NCBI RefSeq assembly: GCF_010550675.1
Contig: NZ_JAAGOA010000009.1
Coordinates: 186,001 to 250,000 of the forward strand
DNA length: 64,000 bases
Direction: 5' to 3'
Origin: Phytoactinopolyspora halotolerans
GTDB taxonomy: Bacteria; Actinomycetota; Actinomycetes; Jiangellales; Jiangellaceae
Numbering within the stretch: position 1 is the stretch's first letter; each line of letters begins with the position of its first letter. The translations under genes and the position numbers were made by a program. The notes beneath the pieces were generated by a model, which worked only from the letters and a program-made list of their open reading frames with translations, did not search any database and was not told the origin of the DNA. Shown here piece after piece: positions 1 through 64,000 of this stretch.

Positions 1-33
1 TTAACCATCGGAGGCATGTGGCGTCGGTAGGCG

Positions 34-47
34 TTGAAGCGCTTTTT
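34..47. promoter_or_regulatory. Possible LacI-type operator upstream of the regulator gene
   Basis: The sequence TTGAAGCGCTTTTT has the AGCGCT core of many LacI/CebR-family operators but only a degenerate outer arm. It lies about 55 bp before the regulator start, as expected for autoregulation. This is inference from the core alone; the better match is the site at 1165-1178. Confidence 0.3.
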
Positions 48-102
48 ACGTACACTGTGGTTCACACAGCGAACCGCCGGCCGGGGTGGGAGATCAGCTC
101 AG

Positions 103-1143
103 ATGGCAACGATGCAGGACGTCGCGCGACGGGCGAACGTCTCGTTGAGCACGGTGTCGAACGCGCTCAACAACACCCGTCCGGTGGCGGCCGCCACCCG
201 TGCTCGCATCGAACGAGCCATCGACGAGCTCGGATACCGCCGCAACGTGCTGGCCCGCGGGCTGGCCAGCCGAAACTCACGCATCGTCGCGCTGCTCTTC
301 CCGGCCATGGAGAACCGCCTGGCCGGTACCGCGCTGACCTTCGTCACCAGCGCGGCCGACGAGGCCCGCGCGCACGGTTACCACCTCGTGCTGTGGCCGC
401 TCGCCGACGACGCGGACGCGATCCAGGAGCTCGTCGACCAAGGGCTGGTGGAGGGCGTCGTCGTGATGGAGGTCGGCCTCCGCGACCCCCGGGTCGACGT
501 CCTGGCCGGTTCCGGGCTGCCGTTCACGATGATCGGCCGTACCGAGCATCCCGGCGAGCTCGACTATGCCGACATCGACTTCGACGCGACGCTCGACACC
601 GCCGTCGGGCATCTGCGCTCGCTCGGCCACAGCAGGATCGCCCTGATCAATGGCCCCGAATCGAGCGTGGAGCTGGCCTACGGCCCGGTGGTCCGGATCG
701 AGCAGGCGTACCGGCGAGCGATGAGCGACCACCGCCTGGACGGTGTCGTCGTCCATTCCGAGCGGACGGTGCCGGCCGGCCGGATCGCCGCGGGCCAGGT
801 GGTTGTCGCCGCGCCGGACACGACGGCGATCATCGTCAACAACGAACACGCCGCCGCCGGCGTGGTCACCGGACTCACCGACGCGGGCCGCTCTGTGCCA
901 GCCGACGTCTCTGTCATCTCATTGCTGTCCTCGCCGGAGATGGCCGCGATGTGCAGCCCGCGGCTGACGACGCTGGACTCCCCCGGCGACGCGCTCGGGC
1001 GGGCCGGTGTGCGGGCGCTGGTCGCCAGAATCGAGAAGAAGGCGCCGACGTCACAGGTTCTGCTGCCCTGCACGCTCCATGCCGGCGATTCCGTCGCGCT
1101 CGCCCGCGGCGCCGGCGTGACCGACGGCGATACGGCCCGGTAA
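103..1143 (+). CDS. LacI-family transcriptional regulator, CebR-like
   Basis: A 346-residue cytoplasmic repressor. The N-terminus is a LacI helix-turn-helix (DVARRANVSLSTVSNAL, about residues 6-22), followed by the hinge region (RIERAIDELGYRRN) and a periplasmic-binding-protein-like sensor domain from about residue 60 to the end. The ATG at 103 puts the HTH at the usual distance from the start; an ATG at 112 is an alternative. The gene is followed by a GH1 beta-glucosidase, and a site closely resembling the CebR box of Streptomyces lies between them, so control by a cello-oligosaccharide is likely. No ABC sugar transporter genes are inside the window; they may lie to the left of it. Confidence 0.9.
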   Translation: MATMQDVARRANVSLSTVSNALNNTRPVAAATRARIERAIDELGYRRNVLARGLASRNSRIVALLFPAMENRLAGTALTFVTSAADEARAHGYHLVLWPLADDADAIQELVDQGLVEGVVVMEVGLRDPRVDVLAGSGLPFTMIGRTEHPGELDYADIDFDATLDTAVGHLRSLGHSRIALINGPESSVELAYGPVVRIEQAYRRAMSDHRLDGVVVHSERTVPAGRIAAGQVVVAAPDTTAIIVNNEHAAAGVVTGLTDAGRSVPADVSVISLLSSPEMAAMCSPRLTTLDSPGDALGRAGVRALVARIEKKAPTSQVLLPCTLHAGDSVALARGAGVTDGDTAR

Positions 1144-1164
1144 CGACCATGGACGTCGGCGTTT

Positions 1165-1178
1165 TGGGAGGGCTCCCA
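1165..1178. promoter_or_regulatory. CebR-box-like operator before the beta-glucosidase gene
   Basis: TGGGAGGGCTCCCA differs at one base from the 14-bp palindrome TGGGAGCGCTCCCA known for CebR/CelR regulators. It lies about 100 bp upstream of the GH1 gene, in the only non-coding stretch between it and the LacI-type regulator. The regulator most likely binds here and is released by cellobiose or a related disaccharide. Confidence 0.7.
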
Positions 1179-1275
1179 CAGCTGTGGCACGCTAATATCC
1201 GTCTGACGCCGACACCGTCGTCGACTCGAGCGGCGAGCATCACCCCGACCACCCCTTGACGCATGTGAGGAGCAC

Positions 1276-2715
<1,440 letters not shown>

Positions 2716-2805
2716 TCCAGCAGCGGCACCTGATCCACCAGCGGCACCCGGAACCGGGGCGTCGATCCCGGGCACGGCGGCGTCACGGCAACATCACGAC
2801 GGCAT

Positions 2806-2811
2806 TACAGT
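2806..2811 (+). promoter_or_regulatory. -10 element of module 1 (leaderless start)
   Basis: TACAGT ends exactly 7 nt before the ATG at 2819, so transcription should begin at or next to the start codon. No ribosome binding site is present. The -35 region is weak. The same hexamer-plus-7-nt arrangement occurs before modules 2 and 3. Confidence 0.6.
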
Positions 2812-2818
2812 AGTCCCG

Positions 2819-5446
2819 ATGCCGTGGAACAACCTCACTCTCACCAACGTGCGCGCGTCCGAGTTCCGGGTGCCGCTCGCCCGGCGCTCGGAATCACGAC
2901 CGGACGCGCGCAACGTCCTGATCACCATCGACGCAGCGGGTCGCCGGCACGCGGCCCGTGGGTGGGGTGAGGGGCTCCCGCGTGGCCGCGCCGTCACCGG
3001 GGACACGTCATCCGGCTCCTGGCGGTTCCTGGAGGCCGCGCTCGAGCGGATCGAGGGTCGCACCCTTCGCCGCCGCCCCGCAGCCGCGCGCGCCGACATC
3101 GAGGTGCTGATGACCGAGCTCCGGGAGCTCGCCGTCGAGACCGCTCGGACGCGATCGACACGGGCGCGATCGAGTCGTACCGGGGACGACGCGGGGCCGA
3201 TCCCCTACCGCGGCATGCTGGCCGGCCTGGAGTGGGCACTGGTGGACACCGCCGCCCGAGCCGCGGACGTCACCGTCGCCGAGCTGCTCGGTGGCTCTCG
3301 CGCGCCGGTGCGCACCTGCGCCATCGTCGACGTGCGCGGAACGCGTGCCGGCGTCCGGCGCCGTCTCGCCCGGGCCGCGGGCACGGCCGCGATCAAGCTG
3401 GTCGGTGCCACCGGTGATGACGCGGTGCTGGAGGCGGCCCTTCGCGCGGCCGATGCCACGGGCGCGGGCACGCCGCTGTGGCTGGAACCGGCAACGCGGG
3501 GCGCCCGAGCGGATCAGGTGGACACGGTCAAGCTGGCACGCGCCCTGGCCGATCGGATCGCGGCCGGCGAGCTGCCGCGCGGCCTCATCCTCCAGTTGCC
3601 GGCCGGCGCGGATGCCCTGGACGAGTTCCTGGCCGCCCAAGCCGCCGTCGGCGCCGCGGACGCCGACGGCGCCGGCCTGCAGCTCGTGGCAGACGTGGCG
3701 TCAGCGGCCGACGCCACCGCCGCGGCGGAGCACGGCCTCAGGGCGGTGCACCTCGATCCGCAACGCCTCGGCGGCCCGTCCGCGGTGCTGACGCTCGTTC
3801 GTGACCTGAGTCTCCGGCCCGCGCTCTCCGTCGACGCACAGGCGTCCGACGTCAGCGCCCGCGCGCTCATCGAACTGGCCGCCGCGCTCCCGCACGTCAC
3901 GTACTGCGCCATCCCGGTCACACCGGCGTCGGCCGGGAAGGCGACCCGGGTCGGCCTGAACCCGCCGCTGACGGTGGATGCGGACGGCACGGCCACGCCG
4001 GGATCAGGACCCGGACTGGGCGGCATCCCCGTGCTGACGCCGGCGGTCTCCTACCTGACCCGGCACGCGGACGGCCCGAACACACCCGCGCGTACGGTGA
4101 CGTACGAAGGTCTGCCGGCCAACTCGTACGACGTCACGCCGCTGCTGCCGTTCGCCACCGCCGACGGGGAGATCAAGTTCCCCAGTCCGCTGATCGAGCG
4201 CGCGGCGCTCTGCCGCGGACTGAACACCGTCCGGCTCTCCCGCCGGACTCTGCTCGTCGACCATCCCGAGCTGGGCTCGCCGTTGTGTTTCACGCCGAGC
4301 AAGTCGGCCTGGACCGGGACGCCGGCGCACCGGCTCAGCGTCGATAAGGAGCTGACCCGGGCCATGTTGACCGACGCCGGGGTGCCGGTGCCGCAGGGGC
4401 GCGCGTTCGGTCCCGAGCAGATCGAGGAGGCGGTCGCCTACGCCTCCTCGCTGGGCACCCCTGCGGTGGTGAAGCCGCGCAACGGCATCCACGGCACCGG
4501 CGTCTCCACCGATCTCCGGACCGAGGAGGAAGTCCGCGCCGCCATCGCCAGCCTGGATGCCACGTCGTTCGGCGGCCGGCCTTTCATCGTCGAGACCTAC
4601 ATACCCGGTGACGACTATCGGCTGCTCGTGGTCGGCGACCGGGTGGTCTCGGTGGTGCTGAAGAAGCCGGCGTCGGTGCTCGGGGATGGTTCGGCCACCG
4701 TGACGGAGCTGGTCCTGGAGAAGAACCGCCGGCGGTTGGAGAATCCGCATACCCGCAGCTGTCTGCTCGCCTTCGACGACAATGCCAGGTACTGGCTCGG
4801 CCGGCAGGGACTCACCCCCGACAGCGTGCCCGCCGACGGTCAACTGGTCCGGCTGGGAAGTGCAGGGAACATCGCCGCCGGCGGTGACAGCATCGAGGTA
4901 CTGGATGACACCCATCCCAGCCTGCTCGATCTCGCGGTGCGGGCGGTACAGGCCATCCCCGGGCTGGATCACGCCGGGATCGACCTCATGGGCGACCACC
5001 GACTGGGCGTGGATGCTCATCCGGCGGCCATCATCGAGGTCAACGGCAATCCGGCGACCAGCTTCAACCACTTCCCGCTGGCCGGGACACCTCGCGACGT
5101 CTCCAGCGATCTCGTCCTCCGCAGCTGCGACCTGGCGGGATTCGACCCGGGTCCGGTGCGGGATCGGCTGACCGTGCGGATCACCGTGGAGGGCCGCGTG
5201 CAAAGCGTCGGCTACCGGCAGTGGTTCGCCAGCCAGGCGCAGACCCGCAAGGTGACCGGATGGGTCCGGAACCGGCCGGAAGGCGGCGTCGAGGCGGTGG
5301 TCCGGGGCCCCGCGGACGACGTGTGGGTGCTCGCCTCGTGCGCGGTCATCGGGCCACGGAAGGCGAATGTCACCAGCGTCAACACGGTGCACGTCGCCGA
5401 ACCGGACGGTGAGGTGCACGCGGGAGAGTTTCAGATCCGCGAATGA
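2819..5446 (+). CDS. Module 1 fusion protein: enolase-like / CphA-type ATP-grasp / acylphosphatase
   Basis: An 875-residue cytoplasmic fusion. Residues 1 to about 400 resemble the dipeptide-epimerase branch of the enolase superfamily (N-cap motif GEGLPRGRAVTGDT; barrel entry GLEWALVDTAARAADVTVAE then LLGGSR), but the usual metal-ligand motifs are not recognisable. Residues about 430-775 match the ATP-grasp domain of cyanophycin synthetase (VVKPRNGIHGTGVSTDL, YIPGDDYRLLVVGDRVVSVV), with the metal-ligand motif IEVN at E740-N742. Residues about 783-875 are an acylphosphatase with the phosphate-binding loop GRVQSVGYR and both catalytic residues, R800 and N818. ATP-grasp ligases make peptide bonds through acyl-phosphates, so the fused acylphosphatase could hydrolyse stray intermediates (inference). 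The gene overlaps the next one by ATGA and has two paralogues downstream. Substrate unknown. Confidence 0.85.
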   Translation: MPWNNLTLTNVRASEFRVPLARRSESRPDARNVLITIDAAGRRHAARGWGEGLPRGRAVTGDTSSGSWRFLEAALERIEGRTLRRRPAAARADIEVLMTELRELAVETARTRSTRARSSRTGDDAGPIPYRGMLAGLEWALVDTAARAADVTVAELLGGSRAPVRTCAIVDVRGTRAGVRRRLARAAGTAAIKLVGATGDDAVLEAALRAADATGAGTPLWLEPATRGARADQVDTVKLARALADRIAAGELPRGLILQLPAGADALDEFLAAQAAVGAADADGAGLQLVADVASAADATAAAEHGLRAVHLDPQRLGGPSAVLTLVRDLSLRPALSVDAQASDVSARALIELAAALPHVTYCAIPVTPASAGKATRVGLNPPLTVDADGTATPGSGPGLGGIPVLTPAVSYLTRHADGPNTPARTVTYEGLPANSYDVTPLLPFATADGEIKFPSPLIERAALCRGLNTVRLSRRTLLVDHPELGSPLCFTPSKSAWTGTPAHRLSVDKELTRAMLTDAGVPVPQGRAFGPEQIEEAVAYASSLGTPAVVKPRNGIHGTGVSTDLRTEEEVRAAIASLDATSFGGRPFIVETYIPGDDYRLLVVGDRVVSVVLKKPASVLGDGSATVTELVLEKNRRRLENPHTRSCLLAFDDNARYWLGRQGLTPDSVPADGQLVRLGSAGNIAAGGDSIEVLDDTHPSLLDLAVRAVQAIPGLDHAGIDLMGDHRLGVDAHPAAIIEVNGNPATSFNHFPLAGTPRDVSSDLVLRSCDLAGFDPGPVRDRLTVRITVEGRVQSVGYRQWFASQAQTRKVTGWVRNRPEGGVEAVVRGPADDVWVLASCAVIGPRKANVTSVNTVHVAEPDGEVHAGEFQIRE

Positions 5447-6489
5447 ACGACCATTCCAGCCCCAGCGAACCACGGATGAGCCGTATGTCTTCCACCATTG
5501 CCGGCCTCGGGCAGTTCCTCGCCGACCGTGTGCCGCGTGCCGCCGGTCTCTCCTCAGCCGTGTTCGAGCACGCCGCACACCAACGCGGCCTGCCCACCCG
5601 ACGGCTCGACCGCAACCTGCTCGTCGTCGAGCTGCCCAGCGGGCACACGATTCCGTTCCATGGCCTGAACGGACCGGACACGAGTGAGACCGGCCGGTTG
5701 ATGCGCAGCTGCCCGGACGCGCTACGCGGACTGCTCCACACCCGTGGCGTGCCCGTTGCCGCGCACGCCACATTCGCCCCGACCCAGCGGAATCAGGCGG
5801 AACGCTACGCGGAGCGGATCGGCGCGCCGGTCACTGTGTCGCCGGCGCGCATGGCTCCCGGGCGCGGGCGTACGTCCGGCGTCCAGGGTGATCCCGCGTT
5901 CCGGGCCGCGTGGCGCAACGCCGTCGACGCCTACCGGCGCAGCGCCGGCGGGGCTGTCCTGGTCGAGGAACACGTGCCCGGCACCCGTCTGCACCTGTTC
6001 GTCGTCGACGAGCGGGTGGTCGCCGGCACGCGCATCGGCGACGGCGGCGACATCGGCACGGCGCTCCTCGCCCGCGACCATCCGATCCGCGCCGTTGGTA
6101 CGGACCTCGTCGATATCACTGATCGGCTCGATCCGGGGCTGGGTCGCCTCGCGGTCCGGGCCGTGGCGGCTCTTCCCGGCCTCGCCTACGCCGGCGTGGA
6201 CGTGCTGGTGTCGGATGCCGCCTCCGGCGACGAGCCCGGCGACCAGCCCCGCCCCGAACCCGGCGCACGCGGCGATGGTCTCGTCATTCACGTCGATTGT
6301 TCCCCCGAACCGGTCGCGCTCTTCCCCACGCACGGCGCGGCGCACGACATCGCCGATGCCGTCATCGAGCACTATGTGCGAGCGCCGCGCTGGGCGAAAG
6401 CTCGCGCGATATCGCACCGGTCGCGGCAGCCAGATGGCCGCCAGATCGATGGCGCCGCGCTGGAACCACTGCTCCGGCACCGTTTGTGA
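5443..6489 (+). CDS. Module 1 partner: degenerate ATP-grasp-like protein
   Basis: A 348-residue protein whose ATG overlaps the stop of the fusion gene (ATGA), so it is translationally coupled to it. It aligns with the N-terminal part of the fusion's ligase domain (SAVFEHAAHQRGLPTRRLDRN against SPLIERAALCRGLNTVRLSRR) and then with an ATP-grasp fold (VLVEEHVPGTRLHLFVVDERVV). The IEVN metal-binding motif is replaced by IHVD, so the ligand glutamate is lost, and the segment corresponding to GDG..TVTEL is missing. The C-terminus AVIEHYVRAPRW is shared with the two paralogous partners. It is probably a non-catalytic subunit or carrier-binding partner of the fusion enzyme; this is inference. An internal ATG near codon 12 is an alternative start. 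Confidence 0.8.
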   Translation: MNDHSSPSEPRMSRMSSTIAGLGQFLADRVPRAAGLSSAVFEHAAHQRGLPTRRLDRNLLVVELPSGHTIPFHGLNGPDTSETGRLMRSCPDALRGLLHTRGVPVAAHATFAPTQRNQAERYAERIGAPVTVSPARMAPGRGRTSGVQGDPAFRAAWRNAVDAYRRSAGGAVLVEEHVPGTRLHLFVVDERVVAGTRIGDGGDIGTALLARDHPIRAVGTDLVDITDRLDPGLGRLAVRAVAALPGLAYAGVDVLVSDAASGDEPGDQPRPEPGARGDGLVIHVDCSPEPVALFPTHGAAHDIADAVIEHYVRAPRWAKARAISHRSRQPDGRQIDGAALEPLLRHRL

Positions 6490-6492
6490 GCG

Positions 6493-6498
6493 TATCGT
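6493..6498 (+). promoter_or_regulatory. -10 element of module 2 (leaderless start)
   Basis: TATCGT ends exactly 7 nt before the ATG at 6506, within the 16 bp that follow the stop of the previous gene. There is no Shine-Dalgarno sequence, which fits a leaderless transcript beginning at the ATG. Confidence 0.6.
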
Positions 6499-6505
6499 TA
6501 TCACA

Positions 6506-9082
6506 ATGCGCAGCACGGCCACGACGATCGATCGCGCCTACGCCCTGGAATTCCGGGTGCCTTCGTCACATGCACCACGGACACGCCGACCTTACGCACA
6601 TAACACGGTATTTCACCTCGAGTCGGGCGACGAACCGCCCATCACGGGTGCGGGCGAGGCGGCCCCATATCGGCCCGTCTTCTCGCACCACTCGTCGGCA
6701 CAGCCGGCCGCGTTCGTCGACGTCGCCGTCGAGCACCTCAACGGCGCGCGCATCCGGCGACGACCCAGGCAGGCCATCGCTGATATCCGCACCATCACGC
6801 ACCAGCTTGCGGCTCTCGCTGATGAGGCGAGTGACCCGGCTGAATCGGCGCCGCCGGCCGGTGTGCTGGCGGGTGTCGAGGCGGCGCTGCTCGACCTCGC
6901 TGCCCGGGCGGCGAAGACCACCACGGCCTCGCTGCTGGGCGGTCGCCGGCAGCCGGTCTCCACGTATCGCATGGTCGACGCCGAGCGGCTCATCCAGGCG
7001 CCGGAGTCGACGCGAGCAATTCGTGAGCGAGGCCCTGGGGTAAAAGTCACCGGCGTCGCCGACCGGGAGACAGCACTGACCGTGACCTCGGAACTGGCCG
7101 AAGTCACGCGCACCGGGTCGACCGTCTGGTTGGAGCTGACCGCCGTTCTGCAGCCGGCGGAGATCGAGAAACTGGCGGAAGAACTCGCGCACCAGGTCAA
7201 CGCGGGGGAACTCGGGCCTCAGCTGGTGGTCGAGCTGCCGGCCGGCACCGAGGACACCGACATCGTCGACGTGCAGTCTCAGCTGGACGTGCTCGCGCCG
7301 GGCCCGGGCGGCCACGCCGGCGTCCTGGTGATGCCGCAGGCAGGCTCGATACCTCAACTGCACGATCTCGCCGCCCGCGGCGCGCGGGCGGTATGCGTGG
7401 ATCCGTTCCGCCTCGGCGGCATGCTGACCGTGTGCTCGCACCTTGGTCGCCTTCCCGGTAACCCGCGCAGGCGCCGCATGGGCCTGTCGGTTCCACCGGA
7501 GGTGTCGGCCATCGGTGTCCGTGCCGCCGCCGAGCTCGCCGCCGCACTCCCCCGGCTCGACTATTTCTGTGTGCCGACGGCCGACGCCGAACGCGCCCAG
7601 ATCCAGCCGGCGGAGACCGACGACGAGAACGGACGGCTCGCCGCGCCCGCCGGGCACGGCATCGGCGCCGCTCCGGATTATGCCCGGGTGGTGCGGCACC
7701 TCACGCGGCAGGTCGACGCCTCTCCGGCGACGACCACACGCCCCACGTATGAGGGCATGCCGCTGAACAGCTTCGACAACGATGCCCTCGCACCGTTCTT
7801 CTCCGCCCGCGGCAAGCTCAACTCCGCCAGCGTTCTGCTCGAACGCGCCGCCCTCACCCGCGGCTTGAACACCACCCGCACGTCGCGCGCGTTCTTCTTC
7901 GCCGAGCACGACGACCTCGACCGGCCGCTGTTCTTCACCCCGAACAACACCTCGTGGTCCACCCTGCCGCCGCACCGGTTGACCGCGGACAAGGAGCTGA
8001 CCCGCCGTATCTTGCTCGACCACGGCGTGCCCGCTCCCCGGGGCGCGGCCTTCGATCCCGGGCAGGTCGACGAGGCCGTCGCCTTCGCCGCCTCGCTCGA
8101 TGCCGCCGTCGTCGTCAAACCCAAGAAGGCCAGTCACGGCGACGGAGTGTCGACCGATCTGCGATCCGCGCACCAGATCCGCCGTGCCATCGAATCCCTG
8201 GACGCGGCCGGATTCGGTGATCGCCAGTTCCTGGTCGAAGAACACGTTCCGGGCAACGACTACCGCTTCCTGGTGGTCGGCGACCGGGTCGTCTCGGTGG
8301 TGCTGAAGCGGCCGGCGGCCGTGGTCGGTGACGGGAGATCGACCATCACCGAACTGGTGCTGCAGAAGAACCGCTGGCGGCTGGAGAACCCGCACGCTCG
8401 AGGGTGCCTGCTGGAGTTCGGCCCGGACGCCATGGCGTGGCTGTCCCGCCAGGACCTGACGCCGCAGAGCGTGCTGGAAGCCGGCCGCACCGTTCGCGTC
8501 GGGAGCGCCGGCAACATCGCGACCGGCGGCGAGAGCATCGAGGTGCTCGACGAGACCCACCCGAGCCTGCTGGATCTCGCGGTTCGCAGCGTGCGGACGT
8601 TCCCTGGGCTCGATCACGCCGGCATCGACATGATGGGCGACCACCGGTTGGGCCCCGACCGACACGTGGCCGCGATCCTGGAGATCAACTCGATGCCGGC
8701 GACGAGCTTGAACCACTTCCCCATGTTCGGTACGCCGCGCGATGTCTCCAGCGACATCGTGCTGCGCAGCTGCGCGCTCGAGGGCTTCCATCCCCCTGCC
8801 ACGAGTGATCGTCTCTCGGTACGCATGCTGATCGAGGGCCGTGTACGCGGCGTCGGCTATCGGCAGTGGTTCGCCGAGCTCGCCGCCGCCCGCGGCGTCG
8901 CCGGATCGATCCGCAATCTGTCCACCGGCCCGGTCGAGGCATACGTGTCCGGAAAGTCACTCGACGTGTGGGTCGTCGTCTCGGGCGCCTTCCTCGGCCC
9001 GCGCAACGCGATGGTCCACCGGATCTCGACCACGCACGTCGACGAGGTCCATACCACCGGTCGATTCGAGGTACACCGATGA
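6506..9082 (+). CDS. Module 2 fusion protein: enolase-like / CphA-type ATP-grasp / acylphosphatase
   Basis: An 858-residue paralogue of the module 1 fusion with the same domain order. The enolase-like part (about 1-390) keeps the GVEAALLDLAARA..LLGGRR signature but again lacks an evident metal triad. The ATP-grasp part (about 430-765) has VVVKPKKASHGDGVSTDL and the metal-ligand motif at E726-N728 (LEIN). The acylphosphatase part (about 769-858) has GRVRGVGYR with R786 and N804. The start was placed at 6506 because the N-terminus aligns with those of modules 1 and 3 (ALEFRVPSS) and a -10 element lies 7 nt upstream. The reading frame stays open for another 760 bp upstream, but that part is an antisense-type shadow of the previous gene. 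It overlaps the next gene by ATGA. Confidence 0.85.
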   Translation: MRSTATTIDRAYALEFRVPSSHAPRTRRPYAHNTVFHLESGDEPPITGAGEAAPYRPVFSHHSSAQPAAFVDVAVEHLNGARIRRRPRQAIADIRTITHQLAALADEASDPAESAPPAGVLAGVEAALLDLAARAAKTTTASLLGGRRQPVSTYRMVDAERLIQAPESTRAIRERGPGVKVTGVADRETALTVTSELAEVTRTGSTVWLELTAVLQPAEIEKLAEELAHQVNAGELGPQLVVELPAGTEDTDIVDVQSQLDVLAPGPGGHAGVLVMPQAGSIPQLHDLAARGARAVCVDPFRLGGMLTVCSHLGRLPGNPRRRRMGLSVPPEVSAIGVRAAAELAAALPRLDYFCVPTADAERAQIQPAETDDENGRLAAPAGHGIGAAPDYARVVRHLTRQVDASPATTTRPTYEGMPLNSFDNDALAPFFSARGKLNSASVLLERAALTRGLNTTRTSRAFFFAEHDDLDRPLFFTPNNTSWSTLPPHRLTADKELTRRILLDHGVPAPRGAAFDPGQVDEAVAFAASLDAAVVVKPKKASHGDGVSTDLRSAHQIRRAIESLDAAGFGDRQFLVEEHVPGNDYRFLVVGDRVVSVVLKRPAAVVGDGRSTITELVLQKNRWRLENPHARGCLLEFGPDAMAWLSRQDLTPQSVLEAGRTVRVGSAGNIATGGESIEVLDETHPSLLDLAVRSVRTFPGLDHAGIDMMGDHRLGPDRHVAAILEINSMPATSLNHFPMFGTPRDVSSDIVLRSCALEGFHPPATSDRLSVRMLIEGRVRGVGYRQWFAELAAARGVAGSIRNLSTGPVEAYVSGKSLDVWVVVSGAFLGPRNAMVHRISTTHVDEVHTTGRFEVHR

Positions 9083-10176
9083 GCGCGCCGTCGATCGAAC
9101 AGTTCGTGCACGACAACGTCCCGGGCCGGTGTTCGCTGGCGTCCGCGCTCATCGAGCATGCCCTGATCAACCGCGGGTACGAGGTGCAGCGGTACAACCA
9201 GAACGTGGTGACGGTGCCTCACCCGTCAGGGTTGATCGCGTTCGACCACCTCAACGGTCCCGACTCCAGCGTGGTGGCGCGCTCGGTTCGCGCGCTCCGG
9301 GACGTGCAGCAGCTCGTCCTCGCCCGCGCCGGCGTGCCGGTACCTGCGTGGGCCACGTTCTCCGCCGGGCAAACAGAGCAGGCCGCCCATTTCGCCGCCA
9401 CGGAGCTCGGCTGGCCCGTCGCCGTCCGGCCGGCCCGCCTCGCGCCGCCGAAAGGCGCGAGCGATCGGGTCAGCACGGACGAGGAGTTCGACGCCGCCTG
9501 GCGACGAGCCATGGCCGCCTACGACGGCCGCACCCGGCGACGCGTCGTCATCGTCGAGGAAGCCGCCCTCGGAGCCCGGGTCCACGTCTTCGTGGTCCGC
9601 TCTTCAGTCGTCGCCGCCACTCAGGTCGTGCCCGCGCACGTCGTCGGTGACGGCCAGGCCAGCGTCGCGGAGCTCATCGACCGCAGAAACGTCCAGCGGG
9701 CCCGGAACCCGTTCCTGCGGCGGCATCCGGTACCACGACGTCTTCGCCGGCTGGACGCGCTCCAGGCGGCGGGGCGTGCGCTGACCGACGTCCCCGCGGC
9801 CGGCGAACGGGTCGAACTCGGCACCAGTCCCACCGTGGTCTCCGGCGGCGACCTGGTGGATGTCACCGAGCAGCTGCCGCCGCACCAGCGCGAACTCGCC
9901 GTCCGCGCGGTGTCGGTGCTGCCCGGGCTGGAGTATGCGGCCGTGGACATCGTGGACGCGGGCGCCGACCGCTGCGTGGTGACTCGAGTGGACGGCTTCC
10001 CCCAACCATGGGCGCACTTTCCGTCCGTCGGTGCGCCGCGCGATGTGGCCGGAGCGATCGTCGAACATTACCTGGGCGCGCCGCGCTGGATCGCCACCAG
10101 GCAGACGGCCACAACGCCCCCCGCCGACGGCTCGCTACGCGTCGAACCCTTGCTGTTGTCGTCCGCGCCCGGATAG
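9079..10176 (+). CDS. Module 2 partner: degenerate ATP-grasp-like protein
   Basis: A 365-residue protein whose ATG overlaps the stop of the module 2 fusion. It has the same plan as the other partners: an N-terminal SALIEHALINRGYEVQRYN region, an ATP-grasp-like body (VVIVEEAALGARVHVFVVRS) and the C-terminal motif AIVEHYLGAPRW. Unlike the other two it keeps the VVGDGQASVAELIDRRN segment. The IEVN motif of active ATP-grasp enzymes reads TRVD here, again lacking the glutamate. It is probably an accessory or structural subunit of the module 2 ligase. Confidence 0.8.
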   Translation: MSAPSIEQFVHDNVPGRCSLASALIEHALINRGYEVQRYNQNVVTVPHPSGLIAFDHLNGPDSSVVARSVRALRDVQQLVLARAGVPVPAWATFSAGQTEQAAHFAATELGWPVAVRPARLAPPKGASDRVSTDEEFDAAWRRAMAAYDGRTRRRVVIVEEAALGARVHVFVVRSSVVAATQVVPAHVVGDGQASVAELIDRRNVQRARNPFLRRHPVPRRLRRLDALQAAGRALTDVPAAGERVELGTSPTVVSGGDLVDVTEQLPPHQRELAVRAVSVLPGLEYAAVDIVDAGADRCVVTRVDGFPQPWAHFPSVGAPRDVAGAIVEHYLGAPRWIATRQTATTPPADGSLRVEPLLLSSAPG

Positions 10177-10213
10177 ATCACCGAATGCAGTAGGCGGATC
10201 GCCGCCCCGCCGG

Positions 10214-10219
10214 TATGGT
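10214..10219 (+). promoter_or_regulatory. -10 element of module 3 (leaderless start)
   Basis: TATGGT ends exactly 7 nt before the GTG at 10227. It sits in a 50-bp gap after the module 2 partner gene and matches the arrangement before modules 1 and 2. It also decides the start: the ATG at 10215 lies inside this hexamer and is therefore unlikely to be used. Confidence 0.6.
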
Positions 10220-10226
10220 GACGCTC

Positions 10227-12800
10227 GTGCCCAGCAGCATCGAGATCGCGCGGGTCCGAGCCATCGAACTCCGTGTCCCCTCGTCCAAGGGGTCCCGGCC
10301 CGGTGACGGATACGCTCACAACGTCGTCATCACCCTCGACGCCACCGTCGACGGCCGGGCCGTCGGCGGGGCCGGGGAAGCGTGCCCGCGTGGCCGCACA
10401 CTGACCGGCGACACCGGCCGCGGGTCCTGGCGCTTCCTCTCCGCCGCGCTCAAACGGTTACACGGGGCGCGCGTGCGTACCGACCCGGGTGCCGTCTCCG
10501 CCGACGTCTCGCAGCTGATCGCCGATCTGCGGGCGCTGGCCCGCCGCATGGTGAAGGTCGCCATGCCGGGTGAGCCGTACCGGGGCACCATGGCGGGCCT
10601 CGAGGCGGCGCTGCTCGACCTGGTCAGCACGGCGGAAGGGGTGCCGCTCGCCCACGTGCTGGGAGGCAAGCGGAGCCCGCTCGACATCGTCGGGGTGGTC
10701 GCCGCCCGGAGTATCTCCCAGGCAGAGCAGCGGATCGCACCCCACGTCGGACGGACGACGGTCAAGCTGATCGATCTACCCGACCGCACGACTGCCCTGG
10801 ACGTGGTCTCGGCCGTCGGCTCCGTGGCCGGTCCGGGCGTGCCCGTCTGGCTGGAATTCGCCGCCGAACTCGAACGTGCGGAAACCGACAAGCTCGTCGA
10901 GGCCCTCGCTGACCGTATCGGCAGCGGTGCGCTACCGCCGCATGTGCTGGTACGGCCGTTCGTCACCGCCGACCATGCGACGCTGGCCGAACTGCAGCGA
11001 TACGCAGACGTGCTGGCGCCACCGAAGCACGACCGGCCGGGGATCGTGGTCCTGACCGGTGCCGCATCGGTCGAGGACATACGTGCGGCAGTGCTCGGCG
11101 GCGTGCGCGGTGTCGAGCTCAACCCGGGTCGGCTCGGCGGTGTGCTCCCCGCCTTGGACCTCGCGCGTTCGCTCGACACCGGCGGGAGGATCCGGGTGGC
11201 GGTCTCCGCCGATCCGCACGCCTCCGCCGTCGGCACCCGTGCGGCGGCGGAGCTCGCGGCCGCACTCCCCCGCCTCGACTACCTGGCGTTGCCCGACGCC
11301 TCGATCGCCGGCACCGTCCAGACCGACCCCGAGCTGAGCCTCGACGATCGTCACCGTCTCCTTCCCGGCGAGCGAAGCGGTATCGGCGGACGCGTCGTCC
11401 TGGCACCGGCCGTGCATCACCAGACTCGGTACGCGACCGGGTCAGGCTCCGCCGCCCCGGCGCCGACGTACCAGGGGATGGCGGCCAACGAGTTCGATCT
11501 AGACACGATGATGCAGTTCGAGTTCTCAGACGGTACCGTCGATACCGCAAACCCGCTGCTCAGCCGCGCAGCATTGGCATTCGGGCTGAACACGACCCGG
11601 CTCGCCCGCAGCGTTGTGCTGGCACACCATCCGCAGCTCGCCGAGCCGATCGGTTTCGCCAGCCGCCGTTCCACCTGGACCGGGCTGTCCACCCGCGCCG
11701 TCGTCGACAAGAAGGACCTGACCAAGAAGGTCCTCGGCGCCGCCGGCGTCGCCGTACCGCGGGGCGAGGTGTTCAAACCCAGGCAGGTCGAGCGGGCCGT
11801 GCGGTATGCCCTGTCGCTCGGCGCGCCGGTGGTCGTCAAGCCCCGCGGTGGATCCCACGGCAGGGGTGTGACGACCGACCTGCGCGACGAGAGCGACATC
11901 CGCAACGCCATCGCCATGCTGGCCGGCGCCTCGTCTGCCCGCAGCCCGTTCGTGGTCGAGGAACACGTCACCGGCGAGGACTACCGGTTTCTGGTCGTCG
12001 GCGATCGCGTCGTCTCGGTGGTGCTGCGCCGACCCGCATCCGTCGAGGGCGACGGCAGGTCCTCGGTGCTTGATCTGGTCATCCAGAAGAACCAGCACCG
12101 GCTCGCGAACCCGCAGATGCACGGCTCATTGATCGAGCTGGGCGACAATGCCCGCTACTGGCTCGGTAAACAGGGCATGACGGTGGACAGCGTGCCCGGC
12201 GCCGGGCAGCTCGTGCAGCTGGGCAGCGCGGGCAACATCGCCAACGGCGGGGACAGCGTCGAAGTCTTGGACGAGACACACCCCAGCCTGCTCGACCTCG
12301 CCGTCCGCGCCACCTTGGCGGTGCCCGGCCTCGACTATTCCGGCGTCGACCTCATCGGCGACCACCGGCGTCCGGTCGACGAGCACCGCGCCGTCGTCAT
12401 CGAGGTGAACTCCAACCCGGGCACCGACCTGAACCACTTCCCCATGTTCGGCACCCCGCGCGACGTCTCCACCGAGCTGGTTCTGCGCCAGTGTGAGCTT
12501 GCCGGCTACCGGCCGGCACAGATCCTCGACGAGCTCAACGTCCGGATCGAGATCTCCGGGCGGGTCCAGGGCGTCGGCTACCGGAACTGGTTCGAGCAGC
12601 TCGCGACCGGCCGAAACGTCGCCGGTACCATATGCAACCTTCCGTCGGGGCAGGTCGAGGCCTATGTCACCGGACGGCTGGACGACGTGTGGCTGGTCGT
12701 GTCGAAGGCGATCGACGGGCCGCCGCGGGCCCGGCCATACCGGGTGGTGACCACCCACGTCGGCGCTGTCACCCCCACCGACCGGTTCGAGGTGCGTTGA
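10227..12800 (+). CDS. Module 3 fusion protein: enolase-like / CphA-type ATP-grasp / acylphosphatase
   Basis: An 857-residue third paralogue, starting at GTG 10227 (VPSSIEIARVRAIELRVP) by alignment with its sisters and by the -10 spacing. Enolase-like part about 1-390 (GEACPRGRTLTGDT, GLEAALLDLVSTAEGVPLA). ATP-grasp part about 430-765 with VVKPRGGSHGRGVTTDL and E726-N728 (IEVN). Acylphosphatase part about 769-857 with GRVQGVGYR, R786 and N804. The block SAGNIANGGDSVEVLDETHP is nearly the same in all three paralogues, so the ligase active sites are the best-conserved part while the enolase-like parts diverge most. The stop TGA shares one base with the ATG of the next gene. Confidence 0.85.
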   Translation: MPSSIEIARVRAIELRVPSSKGSRPGDGYAHNVVITLDATVDGRAVGGAGEACPRGRTLTGDTGRGSWRFLSAALKRLHGARVRTDPGAVSADVSQLIADLRALARRMVKVAMPGEPYRGTMAGLEAALLDLVSTAEGVPLAHVLGGKRSPLDIVGVVAARSISQAEQRIAPHVGRTTVKLIDLPDRTTALDVVSAVGSVAGPGVPVWLEFAAELERAETDKLVEALADRIGSGALPPHVLVRPFVTADHATLAELQRYADVLAPPKHDRPGIVVLTGAASVEDIRAAVLGGVRGVELNPGRLGGVLPALDLARSLDTGGRIRVAVSADPHASAVGTRAAAELAAALPRLDYLALPDASIAGTVQTDPELSLDDRHRLLPGERSGIGGRVVLAPAVHHQTRYATGSGSAAPAPTYQGMAANEFDLDTMMQFEFSDGTVDTANPLLSRAALAFGLNTTRLARSVVLAHHPQLAEPIGFASRRSTWTGLSTRAVVDKKDLTKKVLGAAGVAVPRGEVFKPRQVERAVRYALSLGAPVVVKPRGGSHGRGVTTDLRDESDIRNAIAMLAGASSARSPFVVEEHVTGEDYRFLVVGDRVVSVVLRRPASVEGDGRSSVLDLVIQKNQHRLANPQMHGSLIELGDNARYWLGKQGMTVDSVPGAGQLVQLGSAGNIANGGDSVEVLDETHPSLLDLAVRATLAVPGLDYSGVDLIGDHRRPVDEHRAVVIEVNSNPGTDLNHFPMFGTPRDVSTELVLRQCELAGYRPAQILDELNVRIEISGRVQGVGYRNWFEQLATGRNVAGTICNLPSGQVEAYVTGRLDDVWLVVSKAIDGPPRARPYRVVTTHVGAVTPTDRFEVR

Positions 12801-13756
12801 TGACCACCCAGATGCAGGAGTTCCAGCGGTTCCTGGCGGAGAACGTCCCGCACCGGTGCAGCCAGACCTCGGCGATGATCGAGTTCGCCGCGCAGTGTCG
12901 CGGGCTGGAGACCGACCGGTACGACAAGAGGATTCTCCTGGTCACCTTCCCCGAGGCGACGGTGCCGTTCGTCGGCCTGAACGGACCTGACACCTCTCGC
13001 ATCGGCCATCTGCTGTGCACCTACGCGGACGAGCAGCGGCAGCTGTGGAAGAAGCAGGGGCTCCGCACCGCCCGGTATGGGGTCTTCGCCACGAGCCAGC
13101 CCACCCGGGCCGAGCGGTTCGCGGCGAATCTGGGGTGGCCGGTGACGGTCCGTCCGGCACGTTTCGATGGCGCGGACGGGGTGACCACGCACGTCCGTTC
13201 CGCCGAGGAGTTCCGGGCGGCATGGCAACACGCCCGGGACGCATACGTCGATCACGTCGGTACCAAACGGATCCTGGTCGAGCAGCGGCCGGCCGGCGAG
13301 GCGCTCAGCTTCTATGTGGTGAGTGGCCGCGTCGTCGCCGCCACGCACCGACCGTCTCCCGAGGTCGCCGTCGACGTCACGGAAGAGGTGGACCCCCGGC
13401 TGGCGACCGTCGCGATCGACGCGGTCGACGCCCTACCTGGGCTTGTCCACGCCGAGGTGACCCTGATCGCTCCGCCGCCCGCGGTCGGATCCGCCGCAGC
13501 CGGTCCCGGATCCGATCCCGCGGCTGACGCCGCGGAAGTGCCCGAGGACGAGCCGTTCTACGTGCTCTACGGCGTGGACTGTCTTCAGGCGCCCGCCGGT
13601 CAGTTCCCGACCGAGGGGCAGCCCCGGGACATCGGCGGCGCGATCATCGACCATTACCTCAGCGCGCCGCGCTGGCGGATTCCGCGCACCATACCGCACC
13701 AGCCGATCACCGCGGGTCGACCGGCACCTGGCTGGATCGTCCCCGCCGGTGCTTAG
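12800..13756 (+). CDS. Module 3 partner: degenerate ATP-grasp-like protein
   Basis: A 318-residue protein, the shortest of the three partners, with its ATG overlapping the preceding stop (TGATG). It has the shared N-terminal region (SAMIEFAAQCRGLETDRYDKR), a shortened ATP-grasp-like body (ILVEQRPAGEALSFYVVSGRVV) without the GDG segment, and the C-terminal AIIDHYLSAPRW. The metal-ligand motif reads YGVD in place of IEVN. It ends the six-gene array and runs convergently into cysH, with a hairpin between them. Confidence 0.8.
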   Translation: MTTQMQEFQRFLAENVPHRCSQTSAMIEFAAQCRGLETDRYDKRILLVTFPEATVPFVGLNGPDTSRIGHLLCTYADEQRQLWKKQGLRTARYGVFATSQPTRAERFAANLGWPVTVRPARFDGADGVTTHVRSAEEFRAAWQHARDAYVDHVGTKRILVEQRPAGEALSFYVVSGRVVAATHRPSPEVAVDVTEEVDPRLATVAIDAVDALPGLVHAEVTLIAPPPAVGSAAAGPGSDPAADAAEVPEDEPFYVLYGVDCLQAPAGQFPTEGQPRDIGGAIIDHYLSAPRWRIPRTIPHQPITAGRPAPGWIVPAGA

Positions 13757-13788
13757 GCGAGGCCGAGGTCGACCTTCATGGAATGCGA

Positions 13789-13814
13789 GTTCGGGGCGCT
13801 ATAGCCCACCGAAC
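13789..13814. terminator. Bidirectional hairpin between module 3 and cysH
   Basis: GTTCGG and CCGAAC form a stem with an inner GGGC/GCCC extension around a short GCTATA loop. It sits in the 80-bp gap between two convergent operons. There is no clear T-run, as is common for actinomycete terminators. Confidence 0.55.
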
Positions 13815-13836
13815 CCGCATCCCATAGCGGCCATGC

Positions 13837-14532
13837 TCAGTGGATGCCGCACTCCGTCTTGGCCTTGCCCGCCCAGCGGCCCGCCCGCGGATCCTCTCCG
13901 TCCGACACGGGTTGCGTGCACGGCTCGCATCCGATGGAGGCGTAGCCGAGCTGCTGCAGCGGATTGACCAGGATGTCGTGCTCGGCGATGTAGTCGTCCA
14001 CCTGCTCGTCCGACCAGGTCGCCAGCGGATTCACCTTGACCTTCTTGCGCCGCGGGTCCCAGCCGACCACCGGAGCCGCGGCACGGCCCGGGTTCTCCGC
14101 CCGCCGCACCCCGCTGGCCCACGCGGTATACGGGCGGATCGCGCGGTCCAGCGGGAACACCTTGCGCATCGCGCAGCACAGGTCCGGGTACGTCTCGTAC
14201 AGCTTGCCGTAGCTGGCCTCGTGCTCGGGGACCGTCAGCGGATGCCCGACCGTCTCGACGGTGATGTCGTAGGCCGAGGCGATGGCGTCTCGGGTCCCGA
14301 TCGTCTCAGCGAAGTGGTAGCCCGTGTCCAGGAACAGCACGCGGATGCCGGGTACCGCCTGTGACGCCACGTGGCAGAGCACGCCGTCGGCCATCGAGGC
14401 GGTGAGCACGAACGCGTCCCCGAACGTCTCGTGTGCCCAGCGGACCACGTCCTGTGCCGGCGCGTCCTCGAGATCGCGCCCGGCCGTTGTGGCCATCCGC
14501 TGGAGTTCGTCGGTGGGAATGCGGGTCGTCAT
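13837..14532 (-). CDS. cysH: Phosphoadenylyl/adenylyl-sulfate reductase (CysH)
   Basis: A 231-residue cytoplasmic reductase that converts an activated sulfate nucleotide (APS or PAPS) to sulfite. The PP-loop-type nucleotide-binding region is in the N-terminal half (LTASMADGVLCHVAS), and the C-terminus has the catalytic cysteine motif KTECGIH. The cysteine pairs in LCCAMRK and GCEPC are those that bind a [4Fe-4S] cluster in the assimilatory APS-reductase type, so APS is the likelier substrate. It is the last gene of a three-gene operon and its ATG overlaps the stop of the PLP enzyme gene upstream. No sulfite reductase or ATP sulfurylase gene is nearby, so the sulfite may be used locally, or the other assimilation genes may lie elsewhere. 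Confidence 0.93.
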   Translation of the reverse strand: MTTRIPTDELQRMATTAGRDLEDAPAQDVVRWAHETFGDAFVLTASMADGVLCHVASQAVPGIRVLFLDTGYHFAETIGTRDAIASAYDITVETVGHPLTVPEHEASYGKLYETYPDLCCAMRKVFPLDRAIRPYTAWASGVRRAENPGRAAAPVVGWDPRRKKVKVNPLATWSDEQVDDYIAEHDILVNPLQQLGYASIGCEPCTQPVSDGEDPRAGRWAGKAKTECGIH

Positions 14533-16637
14533 CTACTGCCTCCATCGAGATCCACATGCTGCAGGATCAGGCCAAGCTTGCGGAGCGCATCTGCGACGTC
14601 GGCCAGTGTCCGGTCCACGCGCTCAATCCATAGTCGGCCACGAGTGTGGTCGAACACAATCTCTGACACCGTCGTCGCACCGATCGCTACCCGCAGACCG
14701 CCGATCCATTCACCGTCCTGCTGGTGGATCCGAACCGGCTGGCCGAGCTGGAAGGTCCGGCCCAGGACGGCGTCGTCGGACGGCACCAGGCCGCGCAGGT
14801 CCTGGGCGAGCATCCGGTAGACCTTCCGGCCCTGGCCCATGGTCAACGGTGTGCCGTCCGGGCGCCGCGCCAGGAAGGTGAAGATGGTCGGCAGATCGTC
14901 GAGGCCGCGCGTGTCCGGCTGGGGAATCGCCGTGTACGGACTCTCCACCAGGCTGATCTGGGGTGTGTCCTCGAGGATCTTCCGCAGCCCCGCGACCAGC
15001 AGACGCAGAACCTCGTCCCGGATCTCCGGCGAAGCGTTGTGGAACGAACGCATCTCCGCGAGCGCCGCTTCCCACCGCAGCAGCAATCCGGCGTTGGGCC
15101 CGCGTCGCGCGACCGCGCGTAGGTCACTCAGCGCCTCCGGCACGTCAGCGCGGGTCAGATAGTCCGCCATGCCGGCCGGGAGGTCCCGGCCCGCCGCCAG
15201 GCGTCCCGCGACCGTCGACGGGAGGATCACCGCACCGGAGAACGGCGGGCCGCCGAAGAACTTCGACCCGGTGACGATCACCATGTTGCCGTCCCGCAGA
15301 TGCTGCACCGCCGTGTTCTGGTCGATGCGCATCTGCGCGGCGTCCACCACCACGTCCAGCCGATCGCCGAACCGCTCCCGCCAGCGCAGCACCGTCTCCC
15401 GGCGCGGCAGCCGGATGCCGGTCTTGGAGCCTTCCACCACGTGCACGAGGACCCGGCCTGTGTCGACCTGTGCCTCGATCGCCGCTTCGACCGCCGCCTC
15501 GACCTGTTCGGGGGGCAGCATCTCACCGTTCGGGTCGCGCAGATCGACAATGGAGGTCGTGACCTTCGCCGGGTCGAATCCGCCGATCGGCTCCCCCGCC
15601 ACGCACGGGTTCCCGGACGGCAGCCGTCCGCAGAAGTGCCGGCCGGCAGCGGCGTAGGTGCTGCCGCTGCCGATCTCGTACTGGCCGACCACGACCGAAT
15701 GCACCGGCTCGTCCGCGCTCAACGCGGCCAGCAACGCCACCAGCTCGGCGTCGGTGCCGGACGGGGTGAAGACCACCTCGGCATCGCCCCGTACGCCGAG
15801 CGCCGCCAGCAGTGTCCGCCGCATCACCGTGGTGTGCTCGTCCACACACCGGCCGAGCTCGTAGCCGAGTGCGGCCTCGATCAGCCGGCGCCGAAGCCGG
15901 CTCGCCGCGTCGAACCCACGGGTCGTCGGCGACGACGCCGTACATGAGCCCAGCAGGCTGGTCCACGGGGTCGGGCTCGGCGAGATCCCGTACGAGTTCA
16001 CACCGCCGTGCCAGTCGATCGTCTGCCGGGTATCGCCGCCGCTGGCCAGCAGCACCTCGGTGGGCGCGGCGAACGGCAAGGCCCGGGCGGCCCGGTCGAT
16101 CTCGCTGTCCGGGCACGGGTCCAGCCCGTCGCGTTCGGCCACGAACTCCGCGATCCGCGCGGCGATCGCCTGGGCCGATGCCACATCATCGAGCCGGTCG
16201 TGCAGGTCCAGCAGCTCGGTCGCGTTGCCCGCAAGCGGCGAGAACGCGTTGAACGCCGCCGGCTCGCCGCGGGCGGACAGGCTGGTCGCGCCGTATGCCA
16301 GCGCGGTGGCGTGGGCGAGGATGCGGTGCGCCCAGTCCGGCGTGCGCAGCGTCTCGGGCCCGTCCACGGCGCTGCTGGCGGCCGTCCGGGTCAACTCGAT
16401 CGTCTCGCGCAGAATCAGCGCCGACCCGGTGACCGTCGCCGCCCGGTCCGGACGCAGGGTCAACGTCGTGCCGTCACACACGAACGGCCGGGACTGCGCC
16501 GGGTCGATACGGACCGACAGTCCGGCCAGCCGGGCACCGATCTCGGGCAGCCCGCACGCTTCGATCACGGGCCATGGAACCGGTGGTGTCTCCCCCGAAC
16601 TCTCCAGCACCGCCGGGGCTAAGGATGCATCGGTCAC
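14529..16637 (-). CDS. PLP-dependent enzyme, fold type I (class V-like), unusually long
   Basis: A 702-residue protein. The PLP fold-type I core lies in roughly residues 190-560: a small-residue phosphate-binding segment (TPSGTDAELVALLAALS), a cofactor-ring aspartate motif (VVVDAAQMRIDQ) and the Schiff-base lysine K459 in VTGSKFFGGPPFSG. The motif spacing is like class V aminotransferases and cysteine desulfurases, but the protein is nearly twice their length, with an about 190-residue N-terminal region I do not recognise and a C-terminal domain. The gene overlaps both neighbours by ATGA, so it works with the group II enzyme and CysH. Reaction unknown; a desulfurase, lyase or aminotransferase are all possible. 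Confidence 0.75.
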   Translation of the reverse strand: MTDASLAPAVLESSGETPPVPWPVIEACGLPEIGARLAGLSVRIDPAQSRPFVCDGTTLTLRPDRAATVTGSALILRETIELTRTAASSAVDGPETLRTPDWAHRILAHATALAYGATSLSARGEPAAFNAFSPLAGNATELLDLHDRLDDVASAQAIAARIAEFVAERDGLDPCPDSEIDRAARALPFAAPTEVLLASGGDTRQTIDWHGGVNSYGISPSPTPWTSLLGSCTASSPTTRGFDAASRLRRRLIEAALGYELGRCVDEHTTVMRRTLLAALGVRGDAEVVFTPSGTDAELVALLAALSADEPVHSVVVGQYEIGSGSTYAAAGRHFCGRLPSGNPCVAGEPIGGFDPAKVTTSIVDLRDPNGEMLPPEQVEAAVEAAIEAQVDTGRVLVHVVEGSKTGIRLPRRETVLRWRERFGDRLDVVVDAAQMRIDQNTAVQHLRDGNMVIVTGSKFFGGPPFSGAVILPSTVAGRLAAGRDLPAGMADYLTRADVPEALSDLRAVARRGPNAGLLLRWEAALAEMRSFHNASPEIRDEVLRLLVAGLRKILEDTPQISLVESPYTAIPQPDTRGLDDLPTIFTFLARRPDGTPLTMGQGRKVYRMLAQDLRGLVPSDDAVLGRTFQLGQPVRIHQQDGEWIGGLRVAIGATTVSEIVFDHTRGRLWIERVDRTLADVADALRKLGLILQHVDLDGGSR

Positions 16638-17986
16638 GTGTCGTATCGGCCTTCCAGCTGGTCAAGGACGGCTGCCGCGACGTCCGCTCCCGCCTCCAGA
16701 CGAGAGTTGACGCCGTACAGGGTGGCGCGGGTGTCCCCGGTGCCTGCCGCGGGCGCGCCGTCCACCGCCCAGCCCAGGTCATCAAGGAACTCACCGACCA
16801 CCGGAACGTGCGTCGGGTTGACGATCAGATGGATGCTGTCGGGATCGCGCTGCCGGTCGATCCGCCACCCCCGGGTCTCCAAGCGGTCAGCCACGGCCAT
16901 CATGTCCACCGAGTCCGAGCCGACGGCGAACACGCTGATCGGCGGTTCGCCGACGACGTGCAGCCCGGGGATCGCGCGGATCCCTTCCTGTAGCCGGTCG
17001 GTCGCGTCGAACACTTTGCGGAAGATCTCCCGGTAGCCGGCCCTGCCCTCGAACGTGATCGCCGCCCAAGAGCCGGCGATCGCGCCGCCGGAGCGCGTGC
17101 CCAGCAGCGTCGGCGAGGCCAGGATGCCGCCCGGCCAGTCCGTATATGCGGCGAACTGAAAGCGGCGCAGGCGGCGATCGGCGTACAGGATGCTCGACGA
17201 GCCCTTGGGCCCGTAACCGTACTTGTGCATATCTGCCGTCATCGACGTCACACCGGGCACACTGAGGTCGAACGGCGGAACCTTGCGTCCGAGTTCCCGG
17301 GCGAACGGCAATGCGAAGCCGCCGATGGTGGCGTCGATGTGCAGCCCGATGCCGCGCTCCTGCGCGACCACGCCGAGGTCCTCGATCGGATCGACGACGC
17401 CGTACGGAAAGCACGGGGCCGACGCGCAGGCCACGATGGTGGACTCGGTGATGGCGGCGGAGAACGCCGCGGGGTCCGCACGGAAGGTGTGGTCGACCGG
17501 CACCGGCACCGGGCGCACGCCCAGCAGGTCACCCGCCTTCAGAAACGCCGGATGCGCGGTGACCGGGACGACCATCTCCGGCGCGGTGATCTCCGGCCGC
17601 TCGGCGCGTGCCCGGTCCCGGTAGGCCTTGACCGCCAGGATGATGCTCTCGGTACCACCTGACGTCATGGTTCCCCCGGCGACCTGGGGGTCCGCGCCGA
17701 GCAAGTCGAGCAGCATCCACACGACCTGCTTCTCCATGGTGGCGATGCTGGGGAACGCCGTCGGCCCGAGGATGTTCTCGGAGGCGAACTCGCGATACGC
17801 GTCGTGCACGATCTCGTCGTGCTCCTCGCCGGCCCAGTAGATCAGGCTCCAGATGCGGCCACGACGCCAGTCCACATCGTCGTCGCGGAGGGAACGTAGC
17901 CGCGCGCGCAGCTGGTCCGCCGGTACGCCGTGCTCGGGAAAAGGCACGTACGGCTCGCCGGACTCCGATTCTGCAGAGAACGTCAT
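16634..17986 (-). CDS. PLP-dependent group II decarboxylase / sphingosine-1-phosphate-lyase-like enzyme
   Basis: A 450-residue PLP enzyme, first in the three-gene operon. It resembles the sphingosine-1-phosphate lyase branch of the group II decarboxylase family: AGGTMTSGGTESIILAVKAY near residue 120, the aspartate segment LHIDATIGGF, and the PLP lysine K255 in DMHKYGYGPKGSS. The start at 17986 has an AGAGGA-type ribosome binding site; an upstream in-frame start at 18040 is less likely. In bacteria this family also includes amino-acid decarboxylases and phosphoamine C-C lyases, and nothing here decides between them. Paired with a second PLP enzyme and CysH, it may produce an amine or an aldehyde building block. 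Confidence 0.8.
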   Translation of the reverse strand: MTFSAESESGEPYVPFPEHGVPADQLRARLRSLRDDDVDWRRGRIWSLIYWAGEEHDEIVHDAYREFASENILGPTAFPSIATMEKQVVWMLLDLLGADPQVAGGTMTSGGTESIILAVKAYRDRARAERPEITAPEMVVPVTAHPAFLKAGDLLGVRPVPVPVDHTFRADPAAFSAAITESTIVACASAPCFPYGVVDPIEDLGVVAQERGIGLHIDATIGGFALPFARELGRKVPPFDLSVPGVTSMTADMHKYGYGPKGSSSILYADRRLRRFQFAAYTDWPGGILASPTLLGTRSGGAIAGSWAAITFEGRAGYREIFRKVFDATDRLQEGIRAIPGLHVVGEPPISVFAVGSDSVDMMAVADRLETRGWRIDRQRDPDSIHLIVNPTHVPVVGEFLDDLGWAVDGAPAAGTGDTRATLYGVNSRLEAGADVAAAVLDQLEGRYDT

Positions 17987-18209
17987 CGATGTAGGTCCTC
18001 TTCCTTCATCGCCCGCGCCGACCGCATCACCGATGCGCACGGCACCCTCCCGACTCTCACCGGCCCGCCGGTCGACAGCCGCTTAGACGGGTCGGTTATA
18101 TCTTCGTTACCTAGCCGAAACCATACCTCTCGCCACGATTCGATCCAAGCTCCGCCCGCGTTGCGGAGTGTGTCGTAGCCTGGCATCCCGACGCAGGAGA
18201 CGACCGAGG

Positions 18210-19634
18210 ATGACAGACCGCATGAACCCGGGACGCGACATCTACGCGAACCGGACGCTGAACCTCAGATCCATCGAGGCGATCGGCTATGACATGGACT
18301 ACACCCTGCTCCACTACCGCACCGAGGAGTGGGAGGGCGCCGCGTTCGAGCACGCCCGCCGGCTGCTGGCGGAACGGGGCTTTCCGGTGGCCGATCTGAC
18401 CTTCGAGGCCGACCGCTATCTGCAGGGCCTGGTGATCGACCTCGATCTAGGCAATCTGGTGAAGGCGACCCGCTTCGGGTACGTGATCCAGGCACAGCAC
18501 GGCACCTCCCAGCTCACCTTCGACGAGCTGCGCAAGACCTACGCCAATCTCTTCGTCGATCTCGGCGAGCCTCGGTTCCGGTTCCTCAACACCATGTTCT
18601 CCATCTCCGAGGCGGCGCTGTACGCCCAGCTGGTCGATCGGCTGGATGCCGAGGAGATCACCGGCCCGCTCGGCTACGACGAGCTGTACCGTGAGGTGTC
18701 GTCCGCGCTGGACCAGTCACACGCGATCGGAACGCTCAAAGCCGAGATCGCCGCCGACCCGGACCGGTTCTGCGACCTCGACCCGGACACCGCACAGACG
18801 CTGCTCGACCAGCGCCTCGCCGGGAAGCGGCTGCTGTTGATCACCAACAGCGAATGGTCCTACACCCGCGCCATGATGAGCTACGCGTTCGACCGGCACG
18901 TGCCGAGCGGGTCGTGGCGCGACCTGTTCGACATCGTCGTGGTCGCGGCGGCCAAGCCGCGCTTCTTCGCCGAGTACATCCCGGCGTTCCGGATGGTCGA
19001 CACCGAGCGAGGACTGCTGCAACCGCACCGCGGGCCGCTCCAGGTGGGCGACGTGTATCACGGCGCGTGCGCCCGGCTGGTGGAGCAGAGCCTCGGCCTG
19101 GACGGCTCGCACATCCTGTACGCCGGCGACCACCTGTTCGGCGACGTGCACGTCACCAAGTCGGTGTTGCGCTGGCGCACCGCGCTGATCATGCGCGAGC
19201 TGGAGACGGACATCGCCGACGCGAACCGGTTCGCCAAGGATGAGGCGGAGCTGCGCAGGTTGATGGCGCAGAAGATCGAGCTCGAGGACATGGTGGCGCA
19301 AGCCCGCCTGGCCGAGGTACGGCGCAGCGCGGACGAGTCGGCGCCGGAGTGGGATGGCCCGTCCATCTCGCAACTGCTGGAACAGCTGCGCGAGCTCGAC
19401 CAGCGCATCACTCCCCTGGCGAAGGCCTCCGCCGAGTTGGGCAATCCCACCTGGGGGCCCATGATGCGCGCCGGGAATGACAAGAGCATGTTCGCCCGGC
19501 AGGTCGAACGCTACGCGGACGTCTACACGTCCCGGGTGGCGAATTTCGGGCTGCGCACGCCGTACGCCTTCCTGCGCGCCGCTCGCACGAGCCTGCCCCA
19601 TGACGTCATTTCGTGGGATTCCATCCAGGAATGA
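18210..19634 (+). CDS. HAD-superfamily 5'-nucleotidase (HAD-IG type)
   Basis: A 474-residue cytoplasmic phosphatase of the HAD-IG 5'-nucleotidase family, related to eukaryotic cytosolic purine 5'-nucleotidases. HAD motif I is IGYDMDYTLLHY near the N-terminus, motif II is LLLITNSEWSY, and the late acidic motif is LYAGDHLFGDVH. The C-terminal region (LRRLMAQKIELEDMVAQARL) is probably an alpha-helical extension. An AGGAG site 10 nt upstream supports the ATG at 18210; an ATG at 18222 is an alternative. It is transcribed divergently from the PLP/cysH operon and stands alone. Likely role: dephosphorylation of purine nucleoside monophosphates. Confidence 0.88.
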   Translation: MTDRMNPGRDIYANRTLNLRSIEAIGYDMDYTLLHYRTEEWEGAAFEHARRLLAERGFPVADLTFEADRYLQGLVIDLDLGNLVKATRFGYVIQAQHGTSQLTFDELRKTYANLFVDLGEPRFRFLNTMFSISEAALYAQLVDRLDAEEITGPLGYDELYREVSSALDQSHAIGTLKAEIAADPDRFCDLDPDTAQTLLDQRLAGKRLLLITNSEWSYTRAMMSYAFDRHVPSGSWRDLFDIVVVAAAKPRFFAEYIPAFRMVDTERGLLQPHRGPLQVGDVYHGACARLVEQSLGLDGSHILYAGDHLFGDVHVTKSVLRWRTALIMRELETDIADANRFAKDEAELRRLMAQKIELEDMVAQARLAEVRRSADESAPEWDGPSISQLLEQLRELDQRITPLAKASAELGNPTWGPMMRAGNDKSMFARQVERYADVYTSRVANFGLRTPYAFLRAARTSLPHDVISWDSIQE

Positions 19635-19702
19635 CATGACGGTGACGCGTCGGTGAATTCTTCGCGTGCGGCATCGGCGCGGCTGCACGGCATAAATAAG
19701 AA

Positions 19703-19737
19703 GGTCCGCGTGCACCGGTTCTCGGTGCACGCGGACC
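19703..19737 (-). terminator. Strong intrinsic terminator, 15-bp perfect stem
   Basis: GGTCCGCGTGCACCG and its exact complement are separated by a 5-base loop. Read on the minus strand the stem is followed by TTCTTATTT, so it is best oriented to end the small transcript that starts near 20030. On the plus strand it follows the nucleotidase gene by 70 bp and could also stop that transcript, but there the tail is CTTATCCC. Confidence 0.8.
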
Positions 19738-19866
19738 CTTATCCCCCGTGTATGACTTTCGGATTTGCGTACCTCAGGCGCCTACTGCCGTGCATTCCCC
19801 CGTGCGAAGCACTACGGCAGGCCCAAAGGCGTTCGATCACGCCCCCTGACCATCAGGGAACCATTC
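19738..19866 (-). ncRNA. Candidate structured 3' RNA of the small-peptide transcript
   Basis: Non-coding stretch between the 23-codon peptide gene and its terminator. On the minus strand there are nested inverted repeats: CTGCCGT with ACGGCAG enclosing a GTGC-TTC-GCAC hairpin, a GGCG..CGCC stem, and a CCCTGA/TCAGGG hairpin at 19844-19858. The 9-mer CACGGGGGA occurs twice. No open reading frame with a properly spaced ribosome binding site was found. I infer a structured 3' region or a regulatory RNA; I do not recognise an Rfam family. Two TCCCCCGTG motifs on the plus strand recall C-rich-loop sRNAs, but the match is too weak to claim. Confidence 0.4.
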
Positions 19867-19873
19867 GGACAAA

Positions 19874-19945
19874 CTACCCAAGCAAGCCGAGAACGAGGTT
19901 GACAATCTGGTCGAGGAGATCGGTCAGGACGTCTACGAGATACAT
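19874..19945 (-). CDS. Small amphipathic peptide, 23 residues
   Basis: A short gene too small for normal ORF calling. ATG at 19945, stop TAG at 19874, and a near-perfect ribosome binding site GGAGGGA five bases upstream (19951-19957). The peptide begins MYLVDVLTDLLD and ends QIVNLVLGLLG. Polar residues D5, T8, D9, D12, Q13 and N16 fall on one helical face and Leu/Val/Ile on the other, so it should form an anionic amphipathic helix at a membrane. It has its own promoter (20038-20066) and terminator (19703-19737), which argues that it is a real gene. Function unknown: a surface-active or signalling peptide, or the short coding part of a dual-function RNA. Confidence 0.65.
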   Translation of the reverse strand: MYLVDVLTDLLDQIVNLVLGLLG

Positions 19946-20037
19946 GCTCTTCCCTCCGTTCGAGCATCTTCCGAAATGGTGAATCGCCTGATCCCTAGCT
20001 TGCCGGTCCGGACGGATCCGGTCGATCCATGGCTATG

Positions 20038-20066
20038 ACTATAGCGATGACACATTGCATCGTAAA
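20038..20066 (-). promoter_or_regulatory. Sigma70-type promoter of the small-peptide transcript
   Basis: On the minus strand TTTACG (20066-20061) and TATAGT (20043-20038) are separated by exactly 17 bp, one of the best vegetative promoter matches in the window. Transcription should start near 20031 and give a leader of about 85 nt before the peptide ATG at 19945. Confidence 0.7.
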
Positions 20067-20217
20067 GAGTTTCTGAGAATTGTTTGGAAGCGCCCCGGAG
20101 CGGTCGTGACTAAGGCGTGACTAACGTCCGTGTCATTGTCATGACAGCCGGTGCGCGGTCGGTCCCGTCCGCCCGGTAATCTCGTGATCACCGCCACCGA
20201 GCCTGCATGGAGAGACG

Positions 20218-21657
20218 ATGCACCGACGCGCCCGCCGCCATCCCGTACCGTTGCTGACCGCAGCCGTGCTGGTGGGAGCTATCGTCGCAGGCTGCTCCTC
20301 GGACGACGACGGATCGTCCGCGAGTGAGGCGCCGCCCGCGTCCGCCACCGCGGACGCCACCGCCTCCGGGACCGGCACCCCGTCCCCCACGGAATCCGCG
20401 CTGCCCCTGGCCGAATTCCCGGACACGCCCGCTGGGCAACAAGCGCGCTGGGTGCTCGAACAGCTCGCGGCCGAGACAGGGCCGGACGCGCAGAATGCGG
20501 CCGAACGGTTCAGTGACGTCTTCCTTGCCGAGATACCGGCCGACCAGGTGTCCGCGACGTTCGACGGCCTCCGGGAGCTCGGGCCGTTCACACCGGTCGA
20601 ATACTCGGGCGATGCGCGTCAGGCCATGGTGGAGCTGGTCGGCTCCGGGAGTTCGCGGTACCGGATGAGTCTGGGGGTCGACCGGGACGACGCGATCAGC
20701 GGTCTTTTCGTGCAGCCGGCCGCGGAGGCTCCGACGGTGACGAGCTGGTCGGAGTTCACCGCGGCGCTGAGCGACACCGGTGCCGATGTCGCCCTTTATG
20801 CGGCCCGGGACGACGGCGGAACGTGGGCACCGCTGCATCAGACCTCGCCCGATGAGCTCCGTCCGCTGGGTTCGATGTTCAAGCTGTACGTGCTCGGCGC
20901 CGTCCAGCGGGCCGTCCTCGACGGCGATGTCAACTGGGACGATACGCTCACCGTCACCGACGAGGTGCGCAGCCTTCCCAGCGGCGAGCTTCAGGACGCC
21001 CCGGACGGGGCGGGGGTCACGGTGGCCGAGGCAGCCGAGAAGATGATCTCCATCAGCGATAACACAGCTACCGACATGCTCATCGATCTGGTCGGCCGGG
21101 ACTCGGTGGAGGCCGCCGTGGCAGACATGGGTCACCATGACCCCGCCGCGATGCAGCCGTTCCTCACCACCGGCGAATTCTTCCGGCTGGGCTGGACCGA
21201 CCCTGACCTCCCCGACCGATGGTCCGACGCCACGGTCGACGAGCGACGCTCCATCCTCGCCGACCTCCCCGCCGACATCTCCGCGGTGGATGTCCCCGCC
21301 GTCACGGCCGAACCCCGGTGGGAATCCGGCATCGAGTGGTTCGCTGCCCCCGCCGACGTCGCCGCCGCCCACCGCTCACTCCAAGAACTCGCCTCCCAGG
21401 ACGAGGCAGACACCGTACGCGACCTGCTCGCGGTCAACTCGGGCCTGGCGATCGACGCCGGTGACTGGCCCTACGTCGCCTTCAAGGGCGGCAGCTCCGC
21501 CGGCGTGCTGGCGTTCTCCTGGTACCTCGAGAACCCCGACGGCATCGGTCATACTCTGGTCGTCCAGCTCCGCTCCGACAACCCCAACGCGGTGGCCGAC
21601 CAGGCCTACGTCACCACCGTCGTCCAGCAGGCGTTCGACCTCCTCGCGGACGGATAG
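20218..21657 (+). CDS. Class A beta-lactamase-like serine hydrolase, lipoprotein
   Basis: A 479-residue exported lipoprotein. The signal peptide has a basic N-terminus and ends in a lipobox with the modified cysteine at C26 (VGAIVAGC), followed by a Ser/Thr/Ala-rich linker to about residue 65 and a small domain to about 170. The C-terminal domain has the penicilloyl-serine-transferase motifs: SxxK as S219-K222 (SMFK), SDN as S280-N282, and K423 in KGGS at the KTG position. It is longer than ordinary beta-lactamases (about 290 residues). It may be a true beta-lactamase, a peptidoglycan-related hydrolase or a non-hydrolytic receptor. KGG instead of KTG is a mild departure seen in this group. 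Transcribed alone. Confidence 0.85.
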   Translation: MHRRARRHPVPLLTAAVLVGAIVAGCSSDDDGSSASEAPPASATADATASGTGTPSPTESALPLAEFPDTPAGQQARWVLEQLAAETGPDAQNAAERFSDVFLAEIPADQVSATFDGLRELGPFTPVEYSGDARQAMVELVGSGSSRYRMSLGVDRDDAISGLFVQPAAEAPTVTSWSEFTAALSDTGADVALYAARDDGGTWAPLHQTSPDELRPLGSMFKLYVLGAVQRAVLDGDVNWDDTLTVTDEVRSLPSGELQDAPDGAGVTVAEAAEKMISISDNTATDMLIDLVGRDSVEAAVADMGHHDPAAMQPFLTTGEFFRLGWTDPDLPDRWSDATVDERRSILADLPADISAVDVPAVTAEPRWESGIEWFAAPADVAAAHRSLQELASQDEADTVRDLLAVNSGLAIDAGDWPYVAFKGGSSAGVLAFSWYLENPDGIGHTLVVQLRSDNPNAVADQAYVTTVVQQAFDLLADG

Positions 21658-21714
21658 CCGAGGGCCGGGGATTCCTCCCTCCCCCGCCGGACGCAACCAC
21701 AACTCAACCGCAGC

Positions 21715-22287
21715 TCATGCGGGAGCGAGTGCGCCGACCAGCCGTGCCGTCGATCCGCGCAGCGTCGCCGCGCTCCCTTCCGGCAGCGGCACGATCGACG
21801 CCGCTCCGTAGTCCGACGCGATCGAACGCAGCCGCGAGAACAGGTACTCCCCATACGAGTCGCCCGGACTGGCCACCGCGAGTTCGTGCGCGCGCATCAC
21901 CCGTTCCACGACGTAACCCCGGCTGCGGAACGGGGCGAAGTCGGCGCTGTCGATGACGAACAGCGGCCGGAATGAGCCGGTCATCATCTGGGCGTACTCG
22001 AACTCCCGGGCGATGCGCTCGGCTTCGCCGTCTGTCAGCCCGGTGGCGACCACCACGACGACCGGCAGCCGACGTGCGCCGTCCTGCACGAAGTACCGCC
22101 CGGGCCGGAACGCCATCGAGCGGTGCTGCCCGGATGTGCGTGGAGCGGCGGAACCGCTCAGCCGTCTCGCGATCCGCATCGCCAGGTCAGAACGGCGTAG
22201 CGCCCGGCCTGCGAGCCGCCGCGCGGCGCGGTACCCCGGCGTTCTGGTCCGCAATGGCCCCGCCTTCGCCGATGTCGTAGAACTCAT
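21715..22287 (-). CDS. Conserved partner protein of a glycosyltransferase (paralogue of 25072-25503)
   Basis: A 190-residue protein starting at an ATG that overlaps the stop of the glycosyltransferase gene (ATGA). The N-terminal 60 residues are basic and Arg/Ala-rich; the rest is an alpha/beta domain (RLPVVVVVATGLTDGEAERI, FRPLFVIDSADFAPFRSRG, SYGEYLFSRLRSIASDYGA). The same pattern (VRVLVVAVG, VLLLNSPDVAPVRRRGFVYE, SYDTYVQQRVIEMVRVYEP) occurs in the 143-residue protein next to the other glycosyltransferase, so the two glycosyltransferase-partner pairs arose by duplication. I do not recognise a named family; it probably assists or regulates surface-glycan assembly. Confidence 0.7.
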   Translation of the reverse strand: MSSTTSAKAGPLRTRTPGYRAARRLAGRALRRSDLAMRIARRLSGSAAPRTSGQHRSMAFRPGRYFVQDGARRLPVVVVVATGLTDGEAERIAREFEYAQMMTGSFRPLFVIDSADFAPFRSRGYVVERVMRAHELAVASPGDSYGEYLFSRLRSIASDYGAASIVPLPEGSAATLRGSTARLVGALAPA

Positions 22288-24548
22288 ACGATCACCCCTT
22301 TCTCTGCTAACACCTGCTCCACCAGCGCCATCGCCTCCGCGGCACCGTTGCCCGGGTACAGCCTCAGGCAGCGCCGGCGGATCCGTTCCGCGGATTCCGG
22401 TTCCAGCAGACGGTCCAACGCCTGACCGATGGAGGCGGCCGTGACCTCCTCCACGCCGATTCCCACCCCGGCCTGGTCGGCGTACCGGGCGCGGGCTTGC
22501 TGATCGTCGGTCACCTTCGCCTTGGGAACGAAGACGGTGGGCACGCCGGCCAGAATCGACTCGTGGTATGCGTTGTATCCGCACGCGACGATCGCGGCGT
22601 CGAAGGCCGCCAGAGTCCGGCACAGCGGATACATCGAGATCGTGCGGACACCGGCAGCCGACGTGACGGCGCGGGCGATCGGCGGCCGGGTGGCGTACAC
22701 GTGCCATCCGGGACGGCGGCCCACCGCGTCGACGATCGCCTCCAGGTCCGGGCCTAGATCGTTCGCGTTCCCGCCGCCCAGTGTGACCAGTACGGCGCGC
22801 TCGTCCGGAGCCATACCGAGCTCTGCCCGTGCGGCCTCCCGGTCGAGCACGTCATCGCGGTCCAGCAGGGTGATCGGTGCGACCTTGTGCGCATCGGTAC
22901 GCCGCGTCGTCGGACCTTCATCGGCCTCGGCCGCGAACTCCCCAGGCTCGATGACGAGGTCGAACCACGCCGACTTCTCCAGCGGGTCTGTCCGGTGGCC
23001 CTTCTTCCACATCGCTCGCCGGGACCAGACATACAGCAGATCCGGGAACTGTTCCTTCGCCTCGCCGAGACCCCGGTACGGCCATGTGCCGTCGAACACC
23101 AGCGCACGCGGCCGATAGCGGCGCACGACGTCGGCGAAACGCCGGGCGAAGAACGGGTTCCATTCCTTCGCGTCCACGTCCAGATCGTCGCGGGACGGAC
23201 AGTACTCCCAGTTGTATCCGTATTGAGCCACCACCGGAACCGCGGACGACATGGAGAAGAAGAACGGTTCGATCCGCTCCGTCGCCCGGTTGGCCATCGC
23301 CAGCAGCCTGGTCAGATGGCCCATCCCCGTGCCGTTGCTGCTGACGAACAACACCCGGGCCCGCTCCGGCCGGGACGCACGCTCCGGCCGGGACCCACGA
23401 TTCGGCCGGCATCCCGGGTCCGCCGTGGTTCCGCGGCCGGGCTGGGCTGCCTCGGCTGCCTGGGATGCCCGGGGGCGGCCGTCGGCGGACGGTGGTCCGA
23501 TCAGCGCCGCCACCCGGTCGACATGGACGTCGTAGCCGTAGCGGGAGGCGACGAACTCGCTGCCCAGCTTGGATTGCGTCACGTATGCCTCGCGGTCCGC
23601 CGCCAGCCGGGCGACGACCGCGCCCACCTGCGCGGGTGTGGCATACACGGCGGCATCGCCGTAGCTCTCACGGAAGTGCTCGGGCAGGACGGCCACCGCC
23701 CCTGACGCGAGCGCCTCCAGGATGTTCCGGCCGAACGCCTCCACCCAGCCGGGGTGGTGGTAATAGACGAAGAAGTCGACGTCGGACAGGAAGTGCGCCG
23801 GATGCCGAGCGCCGAACGGCTCCACCAGCCAACGCCCCGGTACCCGCCCGAGCACGGCGCGCACGGGGTCCGCGCCGCCCAGCACCCGCACCCGCACCCG
23901 GTCGGAGTCCGGATAGGCGGCCAGGATGTCGGCCGCGGAGTCGGGCCATTTCGTCCAATGGGGACGGCTGTGCCGTCCGAGCACCGGAACCGCGCGCGGA
24001 CCGCCCAACCGCTCGGTGGACCAGCGGCTCACGTCCACCAGGTTGCGCCAGTCGTCGCCCGCGAGTGCCACGCCGCCCTGATCGGCCAGCTGGCGGCGCA
24101 CCACGGGACCGATCGGACGCCACAACGGATCCTGCCCGAACGAGCCGGCAAGCTTCTCAGTCGCCAGCACCGGGTCATACTGCCGCGCTCCCGCTCCGTC
24201 GTAGACCGGGTGGTTGGCGATGAGGCTGACCCCGTCCACCGTGACGGTCGCCGGCCGCTCCGTCATGTCCTGGGCCACCACCGGGTGCCGGACGATCGCG
24301 TGCCGCGCGTGCACCCGGTCACCCGGCAGCACCAGCGTGGCCAGGCCGTCGTCGACGAGCGCCGACAGATGCGCGGAGACGCCGAGCGTCTTGCTCGTCA
24401 GAGAGCTGTTCACGTGCAGCAGAGCCGTACGGTAACCGGCCGCCGCGTGCGCGCGAATCTCCTCGGCCATGCTCGCCGTCGTGCCACCGGAGAGCCGGAG
24501 GTCGGAGACCATCAGCATGTCGTACTCGACCACGTCTGCGTTCGTCAC
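22284..24548 (-). CDS. Double-domain glycosyltransferase (GT4-like plus MurG/GT28-like)
   Basis: A 754-residue protein with two GT-B modules. The N-terminal one (about 1-350) has GT4-type features, including WLVEPFGARHPAHFLSDVDF and GWVEAFGRNILEALASGAVA, the usual donor-binding glutamate region. A Pro/Arg/Gly linker (about 350-395) joins it to a MurG-like module (VLFVSSNGTGMGHLTRLLAM, VTLGGGNANDLGPDLE, CGYNAYHESILAGVPTVFVP). No membrane segment is seen. It belongs to a surface-glycan locus and has a paralogue at 25503-27740. Two sequential sugar transfers by one polypeptide, perhaps building a repeating disaccharide, are plausible; sugars unknown. Confidence 0.85.
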   Translation of the reverse strand: MTNADVVEYDMLMVSDLRLSGGTTASMAEEIRAHAAAGYRTALLHVNSSLTSKTLGVSAHLSALVDDGLATLVLPGDRVHARHAIVRHPVVAQDMTERPATVTVDGVSLIANHPVYDGAGARQYDPVLATEKLAGSFGQDPLWRPIGPVVRRQLADQGGVALAGDDWRNLVDVSRWSTERLGGPRAVPVLGRHSRPHWTKWPDSAADILAAYPDSDRVRVRVLGGADPVRAVLGRVPGRWLVEPFGARHPAHFLSDVDFFVYYHHPGWVEAFGRNILEALASGAVAVLPEHFRESYGDAAVYATPAQVGAVVARLAADREAYVTQSKLGSEFVASRYGYDVHVDRVAALIGPPSADGRPRASQAAEAAQPGRGTTADPGCRPNRGSRPERASRPERARVLFVSSNGTGMGHLTRLLAMANRATERIEPFFFSMSSAVPVVAQYGYNWEYCPSRDDLDVDAKEWNPFFARRFADVVRRYRPRALVFDGTWPYRGLGEAKEQFPDLLYVWSRRAMWKKGHRTDPLEKSAWFDLVIEPGEFAAEADEGPTTRRTDAHKVAPITLLDRDDVLDREAARAELGMAPDERAVLVTLGGGNANDLGPDLEAIVDAVGRRPGWHVYATRPPIARAVTSAAGVRTISMYPLCRTLAAFDAAIVACGYNAYHESILAGVPTVFVPKAKVTDDQQARARYADQAGVGIGVEEVTAASIGQALDRLLEPESAERIRRRCLRLYPGNGAAEAMALVEQVLAEKGVIV

Positions 24549-24566
24549 GGTGGATGGCTCCTGCCG

Positions 24567-25049
24567 CTAGAGCCGGGTCCGGGTGGCGTTGCCGACCGCC
24601 GGCACAGGCGGTTCCACCGCACCGACGACGCTGGTCGGAGCGGTCTCCGCGGGGACGGTGCCCGCCGAGCCGTCCACGTCGGCGCCGCCGTCCAACCGGC
24701 TCGCCAGGTCATCGATCGCACTCTCCAGCCGCTGGTTGTTCGCCGAGAGGAGGCGCGCGAGCTGTTCGAAATGCTCCTGCGGCACCTCCACCGCGGCCGG
24801 CGCGTCCAGGAGGTCCCGGTCGTCGCCGAGCATCTGGTACACGCGTCGGCGGAAGGTGTCGATCTTCACCGCCAGACGGCGGCTCTCGCGGTGCTGCACT
24901 GCCGCGACGAACAGCACCGCACCGATGATGACGGCGGTCTGTCCCGCCATCGCCAGGCTGGCGGTCGCGGCCTCCGCCAGCAGCCATACCGCCGCGACCG
25001 CGACCACCCCTGCGGCCGCGGCGGCGAGCTTGAGTCGTCCGAATCTCAT
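24567..25049 (-). CDS. Small membrane protein with coiled-coil tail
   Basis: A 160-residue protein. Two hydrophobic segments at the N-terminus (LAAAAAGVVAVAAVWLLAEA and MAGQTAVIIGAVLFVAAV) are followed by a charged helical stretch (HRESRRLAVKIDTFRRRVYQ) and a region likely to form a coiled coil (EQLARLLSANNQRLESAIDD), then a low-complexity Pro/Val tail. The ATG at 25049 has a GAGGAG site 10 nt upstream; an ATG at 25067 is possible. It lies between the two glycosyltransferase units. The TM-plus-coiled-coil plan recalls the N-terminus of the methyltransferase at 27740-28846, so both may dock to the same membrane complex. Confidence 0.65.
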   Translation of the reverse strand: MRFGRLKLAAAAAGVVAVAAVWLLAEAATASLAMAGQTAVIIGAVLFVAAVQHRESRRLAVKIDTFRRRVYQMLGDDRDLLDAPAAVEVPQEHFEQLARLLSANNQRLESAIDDLASRLDGGADVDGSAGTVPAETAPTSVVGAVEPPVPAVGNATRTRL

Positions 25050-25071
25050 CGTGTCTGCGCTCCTCATCGTC

Positions 25072-25503
25072 CTAGTACGAGTCCAGGCTCTTGGCGAACG
25101 GCCACCGCGGCAGCGGTCTCTCCGGCTCCGCGACGACCGTGTGGTGCGGCTCGTACACCCGCACCATCTCGATGACGCGCTGCTGCACGTAGGTGTCGTA
25201 CGACCCGTCGGTGGCGTCATACGCGGGCCACGTCGCCGGGTCGACGGCGGTCTCGTAGACGAACCCGCGTCGCCGGACCGGCGCCACGTCGGGCGAGTTC
25301 AGCAGCAGGACCGGTTTGATGTACGGCCGGTCGACCTGCAGCCAGGCGAGTTCGTCCGCCAGCGCCTCCAGCTGCGCCGGATCGTGCCCGACCGCCACCA
25401 CGAGGACCCGGACCGCACCGTTGCGTGCGCGGGGCGGCAGGTAATGTCCGGACGGCATGCCGCCGCGGGCCTCGGCCAGCAGTTGCTCCGTGCTTCTGCC
25501 CAT
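25072..25503 (-). CDS. Conserved partner protein of a glycosyltransferase (paralogue of 21715-22287)
   Basis: A 143-residue protein whose start touches the stop of the upstream glycosyltransferase gene at 25503. It has the same core as the 190-residue protein at 21715-22287 (LVVAVGHDPAQLEALADELA, VLLLNSPDVAPVRRRGFVYE, YDTYVQQRVIEMVRVYEPHH) but without its basic N-terminal extension. No signal peptide or membrane segment. Its repeated coupling to double-domain glycosyltransferases suggests a dedicated partner. Family not recognised. Confidence 0.7.
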   Translation of the reverse strand: MGRSTEQLLAEARGGMPSGHYLPPRARNGAVRVLVVAVGHDPAQLEALADELAWLQVDRPYIKPVLLLNSPDVAPVRRRGFVYETAVDPATWPAYDATDGSYDTYVQQRVIEMVRVYEPHHTVVAEPERPLPRWPFAKSLDSY

Positions 25504-27740
25504 TACCGGACCTCCCGTCCGGTGGCGATGGCGGAGACCACGCGGGCCGCGTCCGCGGCGCCGTTACCCGGATGTGCCACTGCCGCCGCCCGCCGCATGC
25601 GCCGTGCCCGCACCGGGTCCAGCAGGGTGTTCAGGGCGTGCACGAAGCCGGCCGACCACACGTCGTCGACATGCAGTCCGAAGCCGCCCAGCGTGGCGGT
25701 CCGCGCCCGCAACGCCTGGTCGTCCAGGCTGCCGGTCTGCCGGGCCATGAACACACACGGCGTGCCGGCCAGGACGATCTCGTGGAAGGTGTTGTACCCG
25801 GTGGTGGACACCGCCGCGTCGAACGCGTGCAGATACCGGGCGACCGGATAGATCGGTTTCATCACCACACCGTCGATCTGCGGCAGCCGGTCGGCGTGCA
25901 GCACGTGTTCGGGAGCGAACAGCGTCGCGCCCGGCCGTCGTCGTCGCACGTTGTCCCGGACGTGCGTGATAAGGCGGACCAGATCCTGCGTGGTGTCGGC
26001 GGACATGTTCAGCAGGATCGCGGCACCGTCACCGGGAAGGCCCAGCTCGTGCCGGGCCTCGTCCCGGGCCGGCATCTGGTCGGTGTCCACCAGGTTGATC
26101 GGGCCGACGTGGTGGATGTTCTCGTGCGGCATCCGCGTGGTCGCTCCGCGGTCCATGGCCGCGGCGAGGTCGAGCGGCTCCAGGATGTGGTCGAACAGGT
26201 GCGAGTACTTCGCCCCGCCAGGCCGCCGGCCGGCCCGCCACAGTCCTCGCCGTACCCACATGGTCCGTAGCCCCGGATACTCGGCGGCGATCTCGAACAG
26301 CAGTGGCGGCGGGTTCACGTGGTCGACCACCACCAGCTCCGGCCGTAGCCGCTGCACCAGCTGCCGCAACCGGATCCGGAGCAGCTCCCGCCAGGCGAAG
26401 CGATCCAGGCCGAGCCGTTTCCAGGATGGGAAGTACTCCGCGGGCACGCCGGATCCGCTGGCGATCCCATACGCCTCGGACATGGTCAGCATGAACGGCA
26501 TCACGTCCGGCGAGCACCGGGTGGCGATGGCCAGCATGCGCGAGATGTGCCCCAGGCCGTGGCCGTTGTCGGTGAAGAAGACGACCCGCCGGCGCGGGCG
26601 GGCACGCGGCGAGTCCGGTCGAGCCGGGACGGTGTCGGCGGCGCCGGGCGCGGTGCGGCTCCGGAACGGCGCCGTCCGGCCTTCCGAGGCCGACGGCGGG
26701 CCGATCAGCCGCGCGATCCGGGCCACGTATGCCTCCGGACCGAACCGTTCCCGTACGGTCTGCCAGCCTGCCTCGCGCCGCTCTGCCAGCATGCCAGGAT
26801 CGTCGGCCAGCCGTTTCACGATCCCCTGCACGTCGTCCGGCTCCGCGTACAGCGCTCCGGGTCCGAACACCGCGCGCAAGTACTCCGGCAGTATCGTCAC
26901 CGCGCCGGTGGCGATCGCCTCCAACGGTGCCCGCCCGAACGCCTCCACCCACCGGGGGTGGTGGAAATACGGGTAGACGTCGACGTCGGCGAGGAAGCTA
27001 CGCGGGTGGCGCGCGCCGAACGGCTCCACCGTCCACGTCGCCGGCAGCTCGCCCAGGACGGCGGCCGCCGTCCTGGCGCCGCCCATCACCCGCACCTGAT
27101 ACTCCGGCGACGACGGGTACGCCGCGAGGATCTCCCTCGCGCTCTCCGGCCATTTCGCCCGGTCATCGCGGGAGTGCCGGCCGAGCAGGAACGGCCGGCG
27201 CAGGGTGTTCGCCCGGGGCAGCCGCCACTGATCCAGGTCGACGATGTTCGCCCAGGTCTCGGCCGAGACGTCCAGCGTGCTGGTCAACTTGCGCAGCTCG
27301 CCGCGGACCACGTCGCTGAGCGGAACCCACTCCCAGCGCCGGCCGAACACGTCCGCCAGAGTCGCGTCCACCTCGTCCGGGTTGTAAGCCATCTTCGAGA
27401 TCGCCGCGTCCACGTGCACCGCGTTGGCCACCAGCACCGCGCGCTCGGCGTGCAGCCGGACCGGTGCGGGTTGCGCCTCCAGGAACAGCGACGGACCGCG
27501 CGCCAGCGCCAGAGCGCACCGCACCCCGTCGTCCGGCCGTACCCACTCCACCAGCCCTTCGTCCAGCAGCTCCCGGATGCTGACGTCGACGATCCGGGCG
27601 CCCTTCGAGTTCGACACGTACGGCATCAGGCCGGTGGTATACCCGCGCCGAGCGTGCGCCCGGATCTCCTGAGCCAGGGACTTGTTGCCGCCACCGACCA
27701 GCCGGGGGTCGGTGACGACCACGATGTCGTAGCTGCGCAT
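25503..27740 (-). CDS. Double-domain glycosyltransferase, second copy
   Basis: A 745-residue paralogue of the protein at 22284-24548. N-terminal GT4-like module (DIVVVTDPRLVGGGNKSLAQ, WTVEPFGARHPRSFLADVDV, WVEAFGRAPLEAIATGAVTI), a linker near residues 355-395, then a MurG-like module (VVFFTDNGHGLGHISRMLAI, TTGYNTFHEIVLAGTPCVFM). The start at 27740 shares one base with the stop of the methyltransferase gene (TGATG). Likely a cytoplasmic enzyme of surface-polysaccharide or glycolipid synthesis working with its coupled 143-residue partner. Sequence divergence from the first copy suggests different acceptors or donors. Confidence 0.85.
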   Translation of the reverse strand: MRSYDIVVVTDPRLVGGGNKSLAQEIRAHARRGYTTGLMPYVSNSKGARIVDVSIRELLDEGLVEWVRPDDGVRCALALARGPSLFLEAQPAPVRLHAERAVLVANAVHVDAAISKMAYNPDEVDATLADVFGRRWEWVPLSDVVRGELRKLTSTLDVSAETWANIVDLDQWRLPRANTLRRPFLLGRHSRDDRAKWPESAREILAAYPSSPEYQVRVMGGARTAAAVLGELPATWTVEPFGARHPRSFLADVDVYPYFHHPRWVEAFGRAPLEAIATGAVTILPEYLRAVFGPGALYAEPDDVQGIVKRLADDPGMLAERREAGWQTVRERFGPEAYVARIARLIGPPSASEGRTAPFRSRTAPGAADTVPARPDSPRARPRRRVVFFTDNGHGLGHISRMLAIATRCSPDVMPFMLTMSEAYGIASGSGVPAEYFPSWKRLGLDRFAWRELLRIRLRQLVQRLRPELVVVDHVNPPPLLFEIAAEYPGLRTMWVRRGLWRAGRRPGGAKYSHLFDHILEPLDLAAAMDRGATTRMPHENIHHVGPINLVDTDQMPARDEARHELGLPGDGAAILLNMSADTTQDLVRLITHVRDNVRRRRPGATLFAPEHVLHADRLPQIDGVVMKPIYPVARYLHAFDAAVSTTGYNTFHEIVLAGTPCVFMARQTGSLDDQALRARTATLGGFGLHVDDVWSAGFVHALNTLLDPVRARRMRRAAAVAHPGNGAADAARVVSAIATGREVR

Positions 27741-28846
27741 CAGGCCACCTCCGCCCCGGGGCGGGTGTACCGCAGGACCGCCTGCGCGCCGACCAGCACC
27801 GGCTCCCGGCGCAGCCCCGGGACCGTCTCCAGCCATCGGTCCACGATCTTCTGTTCGCTGCTGCGGTCCGTGTCGTCCAGGACGACCAGCGCGTCGTCGG
27901 CGAGATGCTCGAGCAGTACCGGCAGCGCGGGGTAACGGGCATGACGTCCAGTGACCTTCGGCGGGCCGTCCACCACGAGCATGTCGATACCGTCGAGGTC
28001 GGCCAGCGCCGACCGGTCATACCAGGCGAACTCCTCGTCCCCCAACCGCAGCGGGGTGAGCGGCGCGTGCCGGACCTCGGTGCTGTCCCGGTTGCCGTGC
28101 AGGTCGACAGCGGCACGGGCGTGCCCGGCGAACTCGTCCAGATGATCCACCGAGACCAGGCGTCCCGTGCCGGCCGCTTCCAGCGCGTATCCGAGCCAGA
28201 CCGTCGACGTGCCGCTGCCCAGCTCGACCACCAGTTCGGGCCGGTCCCGCTGCACCAGGGCATACAGGTTGAGCAGCCCGGTGGCGTCGAGCGCCCAGCG
28301 TCCGGACGACGGCATGGGCTGCCGCGGCGACACCCTGGAGAACAGCTGTAACAGTGCCTCCACCTCTCGCGTCTGATCCCGGATCACGCCGAACACCTCC
28401 TTGCGGAATCCGGCGTGAGTCTGCCGTTGCCGCGCCGCCTCCTCTTCGAGGCGGACGACGCCGTCCTCGACGGTGCCGAGGCGATCGCTTGCGCCGTGGG
28501 CCGCGTGCACCGCCTCGAGCAGTCGGGCGTCGCCGGACTCGACGGCGTCGATGATCCGTGCAGCATTCTCGGTCAGCGACGAACGCGACGCGGTCGCTTC
28601 GCGTTTCTGTTGGGTAAAAAGTCCGTCAACGCGTTTGGAGAGGACCGCCTGCCGGCGTTCCAGATTCCTGGCGCGTCCGGACACATCGACCAGAATCAGC
28701 ACGGCCGCGCACAGCAGCATTCCTGCAGCGGCGGCCGCTATTCGCCATTGCCCGCCCGCCGACGCGCCCACCGACGAAGCGCCGAGTACGGCACACATCA
28801 GCGCCAACACGCGCTGACGACGCGAGGAAAGAAGCACGAAGTCCAC
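27740..28846 (-). CDS. Membrane-anchored class I SAM methyltransferase
   Basis: A 368-residue protein starting at GTG 28846; a -10-like TAAAGT lies 5 nt before it and no ribosome binding site is seen, so it may be leaderless. Two hydrophobic segments (about 12-32 and 35-55) are followed by a long coiled-coil-like region (about 58-150) and a Methyltransf_24-type domain (about 170-360) with the SAM motif VVELGSGTSTVWLGYAL and acidic motifs LVSVDHLDEF and DMLVVDGPPK. It probably O-methylates a sugar of the surface glycan at the membrane. First gene of the minus-strand unit that contains the glycosyltransferases. Confidence 0.8.
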   Translation of the reverse strand: MDFVLLSSRRQRVLALMCAVLGASSVGASAGGQWRIAAAAAGMLLCAAVLILVDVSGRARNLERRQAVLSKRVDGLFTQQKREATASRSSLTENAARIIDAVESGDARLLEAVHAAHGASDRLGTVEDGVVRLEEEAARQRQTHAGFRKEVFGVIRDQTREVEALLQLFSRVSPRQPMPSSGRWALDATGLLNLYALVQRDRPELVVELGSGTSTVWLGYALEAAGTGRLVSVDHLDEFAGHARAAVDLHGNRDSTEVRHAPLTPLRLGDEEFAWYDRSALADLDGIDMLVVDGPPKVTGRHARYPALPVLLEHLADDALVVLDDTDRSSEQKIVDRWLETVPGLRREPVLVGAQAVLRYTRPGAEVA

Positions 28847-28851
28847 CCATC

Positions 28852-29205
28852 ACTTTACGCCGACAATCTCGAACGCCGTCCATCTCGGCCGTCGACACCC
28901 TGTGCCCGTGATGCCGTCGAACGATAGCAGGGCCACGGACCGGACCCGCCACACGAAATCCGCCGGGTGCGAGCGCCGGCCACCGCATGCCGGGCCTGCC
29001 CACACCGCTCCTGACCTGCATGCTGAAGCGGATCTCTGGATGTACAGGCGCACTGCACCCGAGTCTGACCGGCCTGTGTGAGAATATTGCCAGAACGTCG
29101 CGAGAATTCCGTTCGCTTAACATTCTTTTAGCACAATCTCAGGAATCCGGAAACATACCGCCAGCCCACCGGCCGACATGACGGGAGATGAATTCCGGCA
29201 GCCAC
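28852..29205. other. Non-coding divergent promoter region of the glycan locus
   Basis: About 350 bp without a supportable gene between the methyltransferase (minus) and the sulfotransferase (plus). ACTTTA at 28852-28857 is a -10 element (TAAAGT) for the minus-strand gene. An unusually A/T-rich patch lies at about 29080-29150. Several short frames exist but none has a ribosome binding site or family features. Confidence 0.5.
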
Positions 29206-29233
29206 TGGACAGCCGTGGCCACACCGTTACACT
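29206..29233 (+). promoter_or_regulatory. Promoter of the sulfotransferase gene (leaderless)
   Basis: TGGACA (29206-29211) and TACACT (29228-29233) are separated by 16 bp. The ATG at 29240 follows the -10 by 6 nt without a ribosome binding site, so the mRNA should be leaderless. Confidence 0.6.
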
Positions 29234-29239
29234 CGTCGA

Positions 29240-29995
29240 ATGCCAGTCCCCACATTCTTGGTTATCGGTGCGATGAAATCCGGCACATCCAGCCTGCACG
29301 ACTATCTGGGCCAGCATCCGGACGTCTTCACCACACGGCGGAAGGAGCTGGATTTCTTCTGCCGCAAATACCAGCGCGGGCTGCCGTGGTACGAGGCGCA
29401 GTTCGCCCGCGCCGCCGATTCCAAGGCCGCGGGCGAATCAAGCCCCAACTACCTCAAGGCGCATATCTGGCCCAGAACGGCCGCCCGCATCCACCACGTC
29501 GTCCCGGATGCGAAGCTCATCTGCGTCCTGCGCAACCCGATCGACCGGACCCTGTCCAACTACCTGCACGACGTGCGCCGGGGACGGGAGAAGGGCTCGT
29601 TCTCCGAGCAGCTCGCCACCGACAGCAAGATCCTCATGACCTCCCGGTACGCCTGGCAGCTCGAGCGCTACCTCGCGCTGTTCGATCCCGCCCAGATCAC
29701 GCTGGTCGGAACGGAACGACTCGCCCGAGAGCCACAGCAGGTCCTGACGCATCTGTTCCGCTTCATCGGCGTGGACGACGGCGTCGCCGTCGACACCGCA
29801 CGGCGCTCCAACGTCACCGCATCCAGACTGGCGGCATCGGGCCGCACGGTGCCGGACGACCCGGCACTGGTGATCGACGACAACGGCATCTCTCTGACCG
29901 ACACCATGCGGGCGCGGCTCGCCGAGATCTTCGCCCCGGACGTGGCACGCCTGAGTGAGCTGTGGCCGGACGCACCGCGCTGGGATCTTGCCTGA
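29240..29995 (+). CDS. PAPS-dependent sulfotransferase
   Basis: A 251-residue cytoplasmic enzyme that transfers sulfate from PAPS to a hydroxyl or amine. The 5'-phosphosulfate loop is IGAMKSGTSSLHDYL at residues 8-22 and the 3'-phosphate-binding segment is LICVLRNPIDRTLSNYLHD. Length and motifs fit the bacterial/heparan-type sulfotransferase family. It stands at the head of a plus-strand group with two methyltransferases inside a surface-glycan locus, so a sulfated glycan or glycolipid is the likely product. The CysH-type reductase 15 kb away consumes the same kind of activated sulfate but is probably unrelated. Confidence 0.88.
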   Translation: MPVPTFLVIGAMKSGTSSLHDYLGQHPDVFTTRRKELDFFCRKYQRGLPWYEAQFARAADSKAAGESSPNYLKAHIWPRTAARIHHVVPDAKLICVLRNPIDRTLSNYLHDVRRGREKGSFSEQLATDSKILMTSRYAWQLERYLALFDPAQITLVGTERLAREPQQVLTHLFRFIGVDDGVAVDTARRSNVTASRLAASGRTVPDDPALVIDDNGISLTDTMRARLAEIFAPDVARLSELWPDAPRWDLA

Positions 29996-30045
29996 CCACC
30001 GCCGGTCTCCCCGCCCCATCCCGCCACAGACCCTGAGGAGAACAG

Positions 30046-30753
30046 ATGAAGTTCGACGACGTCGAAGACGTCATCGCCGGCGTCCAGTACATGAAGACCG
30101 AGCAAGGCAGGCTTGTCTACGACTTCCTGGTGGAGAACAAGCTCGGCCGCATCCTCGAGCTCGGCTTCGCTCACGGCAAGTCCACCTGCTACTTCGCCGC
30201 GGCGGCGGACGAGATCGGCGGCGACGCCCACGTGCTGACCTTCGACCGGGACTCCGCCCGCCGGCGCGATCCCAACATCCACGAGTTGCTCGAACGCACC
30301 GGACTCACCGAGCGCGTCACGCCGGTCTACGCGGAGACGTCATACACGTGGGACCTGATGAAACTGCTCGATCAGGACCCGCAGCCCAGGTTCGACTTCG
30401 CCTACATCGACGGCGGGCACACCTGGGACGTCAGCGGCTTCGCGTTCTTCCTGGTGGACCTCTTGCTGGCACCGGGCGGATGGGTGCTCTTCGACGACCT
30501 GGACTGGACCCTCGGCGGCTCCAAGCACATGCGCAAACAGCCCTGGGTGAAGGAGCTACCGGAGGAGCAGCGTCGCACCCCGCAGGTGCGCAAGGTCTTC
30601 GAGCTCCTGGTCCGGACCCATCCCGGCTACGTCGACGTCCACGAGCGCGACGGCTGGGGCTGGGCCCGCAAACGACCGGACACCACCCGGATCAGCGATC
30701 GCGGAACAGGCAAGCGCGGCTTGCTCAGCGCCCTCAAGCCATCATCGCCCTAA
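30046..30753 (+). CDS. Class I SAM methyltransferase (Methyltransf_24-like)
   Basis: A 235-residue protein, 50 bp after the sulfotransferase, with a GAGGAG ribosome binding site. SAM-binding features are RILELGFAHGKSTCYFAAAA and the acidic motif LTFDRDSARR; FDFAYIDGGHTWDVSG is the class signature near the catalytic region, and WVLFDDLDW follows. No membrane segment. The family includes sugar O-methyltransferases with metal dependence. Position suggests it decorates the same glycan as the sulfotransferase. Confidence 0.82.
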   Translation: MKFDDVEDVIAGVQYMKTEQGRLVYDFLVENKLGRILELGFAHGKSTCYFAAAADEIGGDAHVLTFDRDSARRRDPNIHELLERTGLTERVTPVYAETSYTWDLMKLLDQDPQPRFDFAYIDGGHTWDVSGFAFFLVDLLLAPGGWVLFDDLDWTLGGSKHMRKQPWVKELPEEQRRTPQVRKVFELLVRTHPGYVDVHERDGWGWARKRPDTTRISDRGTGKRGLLSALKPSSP

Positions 30754-30884
30754 CAGTGAACGATGGAGCCACACAGCGGAGCCTAGGCGATTCGCCGGAC
30801 CACTTCCCTGATCTGCGCATTCAGACCGGCCGCCGGCGAAATCCGATTGTTGTGGCGTGGTCAGACTCGCTACGCTCGGACGCC

Positions 30885-31682
30885 GTGACTGGCAGTGCAG
30901 GGCCCGTGCGTTTCGGCCATCTCGAGTTCAATTCTCCCATCGCCACATGGCGCGTCGAGCGCCTTGTGCGCGAATTGGCCGGTGCCGACCCGAGGATGGT
31001 GGTCGATTTCGGTTGTGGCCTGGGGGCGCTGCTACGTCGGATCGCGTCGGCGGCTCCGCAAGCGCGATGCCTCGGCGTGGATATCGATGCCGAATTGCTG
31101 GAATCAGCGCGGAAGACGACCGCAGATACGGGTCTGGATGATCGGGTGAGCTTCGTGGAGGGCGATGCCTCCGGCTGGGAGGGTCCAGCGCCCGATCTGG
31201 CCGTGTGTATCGGCGCCTCGCACGCGTGGGGGTCTACTGATGCCGCGTTGTCGGCGTTGGCCGGCTTGGTGGAGCCGGGCGGGTGGGTGCTCTTCGCCGA
31301 CGGATTCTGGGAACGACCGCCGACAGACGCCGAGCTCGCCTCGATGTGGGAGGGCACGTCAGCCGACGATTGGCACGACCTGGCAGGACTGACCGATTCG
31401 GCGATCGCGGCAGGACTGCGGCCGATGCGTGTCGAGGCGGTAGAGCGGTCGGAATGGGACGATTTCGAGTCGGGTTTTCTGGCAGACATGGAGTCGTGGC
31501 TGGTCGAGCATCCCGGCGATCCGCGCGCTGACGAAATCCGGGCGCGCGCCGACGCACATCGGGGCTATTGGTTGCGCGGGCACCGCGGCCTGCTCGGGTT
31601 CGCATACTTGACCCTGCGGCGACCGGTAATGTCACGCGAGATCCACGGGACACCTAGCCCACACGCCGTACCGCTCGGCTGA
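30885..31682 (+). CDS. Class I SAM methyltransferase
   Basis: A 265-residue protein with a standard methyltransferase motif I (MVVDFGCGLGALLRRIAS), motif II (CLGVDIDAELLESA) and a post-motif region (WVLFADGFWERPP). The start is uncertain: I chose GTG 30885 because coding-like sequence begins there, about 130 bp after the previous stop; the frame is open further upstream. The 3' end overlaps the convergent acyltransferase gene by 29 bp. Related proteins act on small molecules; the substrate cannot be read here. Confidence 0.75.
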   Translation: MTGSAGPVRFGHLEFNSPIATWRVERLVRELAGADPRMVVDFGCGLGALLRRIASAAPQARCLGVDIDAELLESARKTTADTGLDDRVSFVEGDASGWEGPAPDLAVCIGASHAWGSTDAALSALAGLVEPGGWVLFADGFWERPPTDAELASMWEGTSADDWHDLAGLTDSAIAAGLRPMRVEAVERSEWDDFESGFLADMESWLVEHPGDPRADEIRARADAHRGYWLRGHRGLLGFAYLTLRRPVMSREIHGTPSPHAVPLG

Positions 31683-33771
31683 TCCCCTCGTCCAGCGCGG
31701 CCGCGAGTGACGACGAGTACCGGCCGGTGAGGTGGTGCCTGTCCTGCCACACGATCACATTGCCGATCACCGCCGGACACCGTCCGTCCGGGCAGATGTA
31801 GTCCGTCATGTCCACCCAGGTGATCCCCTCGGTCCGCTCTCGTGCCAGCACGTCCGACCGGCCGTTGCGATTCAGGTCGCTCAACGCGTCGGACTCGCAC
31901 TCGTGCAGCGCATCGGGATTCTCGGCCACACATTCGGGAGTGGCGAAGGTACGCCACGGCGTATCCCGGATCACCACTACCTCCGCTCCACCGTCCCTGA
32001 TGGCCGACCAGGTCCGTTCCAGCCCGTCGGCCAGCACCTCGTCATTTTCGGTCTCTCCTAGGGTGCCGTCGTCGCTGTAGGCCTCGCGGGCGTTGCTCGC
32101 ACTCAGGACGACGACATCCGGCCGATCCGGCCCGGTGAAGACGTCCATGAGCCGGGCATTCCATTCGTCGCACGAGATGTAGGGCTCGCCGCCCCGCGCA
32201 AGCGTCACGTCGGAGAGCGCGCACGCGGACTTTGTGTACGTCTCCAGCCGCCACCCATGTGACGACGCGACTCTCTGCAGCGCGGGCTGCCACTGCGCCG
32301 CGTGTGAGTCACCGGCCAGTGCGATCTCGATCTCCGAGTCCGGATCGCCGTAGACGCAGCTGACCAGCTCGCTCGCCCTCTCTTGCTGGTGACAGCCGTC
32401 GGCGTAGACATCCGCGGCATCATCGACGGCCGCCACCGGATCGAGCGCGACATCGGCGACGACCGCGCGGCCACCATGCATCAGCGCCGCCGCTCCGGGG
32501 GCTTCCTCTTCGGACGGGTACGACACCGTCGGCACGGCCGACGCGACGACGACAGCGGCGCCGACGCCGACGGCCGTGCATGCCGTCCCCAGCCCGGCCG
32601 CTCGCCACGACGAGCCGGCGAAGAACCGTCCATGGTGGATCGGCTCCTCCACCACCCTGTAGGTCAACCACGCCGGGACCACCGAGAACCCCGCCGCCAG
32701 CACGGCGACCGGCCACCACAGTGTGCCGTCGTCGCGTCCCCACACCGCGGCGGCCGCCACCAGAACCGGCCAGTGCCACAGGTAGAGCGAGTACGAGAGC
32801 GCACCGACGTCGCGCATCACCGGCAGGTTCAACGCACGGCACGCGGTGTGCTCGCTCGTACCGATCCCGGCCGTGACCACAGCCGCGGCGCCGAGGGTGG
32901 GGACCAGCGCGGCCACCCCCGGGAACGCCGTCGTCTCATCGAACGTCACTGCCGCCCAGGTGATCGCTGCCAGGCCCGCCCAACTCAATGCTTCGGCTGG
33001 TACGCGGGGCAACCGGGCGAGACGGGGCGCCACGATCGCCAGGGCCGCACCGAGCGCCAGTTCCCAGGCACGCGTCGTCGTCACGAAATAGGCACGCCCC
33101 GGTTCGGCTTCGGTCAGCCAGGCCGACCAGCCCAGGGAGCATGCACCGAGCAGCAGAACGGAACCGAACATCGCTCGCCGGGGGCGCCATCCGCGGTGCC
33201 GCGCGATCGCGATCACCGCGATCACGACCAGCGGCCAGCCGATGTAGAACTGCTCCTCGACGGCCAGCGACCAGAAGTGCTGAACCGGGCTCGGGGCCGA
33301 CTCCGCGGCCAGGTAGTCCACCGATTCCTCGGCGAGCCGCCAGTTCATCACATACATCGCGCCGGCGAGCAGGTCCCAGGCGATGGACGGCCAGCGGGTG
33401 ACCGGCAACACCACCAGCACGGCCACCGCGACCGCCGTCAGTGTCACCGTCGCGGCCGGCAGTAGCCGCCGTACCCGGCGTGCCCAGAAGCGCCGGAGGT
33501 TCAGCCGCCCGGTGCTCTCCACCTCGCGGATCATCAGGCCGGTGATCAGGAACCCGGAGATGACGAAGAAGACGTCCACTCCCACGTATCCGCCCTGGAC
33601 ACCGGGGATGCCCGCGTGGAACGCCAGCACCAGGAGCACCGCGACGGCGCGCAGGCCCTGGATATCGCCCCGAAAGCCGGCGGCGCCCGGCCGACGTCTA
33701 CGCTCGGCCGGGATGGCAGGCGGAACGGGAGCAGGCTGGGCTGCCGGCATGGTGGTGCTCCCCATGGTCAC
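31654..33771 (-). CDS. Membrane O-acyltransferase with C-terminal SGNH domain (OafA-like)
   Basis: A 705-residue integral membrane protein. The N-terminal about 400 residues form an acyltransferase-3 domain with about ten membrane segments and the family motifs RGDIQGLRAVAVLLVLAFHA and VGVDVFFVISGFLITGLMI. The C-terminal extracytoplasmic SGNH-hydrolase-like domain has the nucleophile block EIALAGDSHAAQW and a late DRHHLTGRYS, giving the Asp-His pair. Such enzymes O-acetylate cell-surface polysaccharides or peptidoglycan, the SGNH domain completing transfer outside the membrane. Its place between the methyltransferases and UDP-glucose dehydrogenase fits modification of the glycan made by this locus. 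Confidence 0.9.
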   Translation of the reverse strand: MTMGSTTMPAAQPAPVPPAIPAERRRRPGAAGFRGDIQGLRAVAVLLVLAFHAGIPGVQGGYVGVDVFFVISGFLITGLMIREVESTGRLNLRRFWARRVRRLLPAATVTLTAVAVAVLVVLPVTRWPSIAWDLLAGAMYVMNWRLAEESVDYLAAESAPSPVQHFWSLAVEEQFYIGWPLVVIAVIAIARHRGWRPRRAMFGSVLLLGACSLGWSAWLTEAEPGRAYFVTTTRAWELALGAALAIVAPRLARLPRVPAEALSWAGLAAITWAAVTFDETTAFPGVAALVPTLGAAAVVTAGIGTSEHTACRALNLPVMRDVGALSYSLYLWHWPVLVAAAAVWGRDDGTLWWPVAVLAAGFSVVPAWLTYRVVEEPIHHGRFFAGSSWRAAGLGTACTAVGVGAAVVVASAVPTVSYPSEEEAPGAAALMHGGRAVVADVALDPVAAVDDAADVYADGCHQQERASELVSCVYGDPDSEIEIALAGDSHAAQWQPALQRVASSHGWRLETYTKSACALSDVTLARGGEPYISCDEWNARLMDVFTGPDRPDVVVLSASNAREAYSDDGTLGETENDEVLADGLERTWSAIRDGGAEVVVIRDTPWRTFATPECVAENPDALHECESDALSDLNRNGRSDVLARERTEGITWVDMTDYICPDGRCPAVIGNVIVWQDRHHLTGRYSSSLAAALDEGISRAVRRVG

Positions 33772-33879
33772 TCAACGGTCGGTCATGTCGGACCGCCGCA
33801 CCGTAACCGAGCAGCCTTTCCAGGATGTTTCAGCGTGATCGGGGAGCTTTACCCGCCCGGAACACGCCCGGGCGTGGTG

Positions 33880-35190
33880 CTATGGCCGGCCTAGGCCCCG
33901 GTAGGTCCATCCCGCTGCGCGCCACGCCTCCGCGTCCAGGCAGTTCCGGGCGTCTATCAGGTTGCGGTCGTTCACCACGGCGGCGACGCGTGCCGGGTCG
34001 AGCTCGCGGAATTCCGTCCACTCCGTGAGGTGCAGGATGACGTCTGCACGTCGGCACGCGTCCATCGCGGATGGGGCGTACTCCAGCGTGGGGAAGATCT
34101 TCTTCGCGTTGTCCATGCCTTTCGGGTCGTATACCGCCACATGCGCCCCTTGCAGGTGCAGCCGTCCGGCAACGTTCAACGCCGGCGAGTCACGCACGTC
34201 GTCGGAATCGGGCTTGAACGCCGCGCCGAGCACGGCCACCCGTCGCCCGACCAGCTGGCCACCGATCATGTCCCGGGCGATCTCCGCCACCCGTTCGCGC
34301 CGGCGCAGGTTGATCGCATCCACCTCGGCCAGGAAGGTCAGCGCGTGCGAGGCGCCGAGCTCGCCCGCGCGGGCCATGAACGCCCGGATGTCCTTCGGCA
34401 GGCAGCCGCCGCCGAACCCCAGACCGGCGTTGAGGTACTTGCGTCCGATGCGTACGTCGTGGCCGAGCGCATCCGCCAGCTTGGTGACGTCCGCACTGGC
34501 GACCTCGCAGATCTCGGAGATGGCGTTGATGAAGGAGATCTTCGTCGCCAGGAACGCGTTCGCGGAGACCTTCACCAGTTCCGCAGTGGGCAGGTCGGTC
34601 ACCACCACGGGACTGCCGGCCGTGATCACGTCGGCGTATAGCTCCCGCAGCGTGACCTCTGCGTCGGATGTGGTGACACCGAAGACGAGCCGGTCCGGCC
34701 GGAGCGTGTCCTGCACGGCGAACCCCTCCCGCAGGAACTCGGGGTTCCAGGCGAGCTCGACGTCGCTGCTGGCCGGTGCCAGCTTGGTCAGCCGGTTGGC
34801 GAGTCGTTGCGCGGTACCGACCGGCACCGTCGACTTGCCGACCACCAGACACGCGCCGGCCAGGTGCGGCGCGAGCGCATCGACGGCGAGATCGACGAAG
34901 GTCATGTCGGCGGCGAGCCCGTCCGCACGCTGCGGGGTTCCGACGCAGATGAAATGCACCTCCGCGTCCGCCGCTTCGGCGTAATCGGTGCTGAATCGCA
35001 GCAGCCCGGTCTCCGCGTGCTTCTTCAGCAGCTCGTCGAGACCCGGCTCGTAGATCGGCGCGCGCCCGTCGCTGAGCGCGGCCACCTTGTCCTCGTCTAC
35101 GTCGATTCCGACGACGCTGTGTCCGAGCTCGGCCATTCCCACGGCATGGACGGCACCCAGGTAGCCGGTGCCGATGACAGATACGCGCAC
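33880..35190 (-). CDS. ugd: UDP-glucose 6-dehydrogenase
   Basis: A 436-residue cytoplasmic enzyme oxidising UDP-glucose to UDP-glucuronate with two NAD+. The Rossmann motif VSVIGTGYLGAVHAVGMAEL is at the N-terminus, the catalytic cysteine is C263 in GFGGGCLPKD, and the C-terminal UDP-binding domain begins near VAVLGAAFKPDSDDVRDSPA. GTG 35190 is preceded by GAAAGGG at good spacing and places the NAD motif at residue 3; the open frame upstream is non-coding. It supplies uronic acid for the surface glycan encoded to its left. Confidence 0.93.
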   Translation of the reverse strand: MRVSVIGTGYLGAVHAVGMAELGHSVVGIDVDEDKVAALSDGRAPIYEPGLDELLKKHAETGLLRFSTDYAEAADAEVHFICVGTPQRADGLAADMTFVDLAVDALAPHLAGACLVVGKSTVPVGTAQRLANRLTKLAPASSDVELAWNPEFLREGFAVQDTLRPDRLVFGVTTSDAEVTLRELYADVITAGSPVVVTDLPTAELVKVSANAFLATKISFINAISEICEVASADVTKLADALGHDVRIGRKYLNAGLGFGGGCLPKDIRAFMARAGELGASHALTFLAEVDAINLRRRERVAEIARDMIGGQLVGRRVAVLGAAFKPDSDDVRDSPALNVAGRLHLQGAHVAVYDPKGMDNAKKIFPTLEYAPSAMDACRRADVILHLTEWTEFRELDPARVAAVVNDRNLIDARNCLDAEAWRAAGWTYRGLGRP

Positions 35191-35338
35191 GGTTGAAGGC
35201 CCTTTCTCTGCTGAGCCGCTATTCGGTGAGTGTTGTCCTACGATGCGCCGGACGGTACCACGTCGATGTTTGCGTCCATGTTGCATCGCGGACCGGCCCG
35301 CTCAGCCGTGGCCGGGCGACCCTGACCCCTGGAGTCTC

Positions 35339-36298
35339 TCACCGCCGAGTATCGCGCTCCCACATCTGTCCGACAAGGTCGTGGCCGAAACTGTGGTGGG
35401 GGGCTTCCTCCACACATCGGAAGCCGGCCTTGAGGTAGAGGCTCCGGGCCGCGGTGAGCACGTCGTTGGTCCACAGCACGATCTTCGCGTATCCGGCTGC
35501 CCTGGCGAAGTCGATGCATTGCTCCACCAGTCTCGCGCCGAGCCCGGCGCCGCGGGCGGCCGGCTCGACGAGCAGCAGCCGCAGCTGCGCCGTCTGGTCG
35601 TCCCGGCGCATGCAGAACACACACCCCGCCGGCGAACCGTCCACCTCGGCGATCCAGCCGCTCTCCCGGCCCCGGTCGGTTCGCTCGCCATACTCGGCGA
35701 TGATCCGCGCCACGTACGCCTCGAAGGTCTGATCCCAGCCGTACTCTTCTGCGTACAACGCACCGTGCCGCTGCACGACCCAGCCCAGATCCCCGGGACG
35801 CAACGGCCGGATGACATGGGTGCGCACCGCCGGGCCACCGTCCTCGGATACGTTCTCCCCCAGCACGTCGGTGATCGTGGCGAACGCCCGCACCAGCCGC
35901 TCCTGCTCGCTCTCGTCGAGCCGGGCCAGCATCCGTTCCGCCTGCAGGTTCGAACGGGCATTCAACGTCTGGAATGCATCGCGGCCGGCCTGGGTCAGGC
36001 TGACCGTCTGCCGCCGCGCGTCCTCCCGCGAGCGTGCGCGCTCGATGAGGCCCGACTTCTCGAAGCGTGCGAGCACGCGGCTGAGGTGCGCGGGGTCGAT
36101 GCCCAGCGCGGCGCGGACATCGGACACTTCGCTTCTCTCCCGCTGCGCTAGCTCGAAGATGACCCGGGATTCGGTGAGGCTGAATCTTGTCTGCAGCAGG
36201 CCCTGGTCGAGTAGGCCCATCTGCCTGGTGAAGAACCGGTTGAACCGCCGTACGGCCGCCACCCGAGGGTCGGCGGCCGTGGCTGTGATCGTCGCCAT
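35339..36298 (-). CDS. MarR-family regulator fused to a GNAT acetyltransferase
   Basis: A 319-residue fusion. Residues about 10-150 are a MarR winged helix (LTESRVIFELAQ, SEVSDVRAALGIDPAHLSRV, DARRQTVSLTQAGR); residues about 155-319 are a GNAT domain with the acetyl-CoA loop LRLLLVEPAARGAGLGARLV and the C-terminal IVLWTNDVLTAARSLYLKAG. This fusion is a known actinobacterial arrangement. The ATG at 36298 follows two palindromes (36301-36335) that are probably its own operators. The imine-reductase-like gene lies just upstream on the same strand, so that enzyme may be co-regulated. Confidence 0.9.
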   Translation of the reverse strand: MATITATAADPRVAAVRRFNRFFTRQMGLLDQGLLQTRFSLTESRVIFELAQRERSEVSDVRAALGIDPAHLSRVLARFEKSGLIERARSREDARRQTVSLTQAGRDAFQTLNARSNLQAERMLARLDESEQERLVRAFATITDVLGENVSEDGGPAVRTHVIRPLRPGDLGWVVQRHGALYAEEYGWDQTFEAYVARIIAEYGERTDRGRESGWIAEVDGSPAGCVFCMRRDDQTAQLRLLLVEPAARGAGLGARLVEQCIDFARAAGYAKIVLWTNDVLTAARSLYLKAGFRCVEEAPHHSFGHDLVGQMWERDTRR

Positions 36299-36300
36299 AT

Positions 36301-36335
36301 TTGATATAGTCAAGTATTTCCTTGACGCCGTCAAG
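36301..36335. promoter_or_regulatory. Two palindromic operators before the MarR-GNAT gene
   Basis: TTGATATAGTCAA (36301-36313) and the perfect palindrome CTTGACGCCGTCAAG (36321-36335) have centres 21 bp apart, two helical turns. The direct repeat GTCAAGTAT occurs in both. The second site overlaps the last bases of the upstream coding sequence. The likely ligand is the MarR domain encoded just downstream. Confidence 0.6.
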
Positions 36336-37209
36336 TATCGGTGCGACGCAATGTGTCGGCCAGCCGGGAGAAGCCGTCCTGGCCGTGCCCGTCCTTGATG
36401 GCACGGTCCGCCACCGCCTTCGCGGCCTCCAGCACACTTGGGTCGATATCGCGGCTGCGCGCGGCATGGATGATGTGTTCCATGCCGGCGGCATTCGAGA
36501 CGATCGTGGAGTCGTCACCCGGGTAGCTGCCCCGGTCGACGTCCGATGCGAGCTCGGGCGTGAGCTGCCCGGCCAGGGCGAGGATGCCCTGCATGCGTTC
36601 GGCGATCTCGGCGCCGGCGATGCCCTCCGCCTCGGCCAGCGCGAGAGCGTGCACGACACCGCTCATCGCGGTCCAGAAGGTGTCGAGCAATGCGACGTCG
36701 TACGCCGCCGCGCGTCCCGGGTCAGTGCCCACATGCGCGCCCGTGCCGCCGAGGCTCGCCAGGGTGGACCGGTTGGACTCGTACACCTGCTCCGGGCCGC
36801 TGTAGAGGAAGACCGCATCCGGTCCCCCGATGGTCACCGTCGGGGTCATGATCGCGCCGTCGATGTAGTCGATGCCCCGTTCCGCCGCCCAGGCGGCGAG
36901 TTCGCGCGCCCGGTCGGGCGTGTCCGCGGTGAGGTTCACCAGCGTCTTGCCGCGCAGGCTCTCCGCGACCGGCTCGACAATGGCCCGCACCGCGTCGTAG
37001 TCGATCACGCAGACCACGGTCAGAGGGCTCGCCGCGACCGCGTCCGCCGCCGACCCGGGCGCGACGGCTCCCTTCTCCACCAGCGGCGCCGCCTTGCCGG
37101 CCGTCCGGTTCCACACGGTCGTGCGGTGTCCTGCACGTACGAACGCGCTCGCGAGCGCCGTGCCCATCGGTCCGAGCCCCAGGACCGTCACCGGAGTGTG
37201 CTCTGTCAT
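36331..37209 (-). CDS. Imine reductase / 6-phosphogluconate-dehydrogenase-like NAD(P)-dependent enzyme
   Basis: A 292-residue oxidoreductase of the imine-reductase/beta-hydroxyacid-dehydrogenase type: N-terminal Rossmann domain (VTVLGLGPMGTALASAFVRA, HRTTVWNRTAGKA), then the all-helical dimerisation domain that carries the active site (AAYDVALLDTFWTAMSGVVH). The start at 37209 has an AAGGAG ribosome binding site 9-10 nt upstream. Likely reduces cyclic imines or related substrates with NADPH. Directly upstream lies a gene encoding only the helical domain of the same family. Confidence 0.85.
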   Translation of the reverse strand: MTEHTPVTVLGLGPMGTALASAFVRAGHRTTVWNRTAGKAAPLVEKGAVAPGSAADAVAASPLTVVCVIDYDAVRAIVEPVAESLRGKTLVNLTADTPDRARELAAWAAERGIDYIDGAIMTPTVTIGGPDAVFLYSGPEQVYESNRSTLASLGGTGAHVGTDPGRAAAYDVALLDTFWTAMSGVVHALALAEAEGIAGAEIAERMQGILALAGQLTPELASDVDRGSYPGDDSTIVSNAAGMEHIIHAARSRDIDPSVLEAAKAVADRAIKDGHGQDGFSRLADTLRRTDT

Positions 37210-37239
37210 CGTCTGTGCTCCTTCATTCATTGATCAGGG

Positions 37240-37710
37240 TCAGTCCAGCGCCTGCGGATGCGGACGGATGGCACTCTGCGCGAGTGCGGTCACCATGAAC
37301 GTGATCGGCTCGTCGCCGTGGCCGGCGTTGACCACCCGGTCGGCCAGGCTCGCCGCGGATCGCAGGACGCTCGCGTCCAGGCCGTATGACTGGGCGGCGC
37401 GGATCACCCGCTCCATCTCCCCCACCCCGGCCGCGACCGTCGGCTGCGTCCCTCCGCCGGTTCCCGCCTCGACGGCACCGGCCATTCCGGCGACGGCGTC
37501 GCGCGCGGCCTCCAGCGCTTGCTCCGCAGCAGTGAGCAGGTCCGCCACCGACGTCCCCGAGGCGTGCCCGAGCGCGACGGCGTGGGTGAGGCCGACCATG
37601 GCGGTCCAGAAGGTGTCCAGCCACGCCATCTCGCGCCCGATGTCTGGCGGCGTCGCAGGCCGATGGTCGCCCGACCCGGGGGCGTGTGGCGCCAATGCTT
37701 GGGCCGTCAT
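37240..37710 (-). CDS. Stand-alone C-terminal domain of an imine-reductase-like enzyme
   Basis: A 156-residue protein that aligns only with the helical C-terminal half of the enzyme at 36331-37209 (WLDTFWTAMVGLTHAVALGH against LLDTFWTAMSGVVHALALAE; EMERVIRAAQSYGLDASVLR against GMEHIIHAARSRDIDPSVLE). No Rossmann domain is present before it: only a Pro-rich stretch, a good ribosome binding site (GGAGGGGAG) and a terminator hairpin. Because dimers in this family are domain-swapped, a free helical domain could form heterodimers with the full-length neighbour. It could instead be a decaying duplicate, but the frame is intact. Confidence 0.75.
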   Translation of the reverse strand: MTAQALAPHAPGSGDHRPATPPDIGREMAWLDTFWTAMVGLTHAVALGHASGTSVADLLTAAEQALEAARDAVAGMAGAVEAGTGGGTQPTVAAGVGEMERVIRAAQSYGLDASVLRSAASLADRVVNAGHGDEPITFMVTALAQSAIRPHPQALD

Positions 37711-37735
37711 GGTGGTGTGGCTCCCCTCCGCAGCG

Positions 37736-37764
37736 GCGTGAACCGACCGGATGCCGGTTCACGC
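37736..37764 (-). terminator. Terminator hairpin between the DUF998-like gene and the imine-reductase genes
   Basis: GCGTGAACCG and CGGTTCACGC form a perfect 10-bp stem with a 9-base loop, about 100 bp after the stop of the membrane-protein gene and 25 bp before the next start. Confidence 0.6.
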
Positions 37765-37863
37765 GGTCACGAGAAGAGCCTTGGCCATGCCGCTCACGAT
37801 TCGCTGGTGTCGCGCTGACGACCCGCTGACGAGCGTCGGCGATGGACGTCTGGAGGCGCGAAG

Positions 37864-38712
37864 CTAGACACGCGCCGCCGGCGAGCGCGCACCGCCGCCC
37901 GCATCGGCCCGGTGGACGGCCGCCGACGTCAAGGCGTTGCGCCGGCGACCGCGCATCCAGTAGAGGTGAACGCCGAGCGCGCTGACCCACAGGCTCGCGA
38001 CCAGCGCGATGCCGCGCTGCAGTACACCCACCCAGCTCACCAGCGCCGGCGAACTCATCAACAGGAAGAGCCCCAGGGTCAGACCACCGCTGACCGCGGA
38101 GGGAATGCGCAGATGACGCCATCCCTCGCTGCGTTTCGCGCTCCGCGAGATCAGCAGCTGAGACGCGCCGGCGACGACGAACGTGGTCGCCGCCACCACA
38201 TCGTGAACGGCGTGGTAGCCGGATATCTCCCCCATGCTCACCTTGAACGAGCAGGTAGGCAGCTGCACGCCGCAGTCGTGCCGCATGATGCCGACCAGCA
38301 TCACGCCGAGCCCGCTGGCGAGAACACCAAGGGATCCGATCCGGCCGAAGGTGTCGTTCAGCGACAGGATCAGCCCTGCTCCCAGCGAGATGACGCTCAG
38401 TCCGAACACCACGAGCGCGAGGATCATGATCCACGCGTCGACGGCTCCGACCGCGGCAAGCGAGCTGATGTAGTCACTGCGCGGGTTGTAATGGTCCTGC
38501 AGACGTCCGGCGATGAGCCAGCCGAGAGTGAAGATCAGGGCGCCCCCGATCGACGCCATCGCGATCCAGGTGAAGATCGTCCGCGTGCGGGACCACTGAG
38601 CCAACCGCGCCACCATGAAGAACTGCTCACCCCATTCATCAAGCCGCCGGCGTGCCTCTTCACGGCCGATCAGCCGAGGATCCCCAGAGCGATACCCCAA
38701 CCATGAGATCAC
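37864..38712 (-). CDS. DUF998-like integral membrane protein
   Basis: About 282 residues with six to seven hydrophobic segments (for example IFTWIAMASIGGALIFTLGW, WIMILALVVFGLSVISLGAG, LVGIMRHDCGV). The RHDCG and HAVHD motifs between helices are typical of the DUF998 family, whose function is unknown. The start is uncertain: GTG 38712 follows a TATAGT hexamer, TTG 38727 is possible, and ATG 38616 would give a shorter protein without the charged N-terminal segment. Confidence 0.75.
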   Translation of the reverse strand: MISWLGYRSGDPRLIGREEARRRLDEWGEQFFMVARLAQWSRTRTIFTWIAMASIGGALIFTLGWLIAGRLQDHYNPRSDYISSLAAVGAVDAWIMILALVVFGLSVISLGAGLILSLNDTFGRIGSLGVLASGLGVMLVGIMRHDCGVQLPTCSFKVSMGEISGYHAVHDVVAATTFVVAGASQLLISRSAKRSEGWRHLRIPSAVSGGLTLGLFLLMSSPALVSWVGVLQRGIALVASLWVSALGVHLYWMRGRRRNALTSAAVHRADAGGGARSPAARV

Positions 38713-38872
38713 GAAACTATAACACAACGGTCACACTTTGCGTTACCTTTGGAGGATTCGCGCCCGGGCTGTTCGTGCCGCAAACCCGCGGGCATAGGCG
38801 CCGACCACGTTCGACGGCGGCTCAATGGGGTACGCACTACGGCGCAAGCACGGAACGCCCACAGGAGGTTTG

Positions 38873-39433
38873 ATGTCCGCACCCACCCGCACGGTGATCG
38901 ATGTGATCGTCGAAGATCACCGCGAAGTTGAAGAACTGTTCAAGCAACTGGAGTCCACATCCGACTCCGAGCAGCTGCGCCAGCTCGCCGACCAGGTCAT
39001 CGCCGAACTGGTTCGGCACTCCGTGGCGGAGGAGCAGTACCTGTACCCAGCGTTCCGCGAGCATCTCGATGACGGAGACGAGCTCGCCGATCACGAGATC
39101 AGCGAGCACTCCGAGATCGAGGAGACCCTGAAGGAGCTCGAGTCGCTCGACGTTACCGAAGAGCGATTCCAGACGCTGGTGCGCGAGCTGATCTCGGAGG
39201 TGCGTCACCACGTCGAGGACGAGGAGAACGACGCATTGCCTCGGCTGGAGAACGCCTGCGGCCGGGACGAACTGATCGAACTCGGCCAGAAGGTCGAGCA
39301 AGCGAAGCAGAGCGCGCCGACGCGGCCGCACCCCAGTGCTCCGGACACGCCGCCGTGGAACAAGATCCTCGCACCAGGTGCCGGATTCGTCGATCGGGTC
39401 CGCGACTCATTGGCCGGGCGCCAGACCGGTTGA
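38873..39433 (+). CDS. Hemerythrin HHE domain protein
   Basis: A 186-residue cytoplasmic protein with a duplicated H-H-E helical pattern that binds a di-iron centre: EDHREVEELFKQL, VRHSVAEEQYLYPAFREH, HEISEHSEIEETLKEL and VRHHVEDEENDALPRLEN. A perfect AGGAGG lies 4 nt before the ATG. First of four closely spaced genes (38873-40752) that include a second HHE protein. Likely role: oxygen or nitric-oxide sensing or stress protection; not shown by the sequence itself. Confidence 0.9.
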   Translation: MSAPTRTVIDVIVEDHREVEELFKQLESTSDSEQLRQLADQVIAELVRHSVAEEQYLYPAFREHLDDGDELADHEISEHSEIEETLKELESLDVTEERFQTLVRELISEVRHHVEDEENDALPRLENACGRDELIELGQKVEQAKQSAPTRPHPSAPDTPPWNKILAPGAGFVDRVRDSLAGRQTG

Positions 39434-39444
39434 GGAGAAGACCC

Positions 39445-39999
39445 ATGCCGAAGAAACTCGATGTCGTCGAGCTGATCACGCAAGACCACCGGGAAGTCGA
39501 GCGGTTGTTCGAGCTGATGAAGGAACACCCCGAACAGCGCCCCCTACTGCTGCCGGTGATGACTTCGCTGCTTATGGCGCACAGCCGAGCTGAGGAGATG
39601 CACGTCTACCCGGCCGCCCAGCAGGAGGCCGGTGAGAACGACGAGATCGCGCACAGCCAGGAAGAACATCAAGAGGCCGAGCAGATGCTCGAGCGCCTCC
39701 AACACGTCGATCCGATGTCGTCGGACTTCGACCGGCTGCTCAGCGAGCTCGTGAACGCCGTGAACGAGCACGTCCAGGAGGAAGAGAACACAGTCCTTCC
39801 CGGGATGCGCGAGCGGCTCAGCGATGAGCGACGCGACGAGCTGGCCGATGCCTTCGTGGCCGCACGGACGGAGCATCTCGGTGCCCGGCCCGGCGAGGCC
39901 ACCAAGGAAGAACTGGCGCGGCAAGCACAGAACGCCGGGGTCAGCGGCACGTCGTCGATGAACAAGTCCGAGATCTCCGACCGGTTGCGCGGAGACTGA
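39445..39999 (+). CDS. Hemerythrin HHE domain protein with Rho_N-like tail
   Basis: A 184-residue paralogue of the upstream protein, starting 11 bp after its stop with a GAGGAG site. HHE motifs: QDHREVERLFELMKEH, MAHSRAEEMHVYPAAQQE, HSQEEHQEAEQMLERL, NEHVQEEENTVLPGMRER. The last 30 residues (TKEELARQAQNAGVSGTSSM, then NKSEISDRLR) look like a Rho-N/SAP-type helix-extended-loop-helix module, which often binds nucleic acid. Such a tail may tether the di-iron domain to DNA or another protein. Confidence 0.88.
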   Translation: MPKKLDVVELITQDHREVERLFELMKEHPEQRPLLLPVMTSLLMAHSRAEEMHVYPAAQQEAGENDEIAHSQEEHQEAEQMLERLQHVDPMSSDFDRLLSELVNAVNEHVQEEENTVLPGMRERLSDERRDELADAFVAARTEHLGARPGEATKEELARQAQNAGVSGTSSMNKSEISDRLRGD

Positions 40000-40027
40000 C
40001 CGAAAAGAGACCAAGAGGAAGGCGAAC

Positions 40028-40213
40028 ATGCCACGTCCAGGAAGCCACCAGTACGACGTCAAACGTGCCCGGCTCCGCAAGGAACTGGAAGACGAGGGCG
40101 TAGCAGCAGACCAGGACGCCGACGAAGAGGCGAACCGCCGCTTGCAGGAAGACGAGGATCTGCGTCCCGTTCAGCGCACCGACCGTGCTGAGGGACCCAA
40201 GGGCGAACGGTAG
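40028..40213 (+). CDS. Small charged conserved-looking protein
   Basis: A 61-residue, very hydrophilic protein (MPRPGSHQYDVKRARLRKEL; many Glu, Asp, Arg and Lys). It has an AGAGGAAGG ribosome binding site and lies 28 bp after the second hemerythrin gene and 5 bp before the next. Predicted mostly helical. The operon position and regular charge pattern support a real gene. Function not recognised. Confidence 0.65.
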   Translation: MPRPGSHQYDVKRARLRKELEDEGVAADQDADEEANRRLQEDEDLRPVQRTDRAEGPKGER

Positions 40214-40218
40214 GTGTC

Positions 40219-40752
40219 ATGGCGACGTTCTTCGACCATCTGGCCCGCGGCGCCCTGGCCGGTGCGGCCGGGACCACCGCGCTGAACGCGACCACGTACC
40301 TCGACATGGTCGCACGAGGCCGACCGGGCAGTTCGACACCCGAGAAGACGGTCGAGCGGACGGCCGATTCGCTGGGCACGTCCATACCGGGCGACTCCGA
40401 GGCGCGGCAGGCGCGTGCCTCCGCGCTCGGGGCGCTGCTCGGTATCGTCGCCGGCGTCGGCACCGGTGCGGCGCTGGGGGCGATGCGGGCCGCGGGCCGG
40501 CCACGATCACCGGTGACGACGGTTCTCGCCGCGTCGGCGCTGGCCACCGTCGCAGGCAACGCGCCGATGAGCGCGCTGGGCGTGACCGACCCACGCCGCT
40601 GGGCACCTGCCGACTGGGCCGCGGACCTGGTTCCACACCTGGTCTACGGTGTGGTGGCCCAGGTCACGCTGGATCGCCTCGATCCGAGCAAGCGGCGGGT
40701 CCGCTTGCTCCGCCGCGTCCGGGGCGGCCGCTCCATCCGGCCGCGCCGGTGA
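40219..40752 (+). CDS. Small membrane protein of unknown function
   Basis: A 177-residue protein ending the hemerythrin operon. An N-terminal Gly/Ala-rich helix (ARGALAGAAGTTALNATTYL) and two more hydrophobic segments (ALGALLGIVAGVGTGAALGA; VLAASALATVAGNAPMSALG) suggest membrane association; the C-terminus is strongly basic. The pattern resembles short actinobacterial membrane proteins near stress genes. No enzyme motif seen. Confidence 0.65.
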   Translation: MATFFDHLARGALAGAAGTTALNATTYLDMVARGRPGSSTPEKTVERTADSLGTSIPGDSEARQARASALGALLGIVAGVGTGAALGAMRAAGRPRSPVTTVLAASALATVAGNAPMSALGVTDPRRWAPADWAADLVPHLVYGVVAQVTLDRLDPSKRRVRLLRRVRGGRSIRPRR

Positions 40753-40825
40753 GCCCGAACAGGGCCGAGCCGGCCCGCGCGTGGCGGCGCGGAGCCGGTA
40801 CCGGTCTCTCGTAGGCTCAGCAGTC

Positions 40826-42199
40826 ATGGTCGCCCGTCACGTGTTCCGTTCGAGCCGCATGCCGGCGTCGGTCGAGGGCGTCTTCGCCTGGCACGCTCGT
40901 CCCGGCGCCATCAGCCGGTTGACCCCGCCCTGGCAACCGGTCCGGGTGGCCGAGGAGGCGCTGTCGCTACGCGACGGACGGGCGCGGTTGCGCCTACCCG
41001 GCGGGCTGACCTGGGCGGCGGCACACCAACCGGACGGTTACGACCCTCCCCGGCAGTTCGTCGACCAGCTCGCCTCGTCGCCGTTCTCCCGGGTACTGAG
41101 CTGGCGGCACACCCACGAGTTCACCCCCGACGACGGTGGCACCCGGGTGACGGACGTCGTCGAGACGAGTGTTCCCGAGGCCGTGCTGCGGTCGATGTTC
41201 CGCTACCGGCATGCTCAGCTCGCGGAGGACCTCGCCGCGCAGGAGCGCTCTCGCCGCTGGCAGACAGATGCGTTGACAGTGGCGATCACCGGCTCCAGCG
41301 GTCTGGTCGGCACGGCCGTGGCGGCGCTGCTCAGCACCGCGGGGCATCGGGTGATCCGATTGGTGCGCCGGTCACCCCGCGGCCAGGACGAGCGGCAGTG
41401 GAATCCGGAGAGCCCGGACACCGACCTGCTGGCCGGTGTGGACGCGGTCATCCACCTGGCCGGAGCGTCGATCGGCGGACGGTTCACCGAATCGCACAAG
41501 CGGGAGATCCGGGACAGCCGGATCGGGCCGACGCATCGGCTGGCCCAGGCCGCGGCGGCCGCGCCGAGCGGACCTCACGTCTTCGTCTCGGCGTCGGCGA
41601 TCGGTTTCTACGGATCCCACCGCGGCGACGAGTTGCTCACCGAGGATCACGAACGCGGCGACGGTTTCCTCGCTGACGTCGTCGCGGACTGGGAGGCCGC
41701 GACGGCACCCGCGGCCGGCAGCGGTATCCGGTGTGTCCAGGTCCGCACCGGCATCGTGCAGACACCCCGGGGCGGTACGTTGCAGCTGCTGTATCCGATG
41801 TTCTTCGCCGGACTCGGCGGGCGCCTCGGGGACGGCACGCAATGGCTGTCGTGGATCGGCATCGACGACCTCGCCGACATCTACCTGCGTAGCGTATGCG
41901 ACGCCGACCTCCACGGTCCGCTCAACGCGGTTGCGCCGACGCCGGTCCGTAACGCGGAGTACACCCGAACCCTGGCACGTGTCCTGCGCCGGCCCGCGCT
42001 CGTCCCGGTGCCCGGGCTCGGCCCACGGCTGCTGCTCGGGCAGGAAGGCGCCGAGGAACTGGCGCTGGCCAGTCAGCGGGTAGCGCCCGGCGTGCTCGCC
42101 GGCGCGTCGCACGTGTTCCGCCATCCCGATCTGGAACACGCGCTGCGGCATGTGCTCGGGCGACTGAGAGCTACCGACGCTCCGCAGACGGCACACTGA
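40826..42199 (+). CDS. TIGR01777-family SDR epimerase with N-terminal SRPBCC domain
   Basis: A 457-residue two-domain protein. Residues 1-140 form an SRPBCC (START-like) domain that may bind a hydrophobic ligand. Residues about 150-450 are an extended SDR of the TIGR01777 type: nucleotide loop VAITGSSGLVGTAVAALLST, VDAVIHLAGASIGGRFTESH, RDSRIGPTHRLA, and SASAIGFYGSHRGDE with the active-site Tyr. Start ATG 40826, no clear ribosome binding site. Related to the cell-division protein SulA-like epimerases of chloroplasts; the substrate is unknown. Confidence 0.88.
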   Translation: MVARHVFRSSRMPASVEGVFAWHARPGAISRLTPPWQPVRVAEEALSLRDGRARLRLPGGLTWAAAHQPDGYDPPRQFVDQLASSPFSRVLSWRHTHEFTPDDGGTRVTDVVETSVPEAVLRSMFRYRHAQLAEDLAAQERSRRWQTDALTVAITGSSGLVGTAVAALLSTAGHRVIRLVRRSPRGQDERQWNPESPDTDLLAGVDAVIHLAGASIGGRFTESHKREIRDSRIGPTHRLAQAAAAAPSGPHVFVSASAIGFYGSHRGDELLTEDHERGDGFLADVVADWEAATAPAAGSGIRCVQVRTGIVQTPRGGTLQLLYPMFFAGLGGRLGDGTQWLSWIGIDDLADIYLRSVCDADLHGPLNAVAPTPVRNAEYTRTLARVLRRPALVPVPGLGPRLLLGQEGAEELALASQRVAPGVLAGASHVFRHPDLEHALRHVLGRLRATDAPQTAH

Positions 42200-42254
42200 C
42201 GCGCGACTCTCCCCGACCGCCACTGGCGACGTGCGCCCGGACCGACAACCACGG

Positions 42255-42295
42255 ATGGCCGCGCCTGTGCGATGCGTGCGCCCAGGCGCGGCCAT
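42255..42295. terminator. Bidirectional terminator between convergent genes
   Basis: ATGGCCGCGCCT and AGGCGCGGCCAT form a perfect 12-bp stem around a 17-base loop, in the 110-bp gap between the epimerase gene and the hydrolase gene. Confidence 0.7.
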
Positions 42296-42310
42296 GCGGT
42301 CCTGCGACGG

Positions 42311-43984
<1,674 letters not shown>

Positions 43985-44010
43985 CAAGATCACTACTCGA
44001 CGGAGGTAGC

Positions 44011-45042
44011 GTGCTCGACATCAGCCTGCTCACGTGGGCGCTGACGATCGGACTGATCGTCGTCCTGCTTGCGGTCGATCTGATCATGGCGGCCGCCAGG
44101 CCGCACCGGGTCAGGTTCCCCGAGGCCACCGCGTGGTCGGTCTTCTACATCCTGGTCGCCGTGCTCTTCGGCGTCTGGTTCACGGTTCAGTACGGCGGAG
44201 ACTTCGGCACGGAGTACTTCACCGGCTACATCGTCGAGAAGAGCCTCTCGGTCGACAACCTCTTCGTCTTCGTGATCATCATGACGACGTTCGCCGTGCC
44301 GGAGGAGCACCAGCACATGGTGCTCACCTTCGGCATCATGCTGGCGCTGATCATGCGAGCGATCTTCATCGCCCTCGGCGCGACCTTGATCTCGCTCTTC
44401 TCCTTCATGTTCCTGCTGTTCGGACTGCTGCTGATCTATACCGCCGTACAGTTGTTCCGGCATCGCGACGAGGATCCGGACATCGAAGACAACGCCGTGG
44501 TCAAGGCGGCGCGGCGGGTCCTGCCGGTGACTCGCGAGTACGTCGGAGGCAAGCTCGTCACCCGGATAGACGGCCGCCGGATGGTCACGCCGCTGATGAT
44601 CGTCCTGCTCGCCATCGGCAGCGTCGACCTGCTGTTCGCACTCGACTCCATTCCTGCGGTGTTCGGCATCACCCAGGAGACCTACATCGTCTTCACCGCC
44701 AACGCCTTCGCGCTGCTCGGTCTGCGGGCGCTGTACTTCTTGGTCAAGGGCCTCTTGGACCGCCTCGTCTACCTGTCGGTCGGGCTCGCCTTGATCCTGG
44801 CGTTCATCGGAGCCAAGCTGATCCTGCACTGGGCACACGTCGATATCGACGACCGGATCCCCGAGGTGGCCACGGAACTCAGCCTCGTCGTCATCGTGGT
44901 CGTTCTGGCCATCGTCACCGTGGCGAGCCTCATCAAGACCAAGCGTGATCCGGAGGCGAAGGCCCACCCCGGCTCGCTGCGAGCTCACCGCACGACGATC
45001 GGCACAAACGACAGCGACGAGCCACAGGACGAGCAGAGCTGA
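44011..45042 (+). CDS. TerC-family integral membrane protein
   Basis: A 343-residue membrane protein with about eight TM segments, starting at GTG with GGAGG 5 nt upstream. TerC hallmarks: EKSLSVDNLFVFVIIMTTFA and LLFALDSIPAVFGITQET, the acidic residues inside the membrane that are thought to bind metal. This family is linked to manganese export and tellurite resistance. Follows the TetR gene by 26 bp and could be co-transcribed with it. Confidence 0.92.
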   Translation: MLDISLLTWALTIGLIVVLLAVDLIMAAARPHRVRFPEATAWSVFYILVAVLFGVWFTVQYGGDFGTEYFTGYIVEKSLSVDNLFVFVIIMTTFAVPEEHQHMVLTFGIMLALIMRAIFIALGATLISLFSFMFLLFGLLLIYTAVQLFRHRDEDPDIEDNAVVKAARRVLPVTREYVGGKLVTRIDGRRMVTPLMIVLLAIGSVDLLFALDSIPAVFGITQETYIVFTANAFALLGLRALYFLVKGLLDRLVYLSVGLALILAFIGAKLILHWAHVDIDDRIPEVATELSLVVIVVVLAIVTVASLIKTKRDPEAKAHPGSLRAHRTTIGTNDSDEPQDEQS

Positions 45043-45047
45043 GCCCT

Positions 45048-46289
45048 TCAGCTCGCCGGAGCGACGTCCTCCACATCGCGTATGCGCCGGAGTGCGCGAT
45101 AGACCGGTAGGGGCGCGAGCATGATCATCGCCGCGGCCACCCACAACGTGCCGCGCGTCCCGACGACCTCACCCAGGACGCCGCCGAACAGCGCACCGAG
45201 CGGGAAGGCCGCCATGATGATGACGCGCATGGTCGCGTTCACCCGACCCAGCATCTGGTCCGGGCACACCCGCTGGCGCAGACTCAGGCTGCCTATGGCG
45301 TAGACGATCTGGCCGAACTCGCCGGCCGCCATGCCGACGAAGAGCAACACGACAAGCCACCCTGGCTGCGCCAGCGGCATGACCAGCCCGACCGGTCCGG
45401 TCGCGGCCAGGACCAGCCAGAGAATCCGAGCGGAACCGACCCGCCGGGCCAGCCGTGGTGTGCACGCCGCACCGACCATGGCGAATACGGCGCCGAGCGC
45501 AACCACGACACCGATCGCGGTCGGTGACAGATGGAGCGTTCTGGACATGAAGATGAAGGTCACGGCGGAGGCGATCGCGAAGGCGAGGTTGCTCACGGCG
45601 CTGGTGAACGCCATGGCCGACAACACCGGATGCCGGCCGACGTAGCGCAGACCTTCACCGACCTCGTGCCGCAGTCGGACACCGGAGGTGGGCTTTTCGA
45701 CGGGCCGCTCCCGGCCACGGATCGCCGCCAACGACGCGGCGGAGATCGCGAACGTGAACGCCTGGATCAGCACGACGTGTGCGGCACCGATCAGCGCGAC
45801 CAGCCAACCGCCGAGTCCCGGTCCGACGATCTGCCCGGAGGCGCGGATCGTCTCCAGGGCCGAGTTGCCGGCCAACACGTGGTCCTTGCCGACCACCGAC
45901 GGCAGGTAACTCTGGTAGCCGATGTCGAAGAAGACCCTGGCGACGCCGCTCAACAGCGACACCACCACAAGCTGAGTGATGGTCAGCGCATCGAAGGCGG
46001 CGGCGAGCGGAATGCTGCACAGCAGGGCAGCCCGGATCAGGTCGCTGGCGATCAGGACGGGACGGCGATGCACACGATCGAGCCAAGCCCCGGCGGGCAG
46101 CCCGATCAGGGCGAACGCGAGTGTGGCCGAAGCCGTCACCAGTCCGAGCTCCAGCGGCGAGGCGTCGAGGGTCAGCACCGCGAGCAGTGGGATGGCGACA
46201 CCGCTGATCTGGGCACCGAACTGGCTGGTGGTCTGCCCTAGAAGCAGGAGTCGAAAGTCGTAGCGGGCGAAGAGCGAGTCACCGGGCAC
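45048..46289 (-). CDS. MFS transporter (EntS-like MFS_3 type)
   Basis: A 413-residue transporter with 12 predicted TM segments, starting at GTG 46289 with CGGAGG 6 nt upstream; an in-frame start at 46367 is possible. The N-terminus FARYDFRLLLLGQTTSQFGA and the loop PAGAWLDRVHRRPVLIASDL are typical of the MFS_3 group (EntS-like exporters, macrolide pumps). Substrate unknown. Ends 5 bp from the stop of TerC, convergent without a visible terminator. Confidence 0.88.
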   Translation of the reverse strand: MPGDSLFARYDFRLLLLGQTTSQFGAQISGVAIPLLAVLTLDASPLELGLVTASATLAFALIGLPAGAWLDRVHRRPVLIASDLIRAALLCSIPLAAAFDALTITQLVVVSLLSGVARVFFDIGYQSYLPSVVGKDHVLAGNSALETIRASGQIVGPGLGGWLVALIGAAHVVLIQAFTFAISAASLAAIRGRERPVEKPTSGVRLRHEVGEGLRYVGRHPVLSAMAFTSAVSNLAFAIASAVTFIFMSRTLHLSPTAIGVVVALGAVFAMVGAACTPRLARRVGSARILWLVLAATGPVGLVMPLAQPGWLVVLLFVGMAAGEFGQIVYAIGSLSLRQRVCPDQMLGRVNATMRVIIMAAFPLGALFGGVLGEVVGTRGTLWVAAAMIMLAPLPVYRALRRIRDVEDVAPAS

Positions 46290-46429
46290 GGTGAACCTCC
46301 GTTGAGCTGGTTGCGGGCGGAAACCCCGCCCGTCAGCTCCGAAGGCGTCGCTACGGGGGGTCGACATTACCGACCCGGCCCCGCTTGGTCAATCCGTGCA
46401 GAGTGCGCAGAGTGGACGCACATGGATCG

Positions 46430-46480
46430 TTGACAACCTTACGTTGTACGGTTACCTTACGACGTACGACTTACGTTGTA
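46430..46480 (+). promoter_or_regulatory. Promoter with repeated operator motif before the reductase gene
   Basis: TTGACA (46430-46435) and TACCTT (46453-46458) are spaced by 17 bp. Overlapping them is a near-repeat: TTACGTTGTA at 46439-46448 and again at 46471-46480, and TTACGACGTA at 46457-46466. Such a repeat over the -10 is a typical repressor site; the regulator is not obvious among the neighbours. Confidence 0.6.
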
Positions 46481-46501
46481 TGGCTGACAGGAGCCGGAGT
46501 G

Positions 46502-47488
46502 ATGAAGGCATTCGTATTGTCCTCCTATGGGCCCCCAGACGCGTTCCGGCTGGCCGATGTCGAGATGCCCGTGCCCGGCGACCATGAGGTTCTTGTCAAG
46601 ATCCGGGCGACATCTGTCCAGCCATACGACTGGCACCACATGCGAGGCGAGCCCTACGTCGCACGCCTGATGCCGGGCACGCTCGGACTGCGTCGGCCGA
46701 AGATCCGCATCCTGGGTGCGGACATCGCCGGACACGTCGAGGCGGTCGGTCCCCGTGTGACGGAGTTCCGCCCGGGCGACCAGGTGTTCGCGCTGCTCAA
46801 GCAGGGCGGCTTCGCCGAGTATGTCAGCGTCCCCGAGCACGAACTCGCGCCCATGCCCCGGAACCTGTCGTTCGAACAGGCCGCCGCCGTGCCGCTGGCT
46901 GCGAACACGGCGTTGCTAGGGCTGCGGGACCAGGGACGCATCCAGCCCGGACAGTCGGTGCTGATCAACGGCGCCTCCGGCGGCGTCGGCACGTTCGCCG
47001 TACAGATCGCCCAGGCGTTCGGCGCCAAGGTGACCGGCGTCTGCAGCACCCGCAACATCGATGTGGTGAAGTCGCTCGGTGCGGACGACATCGTCGACTA
47101 CACGACGACGGACTTCACCCGGACCGGGCGGCGCTATGATCTCCTGCTTGACATCGCCGGCGGCCATTCGGCTCGCGCATGCCGGCGGGTGTTGGACCGC
47201 ACGGGCAGCCTTGTACTCGTCGGCGGTCCGGCCGGCCGGTGGGTGCAGCCGGTCGGACACATATTCTCCATGCTCGCCGTCGCTCCGTTCGCGTCGCAAC
47301 GCATGCTCGTGACCATGGTGGACCGGTGTAAGGAGAACAAGCGGAACCTGGCCACCCTGACCGAGCTCATCGAGGACGGCCAGGTCACCCCCATGATCGA
47401 CCGTCAGTATTCGTTCGACGAGATCCCTGCGGCAGTCGCGTACCAAGAACAAGGTCACGCTGCCGGGAAGGTCGTCGTCACCGTATGA
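46502..47488 (+). CDS. Medium-chain dehydrogenase/reductase (quinone-oxidoreductase type)
   Basis: A 328-residue NADPH-dependent reductase. The N-terminal GroES-like domain (MKAFVLSSYGPPDAFRLADV, ADIAGHVEAVGPRVTEFRPG) is followed by the nucleotide-binding motif VLINGASGGVGTFAVQIAQA. The catalytic-zinc residues of alcohol dehydrogenases are absent. Similar enzymes reduce alkenes of quinones or enones. Start ATG 46502 with a GGAG-type site. A strong regulated promoter lies upstream. Ends 32 bp from the convergent FN3-type gene. Confidence 0.9.
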   Translation: MKAFVLSSYGPPDAFRLADVEMPVPGDHEVLVKIRATSVQPYDWHHMRGEPYVARLMPGTLGLRRPKIRILGADIAGHVEAVGPRVTEFRPGDQVFALLKQGGFAEYVSVPEHELAPMPRNLSFEQAAAVPLAANTALLGLRDQGRIQPGQSVLINGASGGVGTFAVQIAQAFGAKVTGVCSTRNIDVVKSLGADDIVDYTTTDFTRTGRRYDLLLDIAGGHSARACRRVLDRTGSLVLVGGPAGRWVQPVGHIFSMLAVAPFASQRMLVTMVDRCKENKRNLATLTELIEDGQVTPMIDRQYSFDEIPAAVAYQEQGHAAGKVVVTV

Positions 47489-47520
47489 CCTCAGGCGCCG
47501 TCACACACAACGCCCTGGCG

Positions 47521-48390
47521 CTAGCCGGCGGCCCGGGCGAACACCCCGATCGCGTCATAGGCGATCCAGGACCCGTCATCCTTGAACAGCTCGAGTGTGT
47601 TCTCTCCGTCGGCGAGGAGCCCAGCCGGCAAGGTGCGCTCAATGTAGGACGGCTTCAGCGGGGACCCCGGAACGGTGCTGTCGCCCTGAGTCGAGCCCTT
47701 CGTGGCACCGCCGTCGAACGTCAACCGGTCGACCTCCGTGCCGTTGACGGTGAGGACGGCCGAGCCGGGTATCGTCGCGTGGCTGTCGATCAGCCATAGC
47801 GCAAGATCCACGTCGTCAGTGGGTACCTCTGCGAGATCGAAGCGCAGCCGGAACAGGTGGTCGCGCCGTCCGGCCCACGAATCAGCCGGGCCCGGCTGCA
47901 GATAACTCCACCCGGTGCCGGCCTGATCGGTGCCGTACCGGAAGTCCACGCCGTCCGGAAACGTCGCGTTGTACTGCGCGTAGCCGTCCGGCGAGAGGGC
48001 GAACTCCAGACCCTTGCCGTCGAACTCACCGACGACGGCCAGCGGCGTGCCGGAGACGCTGACCGACTCCACGCTGCTGATGGTGACCGGGGCCGAGGGC
48101 CGGCTGCGGGAGCCGGCCGCGTCGACGGTGACGACGCGGTACACCCACTGCTCGGATGCGCCGCCGAGACCACGGTGCTCGAAATACGGGTAGACCGTCT
48201 TGGCCAGCAACGTATCCGGCTCCACGTCGACGTCGTCGGCGCCGCGCACGCCGTAGACGGCGTAGTGATCGACGACGGTCTCCCACGGTACCGGCGTCCA
48301 ATCGAGGACGATGCGGGCCAGTTCGCCTTCGCCGTCGAGTCCGGTGATGGCTGGCACCTTGGCGGCGGTGGTCACGCTCATCCTCCTCAT
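47521..48390 (-). CDS. FN3-type protein with a polysaccharide-lyase-like jelly-roll domain
   Basis: A 289-residue protein whose ATG overlaps the PhoD stop (ATGA). An N-terminal fibronectin-III-like domain (about 10-100, IVLDWTPVPWETVVDHYAVY, WVYRVVTVDAAGSRSRPSAP) is followed by a beta-sandwich that resembles the C-terminal carbohydrate-binding domain of rhamnogalacturonan lyases (RLRFDLAEVPTDDVDLALWL, LPAGLLADGENTLELFKDDG). No signal peptide is visible in the chosen start, which is unexpected because its partner is exported; it may be carried out with PhoD or start differently. Likely binds a carbohydrate near the phosphatase. Confidence 0.7.
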   Translation of the reverse strand: MRRMSVTTAAKVPAITGLDGEGELARIVLDWTPVPWETVVDHYAVYGVRGADDVDVEPDTLLAKTVYPYFEHRGLGGASEQWVYRVVTVDAAGSRSRPSAPVTISSVESVSVSGTPLAVVGEFDGKGLEFALSPDGYAQYNATFPDGVDFRYGTDQAGTGWSYLQPGPADSWAGRRDHLFRLRFDLAEVPTDDVDLALWLIDSHATIPGSAVLTVNGTEVDRLTFDGGATKGSTQGDSTVPGSPLKPSYIERTLPAGLLADGENTLELFKDDGSWIAYDAIGVFARAAG

Positions 48391-49940
48391 CCCTGCTTCT
48401 CGAGTCCGGGCGTTCCGGCCCGGGTGACGAACCGCGCGACCGTCTCCAACGGTGCGTCCGCGTCCGCTCTGATCCATTGCACGATCTTGAACTCAGAGGT
48501 GAGCTCCTCCGGTGTCATCCGGCAGTGGACGTATCCGCGCCGGCCGTCGTAGAGCTTCACGTACGGATGCTGGATCCAGTCCGGCGTGTATCGATCCGTC
48601 GGCGAGCCGTCGCCGTCGGACGCGATCGACGAGCAGATCAGCTCCACCCCCACCGTCGATGACGACGGATCGGCGAAGTCCGCCTTCAGTTCGGCGGCGA
48701 CGTGCCGGTGAATGTCGCCGGTGAGCACCACCGGGTTAGTGGACTGCTGCATGGCGTCGATCAGCCTCCGCCGCGCGGCGGGATACCCGTCCCACTGGTC
48801 GGTGCGGTCCTCGGTGATGGCCGCGACCGTGACGCCGTTCACGCACACGTTCCACGTCGCCGGGGAACCGATCATCCCGTCGTAGAGCCACTGTTCCTGC
48901 TCCGGCCCGAGCATGGTGCGTCGCTCGTCGTACTGGTCGTCGGTGTCGGCCGGCGGAGCGTCCCGGTACTGGCGGGTGTCGAGGATGTTGAACCGCGCGA
49001 GCGAGCCCGCGTCGAACCGTCGGTACAGCGCCGCGTCGGGCCCGTCCGGCAGCGTCGACAGTGACAGCGGCAGGTTCTCGTAGAACGCGCGGTAGGCGAC
49101 GGCGCGCAGATGGACGAAATGCTCTGGACTGACCCCGTACCGGGATCCGTCCGCGCCGTAGTTGTTCTGCACCTCGTGGTCGTCCCACGTCACGATCCAC
49201 GGTGCGAGCGCGTGCACGGCCTGCAGGTGCGGGTCGCTCTTGAACAGCGCGTAGCGCAGCCGGTACTGCTCCAGCGTCTCGATCTCGACGGCGTGTTCGG
49301 GGGTCACCGTCGCGCCCTGCCGCCAGAGGTTGGCGTCGGTGATTCCGTACTCGTAGATGTAGTCGCCGACGAAGAAGACCGCGTCGAGCTCCTCGGCGGC
49401 CATGTGCCTGTAGGCACCGAAATGCCCGTGGTACCAGGCCTGGCAGGATGCCGTCGCGAACGAGAACGACGCTGCCAGTTCGCCGCGTGCCGGCAGGGTC
49501 TTCGTCCGCCCGACCGGGCTGACCTGGCGCCCGGCCGTGAACCGGTAGAAGTACTCCCGTCCCGGTTGCAGGCCGTCGACGTGCGGGTGCACCGCGTGCG
49601 CCAGTTCGGGCGAAGCCACGACGGTCCCCCGACGGACGACGCGTCGGAAGCTCTCATCGGTCGCGACCTCCCAGCGCACCGGGACCGGTCGCAGCGGCAT
49701 CCCGCCATGCCCGTCCGGGGCCAGCGGTTCCGGGGCGAGCCTCGTCCACAGCACGACACTGCGCGCACCCGGCTCTCCCGAGGCGACGCCCAGGCCGAAC
49801 ACCCCGTCGGGGACGTTCACGGACTCGTCCGCGGCCGCTTCCGGCGCCGCGATGCCCAGCGCGATGGCGGCGGAGCTCACTCCGCTGAGCTGAAGGAACG
49901 TACGTCGATCCAGAATCGGTGCTGCACGTCGCTGCGCCAT
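48387..49940 (-). CDS. phoD: Alkaline phosphatase PhoD, Tat-exported
   Basis: A 517-residue secreted phosphodiesterase/phosphomonoesterase. The signal peptide has a twin-arginine motif (LDRRTFLQLSGVSSAA) and is followed by the PhoD N-terminal domain (FGLGVASGEPGARSVVLWTR) and the metallophosphatase core: ATASCQAWYHG, FFVGDYIYEYG, VTWDDHEVQNNYG and VVLTGDIHRHVAAEL hold the metal ligands. Length is normal for the family. ATG 49940 has a close GGAGG site. Coupled to a downstream FN3-type protein. Likely releases phosphate from phosphodiesters or teichoic acid outside the cell; a Pho box was not identified. Confidence 0.93.
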   Translation of the reverse strand: MAQRRAAPILDRRTFLQLSGVSSAAIALGIAAPEAAADESVNVPDGVFGLGVASGEPGARSVVLWTRLAPEPLAPDGHGGMPLRPVPVRWEVATDESFRRVVRRGTVVASPELAHAVHPHVDGLQPGREYFYRFTAGRQVSPVGRTKTLPARGELAASFSFATASCQAWYHGHFGAYRHMAAEELDAVFFVGDYIYEYGITDANLWRQGATVTPEHAVEIETLEQYRLRYALFKSDPHLQAVHALAPWIVTWDDHEVQNNYGADGSRYGVSPEHFVHLRAVAYRAFYENLPLSLSTLPDGPDAALYRRFDAGSLARFNILDTRQYRDAPPADTDDQYDERRTMLGPEQEQWLYDGMIGSPATWNVCVNGVTVAAITEDRTDQWDGYPAARRRLIDAMQQSTNPVVLTGDIHRHVAAELKADFADPSSSTVGVELICSSIASDGDGSPTDRYTPDWIQHPYVKLYDGRRGYVHCRMTPEELTSEFKIVQWIRADADAPLETVARFVTRAGTPGLEKQG

Positions 49941-50054
49941 GGGCCTCCGTTCATCGGGTCTGCACGCATACGTTGCTCGACGCACATGGACAGTGATCGA
50001 CAACGAGTCGAAGTGTAGACCTTTGGTCTATGTCTGAACAGAGAACGCGGCGGT

Positions 50055-50600
50055 TCAGGACACGGCCGAGCGATTCGGGGACACGGTCAAGTGGTACAGG
50101 TTGCACAGGTGGCCGTAGACCGTCGCCTGCTTCCAATAGGCGAAGCCGAGCTTGCGCGCGACGTTCTGGGAGGGCACATTCAACGGATCGATGATCGCCA
50201 GCAGCTCACCGTCGTACGTTCCGGACGCTTTCGCGAGTACCGCTCGCCCGGCCTCAGTCGCGTAGCCGTTGCCGCGAGCCTCAGGCACGAGCCGGTAGCC
50301 GAACTCGAGCCACCGCTCACCCTCGAAGTCGATCCAATCGACACCTGAGTATCCGATGATGGTTCCAGTCGCCCGTTCGATCAACGGCTGCTTTGCGAAG
50401 GGCCAACGCCGCCCGTTTGCGAGCATCCTGTCGAAACGCGTATGCGCCTGCTCGTCCGACAAGACGCCGGACGAGAACACCATGAAATCCTGGCGGCGGA
50501 ACAGCTCGACGAAGCGGTCCCGATCCGACTCGGTGGGCAACCGGATCGTGAGGCGTGATGTCACGACGACACCGTCACCGCTTCCGTCATCACTGGCCAC
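50055..50600 (-). CDS. GNAT N-acetyltransferase (RimJ/RimL-like)
   Basis: A 181-residue acetyltransferase. The fold begins with SRLTIRLPTESDRDRFVELF, and the acetyl-CoA loop is FGYRLVPEARGNGYATEAGR; PLNVPSQNVARKLGFAYWKQ near the end is the usual alpha4/beta7 signature. GTG 50600 is the longest start; GTG 50564 (VTSRLTIRL) is equally plausible. Substrate unknown, single gene. Confidence 0.85.
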   Translation of the reverse strand: MASDDGSGDGVVVTSRLTIRLPTESDRDRFVELFRRQDFMVFSSGVLSDEQAHTRFDRMLANGRRWPFAKQPLIERATGTIIGYSGVDWIDFEGERWLEFGYRLVPEARGNGYATEAGRAVLAKASGTYDGELLAIIDPLNVPSQNVARKLGFAYWKQATVYGHLCNLYHLTVSPNRSAVS

Positions 50601-50655
50601 AGCACGAGGTCATCATGCGTCACGCCTCGGCTGCAACCCGTTATCCGGCGCATGA

Positions 50656-50699
50656 TCGTCGAGGATCGGGCCGGCGATCTCCGGCCCGATCCTCGACGA
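50656..50699 (-). terminator. Strong terminator hairpin after the PRC-barrel gene
   Basis: TCGTCGAGGATCGGGCCGG and its exact complement form a 19-bp perfect stem with a 6-base loop (CGATCT). It lies 21 bp after the stop at 50720 and 56 bp before the next minus-strand start. Confidence 0.8.
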
Positions 50700-50719
50700 C
50701 GTGCGACGCGAACTCCTCG

Positions 50720-51139
50720 CTACCGGTTGTACGGAAACGGCGGGTAGATGTAGCCGGGCACCCAGAACGGTGAATACCCGTAGTGGCTGTAGATGTCCTC
50801 GTAATAGCTCGGCTCCTGGATAAGGCTCGGATCATACGCAGGAGCCTCGGCGACCTCCGTCCGGTCCCGATTCACATGGACCACGCCGTCCTCGACCTTC
50901 TCGACGGCGTCGACCGGGATGAGCTGTTTGTCCTGCCCGATGCCGAGAAATCCCCCGGTGCCCACCTCGAGGAAGCGGACCCGCCGTTCCTCCGGATCGA
51001 TGACCAGGTCTTCCACGTCGCCGATCTCTTGTCCGACTCGATCCACCACACTGTGGCCCCGGACGTCATCGGCCTCGCTGGCAGGCATCAGATCCGTGTC
51101 TTCGAGCCGAACCAATACCGCTTGCCGATCGGTTGCCAT
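50720..51139 (-). CDS. PRC-barrel domain protein
   Basis: A 139-residue protein. The PRC-barrel is in about residues 25-90 (GHSVVDRVGQEIGDVEDLVI, VRFLEVGTGGFLGIGQDKQL, PVDAVEKVEDGVVHVNRDRT) and the tail is rich in Tyr, Pro and Phe (YSHYGYSPFWVPGYIYPPFP). Start ATG 51139 with AAGGAGG. Such proteins occur in actinomycetes in stress-related loci; the role is unknown. Confidence 0.82.
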   Translation of the reverse strand: MATDRQAVLVRLEDTDLMPASEADDVRGHSVVDRVGQEIGDVEDLVIDPEERRVRFLEVGTGGFLGIGQDKQLIPVDAVEKVEDGVVHVNRDRTEVAEAPAYDPSLIQEPSYYEDIYSHYGYSPFWVPGYIYPPFPYNR

Positions 51140-51243
51140 GAGCCCTCCTTTCCGAGGTTCTACCAAGGTCCTTTACCCGCGGCGTATGACGCCTAACGGC
51201 GAACCCATACCGGCGCCGGCGCTGGTGGCGTAGCGTTCCCAGG

Positions 51244-51615
51244 ATGCTGGGTCTCCTACTGATGACAAGGCGTTTCCTCGCGGCGTTCCGCGCCGCGTGG
51301 CGGGACAGAAGCTTCCGTGGTGTCACCGCCAGTATCGTTGTCTTGGTTGTGAGCGCAACGGTCTTCTACAGCCTGACCGAAGGCTGGTCGGTGCTGGACA
51401 GCCTGTACTTCTCCGTAGTGACCGGCCTGACGATCGGCTACGGGGACCTCGCGCCGGAACAGGCGGTCTCGAAGGTCTTCACCATGATCTACGCGCTACT
51501 GTCGGTCGGCCTGTTCGTCACATTCGGCACGACGCTGGCGCGAGCGGTCATATCCGGTCGCGGCAGGCCGGGGCGCACCCGACATCACAAGGACGACGGT
51601 TCGCCGACAGCTTGA
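51244..51615 (+). CDS. Two-TM potassium channel
   Basis: A 123-residue ion channel subunit: TM1 (GVTASIVVLVVSATVFYSLT), pore helix and selectivity filter (FSVVTGLTIGYGDLAP), TM2 (FTMIYALLSVGLFVTFGTTL) and a short basic tail. The filter TIGYGD is the canonical potassium signature, and no regulatory RCK domain follows. Start ATG 51244; an ATG at 51262 is an alternative. Confidence 0.9.
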   Translation: MLGLLLMTRRFLAAFRAAWRDRSFRGVTASIVVLVVSATVFYSLTEGWSVLDSLYFSVVTGLTIGYGDLAPEQAVSKVFTMIYALLSVGLFVTFGTTLARAVISGRGRPGRTRHHKDDGSPTA

Positions 51616-51661
51616 CCTGCGGCTCTCCCGATATGCGCAACCTTTCTCCAACCTGGTTGCC

Positions 51662-52663
51662 GTGCCCGCGACCCTGCTGAAGGATGGCCACATCGATGAA
51701 ACGTTCTATTCGCATATCATCACGGCCCGCATGGAGAGTTCACGTACGATGGCGTATCACCACCCACTGGCATATCTCCTGGGTCTGGAGGGCATCGCAC
51801 TGCTCCGTGCGTTCGCCGGCGAGTACGGCCGGGAGTTCACCGAGGCTCGATTCGCCGAGGTGCGCGCCCTGCTGGACGCGGCGGATCGGTTCGGTCCCGG
51901 CGCGACCGTCCAATCGGTCAGCATCCAGGAGGGATACCGGAACTGGGCGGACTCGTACGATCAGCCGGGCAATCAGCTGATCGAGCTCGAGCAGTCCATC
52001 GTGTGGGACATCCTCGACGGGTTACCCGTCGGCACCGCCGCTGACGTCGGCTGCGGCACCGGACGCCACGCCGCCCGTCTGGCCTCCCTCGGCCACCGCG
52101 TGATCGGCGTCGATACCTCCGCGGATATGCTCGTCAAGGCGCGCGCCAAGGTCCCGGCGGGCGAGTTCTACCAAGCCGACCTTCATCGACTGCCTCTACC
52201 GGATCGCCACGTCGACGTCCTCGTGTGTGCCCTTGCGCTGGCGCATGTCCCCGACCTCGCCACCGCCATGAAGGAGTTCGTCCGGGTGCTGCGGCCCGGT
52301 GGGCACCTTGTCATCTCCGATCCGCGCGGACTGATCGGCGATATCGACATGCCGCTGCTGAAGGCCGGGCCGAATGGCGATCCCGGATTCGTGCCGAACC
52401 GGAGCCGACTGGCCAGCGACTACCTCTCCGCCGCGCTCCCGCTCGGTCTCCGGCTCCGCCGTTGCGAGGAGCCACGCCGTCCCGCTCCATTCGTCGGTGC
52501 GGACGGTCGACCGCCGCACGCCACCGGGCCAGTACCCGACCACGTGCCCGGCGGGCCGCCCAACATCTGGGCGCTACACCCGTGGTGTGTCGACGCCGTC
52601 AACGCCGCCTACCGGGACACCCCGGCCGCCATCGTCTGCCACTTCGAACTCGGCGATGGGTGA
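51662..52663 (+). CDS. Class I SAM methyltransferase
   Basis: A 333-residue methyltransferase with motif I TAADVGCGTGRHAARLASLG, motif II VIGVDTSADMLVKA and the post-I motif CALALAHVPDLATAMKEF plus RVLRPGGHLVISDPRG, as in Methyltransf_11 proteins. The N-terminal 90 residues are an extra helical domain. Start GTG 51662 is weak; ATG 51731 is an alternative. Substrate unknown. It runs convergently into the next gene with 2 bp between stops. Confidence 0.85.
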   Translation: MPATLLKDGHIDETFYSHIITARMESSRTMAYHHPLAYLLGLEGIALLRAFAGEYGREFTEARFAEVRALLDAADRFGPGATVQSVSIQEGYRNWADSYDQPGNQLIELEQSIVWDILDGLPVGTAADVGCGTGRHAARLASLGHRVIGVDTSADMLVKARAKVPAGEFYQADLHRLPLPDRHVDVLVCALALAHVPDLATAMKEFVRVLRPGGHLVISDPRGLIGDIDMPLLKAGPNGDPGFVPNRSRLASDYLSAALPLGLRLRRCEEPRRPAPFVGADGRPPHATGPVPDHVPGGPPNIWALHPWCVDAVNAAYRDTPAAIVCHFELGDG

Positions 52664-52665
52664 GC

Positions 52666-53016
52666 TCACAGAGGTAGCCGGTCACCGTGCGACTCGACCA
52701 GCTCGGGCGGCGCCGTCAGGCGCCACGCCTCGAACAGCAGCTCCGCCAGCTCGTCGGCGTCGATGCCGGCGAGGTGGACGACCACCCAGCCGAACTGACC
52801 GGCCGTGAACTGGATCTCGAAGACGTCCGGACGTTCCGCCACCAGCGCGAGCTGCTCCTCGAGGGGCTGCTTCAAGCCGACCGTCTGGGTCGCCTCCCAC
52901 AGATACCCGAAGCTCCTGTCCCGCACCTTGAAGGTCGTGTAGTTCGGCGACACGACGCTGTGCACCTCGGGCAGCCGATCGATCATCTCCAGGAACGCAT
53001 CGCTGGTCACGGTCAT
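52666..53016 (-). CDS. MmcQ/YjbR family protein
   Basis: A 116-residue protein of the MmcQ/YjbR fold (FLEMIDRLPEVHSVVSPNYT, DVFEIQFTAGQFGWVVVHLA, ADELAELLFEAWRLTAPPEL). The family has a double-wing DNA-binding-like fold; its role is not established. Complete in length. Confidence 0.85.
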   Translation of the reverse strand: MTVTSDAFLEMIDRLPEVHSVVSPNYTTFKVRDRSFGYLWEATQTVGLKQPLEEQLALVAERPDVFEIQFTAGQFGWVVVHLAGIDADELAELLFEAWRLTAPPELVESHGDRLPL

Positions 53017-53049
53017 GACGACATCGAACCACAGGTCCGCGCGAGCCCG

Positions 53050-53169
53050 TCACGCCGCCGACCAGCCGCCATCCGAGGCCACCACCACGCCGTTGACATC
53101 GACGCCGTCGTCGCTGAGCAGGAAGGTGATCGACGCGGCGACCGCCTCCGCATCCACCGCTTCGGGCAT
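53050..53169 (-). pseudogene. C-terminal remnant of a short-chain dehydrogenase/reductase
   Basis: Thirty-nine codons from an ATG to TGA encode a fragment that ends DGVDVNGVVVASDGGWSAA. This closely matches the C-terminal consensus of SDR enzymes (FLLSDD....NG....DGGW.A). The Rossmann motif, active-site Tyr and everything upstream are missing; the preceding bases do not continue the family. It is interpreted as the tail of a deleted gene between the YjbR gene and the MFS gene. Confidence 0.7.
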
Positions 53170-53268
53170 GATGGCACACCGCCTCGGAGCCGGCCTCGTT
53201 GTCGGAGTCGTCTCGTACACGGGTCAGCAGACGCTTCCCTGCGGACCACCTGTCCCGTGCGATTCCCA

Positions 53269-54471
53269 TCAGCGCACTCTGGGAGGTTCCTGCACCTTGT
53301 TGAGCCTCTCGGTCGTCGTGCTGAGCGGCTCCGGCAGGGTTCGGAACAGCAGCCAGCTCAGCAGCGGCATGACGATGAGGGGCGCGAGCGCCACACGCAG
53401 CGACGTCGCGTCGGCGACGGCGCCGATGGCCGGGCTGGCGAGGCCCCCGATACTGACCGTCAGGCCGAGGATGATGCCGCTCGACGTACCCACCCGGGAC
53501 GGAAGGTAGTCCTGGCCGAGAGTGATCTGAAGCGAGAACGGAACGTACAGGGCAGTCGCGGCCAGCGCCACGAACAGGTAGAACGCAGGTCCGGGGACGA
53601 GCACCACGCCGGCGACGGCGACGGCGGCGATCAGATATGACCGGCGCGCGGCCGGCACGCGGCCCCAACGGCCGGCCAGGTTCCCACCCAGCACGGTGCC
53701 CGCCGCGCCTCCGGCGTACAGCAGGACCAACGCCGCGGTGCCGGCCGCCGCACCGCCCGAGGTTCGCGCCTGCGCGTAGAGCGAGATGAAAGCGCTCAGG
53801 CCGACGAACACGACGGATCGGCAGACCACGGCCAGCGCCAACCTCACGAACGACGCTCTGTCGTCGATGCTGCCGCCGCCCCCGGAGACCGAGGGGTCGA
53901 GGCCGGAAGATGATGTGCCGTCCAGCGCACGCACGACCGGCAAGCACAGCACACTGCCCACCAGAGCCGGCACGACCAGCAGGGGCGATAGTCGCAGACC
54001 TCCGGCCGTGACGACCATGGCCACCATGAGGGGCGCCACCACGAAGCCGATGTTGCCGCCGAGCGAGAACCAGCCCATCGCGGTATGACTGCCCCTGCTC
54101 GCGATCCGCGCGACCCGGGCGGACTCCGGATGGTAAGCGGCCACCCCGACCCCGGAGACGGCCACAAACGCCAAGGTCAGCGGGTACGACCCGGCGACGC
54201 CGCTGAGGGCGATCCCGACGCCGCCGATCAGGGTGCTCACCGGCAACAGCCACGGCAACGCCCGCCGATCGGTGACCGCGCCGAACAGCGGTTGCGCCAC
54301 TGACGACAGCAGCGACGCGGCGAGCACCACGCCCGACGCGGCCGCGTAGCTGTAGGAGCGTTCGGAGATGAAGAACGGAACGAGCGCGGCCACGGCGCCC
54401 TGGTAGACGTCCACGCAACCATGTCCGACCGAAAGCAGAACGATCGATCTGTGTGTTGGCACGTCGTCCAT
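53269..54471 (-). CDS. MFS transporter (fosmidomycin-resistance-like group)
   Basis: A 400-residue transporter with 12 predicted TM segments. The start VLLSVGHGCVDVYQGAVAAL and the loop GAVTDRRALPWLLPVSTLIG are typical of the Fsr-like MFS group; the AYHPESARVARIASRG segment follows. Divergent from an AraC-family gene 45 bp away, with a direct repeat between them, so its expression is probably controlled by that regulator. Substrate unknown, possibly a toxic compound. Confidence 0.88.
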   Translation of the reverse strand: MDDVPTHRSIVLLSVGHGCVDVYQGAVAALVPFFISERSYSYAAASGVVLAASLLSSVAQPLFGAVTDRRALPWLLPVSTLIGGVGIALSGVAGSYPLTLAFVAVSGVGVAAYHPESARVARIASRGSHTAMGWFSLGGNIGFVVAPLMVAMVVTAGGLRLSPLLVVPALVGSVLCLPVVRALDGTSSSGLDPSVSGGGGSIDDRASFVRLALAVVCRSVVFVGLSAFISLYAQARTSGGAAAGTAALVLLYAGGAAGTVLGGNLAGRWGRVPAARRSYLIAAVAVAGVVLVPGPAFYLFVALAATALYVPFSLQITLGQDYLPSRVGTSSGIILGLTVSIGGLASPAIGAVADATSLRVALAPLIVMPLLSWLLFRTLPEPLSTTTERLNKVQEPPRVR

Positions 54472-54474
54472 GTT

Positions 54475-54496
54475 TGTCGCGCACGCTCTGTCGCGC
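54475..54496. promoter_or_regulatory. Direct repeat in the AraC/MFS intergenic region
   Basis: TGTCGCGC occurs at 54475-54482 and 54489-54496 (14-bp period) in the 45 bp that separate the two divergent starts. A direct repeat is the normal form of an AraC-family binding site. Confidence 0.5.
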
Positions 54497-54516
54497 TTCC
54501 GATAAATTGCCTATAC

Positions 54517-55314
54517 ATGACGGAAAGCCGCCACAAGCCGCTCGCGCCGACCCGGGCACAATGGCTGTCGCATGGAGGCGTCATCGCACCGCACCACCAT
54601 GACGATCACCAGATCGTCTATGCCTCCCGCGGGGTGCTGGCCGTCACCACCGATGCCGGCTCCTGGGTCGCGCCGGCCACCCACGCCATCTGGGTGCCGG
54701 CCGGAACCATCCATTCCCACCAGGCACACGGCGAGACCGAGCTGCATCTGCTCGGCCTTCCGGCGACCGACAATCCGCTTTCCCTGGACCGGCCGATGGT
54801 CCTGGCCGTCAGCCCTCTGCTGCGCGAGCTGATCCGCGCCTACACCAGCGACACCACTGACGACCGCACCGACAACAGCACCGACGACAGCCCGCCACGC
54901 CGACGGCTCCGGGCGGTGCTGCTCGACCAGTTGCGCGCGTCGCCTCAGCAGCCCATCCACCTTCCCTCCCCCGTTGATCCGCGGCTGGTGGAGCTCTGCG
55001 CGATCTTGCGTGACAATCCGGTGGACGATCGCACCCTGACCGAGCTGGGCAGGGAGATCGGCGCCAGCGATCGGACCCTGACCCGGCTGTTCAAGGCCGA
55101 ACTGGGCATGTCGTTCCCGCAATGGCGTACGCAACTGCGGCTCTACCGCGCCTTGGTGCTCTTGGCCGAGAACACACCGGTGACGGCCGTCGCGCATGCG
55201 TGCGGTTGGTCCTCCGCCAGCGCATTCATCGACGCCTTCCGGCGCTGCTTCGGACACACGCCGGGGGCGCACCGAACAGGCAAGGCCGGGAGCGCCACAG
55301 GTAACGCAACCTAA
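54517..55314 (+). CDS. AraC-family transcriptional regulator with cupin sensor domain
   Basis: A 265-residue regulator. The N-terminal cupin-like domain (about 1-115) contains a His-rich ligand-binding loop (HHHDDHQIVYASRGVL, WVPAGTIHSHQAHGE). Two C-terminal HTH motifs (TLTELGREIGASDRTLTRLF, AVAHACGWSSASAFIDAFRR) make the AraC DNA-binding domain. Start ATG 54517; no ribosome binding site is seen and the leader is short. It probably activates or represses the divergent MFS gene. Confidence 0.92.
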   Translation: MTESRHKPLAPTRAQWLSHGGVIAPHHHDDHQIVYASRGVLAVTTDAGSWVAPATHAIWVPAGTIHSHQAHGETELHLLGLPATDNPLSLDRPMVLAVSPLLRELIRAYTSDTTDDRTDNSTDDSPPRRRLRAVLLDQLRASPQQPIHLPSPVDPRLVELCAILRDNPVDDRTLTELGREIGASDRTLTRLFKAELGMSFPQWRTQLRLYRALVLLAENTPVTAVAHACGWSSASAFIDAFRRCFGHTPGAHRTGKAGSATGNAT

Positions 55315-55361
55315 CCGATACCTGTGTTCACCCTCTTGACACACCGGAGGCCCGCGCGCGG

Positions 55362-55785
55362 ATGGAGATCCAGCCCGGACGGTTAGCCGGCGCTGCCGGC
55401 GTCTGTTACGACGAGTTCACCAGGCTCTCCGAGGACGTGCCGGTCCATGCGCCTCACGAGTCGACGTTCTCCGTCTGCGATGGCGCGGCCGCCAGTCGGA
55501 TTACCTACATCGGTACCGTTCCGAACGCGCCGTTCACCGAAGCACTGTTCCGCTGGGTCACGCCCGACGACGCCGACCCGTGGCGCGAAGCCGGCAGCCG
55601 ATCACCGTGACCAGCGCACGCACCGACGACGGCCGCAAGGTGCGGTTCGTCCACACTGGTCCTGGGACGCGATCGCGCTCCGCGCACCCTGCGCGGTCCG
55701 CGACGTGCTCACCGGCACTGGCCATGCCAAGGGTGACCAGGTGGAACTCGAAGCCTGGGACGTCCGCGTCCTTCTCGAAGCTTAA
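55362..55785 (+). pseudogene. C-terminal remnant of a GH42-type beta-galactosidase, two frameshifts
   Basis: The sequence reads in three frames that together match the end of a GH42 beta-galactosidase. From 55362: SRITYIGTVPNAPFTEALFR (wall of the trimerisation domain). After a shift near 55600: ITVTSARTDDGRKVRFVHT. After a second shift near 55660: WSWDAIALRAPCAVRDVLTG and AWDVRVLLEA, then stop at 55785. Both shifts can be explained by single-base deletions (frame 0 to 2 to 1). The N-terminal catalytic part is absent, since the AraC gene ends at 55314. Remnant of a lost sugar-use gene. Sequencing error at one site cannot be excluded, but the missing catalytic domain remains. Confidence 0.8.
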
Positions 55786-55884
55786 GGAATGCCACGCGGG
55801 TGAGGTCGACACGGTTGAACTGCGTCGACCTCACCGCAGGTACCGTCCAGGCAGCGATGATCAGAAGCTAACCGGACAGCAGCC

Positions 55885-56475
55885 TCAGCCCGTGCCGAGC
55901 GCCTCGAGATCCTGTTGTAGATCCCGCCCTCGGTCATAACCTCGCGAGGAGATCAACTCGACAGCCTCACGAGCAAGTTCCCGATCCTCCGGTTCTGCGA
56001 CCGCAGCCAGACCGATAAGGTCCGCGGCGTCCCGGGGACGCCGGGTGTCATCCCTTGCCAGGAGCTTCAGCGCGATCAAATGGCCTGTCCTCGCCACCGG
56101 CAACGTGAGCCCAGGGACGATCTCGATGTCTTCGGCTGCCTCGGCGATCTCCCGCTCAATGCCTGAGCTGGCGAACAACAGGTCAACCACCATATCGGCG
56201 TCATCTGCAAGAGGAGCAGCGAGTCGGACCGTGGCTAGGCGTCCTGTGGCTTCTTGCTCGATCGATGCCATGAGCTGATATCCCTCTGCGAGCAATGACC
56301 GGACCAGACGTTCAGCCGAACTATCGTCGTCAACTGCGACGGCAATGTCGACGTCACGAGTGAATCGCGGCTCCGTCCGAGCCGACACGGCGAACCCACC
56401 GATCAGCGCCCAGCGGACATCCAAGCGCGCCAGGTCTTCGGTGGCGCGCCGAAGAGCAGCCTCTAGTTGATTCAT
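55885..56475 (-). CDS. Nucleotidyltransferase (AbiEii/MNT-like)
   Basis: A 196-residue protein with the minimal nucleotidyltransferase signature GG(F)-x9-D-x-D: WALIGGFAVSARTEPRFTRD followed by VDIAV. The C-terminal half is helical (ARTGHLIALKLLARDDTRRP). It resembles the AbiEii-like enzymes used as toxins in type IV toxin-antitoxin pairs and in some housekeeping pathways. Its ATG overlaps the stop of a small upstream gene, so the two are translationally coupled. Confidence 0.82.
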   Translation of the reverse strand: MNQLEAALRRATEDLARLDVRWALIGGFAVSARTEPRFTRDVDIAVAVDDDSSAERLVRSLLAEGYQLMASIEQEATGRLATVRLAAPLADDADMVVDLLFASSGIEREIAEAAEDIEIVPGLTLPVARTGHLIALKLLARDDTRRPRDAADLIGLAAVAEPEDRELAREAVELISSRGYDRGRDLQQDLEALGTG

Positions 56476-56678
56476 CCGAACCGCGTCGTAAGCCGACCGA
56501 CGGCATCACCCATCGGCGCACCGGGCCGATCCATCCGCCATTGTTTCACCAGCGACTCGATCTCGTCCGGCGGAGATTGGGGGTATTCACGGCGCAGCTT
56601 TGCACGGTACATCTGCTCGCCGAACTCGTACATATCGAACACAGCACGTATACGCCGTGCCGCATCTGTGTCGCTCAT
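56472..56678 (-). CDS. Small partner protein of the nucleotidyltransferase
   Basis: A 68-residue protein (MSDTDAARRIRAVFDMYEFG, KLRREYPQSPPDEIESLVKQ) whose stop overlaps the nucleotidyltransferase start (ATGA). Small, charged and helical, in the position of an antitoxin. A longer frame (start 56771) is possible but looks less coding-like. A similar pair of a small protein and a nucleotidyltransferase is known in other actinobacteria; the antitoxin role is inferred. Confidence 0.7.
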   Translation of the reverse strand: MSDTDAARRIRAVFDMYEFGEQMYRAKLRREYPQSPPDEIESLVKQWRMDRPGAPMGDAVGRLTTRFG

Positions 56679-56807
56679 ACGGTCAGCGTACTCAAGCCCT
56701 GTCACATGTTGGTGCACTGCTCGCGGCGCAGTCGGGTTTCCGTCGCGAAGGCTGCGGTTGTCACTCGCCATGAGCGAATCAGCTCAGTGTAGGCGTCAGA
56801 CCGTGCA

Positions 56808-58055
56808 TCACTCTTGCTCGCTCAAGCCTGGTCCCAACGCCGCGGCACGGGACTCGAGGTAACGCTGCTCCGGAATGCTCAGCGTACGCCGCGCGGCTGT
56901 GAGGTACGCTTCGCAGGCTTCCTCGCGATCGCCCACCATCTCGAGCAGGTGGGCGCGGACCGCGTCCACGCGGTGATGGCCGGCCAGCGCGTCGTCGGTC
57001 TCGGCTTCGGCAAGTTGGCGGAGACCCTCGTCGGCGCCGTGAACCATCGCCACCGCGACGATACGGTTCAACCTCACCATCGGTCCGGGGGCGAGCGTGT
57101 TCAACAGGTCGTACAGGCCAAGGATCTGCGGCCAGTCGGTCTCCTCGGCACGTGCGGCTTCGGCGTGGACGGCGGCGATGGCTGCCTGCAACTGGTACGG
57201 GCCGACCGGCCCTTCCGGGAGTGTCCGCGTGACCAGAGCGATCCCCTCATCGATCGCCTGTCTGTCCCACCGGCTGCGGTCCTGTTCGGCCAGCGGCACC
57301 AGGGCCCCGTCGGGACGGGTGCGCGCCGGCCGTCGGGCATCGGCGAGCAGCATGAGCGCCAGCAGCCCGGCCACCTCGCCGTCGTCGGGAAGCACGGTCT
57401 GCAGTTGCCGGGTCAGCCGGATCGCCTCCGCGGTCAGATCGACGCGCACCAGGTCGGTCCCCGAGGTCGCGGTGTATCCCTCGTTGAAGATCAGGTACAG
57501 CACCTCCAGCACACCGGCGATCCGGTCCGGCAGCTCCGGCGGCGACGGAAGCCTGAACGCGGCGCCTTCGGTTCTGATCCGCTGTTTGGCGCGACTGATG
57601 CGCTGGCCGATCGTCGACTCCGGAACCAGGAACGCGCGCGCGATCTCGGCCGTGGTCAGTCCGCCCACGGCGCGTAGCGTCAGCGCCACCTGAGACGGCG
57701 GTGTCAGCGACGGGTGGCAGCACAGCAGCAACAGGATCAGCGAGTCGTCCTCGGCGCCCGGCCCTTCCGGTTCCGACGGCTCTCGCAGTTCCAGCCTTGC
57801 CGCAGTCTCCTCGCGCCTGCGGCGGGCCACGTCGCTGCGCATCATCTCGATCAGCCGCCTGAACGCGACCGTCACCAGCCAGCCCTTCGGGTTGTCCGGG
57901 ACCCCGTCGACGGGCCACTGCTGAGCAGCGGCCAGCAGCGCTTCCTGCACAGCGTCCTCGCAGCTGTCGAAGTCGCCATACCGCCGCACGAGCCGCGCGA
58001 CGACCTGCGGGGCCAGCTCGCGCAGCAGGCTGTCGACCCAGATCTCGGTCGTCAC
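56808..58055 (-). CDS. RNA polymerase ECF sigma factor with C-terminal extension (ECF42-like)
   Basis: A 415-residue sigma factor, twice the usual ECF length. Sigma2 region: LVRRYGDFDSCEDAVQEALL, NPKGWLVTVAFRRLIEMMRS. Sigma4 region: LRAVGGLTTAEIARAFLVPE, STIGQRISRAKQRIR. The C-terminal about 230 residues are the helical domain (LTAEAIRLTRQLQTVLPDDG, EARRAEETDWPQILGLYDLL-like) found in ECF42 sigma factors, which act without an anti-sigma factor. The start overlaps the stop of the upstream DGPF gene by 4 bp, the typical ECF42 gene pair. Confidence 0.92.
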   Translation of the reverse strand: MTTEIWVDSLLRELAPQVVARLVRRYGDFDSCEDAVQEALLAAAQQWPVDGVPDNPKGWLVTVAFRRLIEMMRSDVARRRREETAARLELREPSEPEGPGAEDDSLILLLLCCHPSLTPPSQVALTLRAVGGLTTAEIARAFLVPESTIGQRISRAKQRIRTEGAAFRLPSPPELPDRIAGVLEVLYLIFNEGYTATSGTDLVRVDLTAEAIRLTRQLQTVLPDDGEVAGLLALMLLADARRPARTRPDGALVPLAEQDRSRWDRQAIDEGIALVTRTLPEGPVGPYQLQAAIAAVHAEAARAEETDWPQILGLYDLLNTLAPGPMVRLNRIVAVAMVHGADEGLRQLAEAETDDALAGHHRVDAVRAHLLEMVGDREEACEAYLTAARRTLSIPEQRYLESRAAALGPGLSEQE

Positions 58056-58423
58056 ATCTCCAATCCGCTGTAGGTGCGCACCGGACGGACCTCCACCACG
58101 CCGGCCTCGGCCTCCGGAATGCTCGCGGCGATCTCAGTGGCCCGCTCCATGCTCTCGCACTCGACGAGGTAGAACCCGGCCAGCTGTTCCTTGGTCTCCG
58201 CGAACGGCCCGTCTGTGGTGCTCGCCTGCCCGCGACGTACGGTGACGGCCTTGGTCTGCGACGGCTCGGCGAGAGACTCGGAGACGATCATCTCTCCGGA
58301 CTCCGTGAGCCGCTCGTTGAGCGCGGCGTACGCCTTGAGCCCTTCCATCCGGGCTGCCTCGGGCATCTGTTCCCAGAGCTGCCGTGCCTCCGGGTTGGTG
58401 TAGATCAGGATCAGATACTTCAC
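58052..58423 (-). CDS. YCII-related DGPF-domain protein
   Basis: A 123-residue protein beginning at GTG 58423 (VKYLILIYTNPEARQLWEQM). The signature DGPFAETKEQLAGFYLVE and the C-terminal VVEVRPVRTY define the DGPF/YCII family, which is encoded next to ECF42 sigma factors. A GAGAGGCGAGG stretch is the likely ribosome binding site. Partner of the sigma factor; probably a target or modulator, mechanism unknown. Confidence 0.9.
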   Translation of the reverse strand: MKYLILIYTNPEARQLWEQMPEAARMEGLKAYAALNERLTESGEMIVSESLAEPSQTKAVTVRRGQASTTDGPFAETKEQLAGFYLVECESMERATEIAASIPEAEAGVVEVRPVRTYSGLEM

Positions 58424-58545
58424 GCCTCGCCTCTCTTGTCGCCCGGATTCCTTCCTCCAGCATGTCGAAACCGGCGCAGCAGCTTCTACCTCTTGGTACA
58501 GACGAGCCGAGACACCACGGCACACACCGGACGAAGGAGAGCACG

Positions 58546-59115
58546 ATGATGACAGCCGAACGGCAGCGACGCACACATGATGCCGAAGTCGCGCGACGGG
58601 CCGCCGGCCGCACCTATGCCGACTGGTTCGCGTTGCTCGACGAATGGGGCGCGGCCGGACGCCCGTTTCGGGAGATCGCTGACTGGCTCGAGGCCGAACA
58701 CGAAATCAGCAGCTGGTGGGCGCAGAAACTGATCGTCGAATACGAGCAGGCGCGCGGTCTTCGTCAGCCCGGTGTACGCCCCGGCGGGACCTTCACCGTC
58801 GGCACGAGCAAGACGGTCCGGGTTCCCGTCGAACGCCTTTACGACGCCGTGCTGCGCCCGGAAGACCGAGCGCGCTGGTTGCCCGGTGTCGTCCTGCATC
58901 ACCGCACATCGCGGCCCCGTCGGTCGGCCCGGTTCGATTGGGCGGACGACGGCACGAGGGTCAGCTTCACCTTCGAAGCCGAGGGCGGCGCCAAGAGCCG
59001 GCTGGCGGTGGAGCACGAGCGGCTGCCCGATCCGGAGACGGCGGAGCGCGTCAAGGCCTTCTGGCGTGCACGCCTGACCGCGCTCAAGACCGTCCTCGAA
59101 CTCGGAGACAACTGA
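58546..59115 (+). CDS. DUF4287-like/SRPBCC-domain protein
   Basis: A 189-residue protein. The N-terminal 75 residues (YADWFALLDEWGAAGRPFRE, IADWLEAEHEISSWWAQKLI) are of the DUF4287 type; the remainder is an SRPBCC (START-like) domain (TVRVPVERLYDAVLRPEDRA, WADDGTRVSFTFEAEGGAKS). A GAAGGAGA ribosome binding site precedes ATG 58546. Divergent from the sigma/DGPF operon and followed by a VOC protein, an arrangement common near ECF42 loci, so it may belong to that regulon. Confidence 0.82.
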   Translation: MMTAERQRRTHDAEVARRAAGRTYADWFALLDEWGAAGRPFREIADWLEAEHEISSWWAQKLIVEYEQARGLRQPGVRPGGTFTVGTSKTVRVPVERLYDAVLRPEDRARWLPGVVLHHRTSRPRRSARFDWADDGTRVSFTFEAEGGAKSRLAVEHERLPDPETAERVKAFWRARLTALKTVLELGDN

Positions 59116-59229
59116 CCGACCAGGTACCAGACCACACGACACGGGACCACAGGTACACGCCGATGAGACCTCGGCAACCACCCGGTAAGCCACCCAAGAA
59201 GGACACCCGAGCCCGGCAGGAGTTGCACC

Positions 59230-59628
59230 ATGAACGACCAATTGAACGCACGCATCGACGCGATACGCACCGTGGGGATTCCGGTGCGAGACCAGGACCA
59301 GGCGCTGGAGTTCTATGTCGAGACTCTAGGCTTCGAGAAGCTGATGGACGCCCCGATCGACCAACTGGGCGGCCGCTGGATCGAGGTGCGCCCGCCGCGG
59401 TCCGATGTCACCATCGCGCTCACGCCGGCCCGAGCGCAGACACCTGCCGGTGTGGACACGGGCATCCGTTTCACCACCGGCGACGCCGCGGCACTGCACG
59501 ACCGGCTGTCCGGCCGTGGCGTGGACGTCGACGACCTGCTGACCTGGGAAGGGGTGCCACCCATGTTCGACTTCCGCGATCCGGACGGCAACGTGCTGTA
59601 CGTGAGCGAGGTCCCGGCGCCCGCCTGA
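59230..59628 (+). CDS. Glyoxalase/VOC superfamily protein
   Basis: A 132-residue single-domain VOC protein (IRTVGIPVRDQDQALEFYVE, LGGRWIEVRPPRSDV, FDFRDPDGNVLYVSEVP). The conserved His/Glu positions of the fold are partly present (E in WIEV, E in VSEV). It may be a dioxygenase-like or resistance protein; substrate unknown. It has a GCAGGAG site before ATG 59230 and follows the SRPBCC gene by 115 bp. Confidence 0.86.
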   Translation: MNDQLNARIDAIRTVGIPVRDQDQALEFYVETLGFEKLMDAPIDQLGGRWIEVRPPRSDVTIALTPARAQTPAGVDTGIRFTTGDAAALHDRLSGRGVDVDDLLTWEGVPPMFDFRDPDGNVLYVSEVPAPA

Positions 59629-59643
59629 CGCCCGTCGCCGGCA

Positions 59644-59710
59644 CTTGCTGAGCGTGCGTGACGCATGGACGTCCGACGGACGGCTCTATGCGTAACCTAC
59701 GCTCAGCAAG
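59644..59710. terminator. Long interrupted inverted repeat between convergent genes
   Basis: CTTGCTGAGCGT (59644-59655) pairs perfectly with ACGCTCAGCAAG (59699-59710). Inside it, after symmetric 5-base bulges, ACGCAT pairs with ATGCGT and a small CGTCC/GGACG hairpin closes the loop. It lies between the VOC gene and the response-regulator gene and can serve both as a terminator. The nested symmetry is more elaborate than most terminators here. Confidence 0.65.
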
Positions 59711-59727
59711 TCGACGAGAGACGTGAA

Positions 59728-60405
59728 CTAACTCTTGTCCCAGTGGTAGACGTGCTCAGGGCGTCCCGTGCTGCCATACCGTGGCTCCCGGCGGGCACTG
59801 CCGTGCTCGACCAGGTACTCCAGGTAACGACGCGCGGTCACCCGGGCGGTACCCAGTCTCTCCCCCACCTCGGTGGCGGAGAGACCGTCGGCGGCGTTGC
59901 GCAGCTTGGCGGTCACCGCCTCGAGCGTCTCGCTGCTCATGCCCTTCGGCAGTGGACCTCCGATGGTGCCGCGCAGCGCCGCGAGGGCCCGGTCGACGTC
60001 ATGCTGCGCGGCTGCTTGCCCTCCGCCGGCCATCCGACGCCGGAAGTCCGCGTACCGTTCGAGCTTGTCGCGGAAGGCGGCGAAGGTGAACGGCTTGAGC
60101 AGGTACTGCACGACGCCGTGCGCGACCGCCGAGCGGACGATCTGGATGTCGTGTGCCGAGGTCACCGCGATGATGTCGACGGTGCTGCCGTGGCTGCGCA
60201 GACCGCGGCACACATCGAGGCCGGACATATCCGGCAGATAGACGTCGAGCAGGATCAGATCGACGTCGTCCATGCGGGGGAAACGCAGCGCCTCGGCGCC
60301 GCTGTGCACGATGCCCACGACGGAGAAACCCGGCACCCGCTCGACGAACCGGGCGTGCGCCTCGGCAATCCGCGGGTCGTCCTCGACGACGAGCGTGCCG
60401 ATCAT
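59728..60405 (-). CDS. Response regulator of the CitB/DcuR type
   Basis: A 225-residue response regulator. Receiver domain 1-120 with acidic residues E8-D10, phosphorylation site D54 in LILLDVYLPDMSG and the conserved Lys in QYLLKPFTFAAF. The C-terminal domain (about 150-225) holds a winged-helix-type HTH (SATEVGERLGTARVTARRYL). Its start overlaps the stop of the histidine-kinase gene by ATGA. Together with the kinase and the DASS transporter it forms a dicarboxylate-sensing unit. Confidence 0.92.
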   Translation of the reverse strand: MIGTLVVEDDPRIAEAHARFVERVPGFSVVGIVHSGAEALRFPRMDDVDLILLDVYLPDMSGLDVCRGLRSHGSTVDIIAVTSAHDIQIVRSAVAHGVVQYLLKPFTFAAFRDKLERYADFRRRMAGGGQAAAQHDVDRALAALRGTIGGPLPKGMSSETLEAVTAKLRNAADGLSATEVGERLGTARVTARRYLEYLVEHGSARREPRYGSTGRPEHVYHWDKS

Positions 60406-62201
60406 GGCTCACCTGGCAAGATCGGCCGCGCAGCGACGTGCCGGCCGGCCGGGGGCCGGACGAGCGCCGCCGCCGCTCCCTCCGCTTGGCGCGGTAAACG
60501 GACCACGATCGCGCTCTCGCCACCATCGTCGATCCGAGGCTCCACCTCTACCGTTCCGCCGTACCGGTGCACGATCTGGCCGACCAACGCCAGCCCGAGC
60601 CCCCGGCCGTGCACGCGTGGTGAACGATCGACGGCGGCGCCGTCCCCATCGCTGTGGTCCGCATCCTTGGTGGACCATCCCCAGCTCAGGGCGTCGTCCA
60701 GGTGTTCGGCGGCGAGGCCGGGCCCGGAGTCGGTGACCCTGACCACCAGCTCGTCGTCGCCCTGGATCGTCACGCTGACCCGTCGCGGCGGCGGTGCCGC
60801 GACAGCCGCGTCGATCGCGTTGTCGGCAAGGTTGCCGACCAGCGTCACCAGTTCGCGTGGCGAAAGGAACGTGTCATCGACGCTCGTCTCCGGGGACACC
60901 GTGAACGCCACGCCGTTCTGATGCGCCTGTGCGGCCTTGCCGAGCAGAACTGCGGCCAGCGCAGGCTCCGTCACCGAACCGGTCACCTGGTCGGTGAGCT
61001 GCTGCGAGGTCTGGAGCTCGGCGGTGGCGAACTCCACGGCCCGCTCCGGTTCTCCCATCTCCACCATCGTGACGACCGTGTGCAACCGGTTCGCCGCCTC
61101 GTGAGCCTGGGCACGCAGGGCATCGGCGAAGCCCCGCTCCGACTCCAGCTCGCCGCTGAGCGCCTCCAGTTCCGTGTGATCGCGCAGCGTGACGACGCTG
61201 CCCAGGTGGCGGCCCTGCTTGAAGGTCGGCTGCTGGCTCACGACGAGCACCCGGTCACCGTGCACGTGTAGCCGGTCTTCCACGGCCTCACCGCTGGTCA
61301 GCACATCGGCCAACGGACCACTGAGGCCGAGTTCGCGGATGGTCTTGCGTTCGCGATCCTCCGGCAGGCCGAGCAGTTCGACCGCCTCGTCGTTGGCCAG
61401 GATCAGGCGCCCCGCCGTGTCGATGACCAGCAGCCCTTCCCGCACGGCGTGCAGCACGGCTTCGTGGTGCTCATACATCCGGGTGATCTCGACCGCGCCG
61501 AGACCCAGTGTCTGCCGGTCGAGCCGGCGGCTGATCGCGAACGAGCCGAGCGCGGCCACACCCAGAGCGGCCACAGCGATCACCACGATCCAGCTGAGCC
61601 TGCGACGCAGCTCGCCCCAGATGCGTTCCTGGAGGATGCCGACCGACACCAGCGCAGCAGGCTGGGCCCGGTCCGCGGCGTCGACAGAGCCGACAGCGTC
61701 GGCAGTGTCGGCAGCGTAGATCGGCACCACGGCCCGCACCGACGGACCCAGCGTGCCCTGGTAGGTCTCCGTCAGGCTCTCGCCCGCGACCGCCGGCTCG
61801 ACCGTTCCGATGAAACGCTCGCCGATCTGCTCGGCGGTCGGATGGGAGTAGCGGGTGCGGTCGGTGTCCATGAAGACGATGAAGTCCGTGCCGGTGGCCG
61901 CACGGACCGACTCCGCGAGGGGTTGCAGCACGCCGGACGGATCGTCGTCGTCCAGCGCGCCGCGGACCTCAGGCAGTTCGGCCATCGCATGCGCCAGTGC
62001 AAGAGCCCGCCGGCCGGCCTCGGCTTCGCTCTCCCGCCGGGCGTTGACGTAGGCGAGCGCACCTCCGGCGACGACAAGCAGGAGGACCAGAACAAGCTGC
62101 AGGGCGAAGAGTTGTTGCGCCAGGCTCAAGGAACGACGACGCCGGCCAGGCACACGGGATCGCGCCCCGTGACGGACGCGATCCCGCTGCCGCGCGCTCA
62201 T
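60402..62201 (-). CDS. Sensor histidine kinase of the CitA/DcuS type
   Basis: A 599-residue membrane kinase. TM1 about 30-50 (LFALQLVLVLLLVVAGGALA), an extracytoplasmic PAS/CACHE-like sensor (about 55-195), TM2 near 205-225 (WIVVIAVAALGVAALGSFAI), a cytoplasmic PAS domain (AVREGLLVIDTAGRLILAND), the H-box AHEAANRLHTVV with H367, and a HATPase domain (N-box NLADNAIDAAVA, G-boxes RVTDSGPGL and HGRGLGLALV). This is the architecture of citrate/C4-dicarboxylate sensors. ATG 62201 was chosen; GTG 62207 is possible. It is 28 bp after the transporter gene. Confidence 0.92.
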   Translation of the reverse strand: MSARQRDRVRHGARSRVPGRRRRSLSLAQQLFALQLVLVLLLVVAGGALAYVNARRESEAEAGRRALALAHAMAELPEVRGALDDDDPSGVLQPLAESVRAATGTDFIVFMDTDRTRYSHPTAEQIGERFIGTVEPAVAGESLTETYQGTLGPSVRAVVPIYAADTADAVGSVDAADRAQPAALVSVGILQERIWGELRRRLSWIVVIAVAALGVAALGSFAISRRLDRQTLGLGAVEITRMYEHHEAVLHAVREGLLVIDTAGRLILANDEAVELLGLPEDRERKTIRELGLSGPLADVLTSGEAVEDRLHVHGDRVLVVSQQPTFKQGRHLGSVVTLRDHTELEALSGELESERGFADALRAQAHEAANRLHTVVTMVEMGEPERAVEFATAELQTSQQLTDQVTGSVTEPALAAVLLGKAAQAHQNGVAFTVSPETSVDDTFLSPRELVTLVGNLADNAIDAAVAAPPPRRVSVTIQGDDELVVRVTDSGPGLAAEHLDDALSWGWSTKDADHSDGDGAAVDRSPRVHGRGLGLALVGQIVHRYGGTVEVEPRIDDGGESAIVVRLPRQAEGAAAALVRPPAGRHVAARPILPGEP

Positions 62202-62229
62202 GCCCACAGTGTGGCAGGAAATCGCCGGT

Positions 62230-63840
62230 TCAGAACCGGATCCCCATCGCCCATCCGCCCAGCAGGAGCACCATACCGGTGATCAGGACGACGCCGATCA
62301 GGTTCAGCCAGATACCGGCACGCACCATCTGTCCCATGGTCACCTGCCCTGAACCGAACACGATGGCGTTCGGCGGGGTGCCCACCGGAAGCATGAAGCT
62401 GCAGGTCGCCGCCAGCGCCGCAGGCACCAGCAGCAAGAGCGGATCGAGCCCGATTCCGACGGCCACGCCGCCGAGGACGGGGAGGAACGTCGCAGCCGTG
62501 GCGGTGTTGCTGGTCAACTCCGTCAGGAGGAGAACGATCAGGCAGATCGCCGCGATCAGCAGGACAGTGGGCAGCCCACCGAGTCCGCCGACCTCGGCGC
62601 CGATGTAGTCGCTCAGCTCCGTGTCCTGCACGGCCTTGGCCAAGCTCAGCCCGCCACCGAACAGCAACAGCACGCCCCACGGAAGCCCGGCCTGCGCGGT
62701 GCGCCAATCCAGTGTGAACTGGACCTTCTTGGCGGACCTGTCCCGTGCCGCCGGCAGCAGGAACAGCACGAGTGCGGCCGCGATCGCCACCGACGCGTCG
62801 TCGAGATTGGCCATGAACGGCAGCACGGACGTCAGTGGCTCGAAGCCGGTGATCGGTTCGCGGAACGCCCACAAGGCCGCGGTGAGCACGAAGACGACCA
62901 GGACGTTCCATTCACCCCGAGACATCGGGCCGAGCTTGTCCAGCTCATCCTGGATGACACGCTTCCCACCGGCGATCTCCGCGATCTTCGACGGGTAGAT
63001 CACTCGCGTCAGAAGCACCCACGCGATGATCAGGAAGACCACTGACACGGGCACGCCGACCTTCATCCAGTCCGCGAAGCCGATGGAGATCTCCGGGTAG
63101 TTCTGCTCGACGAAGCCGGCCATGATCAGGTTGGGCGGGCTGCCGATCAGAGTGGACAACCCTCCGATGGTCGCCGCGTAGGCGATGGCCAGCATCAGGC
63201 AGACGGAGAAGTTGCGCACGCTCGTGTCGTCGCCGTCCTGCTCCGCGGCACCGCCGACGAGCGCCAGCACGCTGATCCCGATGGGCAGCATCATCAACGT
63301 CGTGGCCGTGTTGCTCACCCACATACTCAGAAACGCCGTCGCGATCATCACGCCGAGAATCAGCTGTCGAGGCTTGGTGCCGACGAGCCGCATGGTGCGC
63401 AGGGCGATCCTCTTGTGCAGGTTCCACTTCTGCATCGCTATCGCGATCATGAACCCGCCCATGAACAGGAAGACGGTCGGCGACGCATACGGTGCCGTCG
63501 CCTCGCCGGCCTCCAACACGCCGAGCAGCGGGAACGCGACGATGGGGATCAGCGCCGTCGCCGACAGCGGTAACGCCTCGGTCATCCACCACACCGCCAC
63601 GAGTACGACGACGGCGGCGGTCGTTCTCGCCGCCACCGACAGGGTGGCGTCGTCCGGCAGCAGGTAATAGGTGAGGAGCGCGAGCACCGGCCCGAGGATC
63701 CTGCCGGTCCACAGCCGTACGGGAGGGATATGTGCCTCGTCGGCGCCGGGCCTGGGTCCGGCAGATGCCCGAGCCTGCTCCTCGAGCTCAGCCGGCGTGC
63801 GCTGATCCGTCGACGGGGCGGGTCTGGTCTCGATCGCCAT
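62230..63840 (-). CDS. DASS-family dicarboxylate:sodium symporter
   Basis: A 536-residue integral membrane transporter of the DASS/SLC13 family with about 12 hydrophobic segments. The family SNT motifs are present twice: MWVSNTATTLMMLPIGISV and TELTSNTATAATFLPVLGGV; GSPPNLIMAGFVEQN and VGTPPNAIVFGSGQV follow them. These sites bind sodium and the carboxylate. ATG 63840 has a GGAG site. It is the first gene of an operon with the histidine kinase and response regulator, which presumably sense its substrate (succinate, malate or citrate). Confidence 0.92.
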   Translation of the reverse strand: MAIETRPAPSTDQRTPAELEEQARASAGPRPGADEAHIPPVRLWTGRILGPVLALLTYYLLPDDATLSVAARTTAAVVVLVAVWWMTEALPLSATALIPIVAFPLLGVLEAGEATAPYASPTVFLFMGGFMIAIAMQKWNLHKRIALRTMRLVGTKPRQLILGVMIATAFLSMWVSNTATTLMMLPIGISVLALVGGAAEQDGDDTSVRNFSVCLMLAIAYAATIGGLSTLIGSPPNLIMAGFVEQNYPEISIGFADWMKVGVPVSVVFLIIAWVLLTRVIYPSKIAEIAGGKRVIQDELDKLGPMSRGEWNVLVVFVLTAALWAFREPITGFEPLTSVLPFMANLDDASVAIAAALVLFLLPAARDRSAKKVQFTLDWRTAQAGLPWGVLLLFGGGLSLAKAVQDTELSDYIGAEVGGLGGLPTVLLIAAICLIVLLLTELTSNTATAATFLPVLGGVAVGIGLDPLLLLVPAALAATCSFMLPVGTPPNAIVFGSGQVTMGQMVRAGIWLNLIGVVLITGMVLLLGGWAMGIRF

Positions 63841-63901
63841 GATGACTCCAATCGGCAACGCCTCGTTCACCGGGGTGTCACGGGTGAAGGTGAAGGAGAT
63901 G

Positions 63902-63917
63902 TTGCCTAGGTCACACA
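63902..63917. promoter_or_regulatory. Crp/GlxR-like site upstream of the DASS operon
   Basis: TGTTGCCTAGGTCACA resembles the actinobacterial Crp/GlxR consensus TGTGANNTANNTCACA with two mismatches in the left arm and the central TA intact. It lies about 62 bp before the DASS start, fitting carbon-source control. Single site, so only suggestive. Confidence 0.4.
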
Positions 63918-64000
63918 GGCGTGTCGTGGTTCTGTTCTTAATGGTCGCGATCGCGCCGGAATGGAGCTGTCGGCCTACCTGCCGTCGGGCGGCGACGAGT

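Follow-up and report, generated by a model that had tools for sequence, protein, structure and literature searches.

The window, a stretch of 64,000 nucleotides from the salt-loving actinobacterium Phytoactinopolyspora halotolerans, contains six intact, co-directional ORFs between positions 2819 and 13756 (locus I). They alternate between two types, A and B, in the order A1-B1-A2-B2-A3-B3:

A1, 2819–5446, plus strand: 875 aa; degenerate enolase-superfamily domain (aa 5–415), active-type ATP-grasp domain (aa 440–770), acylphosphatase domain (aa 782–873)
B1, 5443–6489, plus strand: 348 aa; pseudo-ATP-grasp partner; alternative start at 5476 or 5485 possible
A2, 6506–9082, plus strand: 858 aa; domain order as in A1; acylphosphatase Arg and Asn kept
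B2, 9079–10176, plus strand: 365 aa; pseudo-ATP-grasp with central insertion loop still present
A3, 10215–12800, plus strand: 861 aa; domain order as in A1; first branch within the locus-I clade
B3, 12800–13756, plus strand: 318 aa; pseudo-ATP-grasp

The gene order and tandem triplication described in a first-pass annotation of this DNA were borne out, with a pairwise identity between the copies of 48–49%, well beyond chance. The coupling of each B gene to its A gene by a one- or four-base overlap was likewise found in the junction letters – ATGA (4-base overlap) at A1/B1 and A2/B2, and TGATG (1-base overlap) at A3/B3. The A1/B1 overlap is less secure than the other two because of the possible later starts of B1. 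Gaps of 16 bases (B1-A2) and 38 bases (B2-A3) separate the pairs.

The locus-I pair is present in five genomes and dN/dS values of 0.16–0.41 show purifying selection on each of the three pairs, so chance or assembly artefact was rejected as the source of A1–B3. P. endophytica has an ortholog of every one of the six genes (54–81% identity). Its A genes are interrupted by frameshifts, presumed to be draft errors because genes of a second cluster, described below, are also split in that genome.

Domain build and active sites of the A and B proteins

The three-domain build claimed for the A proteins was supported by domain profiles, an AlphaFold model and Foldseek. Acylphosphatase PF00708 matched A1–A3 with E-values of 4e-12 to 1e-15, and the ATP-grasp region was matched by cyanophycin-synthetase models (E 1e-56 to 1e-63), confirming the kinship proposed earlier, with whole-protein scores of 177–215 bits that lie below the TIGR02068/NF010623 cut-offs of 850–877. 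The domain search found no Mur-ligase domain in A1–A3, as the first-pass annotation had stated; the acylphosphatase is in its place. In the profile search the enolase part fell under the Pfam cut-off in A2 and A3 and had no match in A1. It was confirmed in A1 by structure prediction, one of the checks proposed earlier: the AlphaFold model (mean pLDDT 85.3, pTM 0.82) backed both the enolase and the ATP-grasp assignments, with Foldseek matches to the cyanophycin synthetase CphA (E 5e-24) and to the dipeptide epimerase 3q45 (E 5e-15, TM 0.79 by target length).

In an alignment, nearly all A-type proteins retain the ATP-grasp catalytic set K, K, E, R, K, N, D, E, N. The catalytic Arg and Asn of the acylphosphatase are also conserved (R800 and N818 in A1, with equivalents in A2 and A3). 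The enolase-superfamily claim stood for the fold but not for catalysis. Of the residues of an active epimerase (KxK, the D/E/D metal ligands and the last-strand Lys), the last-strand Lys is D or N in all three copies, and the metal ligands are scattered, most of them replaced. An active epimerase in A was rejected on the loss of that lysine. The plausible active enzyme is a CapA-fused paralogue encoded in the second cluster.

Both ATP-grasp lysines, the Arg and the E/N metal ligands are missing from the B proteins (9 of the 9 locus-I sequences aligned). B is an ATP-grasp-like partner by kinship and gene coupling, as had been suggested, but it has lost the catalytic residues, and a second active ligase was rejected. 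Each pair would therefore have one ligase active site and one acylphosphatase, not two ligases. The predicted build is a dead enolase, a live-type ATP-grasp, a live-type acylphosphatase and a dead ATP-grasp partner, an unusual enzymology in which domains that form and destroy acyl-phosphates lie on one chain.

A search of the open literature found no paper on an enolase/ATP-grasp/acylphosphatase fusion, in agreement with the earlier statement that no system of this build was described. The novelty of A-B is subject to the work of Iyer and colleagues in 2009 on ATP-grasp amidoligases, which reportedly may have predicted related gene neighbourhoods. Among plasmids, cyanophycin synthetases and other ATP-grasp genes were found, and no full-length A.

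Neighbouring genes and related clusters

The first-pass annotation overlooked three things: an adjoining operon that co-occurs with the pairs, a second cluster in the same genome, and the surface-polymer context of related genes elsewhere. The window includes:

13837–14532, minus strand: extra assimilatory APS/PAPS reductase (CysH), the genome's second copy; 4-base overlap with the end of the PLP700 gene
14529–16637, minus strand: PLP700, a large fold-type-I PLP enzyme of unassigned activity; co-occurs with the locus-I pair
16634–18040, minus strand: PLP lyase/decarboxylase, MfnA-type by NCBIfam; nearest PDB entries are sphingosine-1-phosphate lyases
21715–28720, minus strand: glycosyltransferase-like genes, small partners and a methyltransferase; homologues, methyltransferase aside, of the second-cluster genes GT759 and P182
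33880–35190, minus strand: UDP-glucose dehydrogenase (UGD; uronic-acid precursor), also near the A-B locus in P. halophila

PLP700 is encoded in all five genomes with locus-I A-B and is missing from the sixth, the one genome of the same genus that lacks this pair; among 394 genomes of the class, it was found in one other (partial). It has no PDB relative by sequence, and its AlphaFold model is poor (pLDDT 58), so the Foldseek matches support fold-type I and nothing finer. Four of the five genomes have the extra CysH, adjacent in three of them, while P. halophila has a single copy elsewhere. In Sulfitobacter, PLP700 and CysH adjoin an enolase-like gene, an ATP-grasp-AcP gene, the partner and a PGA_cap gene. 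PLP700 is fused there to a ParB-like domain, a fold common to free-serine kinases. A second Rhodobacterales genome has PLP700 among nucleotide-sugar and sulfotransferase-like genes, by sequence reading, and on Sinorhizobium plasmids PLP700 relatives lie directly downstream of NRPS genes. We infer that the APS-reductase/PLP/PLP operon makes a special, perhaps sulfonated, building block. The extra CysH and the ParB-like fusion are indirect evidence for cysteate or taurine synthesis; a literature search found no taurine- or cysteate-amide capsule.

The second cluster is larger and shares the A-plus-partner core. Its neighbours include PGA_cap (CapA), an Asp/Glu racemase, an Asn_synthase-like gene, ATPgrasp_ST, glycosyltransferases and UDP-glucose dehydrogenase, and in the orthologous cluster of P. 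alkaliphila A and partner likewise adjoin PGA_cap, Asp/Glu racemase, Asn_synthase-like, ATPgrasp_ST and glycosyltransferase genes. Haloechinothrix, Halomonas, Sulfitobacter, Nesterenkonia and Bacillota have related clusters; of the hosts that have names, most are, judged by name, halophiles or alkaliphiles. Over 35 related loci, several of them from one genus or species, the neighbours were the partner B408 (21), ATPgrasp_ST (19), glycosyltransferase (17), CapA (16), racemase (13) and UGD (12). In Sulfitobacter and Nesterenkonia alkaliphila the genome's only PGA_cap gene sits inside the cluster; that of Sulfitobacter further encodes Mur ligases, UGD, an ABC-2 exporter and a weak match to Wzz. 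A TupA-like ATP-grasp (PF14305) is found in the Halomonas, Virgibacillus and Alteribacter clusters, those of Bacillota also containing glycosyltransferase, ABC export or PGA_cap genes. PGA_cap is not diagnostic, because it is also present in control organisms outside the known poly-glutamate makers, such as E. coli. At the window locus no CapA, racemase or ABC exporter gene lies beside A-B, and no TupA-like gene was found among the window genes scanned. The genes at 21715–28720 are possibly a continuation of a surface-polymer locus.

Proposed function and alternatives

It is probable, though well short of certain, that halo-alkaliphiles use A-B as an amide-ligase module for a cell-surface polymer, an anionic poly-amino-acid/glycan of the teichuronopeptide/CapA type; the family would make or decorate such polymers. 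Each pair would form a heteromeric amide-ligase unit. To judge from its residues, the ATP-grasp domain of A would convert a carboxylate to an acyl-phosphate and then couple it to an amine, while B, the dead paralogue, would pair with A and shape or regulate it – a pairing suggested by their conservation and coupled genes. The acylphosphatase fused to A, from its active site, may clear stalled or wrong acyl-phosphates, as editing or chain release, and the dead enolase barrel may hold a peptide or sugar-acid substrate, given its dipeptide-epimerase ancestry. The three diverged pairs in the window would have parallel specificities, probably using the building block from the APS-reductase/PLP/PLP operon. 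The surface-polymer role at this locus is carried over from the homologous clusters.

The product could instead be soluble, a small peptide or a secondary metabolite (a dipeptide antibiotic, siderophore or osmolyte), with the PLP operon providing the amine and the polymer context in relatives reflecting another use of the ligase family. This is unlikely. Locus I does have its own operon with no exporter directly adjoining, and the NRPS genes beside PLP700 relatives in Sinorhizobium point the same way, but the Sulfitobacter and second Rhodobacterales settings of PLP700, and the glycosyltransferase-like genes and UGD among the window neighbours, argue against it. A cyanophycin-like intracellular storage or compatible-solute polymer is a quite improbable product, even with cyanophycin synthetase as the nearest characterised ATP-grasp: A is without the Mur-ligase half, no cyanophycinase or isoaspartyl dipeptidase was seen adjoining A, and relatives adjoin CapA, glycosyltransferases and export genes.

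The number of copies bears on the earlier suggestion of three successive ligations on one product, one step per pair. The tree suggests with moderate support that the three copies are old, and all are maintained. However, the neighbourhood search for pairs at differing copy number, proposed in the first-pass annotation, turned up three close relatives with a single A1-type pair and the same neighbouring PLP genes, and a separate tandem expansion in Ilumatobacter with more copies. Three obligatory steps are very unlikely, since the one-pair relatives retain the A1-type copy.

A more specific version of the surface-polymer reading is speculative and has a low probability: an undescribed assembly class in halo-alkaliphiles, in which A-B builds an acidic polyamide without PgsB/CapB and with acyl-phosphate editing, and the three Phytoactinopolyspora pairs attach a dedicated cysteate- or taurine-type sulfonated unit from the APS-reductase/PLP operon.

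Comparison with known systems

The A-B unit may belong to the machinery for poly-amino-acid wall polymers whose enzymes have escaped identification. In alkaliphilic Bacillus, the route to teichuronopeptide-type poly-gamma-L-glutamate without pgs/cap genes has been called open, and a 2013 review proposed an unidentified ATP-grasp synthetase (PMC3815933). In halo-alkaliphiles the ATP-grasp(-acylphosphatase) ligase array lies among genes for export, a racemase, CapA and TupA-like proteins, so that question can be tested with named genes. The teichuronopeptide/gamma-L-PGA system (TupA, PF14305) resembles the related Bacillota and Halomonas clusters in its TupA-like genes and similar hosts, and in the expected product, acidic poly-glutamate plus uronate; locus I is without TupA among the scanned genes.

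Cyanophycin synthetases CphA1/CphA2 (7wae, 7ta5, 8fxi) have an ATP-grasp like that of A, with conserved catalytic residues. In contrast, CphA bears its own N-terminal domain and a Mur-ligase domain, while A bears the enolase-like domain and acylphosphatase, is coupled to a pseudo-ATP-grasp B and was seen in no cyanophycinase context. The fold of the A N-terminal domain is shared with dipeptide epimerases and muconate lactonizing enzymes (3q45, 1jpm, 3r0k). The CapA-fused paralogue aligns with these enzymes by sequence and keeps one KxK lysine, the D, E and D ligands and the last lysine, whereas in A substitutions have removed that last lysine and most of the metal ligands. The PGA_cap (PgsA/CapA) domain of PgsBCA/CapBCA is common to many related clusters, but the A ligase is an ATP-grasp and not a CapB-type Mur ligase; the Halomonas and Sulfitobacter clusters have Mur-ligase domains in addition. 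ATPgrasp_ST (PF14397) is encoded separately, both in the second cluster and in Halomonas, and A and B fit the cyanophycin-synthetase ATP-grasp models better.

The six-gene array and its active sites

The A-B array is real and of more interest than its annotation implies. Six intact genes, A1-B1-A2-B2-A3-B3, lie at the positions given by the first-pass annotation, as confirmed in the window sequence and by domain searches. They lie on one strand; A and B overlap by 4 bases (A1/B1, A2/B2) or 1 base (A3/B3), and successive pairs are spaced 16 and 38 bases apart. The shared direction, overlaps and short gaps make it likely that A1 to B3 are transcribed together as one mRNA of about 11 kb. The start of B1 may lie ~35–40 bases past the overlapping ATG.

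2819–13756, + strand: A1-B1-A2-B2-A3-B3, enolase-like/ATP-grasp/acylphosphatase proteins (A) and ATP-grasp-like partners (B)
14529–16637, − strand: PLP700, a large fold-type-I PLP enzyme
29273–29995: sulfotransferase

The A copies are 48–49% identical to each other. Pfam and NCBIfam recognize two domains in A1–A3: a cyanophycin-synthetase ATP-grasp domain (E 1e-56 to 1e-63), whose scores lie well under the equivalog cut-offs, and an acylphosphatase (E 4e-12 to 1e-15). Pfam recognizes the N-terminal 415 residues weakly (MR_MLE_C in A2 and A3), and homologues score above its cut-off. The AlphaFold model of A1 (pLDDT 85, pTM 0.82) has structural matches in CphA and also, at TM ~0.6–0.79 by target length, in dipeptide epimerases and mandelate racemase/muconate-lactonizing enzymes.

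Nearly all A-type proteins examined have the complete ATP-grasp catalytic set, and most, A1–A3 included, keep the Arg/Asn pair of the acylphosphatase. In A2 of P. endophytica (L036:10035–12452) this pair has become L and Q; A2 of the window keeps both. The enolase domain and the B ligase look catalytic at first sight, but in both the active-site residues are replaced. An alignment of 15 enolase domains, read against solved structures, has D, D and N at the last-lysine position in A1–A3 and mixed residues at the metal ligand positions, from which we conclude that this domain is a pseudo-enzyme. In the same alignment, the CapA-fused paralogue from the second cluster of the genome keeps the enolase D, E, D and last lysine, with one lysine of KxK and Arg for the other. 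B aligns over the ATP-grasp region of A in profile comparison (hhalign probability 100, E 4e-44), yet in all nine B proteins other residues stand in place of the two ATP lysines, the arginine of DYR and the metal-binding E/N. The central loop is missing from most of them as well; B2 retains it. B408, the corresponding partner in other clusters, is less degraded than B – K, K, E, R, D and E are mostly kept, and N is changed to S, A or G.

Copy history and selection

The nine A sequences from locus I, the A-B locus type of the window, form one clade (support 100/100), in which A3 branches first and A2 next. The single A copies of three relatives group with A1 (93/94, 93/92), which suggests that the triplicate state is old and that several species have since lost A2-B2 and A3-B3, though fast divergence of A2 and A3 may instead account for the tree. 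Relative to P. endophytica, dN/dS is 0.16 for A1, 0.37 for A2, 0.25 for A3 and 0.29–0.41 for B1–B3, so all six genes are maintained by selection. Frameshifts split all three A genes of P. endophytica in the enolase part (G002 C1:142319–152158); these are probably draft errors, since second-cluster genes are also split there.

Ilumatobacter has a separate tandem expansion of A. In I. nonamiensis (L058:1685–15155), four tandem enolase/ATP-grasp/acylphosphatase proteins have no recognisable B partner between them, and several acylphosphatase sites are lost.

The convergent PLP operon and other neighbours

An opposite-strand operon converges on B3, encoding a PLP lyase/decarboxylase (closest PDB match sphingosine-1-phosphate lyase, E 1e-99), PLP700 and an APS/PAPS reductase (CysH), with successive 4-base overlaps if the longest starts are taken. 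A PDB sequence search gave no relative of PLP700. PLP700 occurs in all five genomes with locus-I A-B, is absent from a same-genus genome without it, and has one other, partial, occurrence among 394 genomes of the class. Four of the five A-B genomes carry two cysH genes; all the other genomes searched have one or none. In Sulfitobacter, a ParB-domain-fused PLP700 and CysH adjoin the ligase cluster. The operon may make a sulfonate building block.

The PLP700 family is rare; on a Sinorhizobium plasmid, a member immediately follows NRPS genes, and two Rhodobacterales genomes encode a fusion to a ParB-like domain. The window sulfotransferase adjoins methyltransferase, acyltransferase-3/SGNH and UDP-glucose dehydrogenase (UGD) genes, a group that may serve a polysaccharide carrying sulfate or acyl groups.

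Related clusters and known ligases

The window genome, which falls within or very close to the genus Phytoactinopolyspora, has a second, larger cluster:

Contig 22, roughly 9–45 kb: A, a degenerate partner and further ATP-grasp genes
Same cluster: enolase-CapA-ATP-grasp fusion
Same cluster: 1666-aa ATP-grasp-acylphosphatase-CapA-ATP-grasp protein

The orthologous cluster of P. alkaliphila matches PGA_cap, Asp/Glu racemase, Asn_synthase, ATPgrasp_ST and glycosyltransferase. Its enolase-CapA-ATP-grasp fusion (L061:13903–17517) has near-complete epimerase residues, unlike A, and is a candidate for the active epimerase of the pathway.

Related loci occur in Haloechinothrix, Ruania, Nesterenkonia, Ilumatobacter, MAGs, Halomonas, Sulfitobacter and halo- or alkaliphilic Bacillota. 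The system is rare, as none of 295 other Actinomycetota genomes sampled has a full-length A. Neighbours across 35 related loci include B408 (21), ATPgrasp_ST (19), CapA (16), racemase (13) and UGD (12), and in two genomes the sole PGA_cap gene sits in the cluster. The Sulfitobacter cluster also has Mur ligases, UGD, an ABC-2 exporter and a weak Wzz match. An Agrobacterium plasmid gene (L112:6068–11050, 1660 aa) with two ATP-grasp domains adjoins a type I secretion system.

Domain content, intact and dead active sites, conservation, co-localisation and co-occurrence are observed directly; we infer that A-B would carry out amide ligation on a surface polymer, with the acylphosphatase of A editing, B serving as a structural partner and the PLP operon supplying a building block. 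The three pairs would be parallel specificities; the earlier reading of three successive steps is weakened.

No paper describing this enzyme build was found in the literature searched. Teichuronopeptide consists of poly-gamma-L-glutamate and polyglucuronate, and tupA is involved in its synthesis (2004 review, PMC8153356); TupA-like ATP-grasp proteins are encoded in the clusters of Halomonas, Virgibacillus and Alteribacter. B. halodurans has no pgs or cap genes, and an unknown ATP-grasp synthetase has been suggested (2013 review, PMC3815933). A-B would be a variant of the ATP-grasp poly-amino-acid ligases.

Follow-up and report, generated by a model that had tools for sequence, protein, structure and literature searches.

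Gene layout at the locus

The window analyzed here, by which we mean the whole 64-kb stretch of DNA, carries on its minus strand a complete small gene coding for an amphipathic peptide of 23 residues (Table 1). The existence of such a gene had been proposed in an earlier note on this sequence, and the proposal is strongly supported by our results, as the promoter, ribosome binding site, open reading frame (ORF) and terminator were all found as it had described them. The promoter is the sole sigma70-like site within positions 19000-21000, an interval for which shuffled sequences gave a mean of 0.1 such sites. A promoter with 17-nt spacing and a similar position is also present in five relatives (G001, G002, G003, G004 and G021), and the Jiangella counterpart that aligns with the window promoter reads CTTGCG-17-TAGACT. 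The leader of the peptide mRNA is predicted to be about 86 nt long. Six ORFs of 18-35 aa with a strong Shine-Dalgarno (SD) sequence are found in the 64-kb window, and the 23-aa ORF alone among them is both hydrophobic and amphipathic.

Table 1. Features of the peptide locus and of the genes that flank it, with positions in the window.
Feature	Positions	Strand	Basis and remarks
Direct repeat GTCAC-N6-GTCAC upstream of the promoter	20121-20106	-	Direct reading; candidate response-regulator site
Sigma70-type promoter, TTTACG-17-TATAGT	20066-20038	-	Promoter search of the window
5' hairpin at the predicted mRNA start	20029-19980	-	Shuffle comparison; loop with GUCCGGAC and AGCU
Ribosome binding site, GGAGGG	19957-19952	-	Direct reading of the sequence; 6 nt upstream of the ATG
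ORF of 23 codons	19945-19874	-	ATG at 19945, stop ends at 19874; peptide MYLVDVLTDLLDQIVNLVLGLLG, predicted acidic amphipathic helix
3' UTR motif CACGGGGGA, copy 1	19804-19796	-	All 6 sequences of alignment A6 have the CGGGGGA core unchanged
3' UTR motif CACGGGGGA, copy 2	19750-19742	-	All 6 sequences of alignment A6 have the ACGGGG core unchanged
Intrinsic terminator	19739-19701	-	Terminator search; 17 pairs by the program's count
Convergent HAD-type 5'-nucleotidase gene, PF05761	18168-19634	+	Pfam search; outside the peptide transcript; adjoins the peptide gene in 20/20 near-complete genomes
Beta-lactamase-like lipoprotein gene, next gene on the other side	20218-21657	+	

The terminator, whose stem shows many compensatory changes across relatives, is probably common to the peptide gene and to the convergent nucleotidase gene. 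As for the direct repeat upstream of the promoter, its arrangement resembles sites of OmpR-type response regulators, and it might, speculatively, be bound by such a regulator; repeats of the AGTCA/TGACA type, loosely similar to it, were seen by eye upstream of the gene in relatives. Two other interpretations of the region were considered. An antisense ORF of 109 aa (19653-19982, plus strand) is not conserved and was rejected as the real gene, because its frame is interrupted in G002 and G003. That the 23-codon ORF is a leader peptide or attenuator is unlikely, because its transcript contains no gene downstream: the terminator lies directly 3' of the ORF, and the convergent nucleotidase gene follows.

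Conservation of the peptide gene and selection on its codons

A DNA search within the window's genus recovered the locus in G002 at 77% identity and, as a shorter match, in G003; both loci have the same layout as the window, with peptides MYLVDTLSDLINTIIDVIGSLLG and MGLLDSLLDTLGGLIDDVLALILGLL, respectively. We also traced the nucleotidase gene through the family, and listed the short SD-preceded ORFs on the opposite strand past its 3' end. A relative of the peptide adjoins the enzyme gene in 20 of the 20 genomes that bear it, and these relatives are 22-27 residues long; each of them has a terminator and is preceded by a strong ribosome binding site. They include MGLLDSLLELVGGLLDTLLGLLG in G001, MYHLLDSLANLVEEILKALGLA in G021, MHLATGLVDSLVELLNGLLEGVAGLL in G005 and MEHLSVLDSLLALLDGVLKGLLG in G006, as well as MDALSGLLDSIVALVNQLLGTVTGLLG or near variants of it in 12 Jiangella genomes (genus g5). 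When a profile built from the peptides of 11 relatives was used to search the genomes of the order, exactly one full-length copy was found in each of the 20 near-complete Jiangellales genomes, and two incomplete genomes (75 and 81%) had neither the peptide nor the nucleotidase. Decay of the ORF or loss of the ribosome binding site in relatives had been named in the earlier note as a ground for refutation, and both were looked for: a strong SD precedes every homologue, the ORFs are retained, and differences in length amount to whole codons throughout.

Outside the family, no full-length relative was detected among 296 Actinomycetes by a search that more diverged relatives could escape; the other matches in these genomes were short stretches, nearly all within long reading frames, with E >1e-4. 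The locus had no match in plasmid records (blastn), and searches of Pfam, NCBIfam, PHROGs and PDB returned no credible relative of the peptide even at E <=10, with matches at chance level alone. Likewise, searches of open-licence papers for Jiangella and for amphipathic small-ORF peptides of actinobacteria brought no account of such a gene to light. We conclude that the gene is real, and that it is inherited vertically, as a single copy, in the order Jiangellales.

In the 12 Jiangella ORFs, pN was 0.047 and pS 0.256 (pN/pS 0.18), and the columns that vary are 7 of 26 at the first codon position, 2 at the second and 18 at the third; the peptide is under purifying selection in this genus. When the window was compared to its nearest relative, G002, alone, pN (0.312) was not far under pS (0.452), values that point to a faster sequence drift between these two genomes, and the exchanges that separate them are mostly conservative as judged by eye. 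With regard to the character of the peptide, the helical hydrophobic moment at 100 degrees exceeded that of composition-matched shuffles in all 14 distinct peptides (P <0.0002 to 0.008), and the best helical angle was 95-100 degrees in 13 of them. Net charge across these 14 sequences ranges from -2 to -5, Lys occurs at most once, and Cys and Pro are absent. Most of the charged and strongly polar residues lie no more than about 60 degrees from a single line drawn along the helix, a pattern that is least clear in G006, and in the window peptide D5, D9 and D12 share a helical face, in agreement with the original description of three Asp on a single side. The codon-position pattern, together with the conserved amphipathicity, shows that the peptide itself is selected. 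From their sequences, these peptides are predicted to form an acidic alpha-helix with a narrow, Asp-bearing polar strip and a wide hydrophobic face, and at 22-27 aa they are too short to hold a signal peptide.

Conserved elements of the transcript

Beyond what the earlier note had described, the leader and the 3' UTR are conserved and structured, with the 3' elements being kept within genera. The 5' hairpin starts only a few bases from where the transcript is predicted to begin, and none of 200 shuffles of the window sequence reached its score under the grammar used. In several relatives the hairpin beats at least 95% of its own shuffles, and in others it does not or is weak; the letters of the stem vary among genera yet still pair, and TCCGGA and AGCT are kept in most loops. 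We consider this hairpin well supported in the window and moderately supported in the family, because the grammar was devised after inspection of the same sequences and because the automatic consensus fold is weak (-0.47 kcal/mol). The core of the loop is palindromic and reads GTCCGGAC, ATCCGGAT, TTCCGGAA or TACCGGTA in different relatives, so that its letters change and its self-complementarity is kept, with the exception of G003, where the core AACCAGAA breaks the pattern. Such a core could serve RNA dimerisation or be a DNA operator.

Downstream of the ORF, a 25-nt hairpin of the 3' UTR (GGTGGGCGCTyGGCGGCTCCCCACC, for example L011:761-785) scarcely varies across 14 Jiangella and Haloactinopolyspora sequences, in which its flanks drift. 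A near-exact search with this hairpin found it once per genome on nine contigs, belonging only to Jiangella, Haloactinopolyspora alba and one Actinomycetes MAG. It does not resemble the pair of CACGGGGGA motifs present in the window's group. No match at gathering score was obtained in the window with Rfam 15, and relaxing the threshold yielded chance-level matches in the region. Given how strongly these non-coding elements are conserved, part of the function could reside in the RNA.

The nucleotidase and the other neighbors

Across the 13 loci compared, the nucleotidase is the sole neighbor that is kept. The outer flanks vary by genus, and feature a PLP-dependent decarboxylase pair, a methionyl-tRNA synthetase-like N-terminus or a beta-lactamase-like gene; other neighbors were rejected as functional partners because these flanks differ from one genus to the next. 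In the window, two adjacent genes lie beside the nucleotidase at positions 14529-18040 of the minus strand, one of them PLP-dependent decarboxylase-like and the other an ORF of 702 aa with no Pfam match; they are also paired in G001 and G002. In some Jiangella genomes, the nucleotidase and the peptide gene are separated by a gap of 450-830 bases, with another ORF in between. By the search program's account, the nucleotidase match in G021 (L009, G021:C15:22768-23430) contains one in-frame TGA, which may reflect an assembly error, a difference of frame, the natural gene end or decay.

The PF05761 nucleotidase is scarce in the phylum, where 5 of 296 genomes carry it, the window's included, and in the class it was found in 19 of 197 genomes, all from the window's family. 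Its near-absence from the phylum outside the family suggests horizontal acquisition by an ancestor of the Jiangellales. It is possible that the nucleotidase and the peptide gene arrived, or were retained, as a pair, or else that a terminator common to both simply keeps them where they are. A tie of the peptide to PF05761 outside the order was rejected, as the four other genomes of the phylum with the enzyme have no comparable small ORF adjoining it.

Discussion

That the peptide is expressed, folds as a helix and binds membranes seems likely on the strength of its sequence features, and the explanation we favor, to which we would give an even chance, is that of a regulatory peptide, inherited vertically, that binds membranes and acts inside the cell. 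Its own housekeeping-type promoter would give rise to an mRNA of roughly 330 nt, from which a leaderless peptide of 22-27 residues would be translated; the peptide would then stay in the cell, bind to or insert into the cytoplasmic membrane and, once there, tune the properties of the membrane or a membrane protein. Its output would be set by the structured mRNA, in which the 5' hairpin might act in stability or translation control, and the genus-specific 3' elements might act in processing or in the binding of a partner. Because its retention is vertical and it is single-copy, the peptide is expected to have a steady cellular role, and we weakly infer, at somewhat short of even confidence, that it is an intracellular regulator rather than a toxin or a surfactant. 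With regard to known systems, the peptide recalls SpoVM in being on the same scale (26 residues), in its strong conservation within a lineage and in an amphipathic helix that would sit at the membrane inside the cell. SpoVM, however, is cationic and linked to the endospore, whereas the Jiangellales peptide is acidic, and no sequence relation between the two was seen.

Activity outside the cell would bring the peptide closer to the phenol-soluble modulins (PSMs), to which it had initially been likened in character, not in sequence; of this comparison the physical likeness stands (short, leaderless, predicted amphipathic helix), and no relation in sequence was found. Under such a reading, which we regard as rather unlikely, a leaderless formyl-Met amphipathic helix would be exported to act on surface tension, on the hyphal surface or on competitors. 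PSMs are about 20-45 residues long, those of the beta class are also net acidic, and PSMs are exported via the dedicated ABC transporter Pmt and located outside the cell. The size of the Jiangellales peptide, its leaderless start and its conserved amphipathicity would suit a surfactant, and like the PSMs of S. aureus and the PSM-like LspU, which are short amphipathic helices overlooked by annotation (PMC12607899), it is a short, leaderless peptide with a predicted alpha-helix, of a kind that annotation may miss. It differs from them, however, in being encoded in single copy per genome and in an actinobacterial order, in having at most one Lys, and in lacking sequence kinship to any family described in Pfam, NCBIfam, PHROGs or PDB, and no conserved exporter or operon partner lies beside the gene at the 13 loci compared. 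A type I toxin-antitoxin membrane toxin similar to TisB or Fst, which would depolarise the cell's own membrane and be restrained by an RNA together with the structured leader, appears quite unlikely to us. Pairs of this kind are usually patchy and mobile, whereas here one copy is found, in one place, in every near-complete genome. A predicted amphipathic helix of 22-27 residues whose polar strip is narrow, together with a structured mRNA leader, would nonetheless fit such a toxin. With TisB, Fst/Ldr, IbsC and DinQ the gene shares a small monocistronic mRNA, a structured leader and a peptide of about 20-30 residues in which a predicted hydrophobic helix bears a polar strip that is narrow (PMC8309996). 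In TisB, a 29-aa amphiphilic helix, the charged side chains on that strip include D5 (PMC8309996), and D5 is present in the window peptide too. Yet the Jiangellales peptides are net acidic, with at most one Lys, as opposed to the net-positive TisB, and their gene belongs to the core, in single copy and with a fixed location. In addition, no shared promoter for an antisense RNA was found between 300 bases before the ORF and 190 after it, where weak 8-of-12 matches occurred in 4 of 20 loci, although an antitoxin RNA might be encoded in trans. Inspection by eye showed no recognisable LexA site.

The conserved elements of the transcript raise the question of whether the RNA, and not the peptide, is the main product. 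It is unlikely, in our view, that the gene is primarily a regulatory or dual-function RNA, with the 5' loop and the 3' elements acting in trans and the peptide as a second output. This would account for a 25-nt 3' hairpin that is nearly invariant amid drifting surroundings, for the occurrence of CACGGGGGA twice in the window's group, and for a 5' loop kept across genera; it leaves the selection on the codons unexplained, however, and the 3' elements vary among genera while the peptide persists, and no Rfam family was matched. Similarly improbable is a more elaborate form of the same idea, namely a trans-acting dual-function RNA that would be core to the order and present in all Jiangellales, combining the 5' hairpin, with its covarying stem and conserved loop, and invariant 3' elements with the coding of an acidic membrane peptide whose Asp strip would either build an oligomer that conducts ions or protons or serve as the adaptor of a membrane enzyme. 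Lastly, short ORFs are common, and a promoter, an ORF and a terminator might fall together by chance where there is no gene. We consider this refuted, with next to no probability left to it: a chance arrangement is untenable because the locus is conserved across the order, in the same place, and it is further contradicted by purifying selection and by a combination of motifs that is unique in the window.

The gene is new and lineage-specific, and belongs to a known kind, that of the genes for small leaderless amphipathic peptides. What had appeared as an ORF of 23 residues is part of a small gene kept order-wide, with no relative in any of the libraries searched, and it illustrates that conserved micropeptide genes hide in the intergenic gaps of actinobacteria. 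As a single locus that encodes a single peptide, with 20 natural variants and UTR structures that are conserved, it provides a clean, testable system for the study of acidic amphipathic micropeptides in Gram-positive filamentous bacteria.
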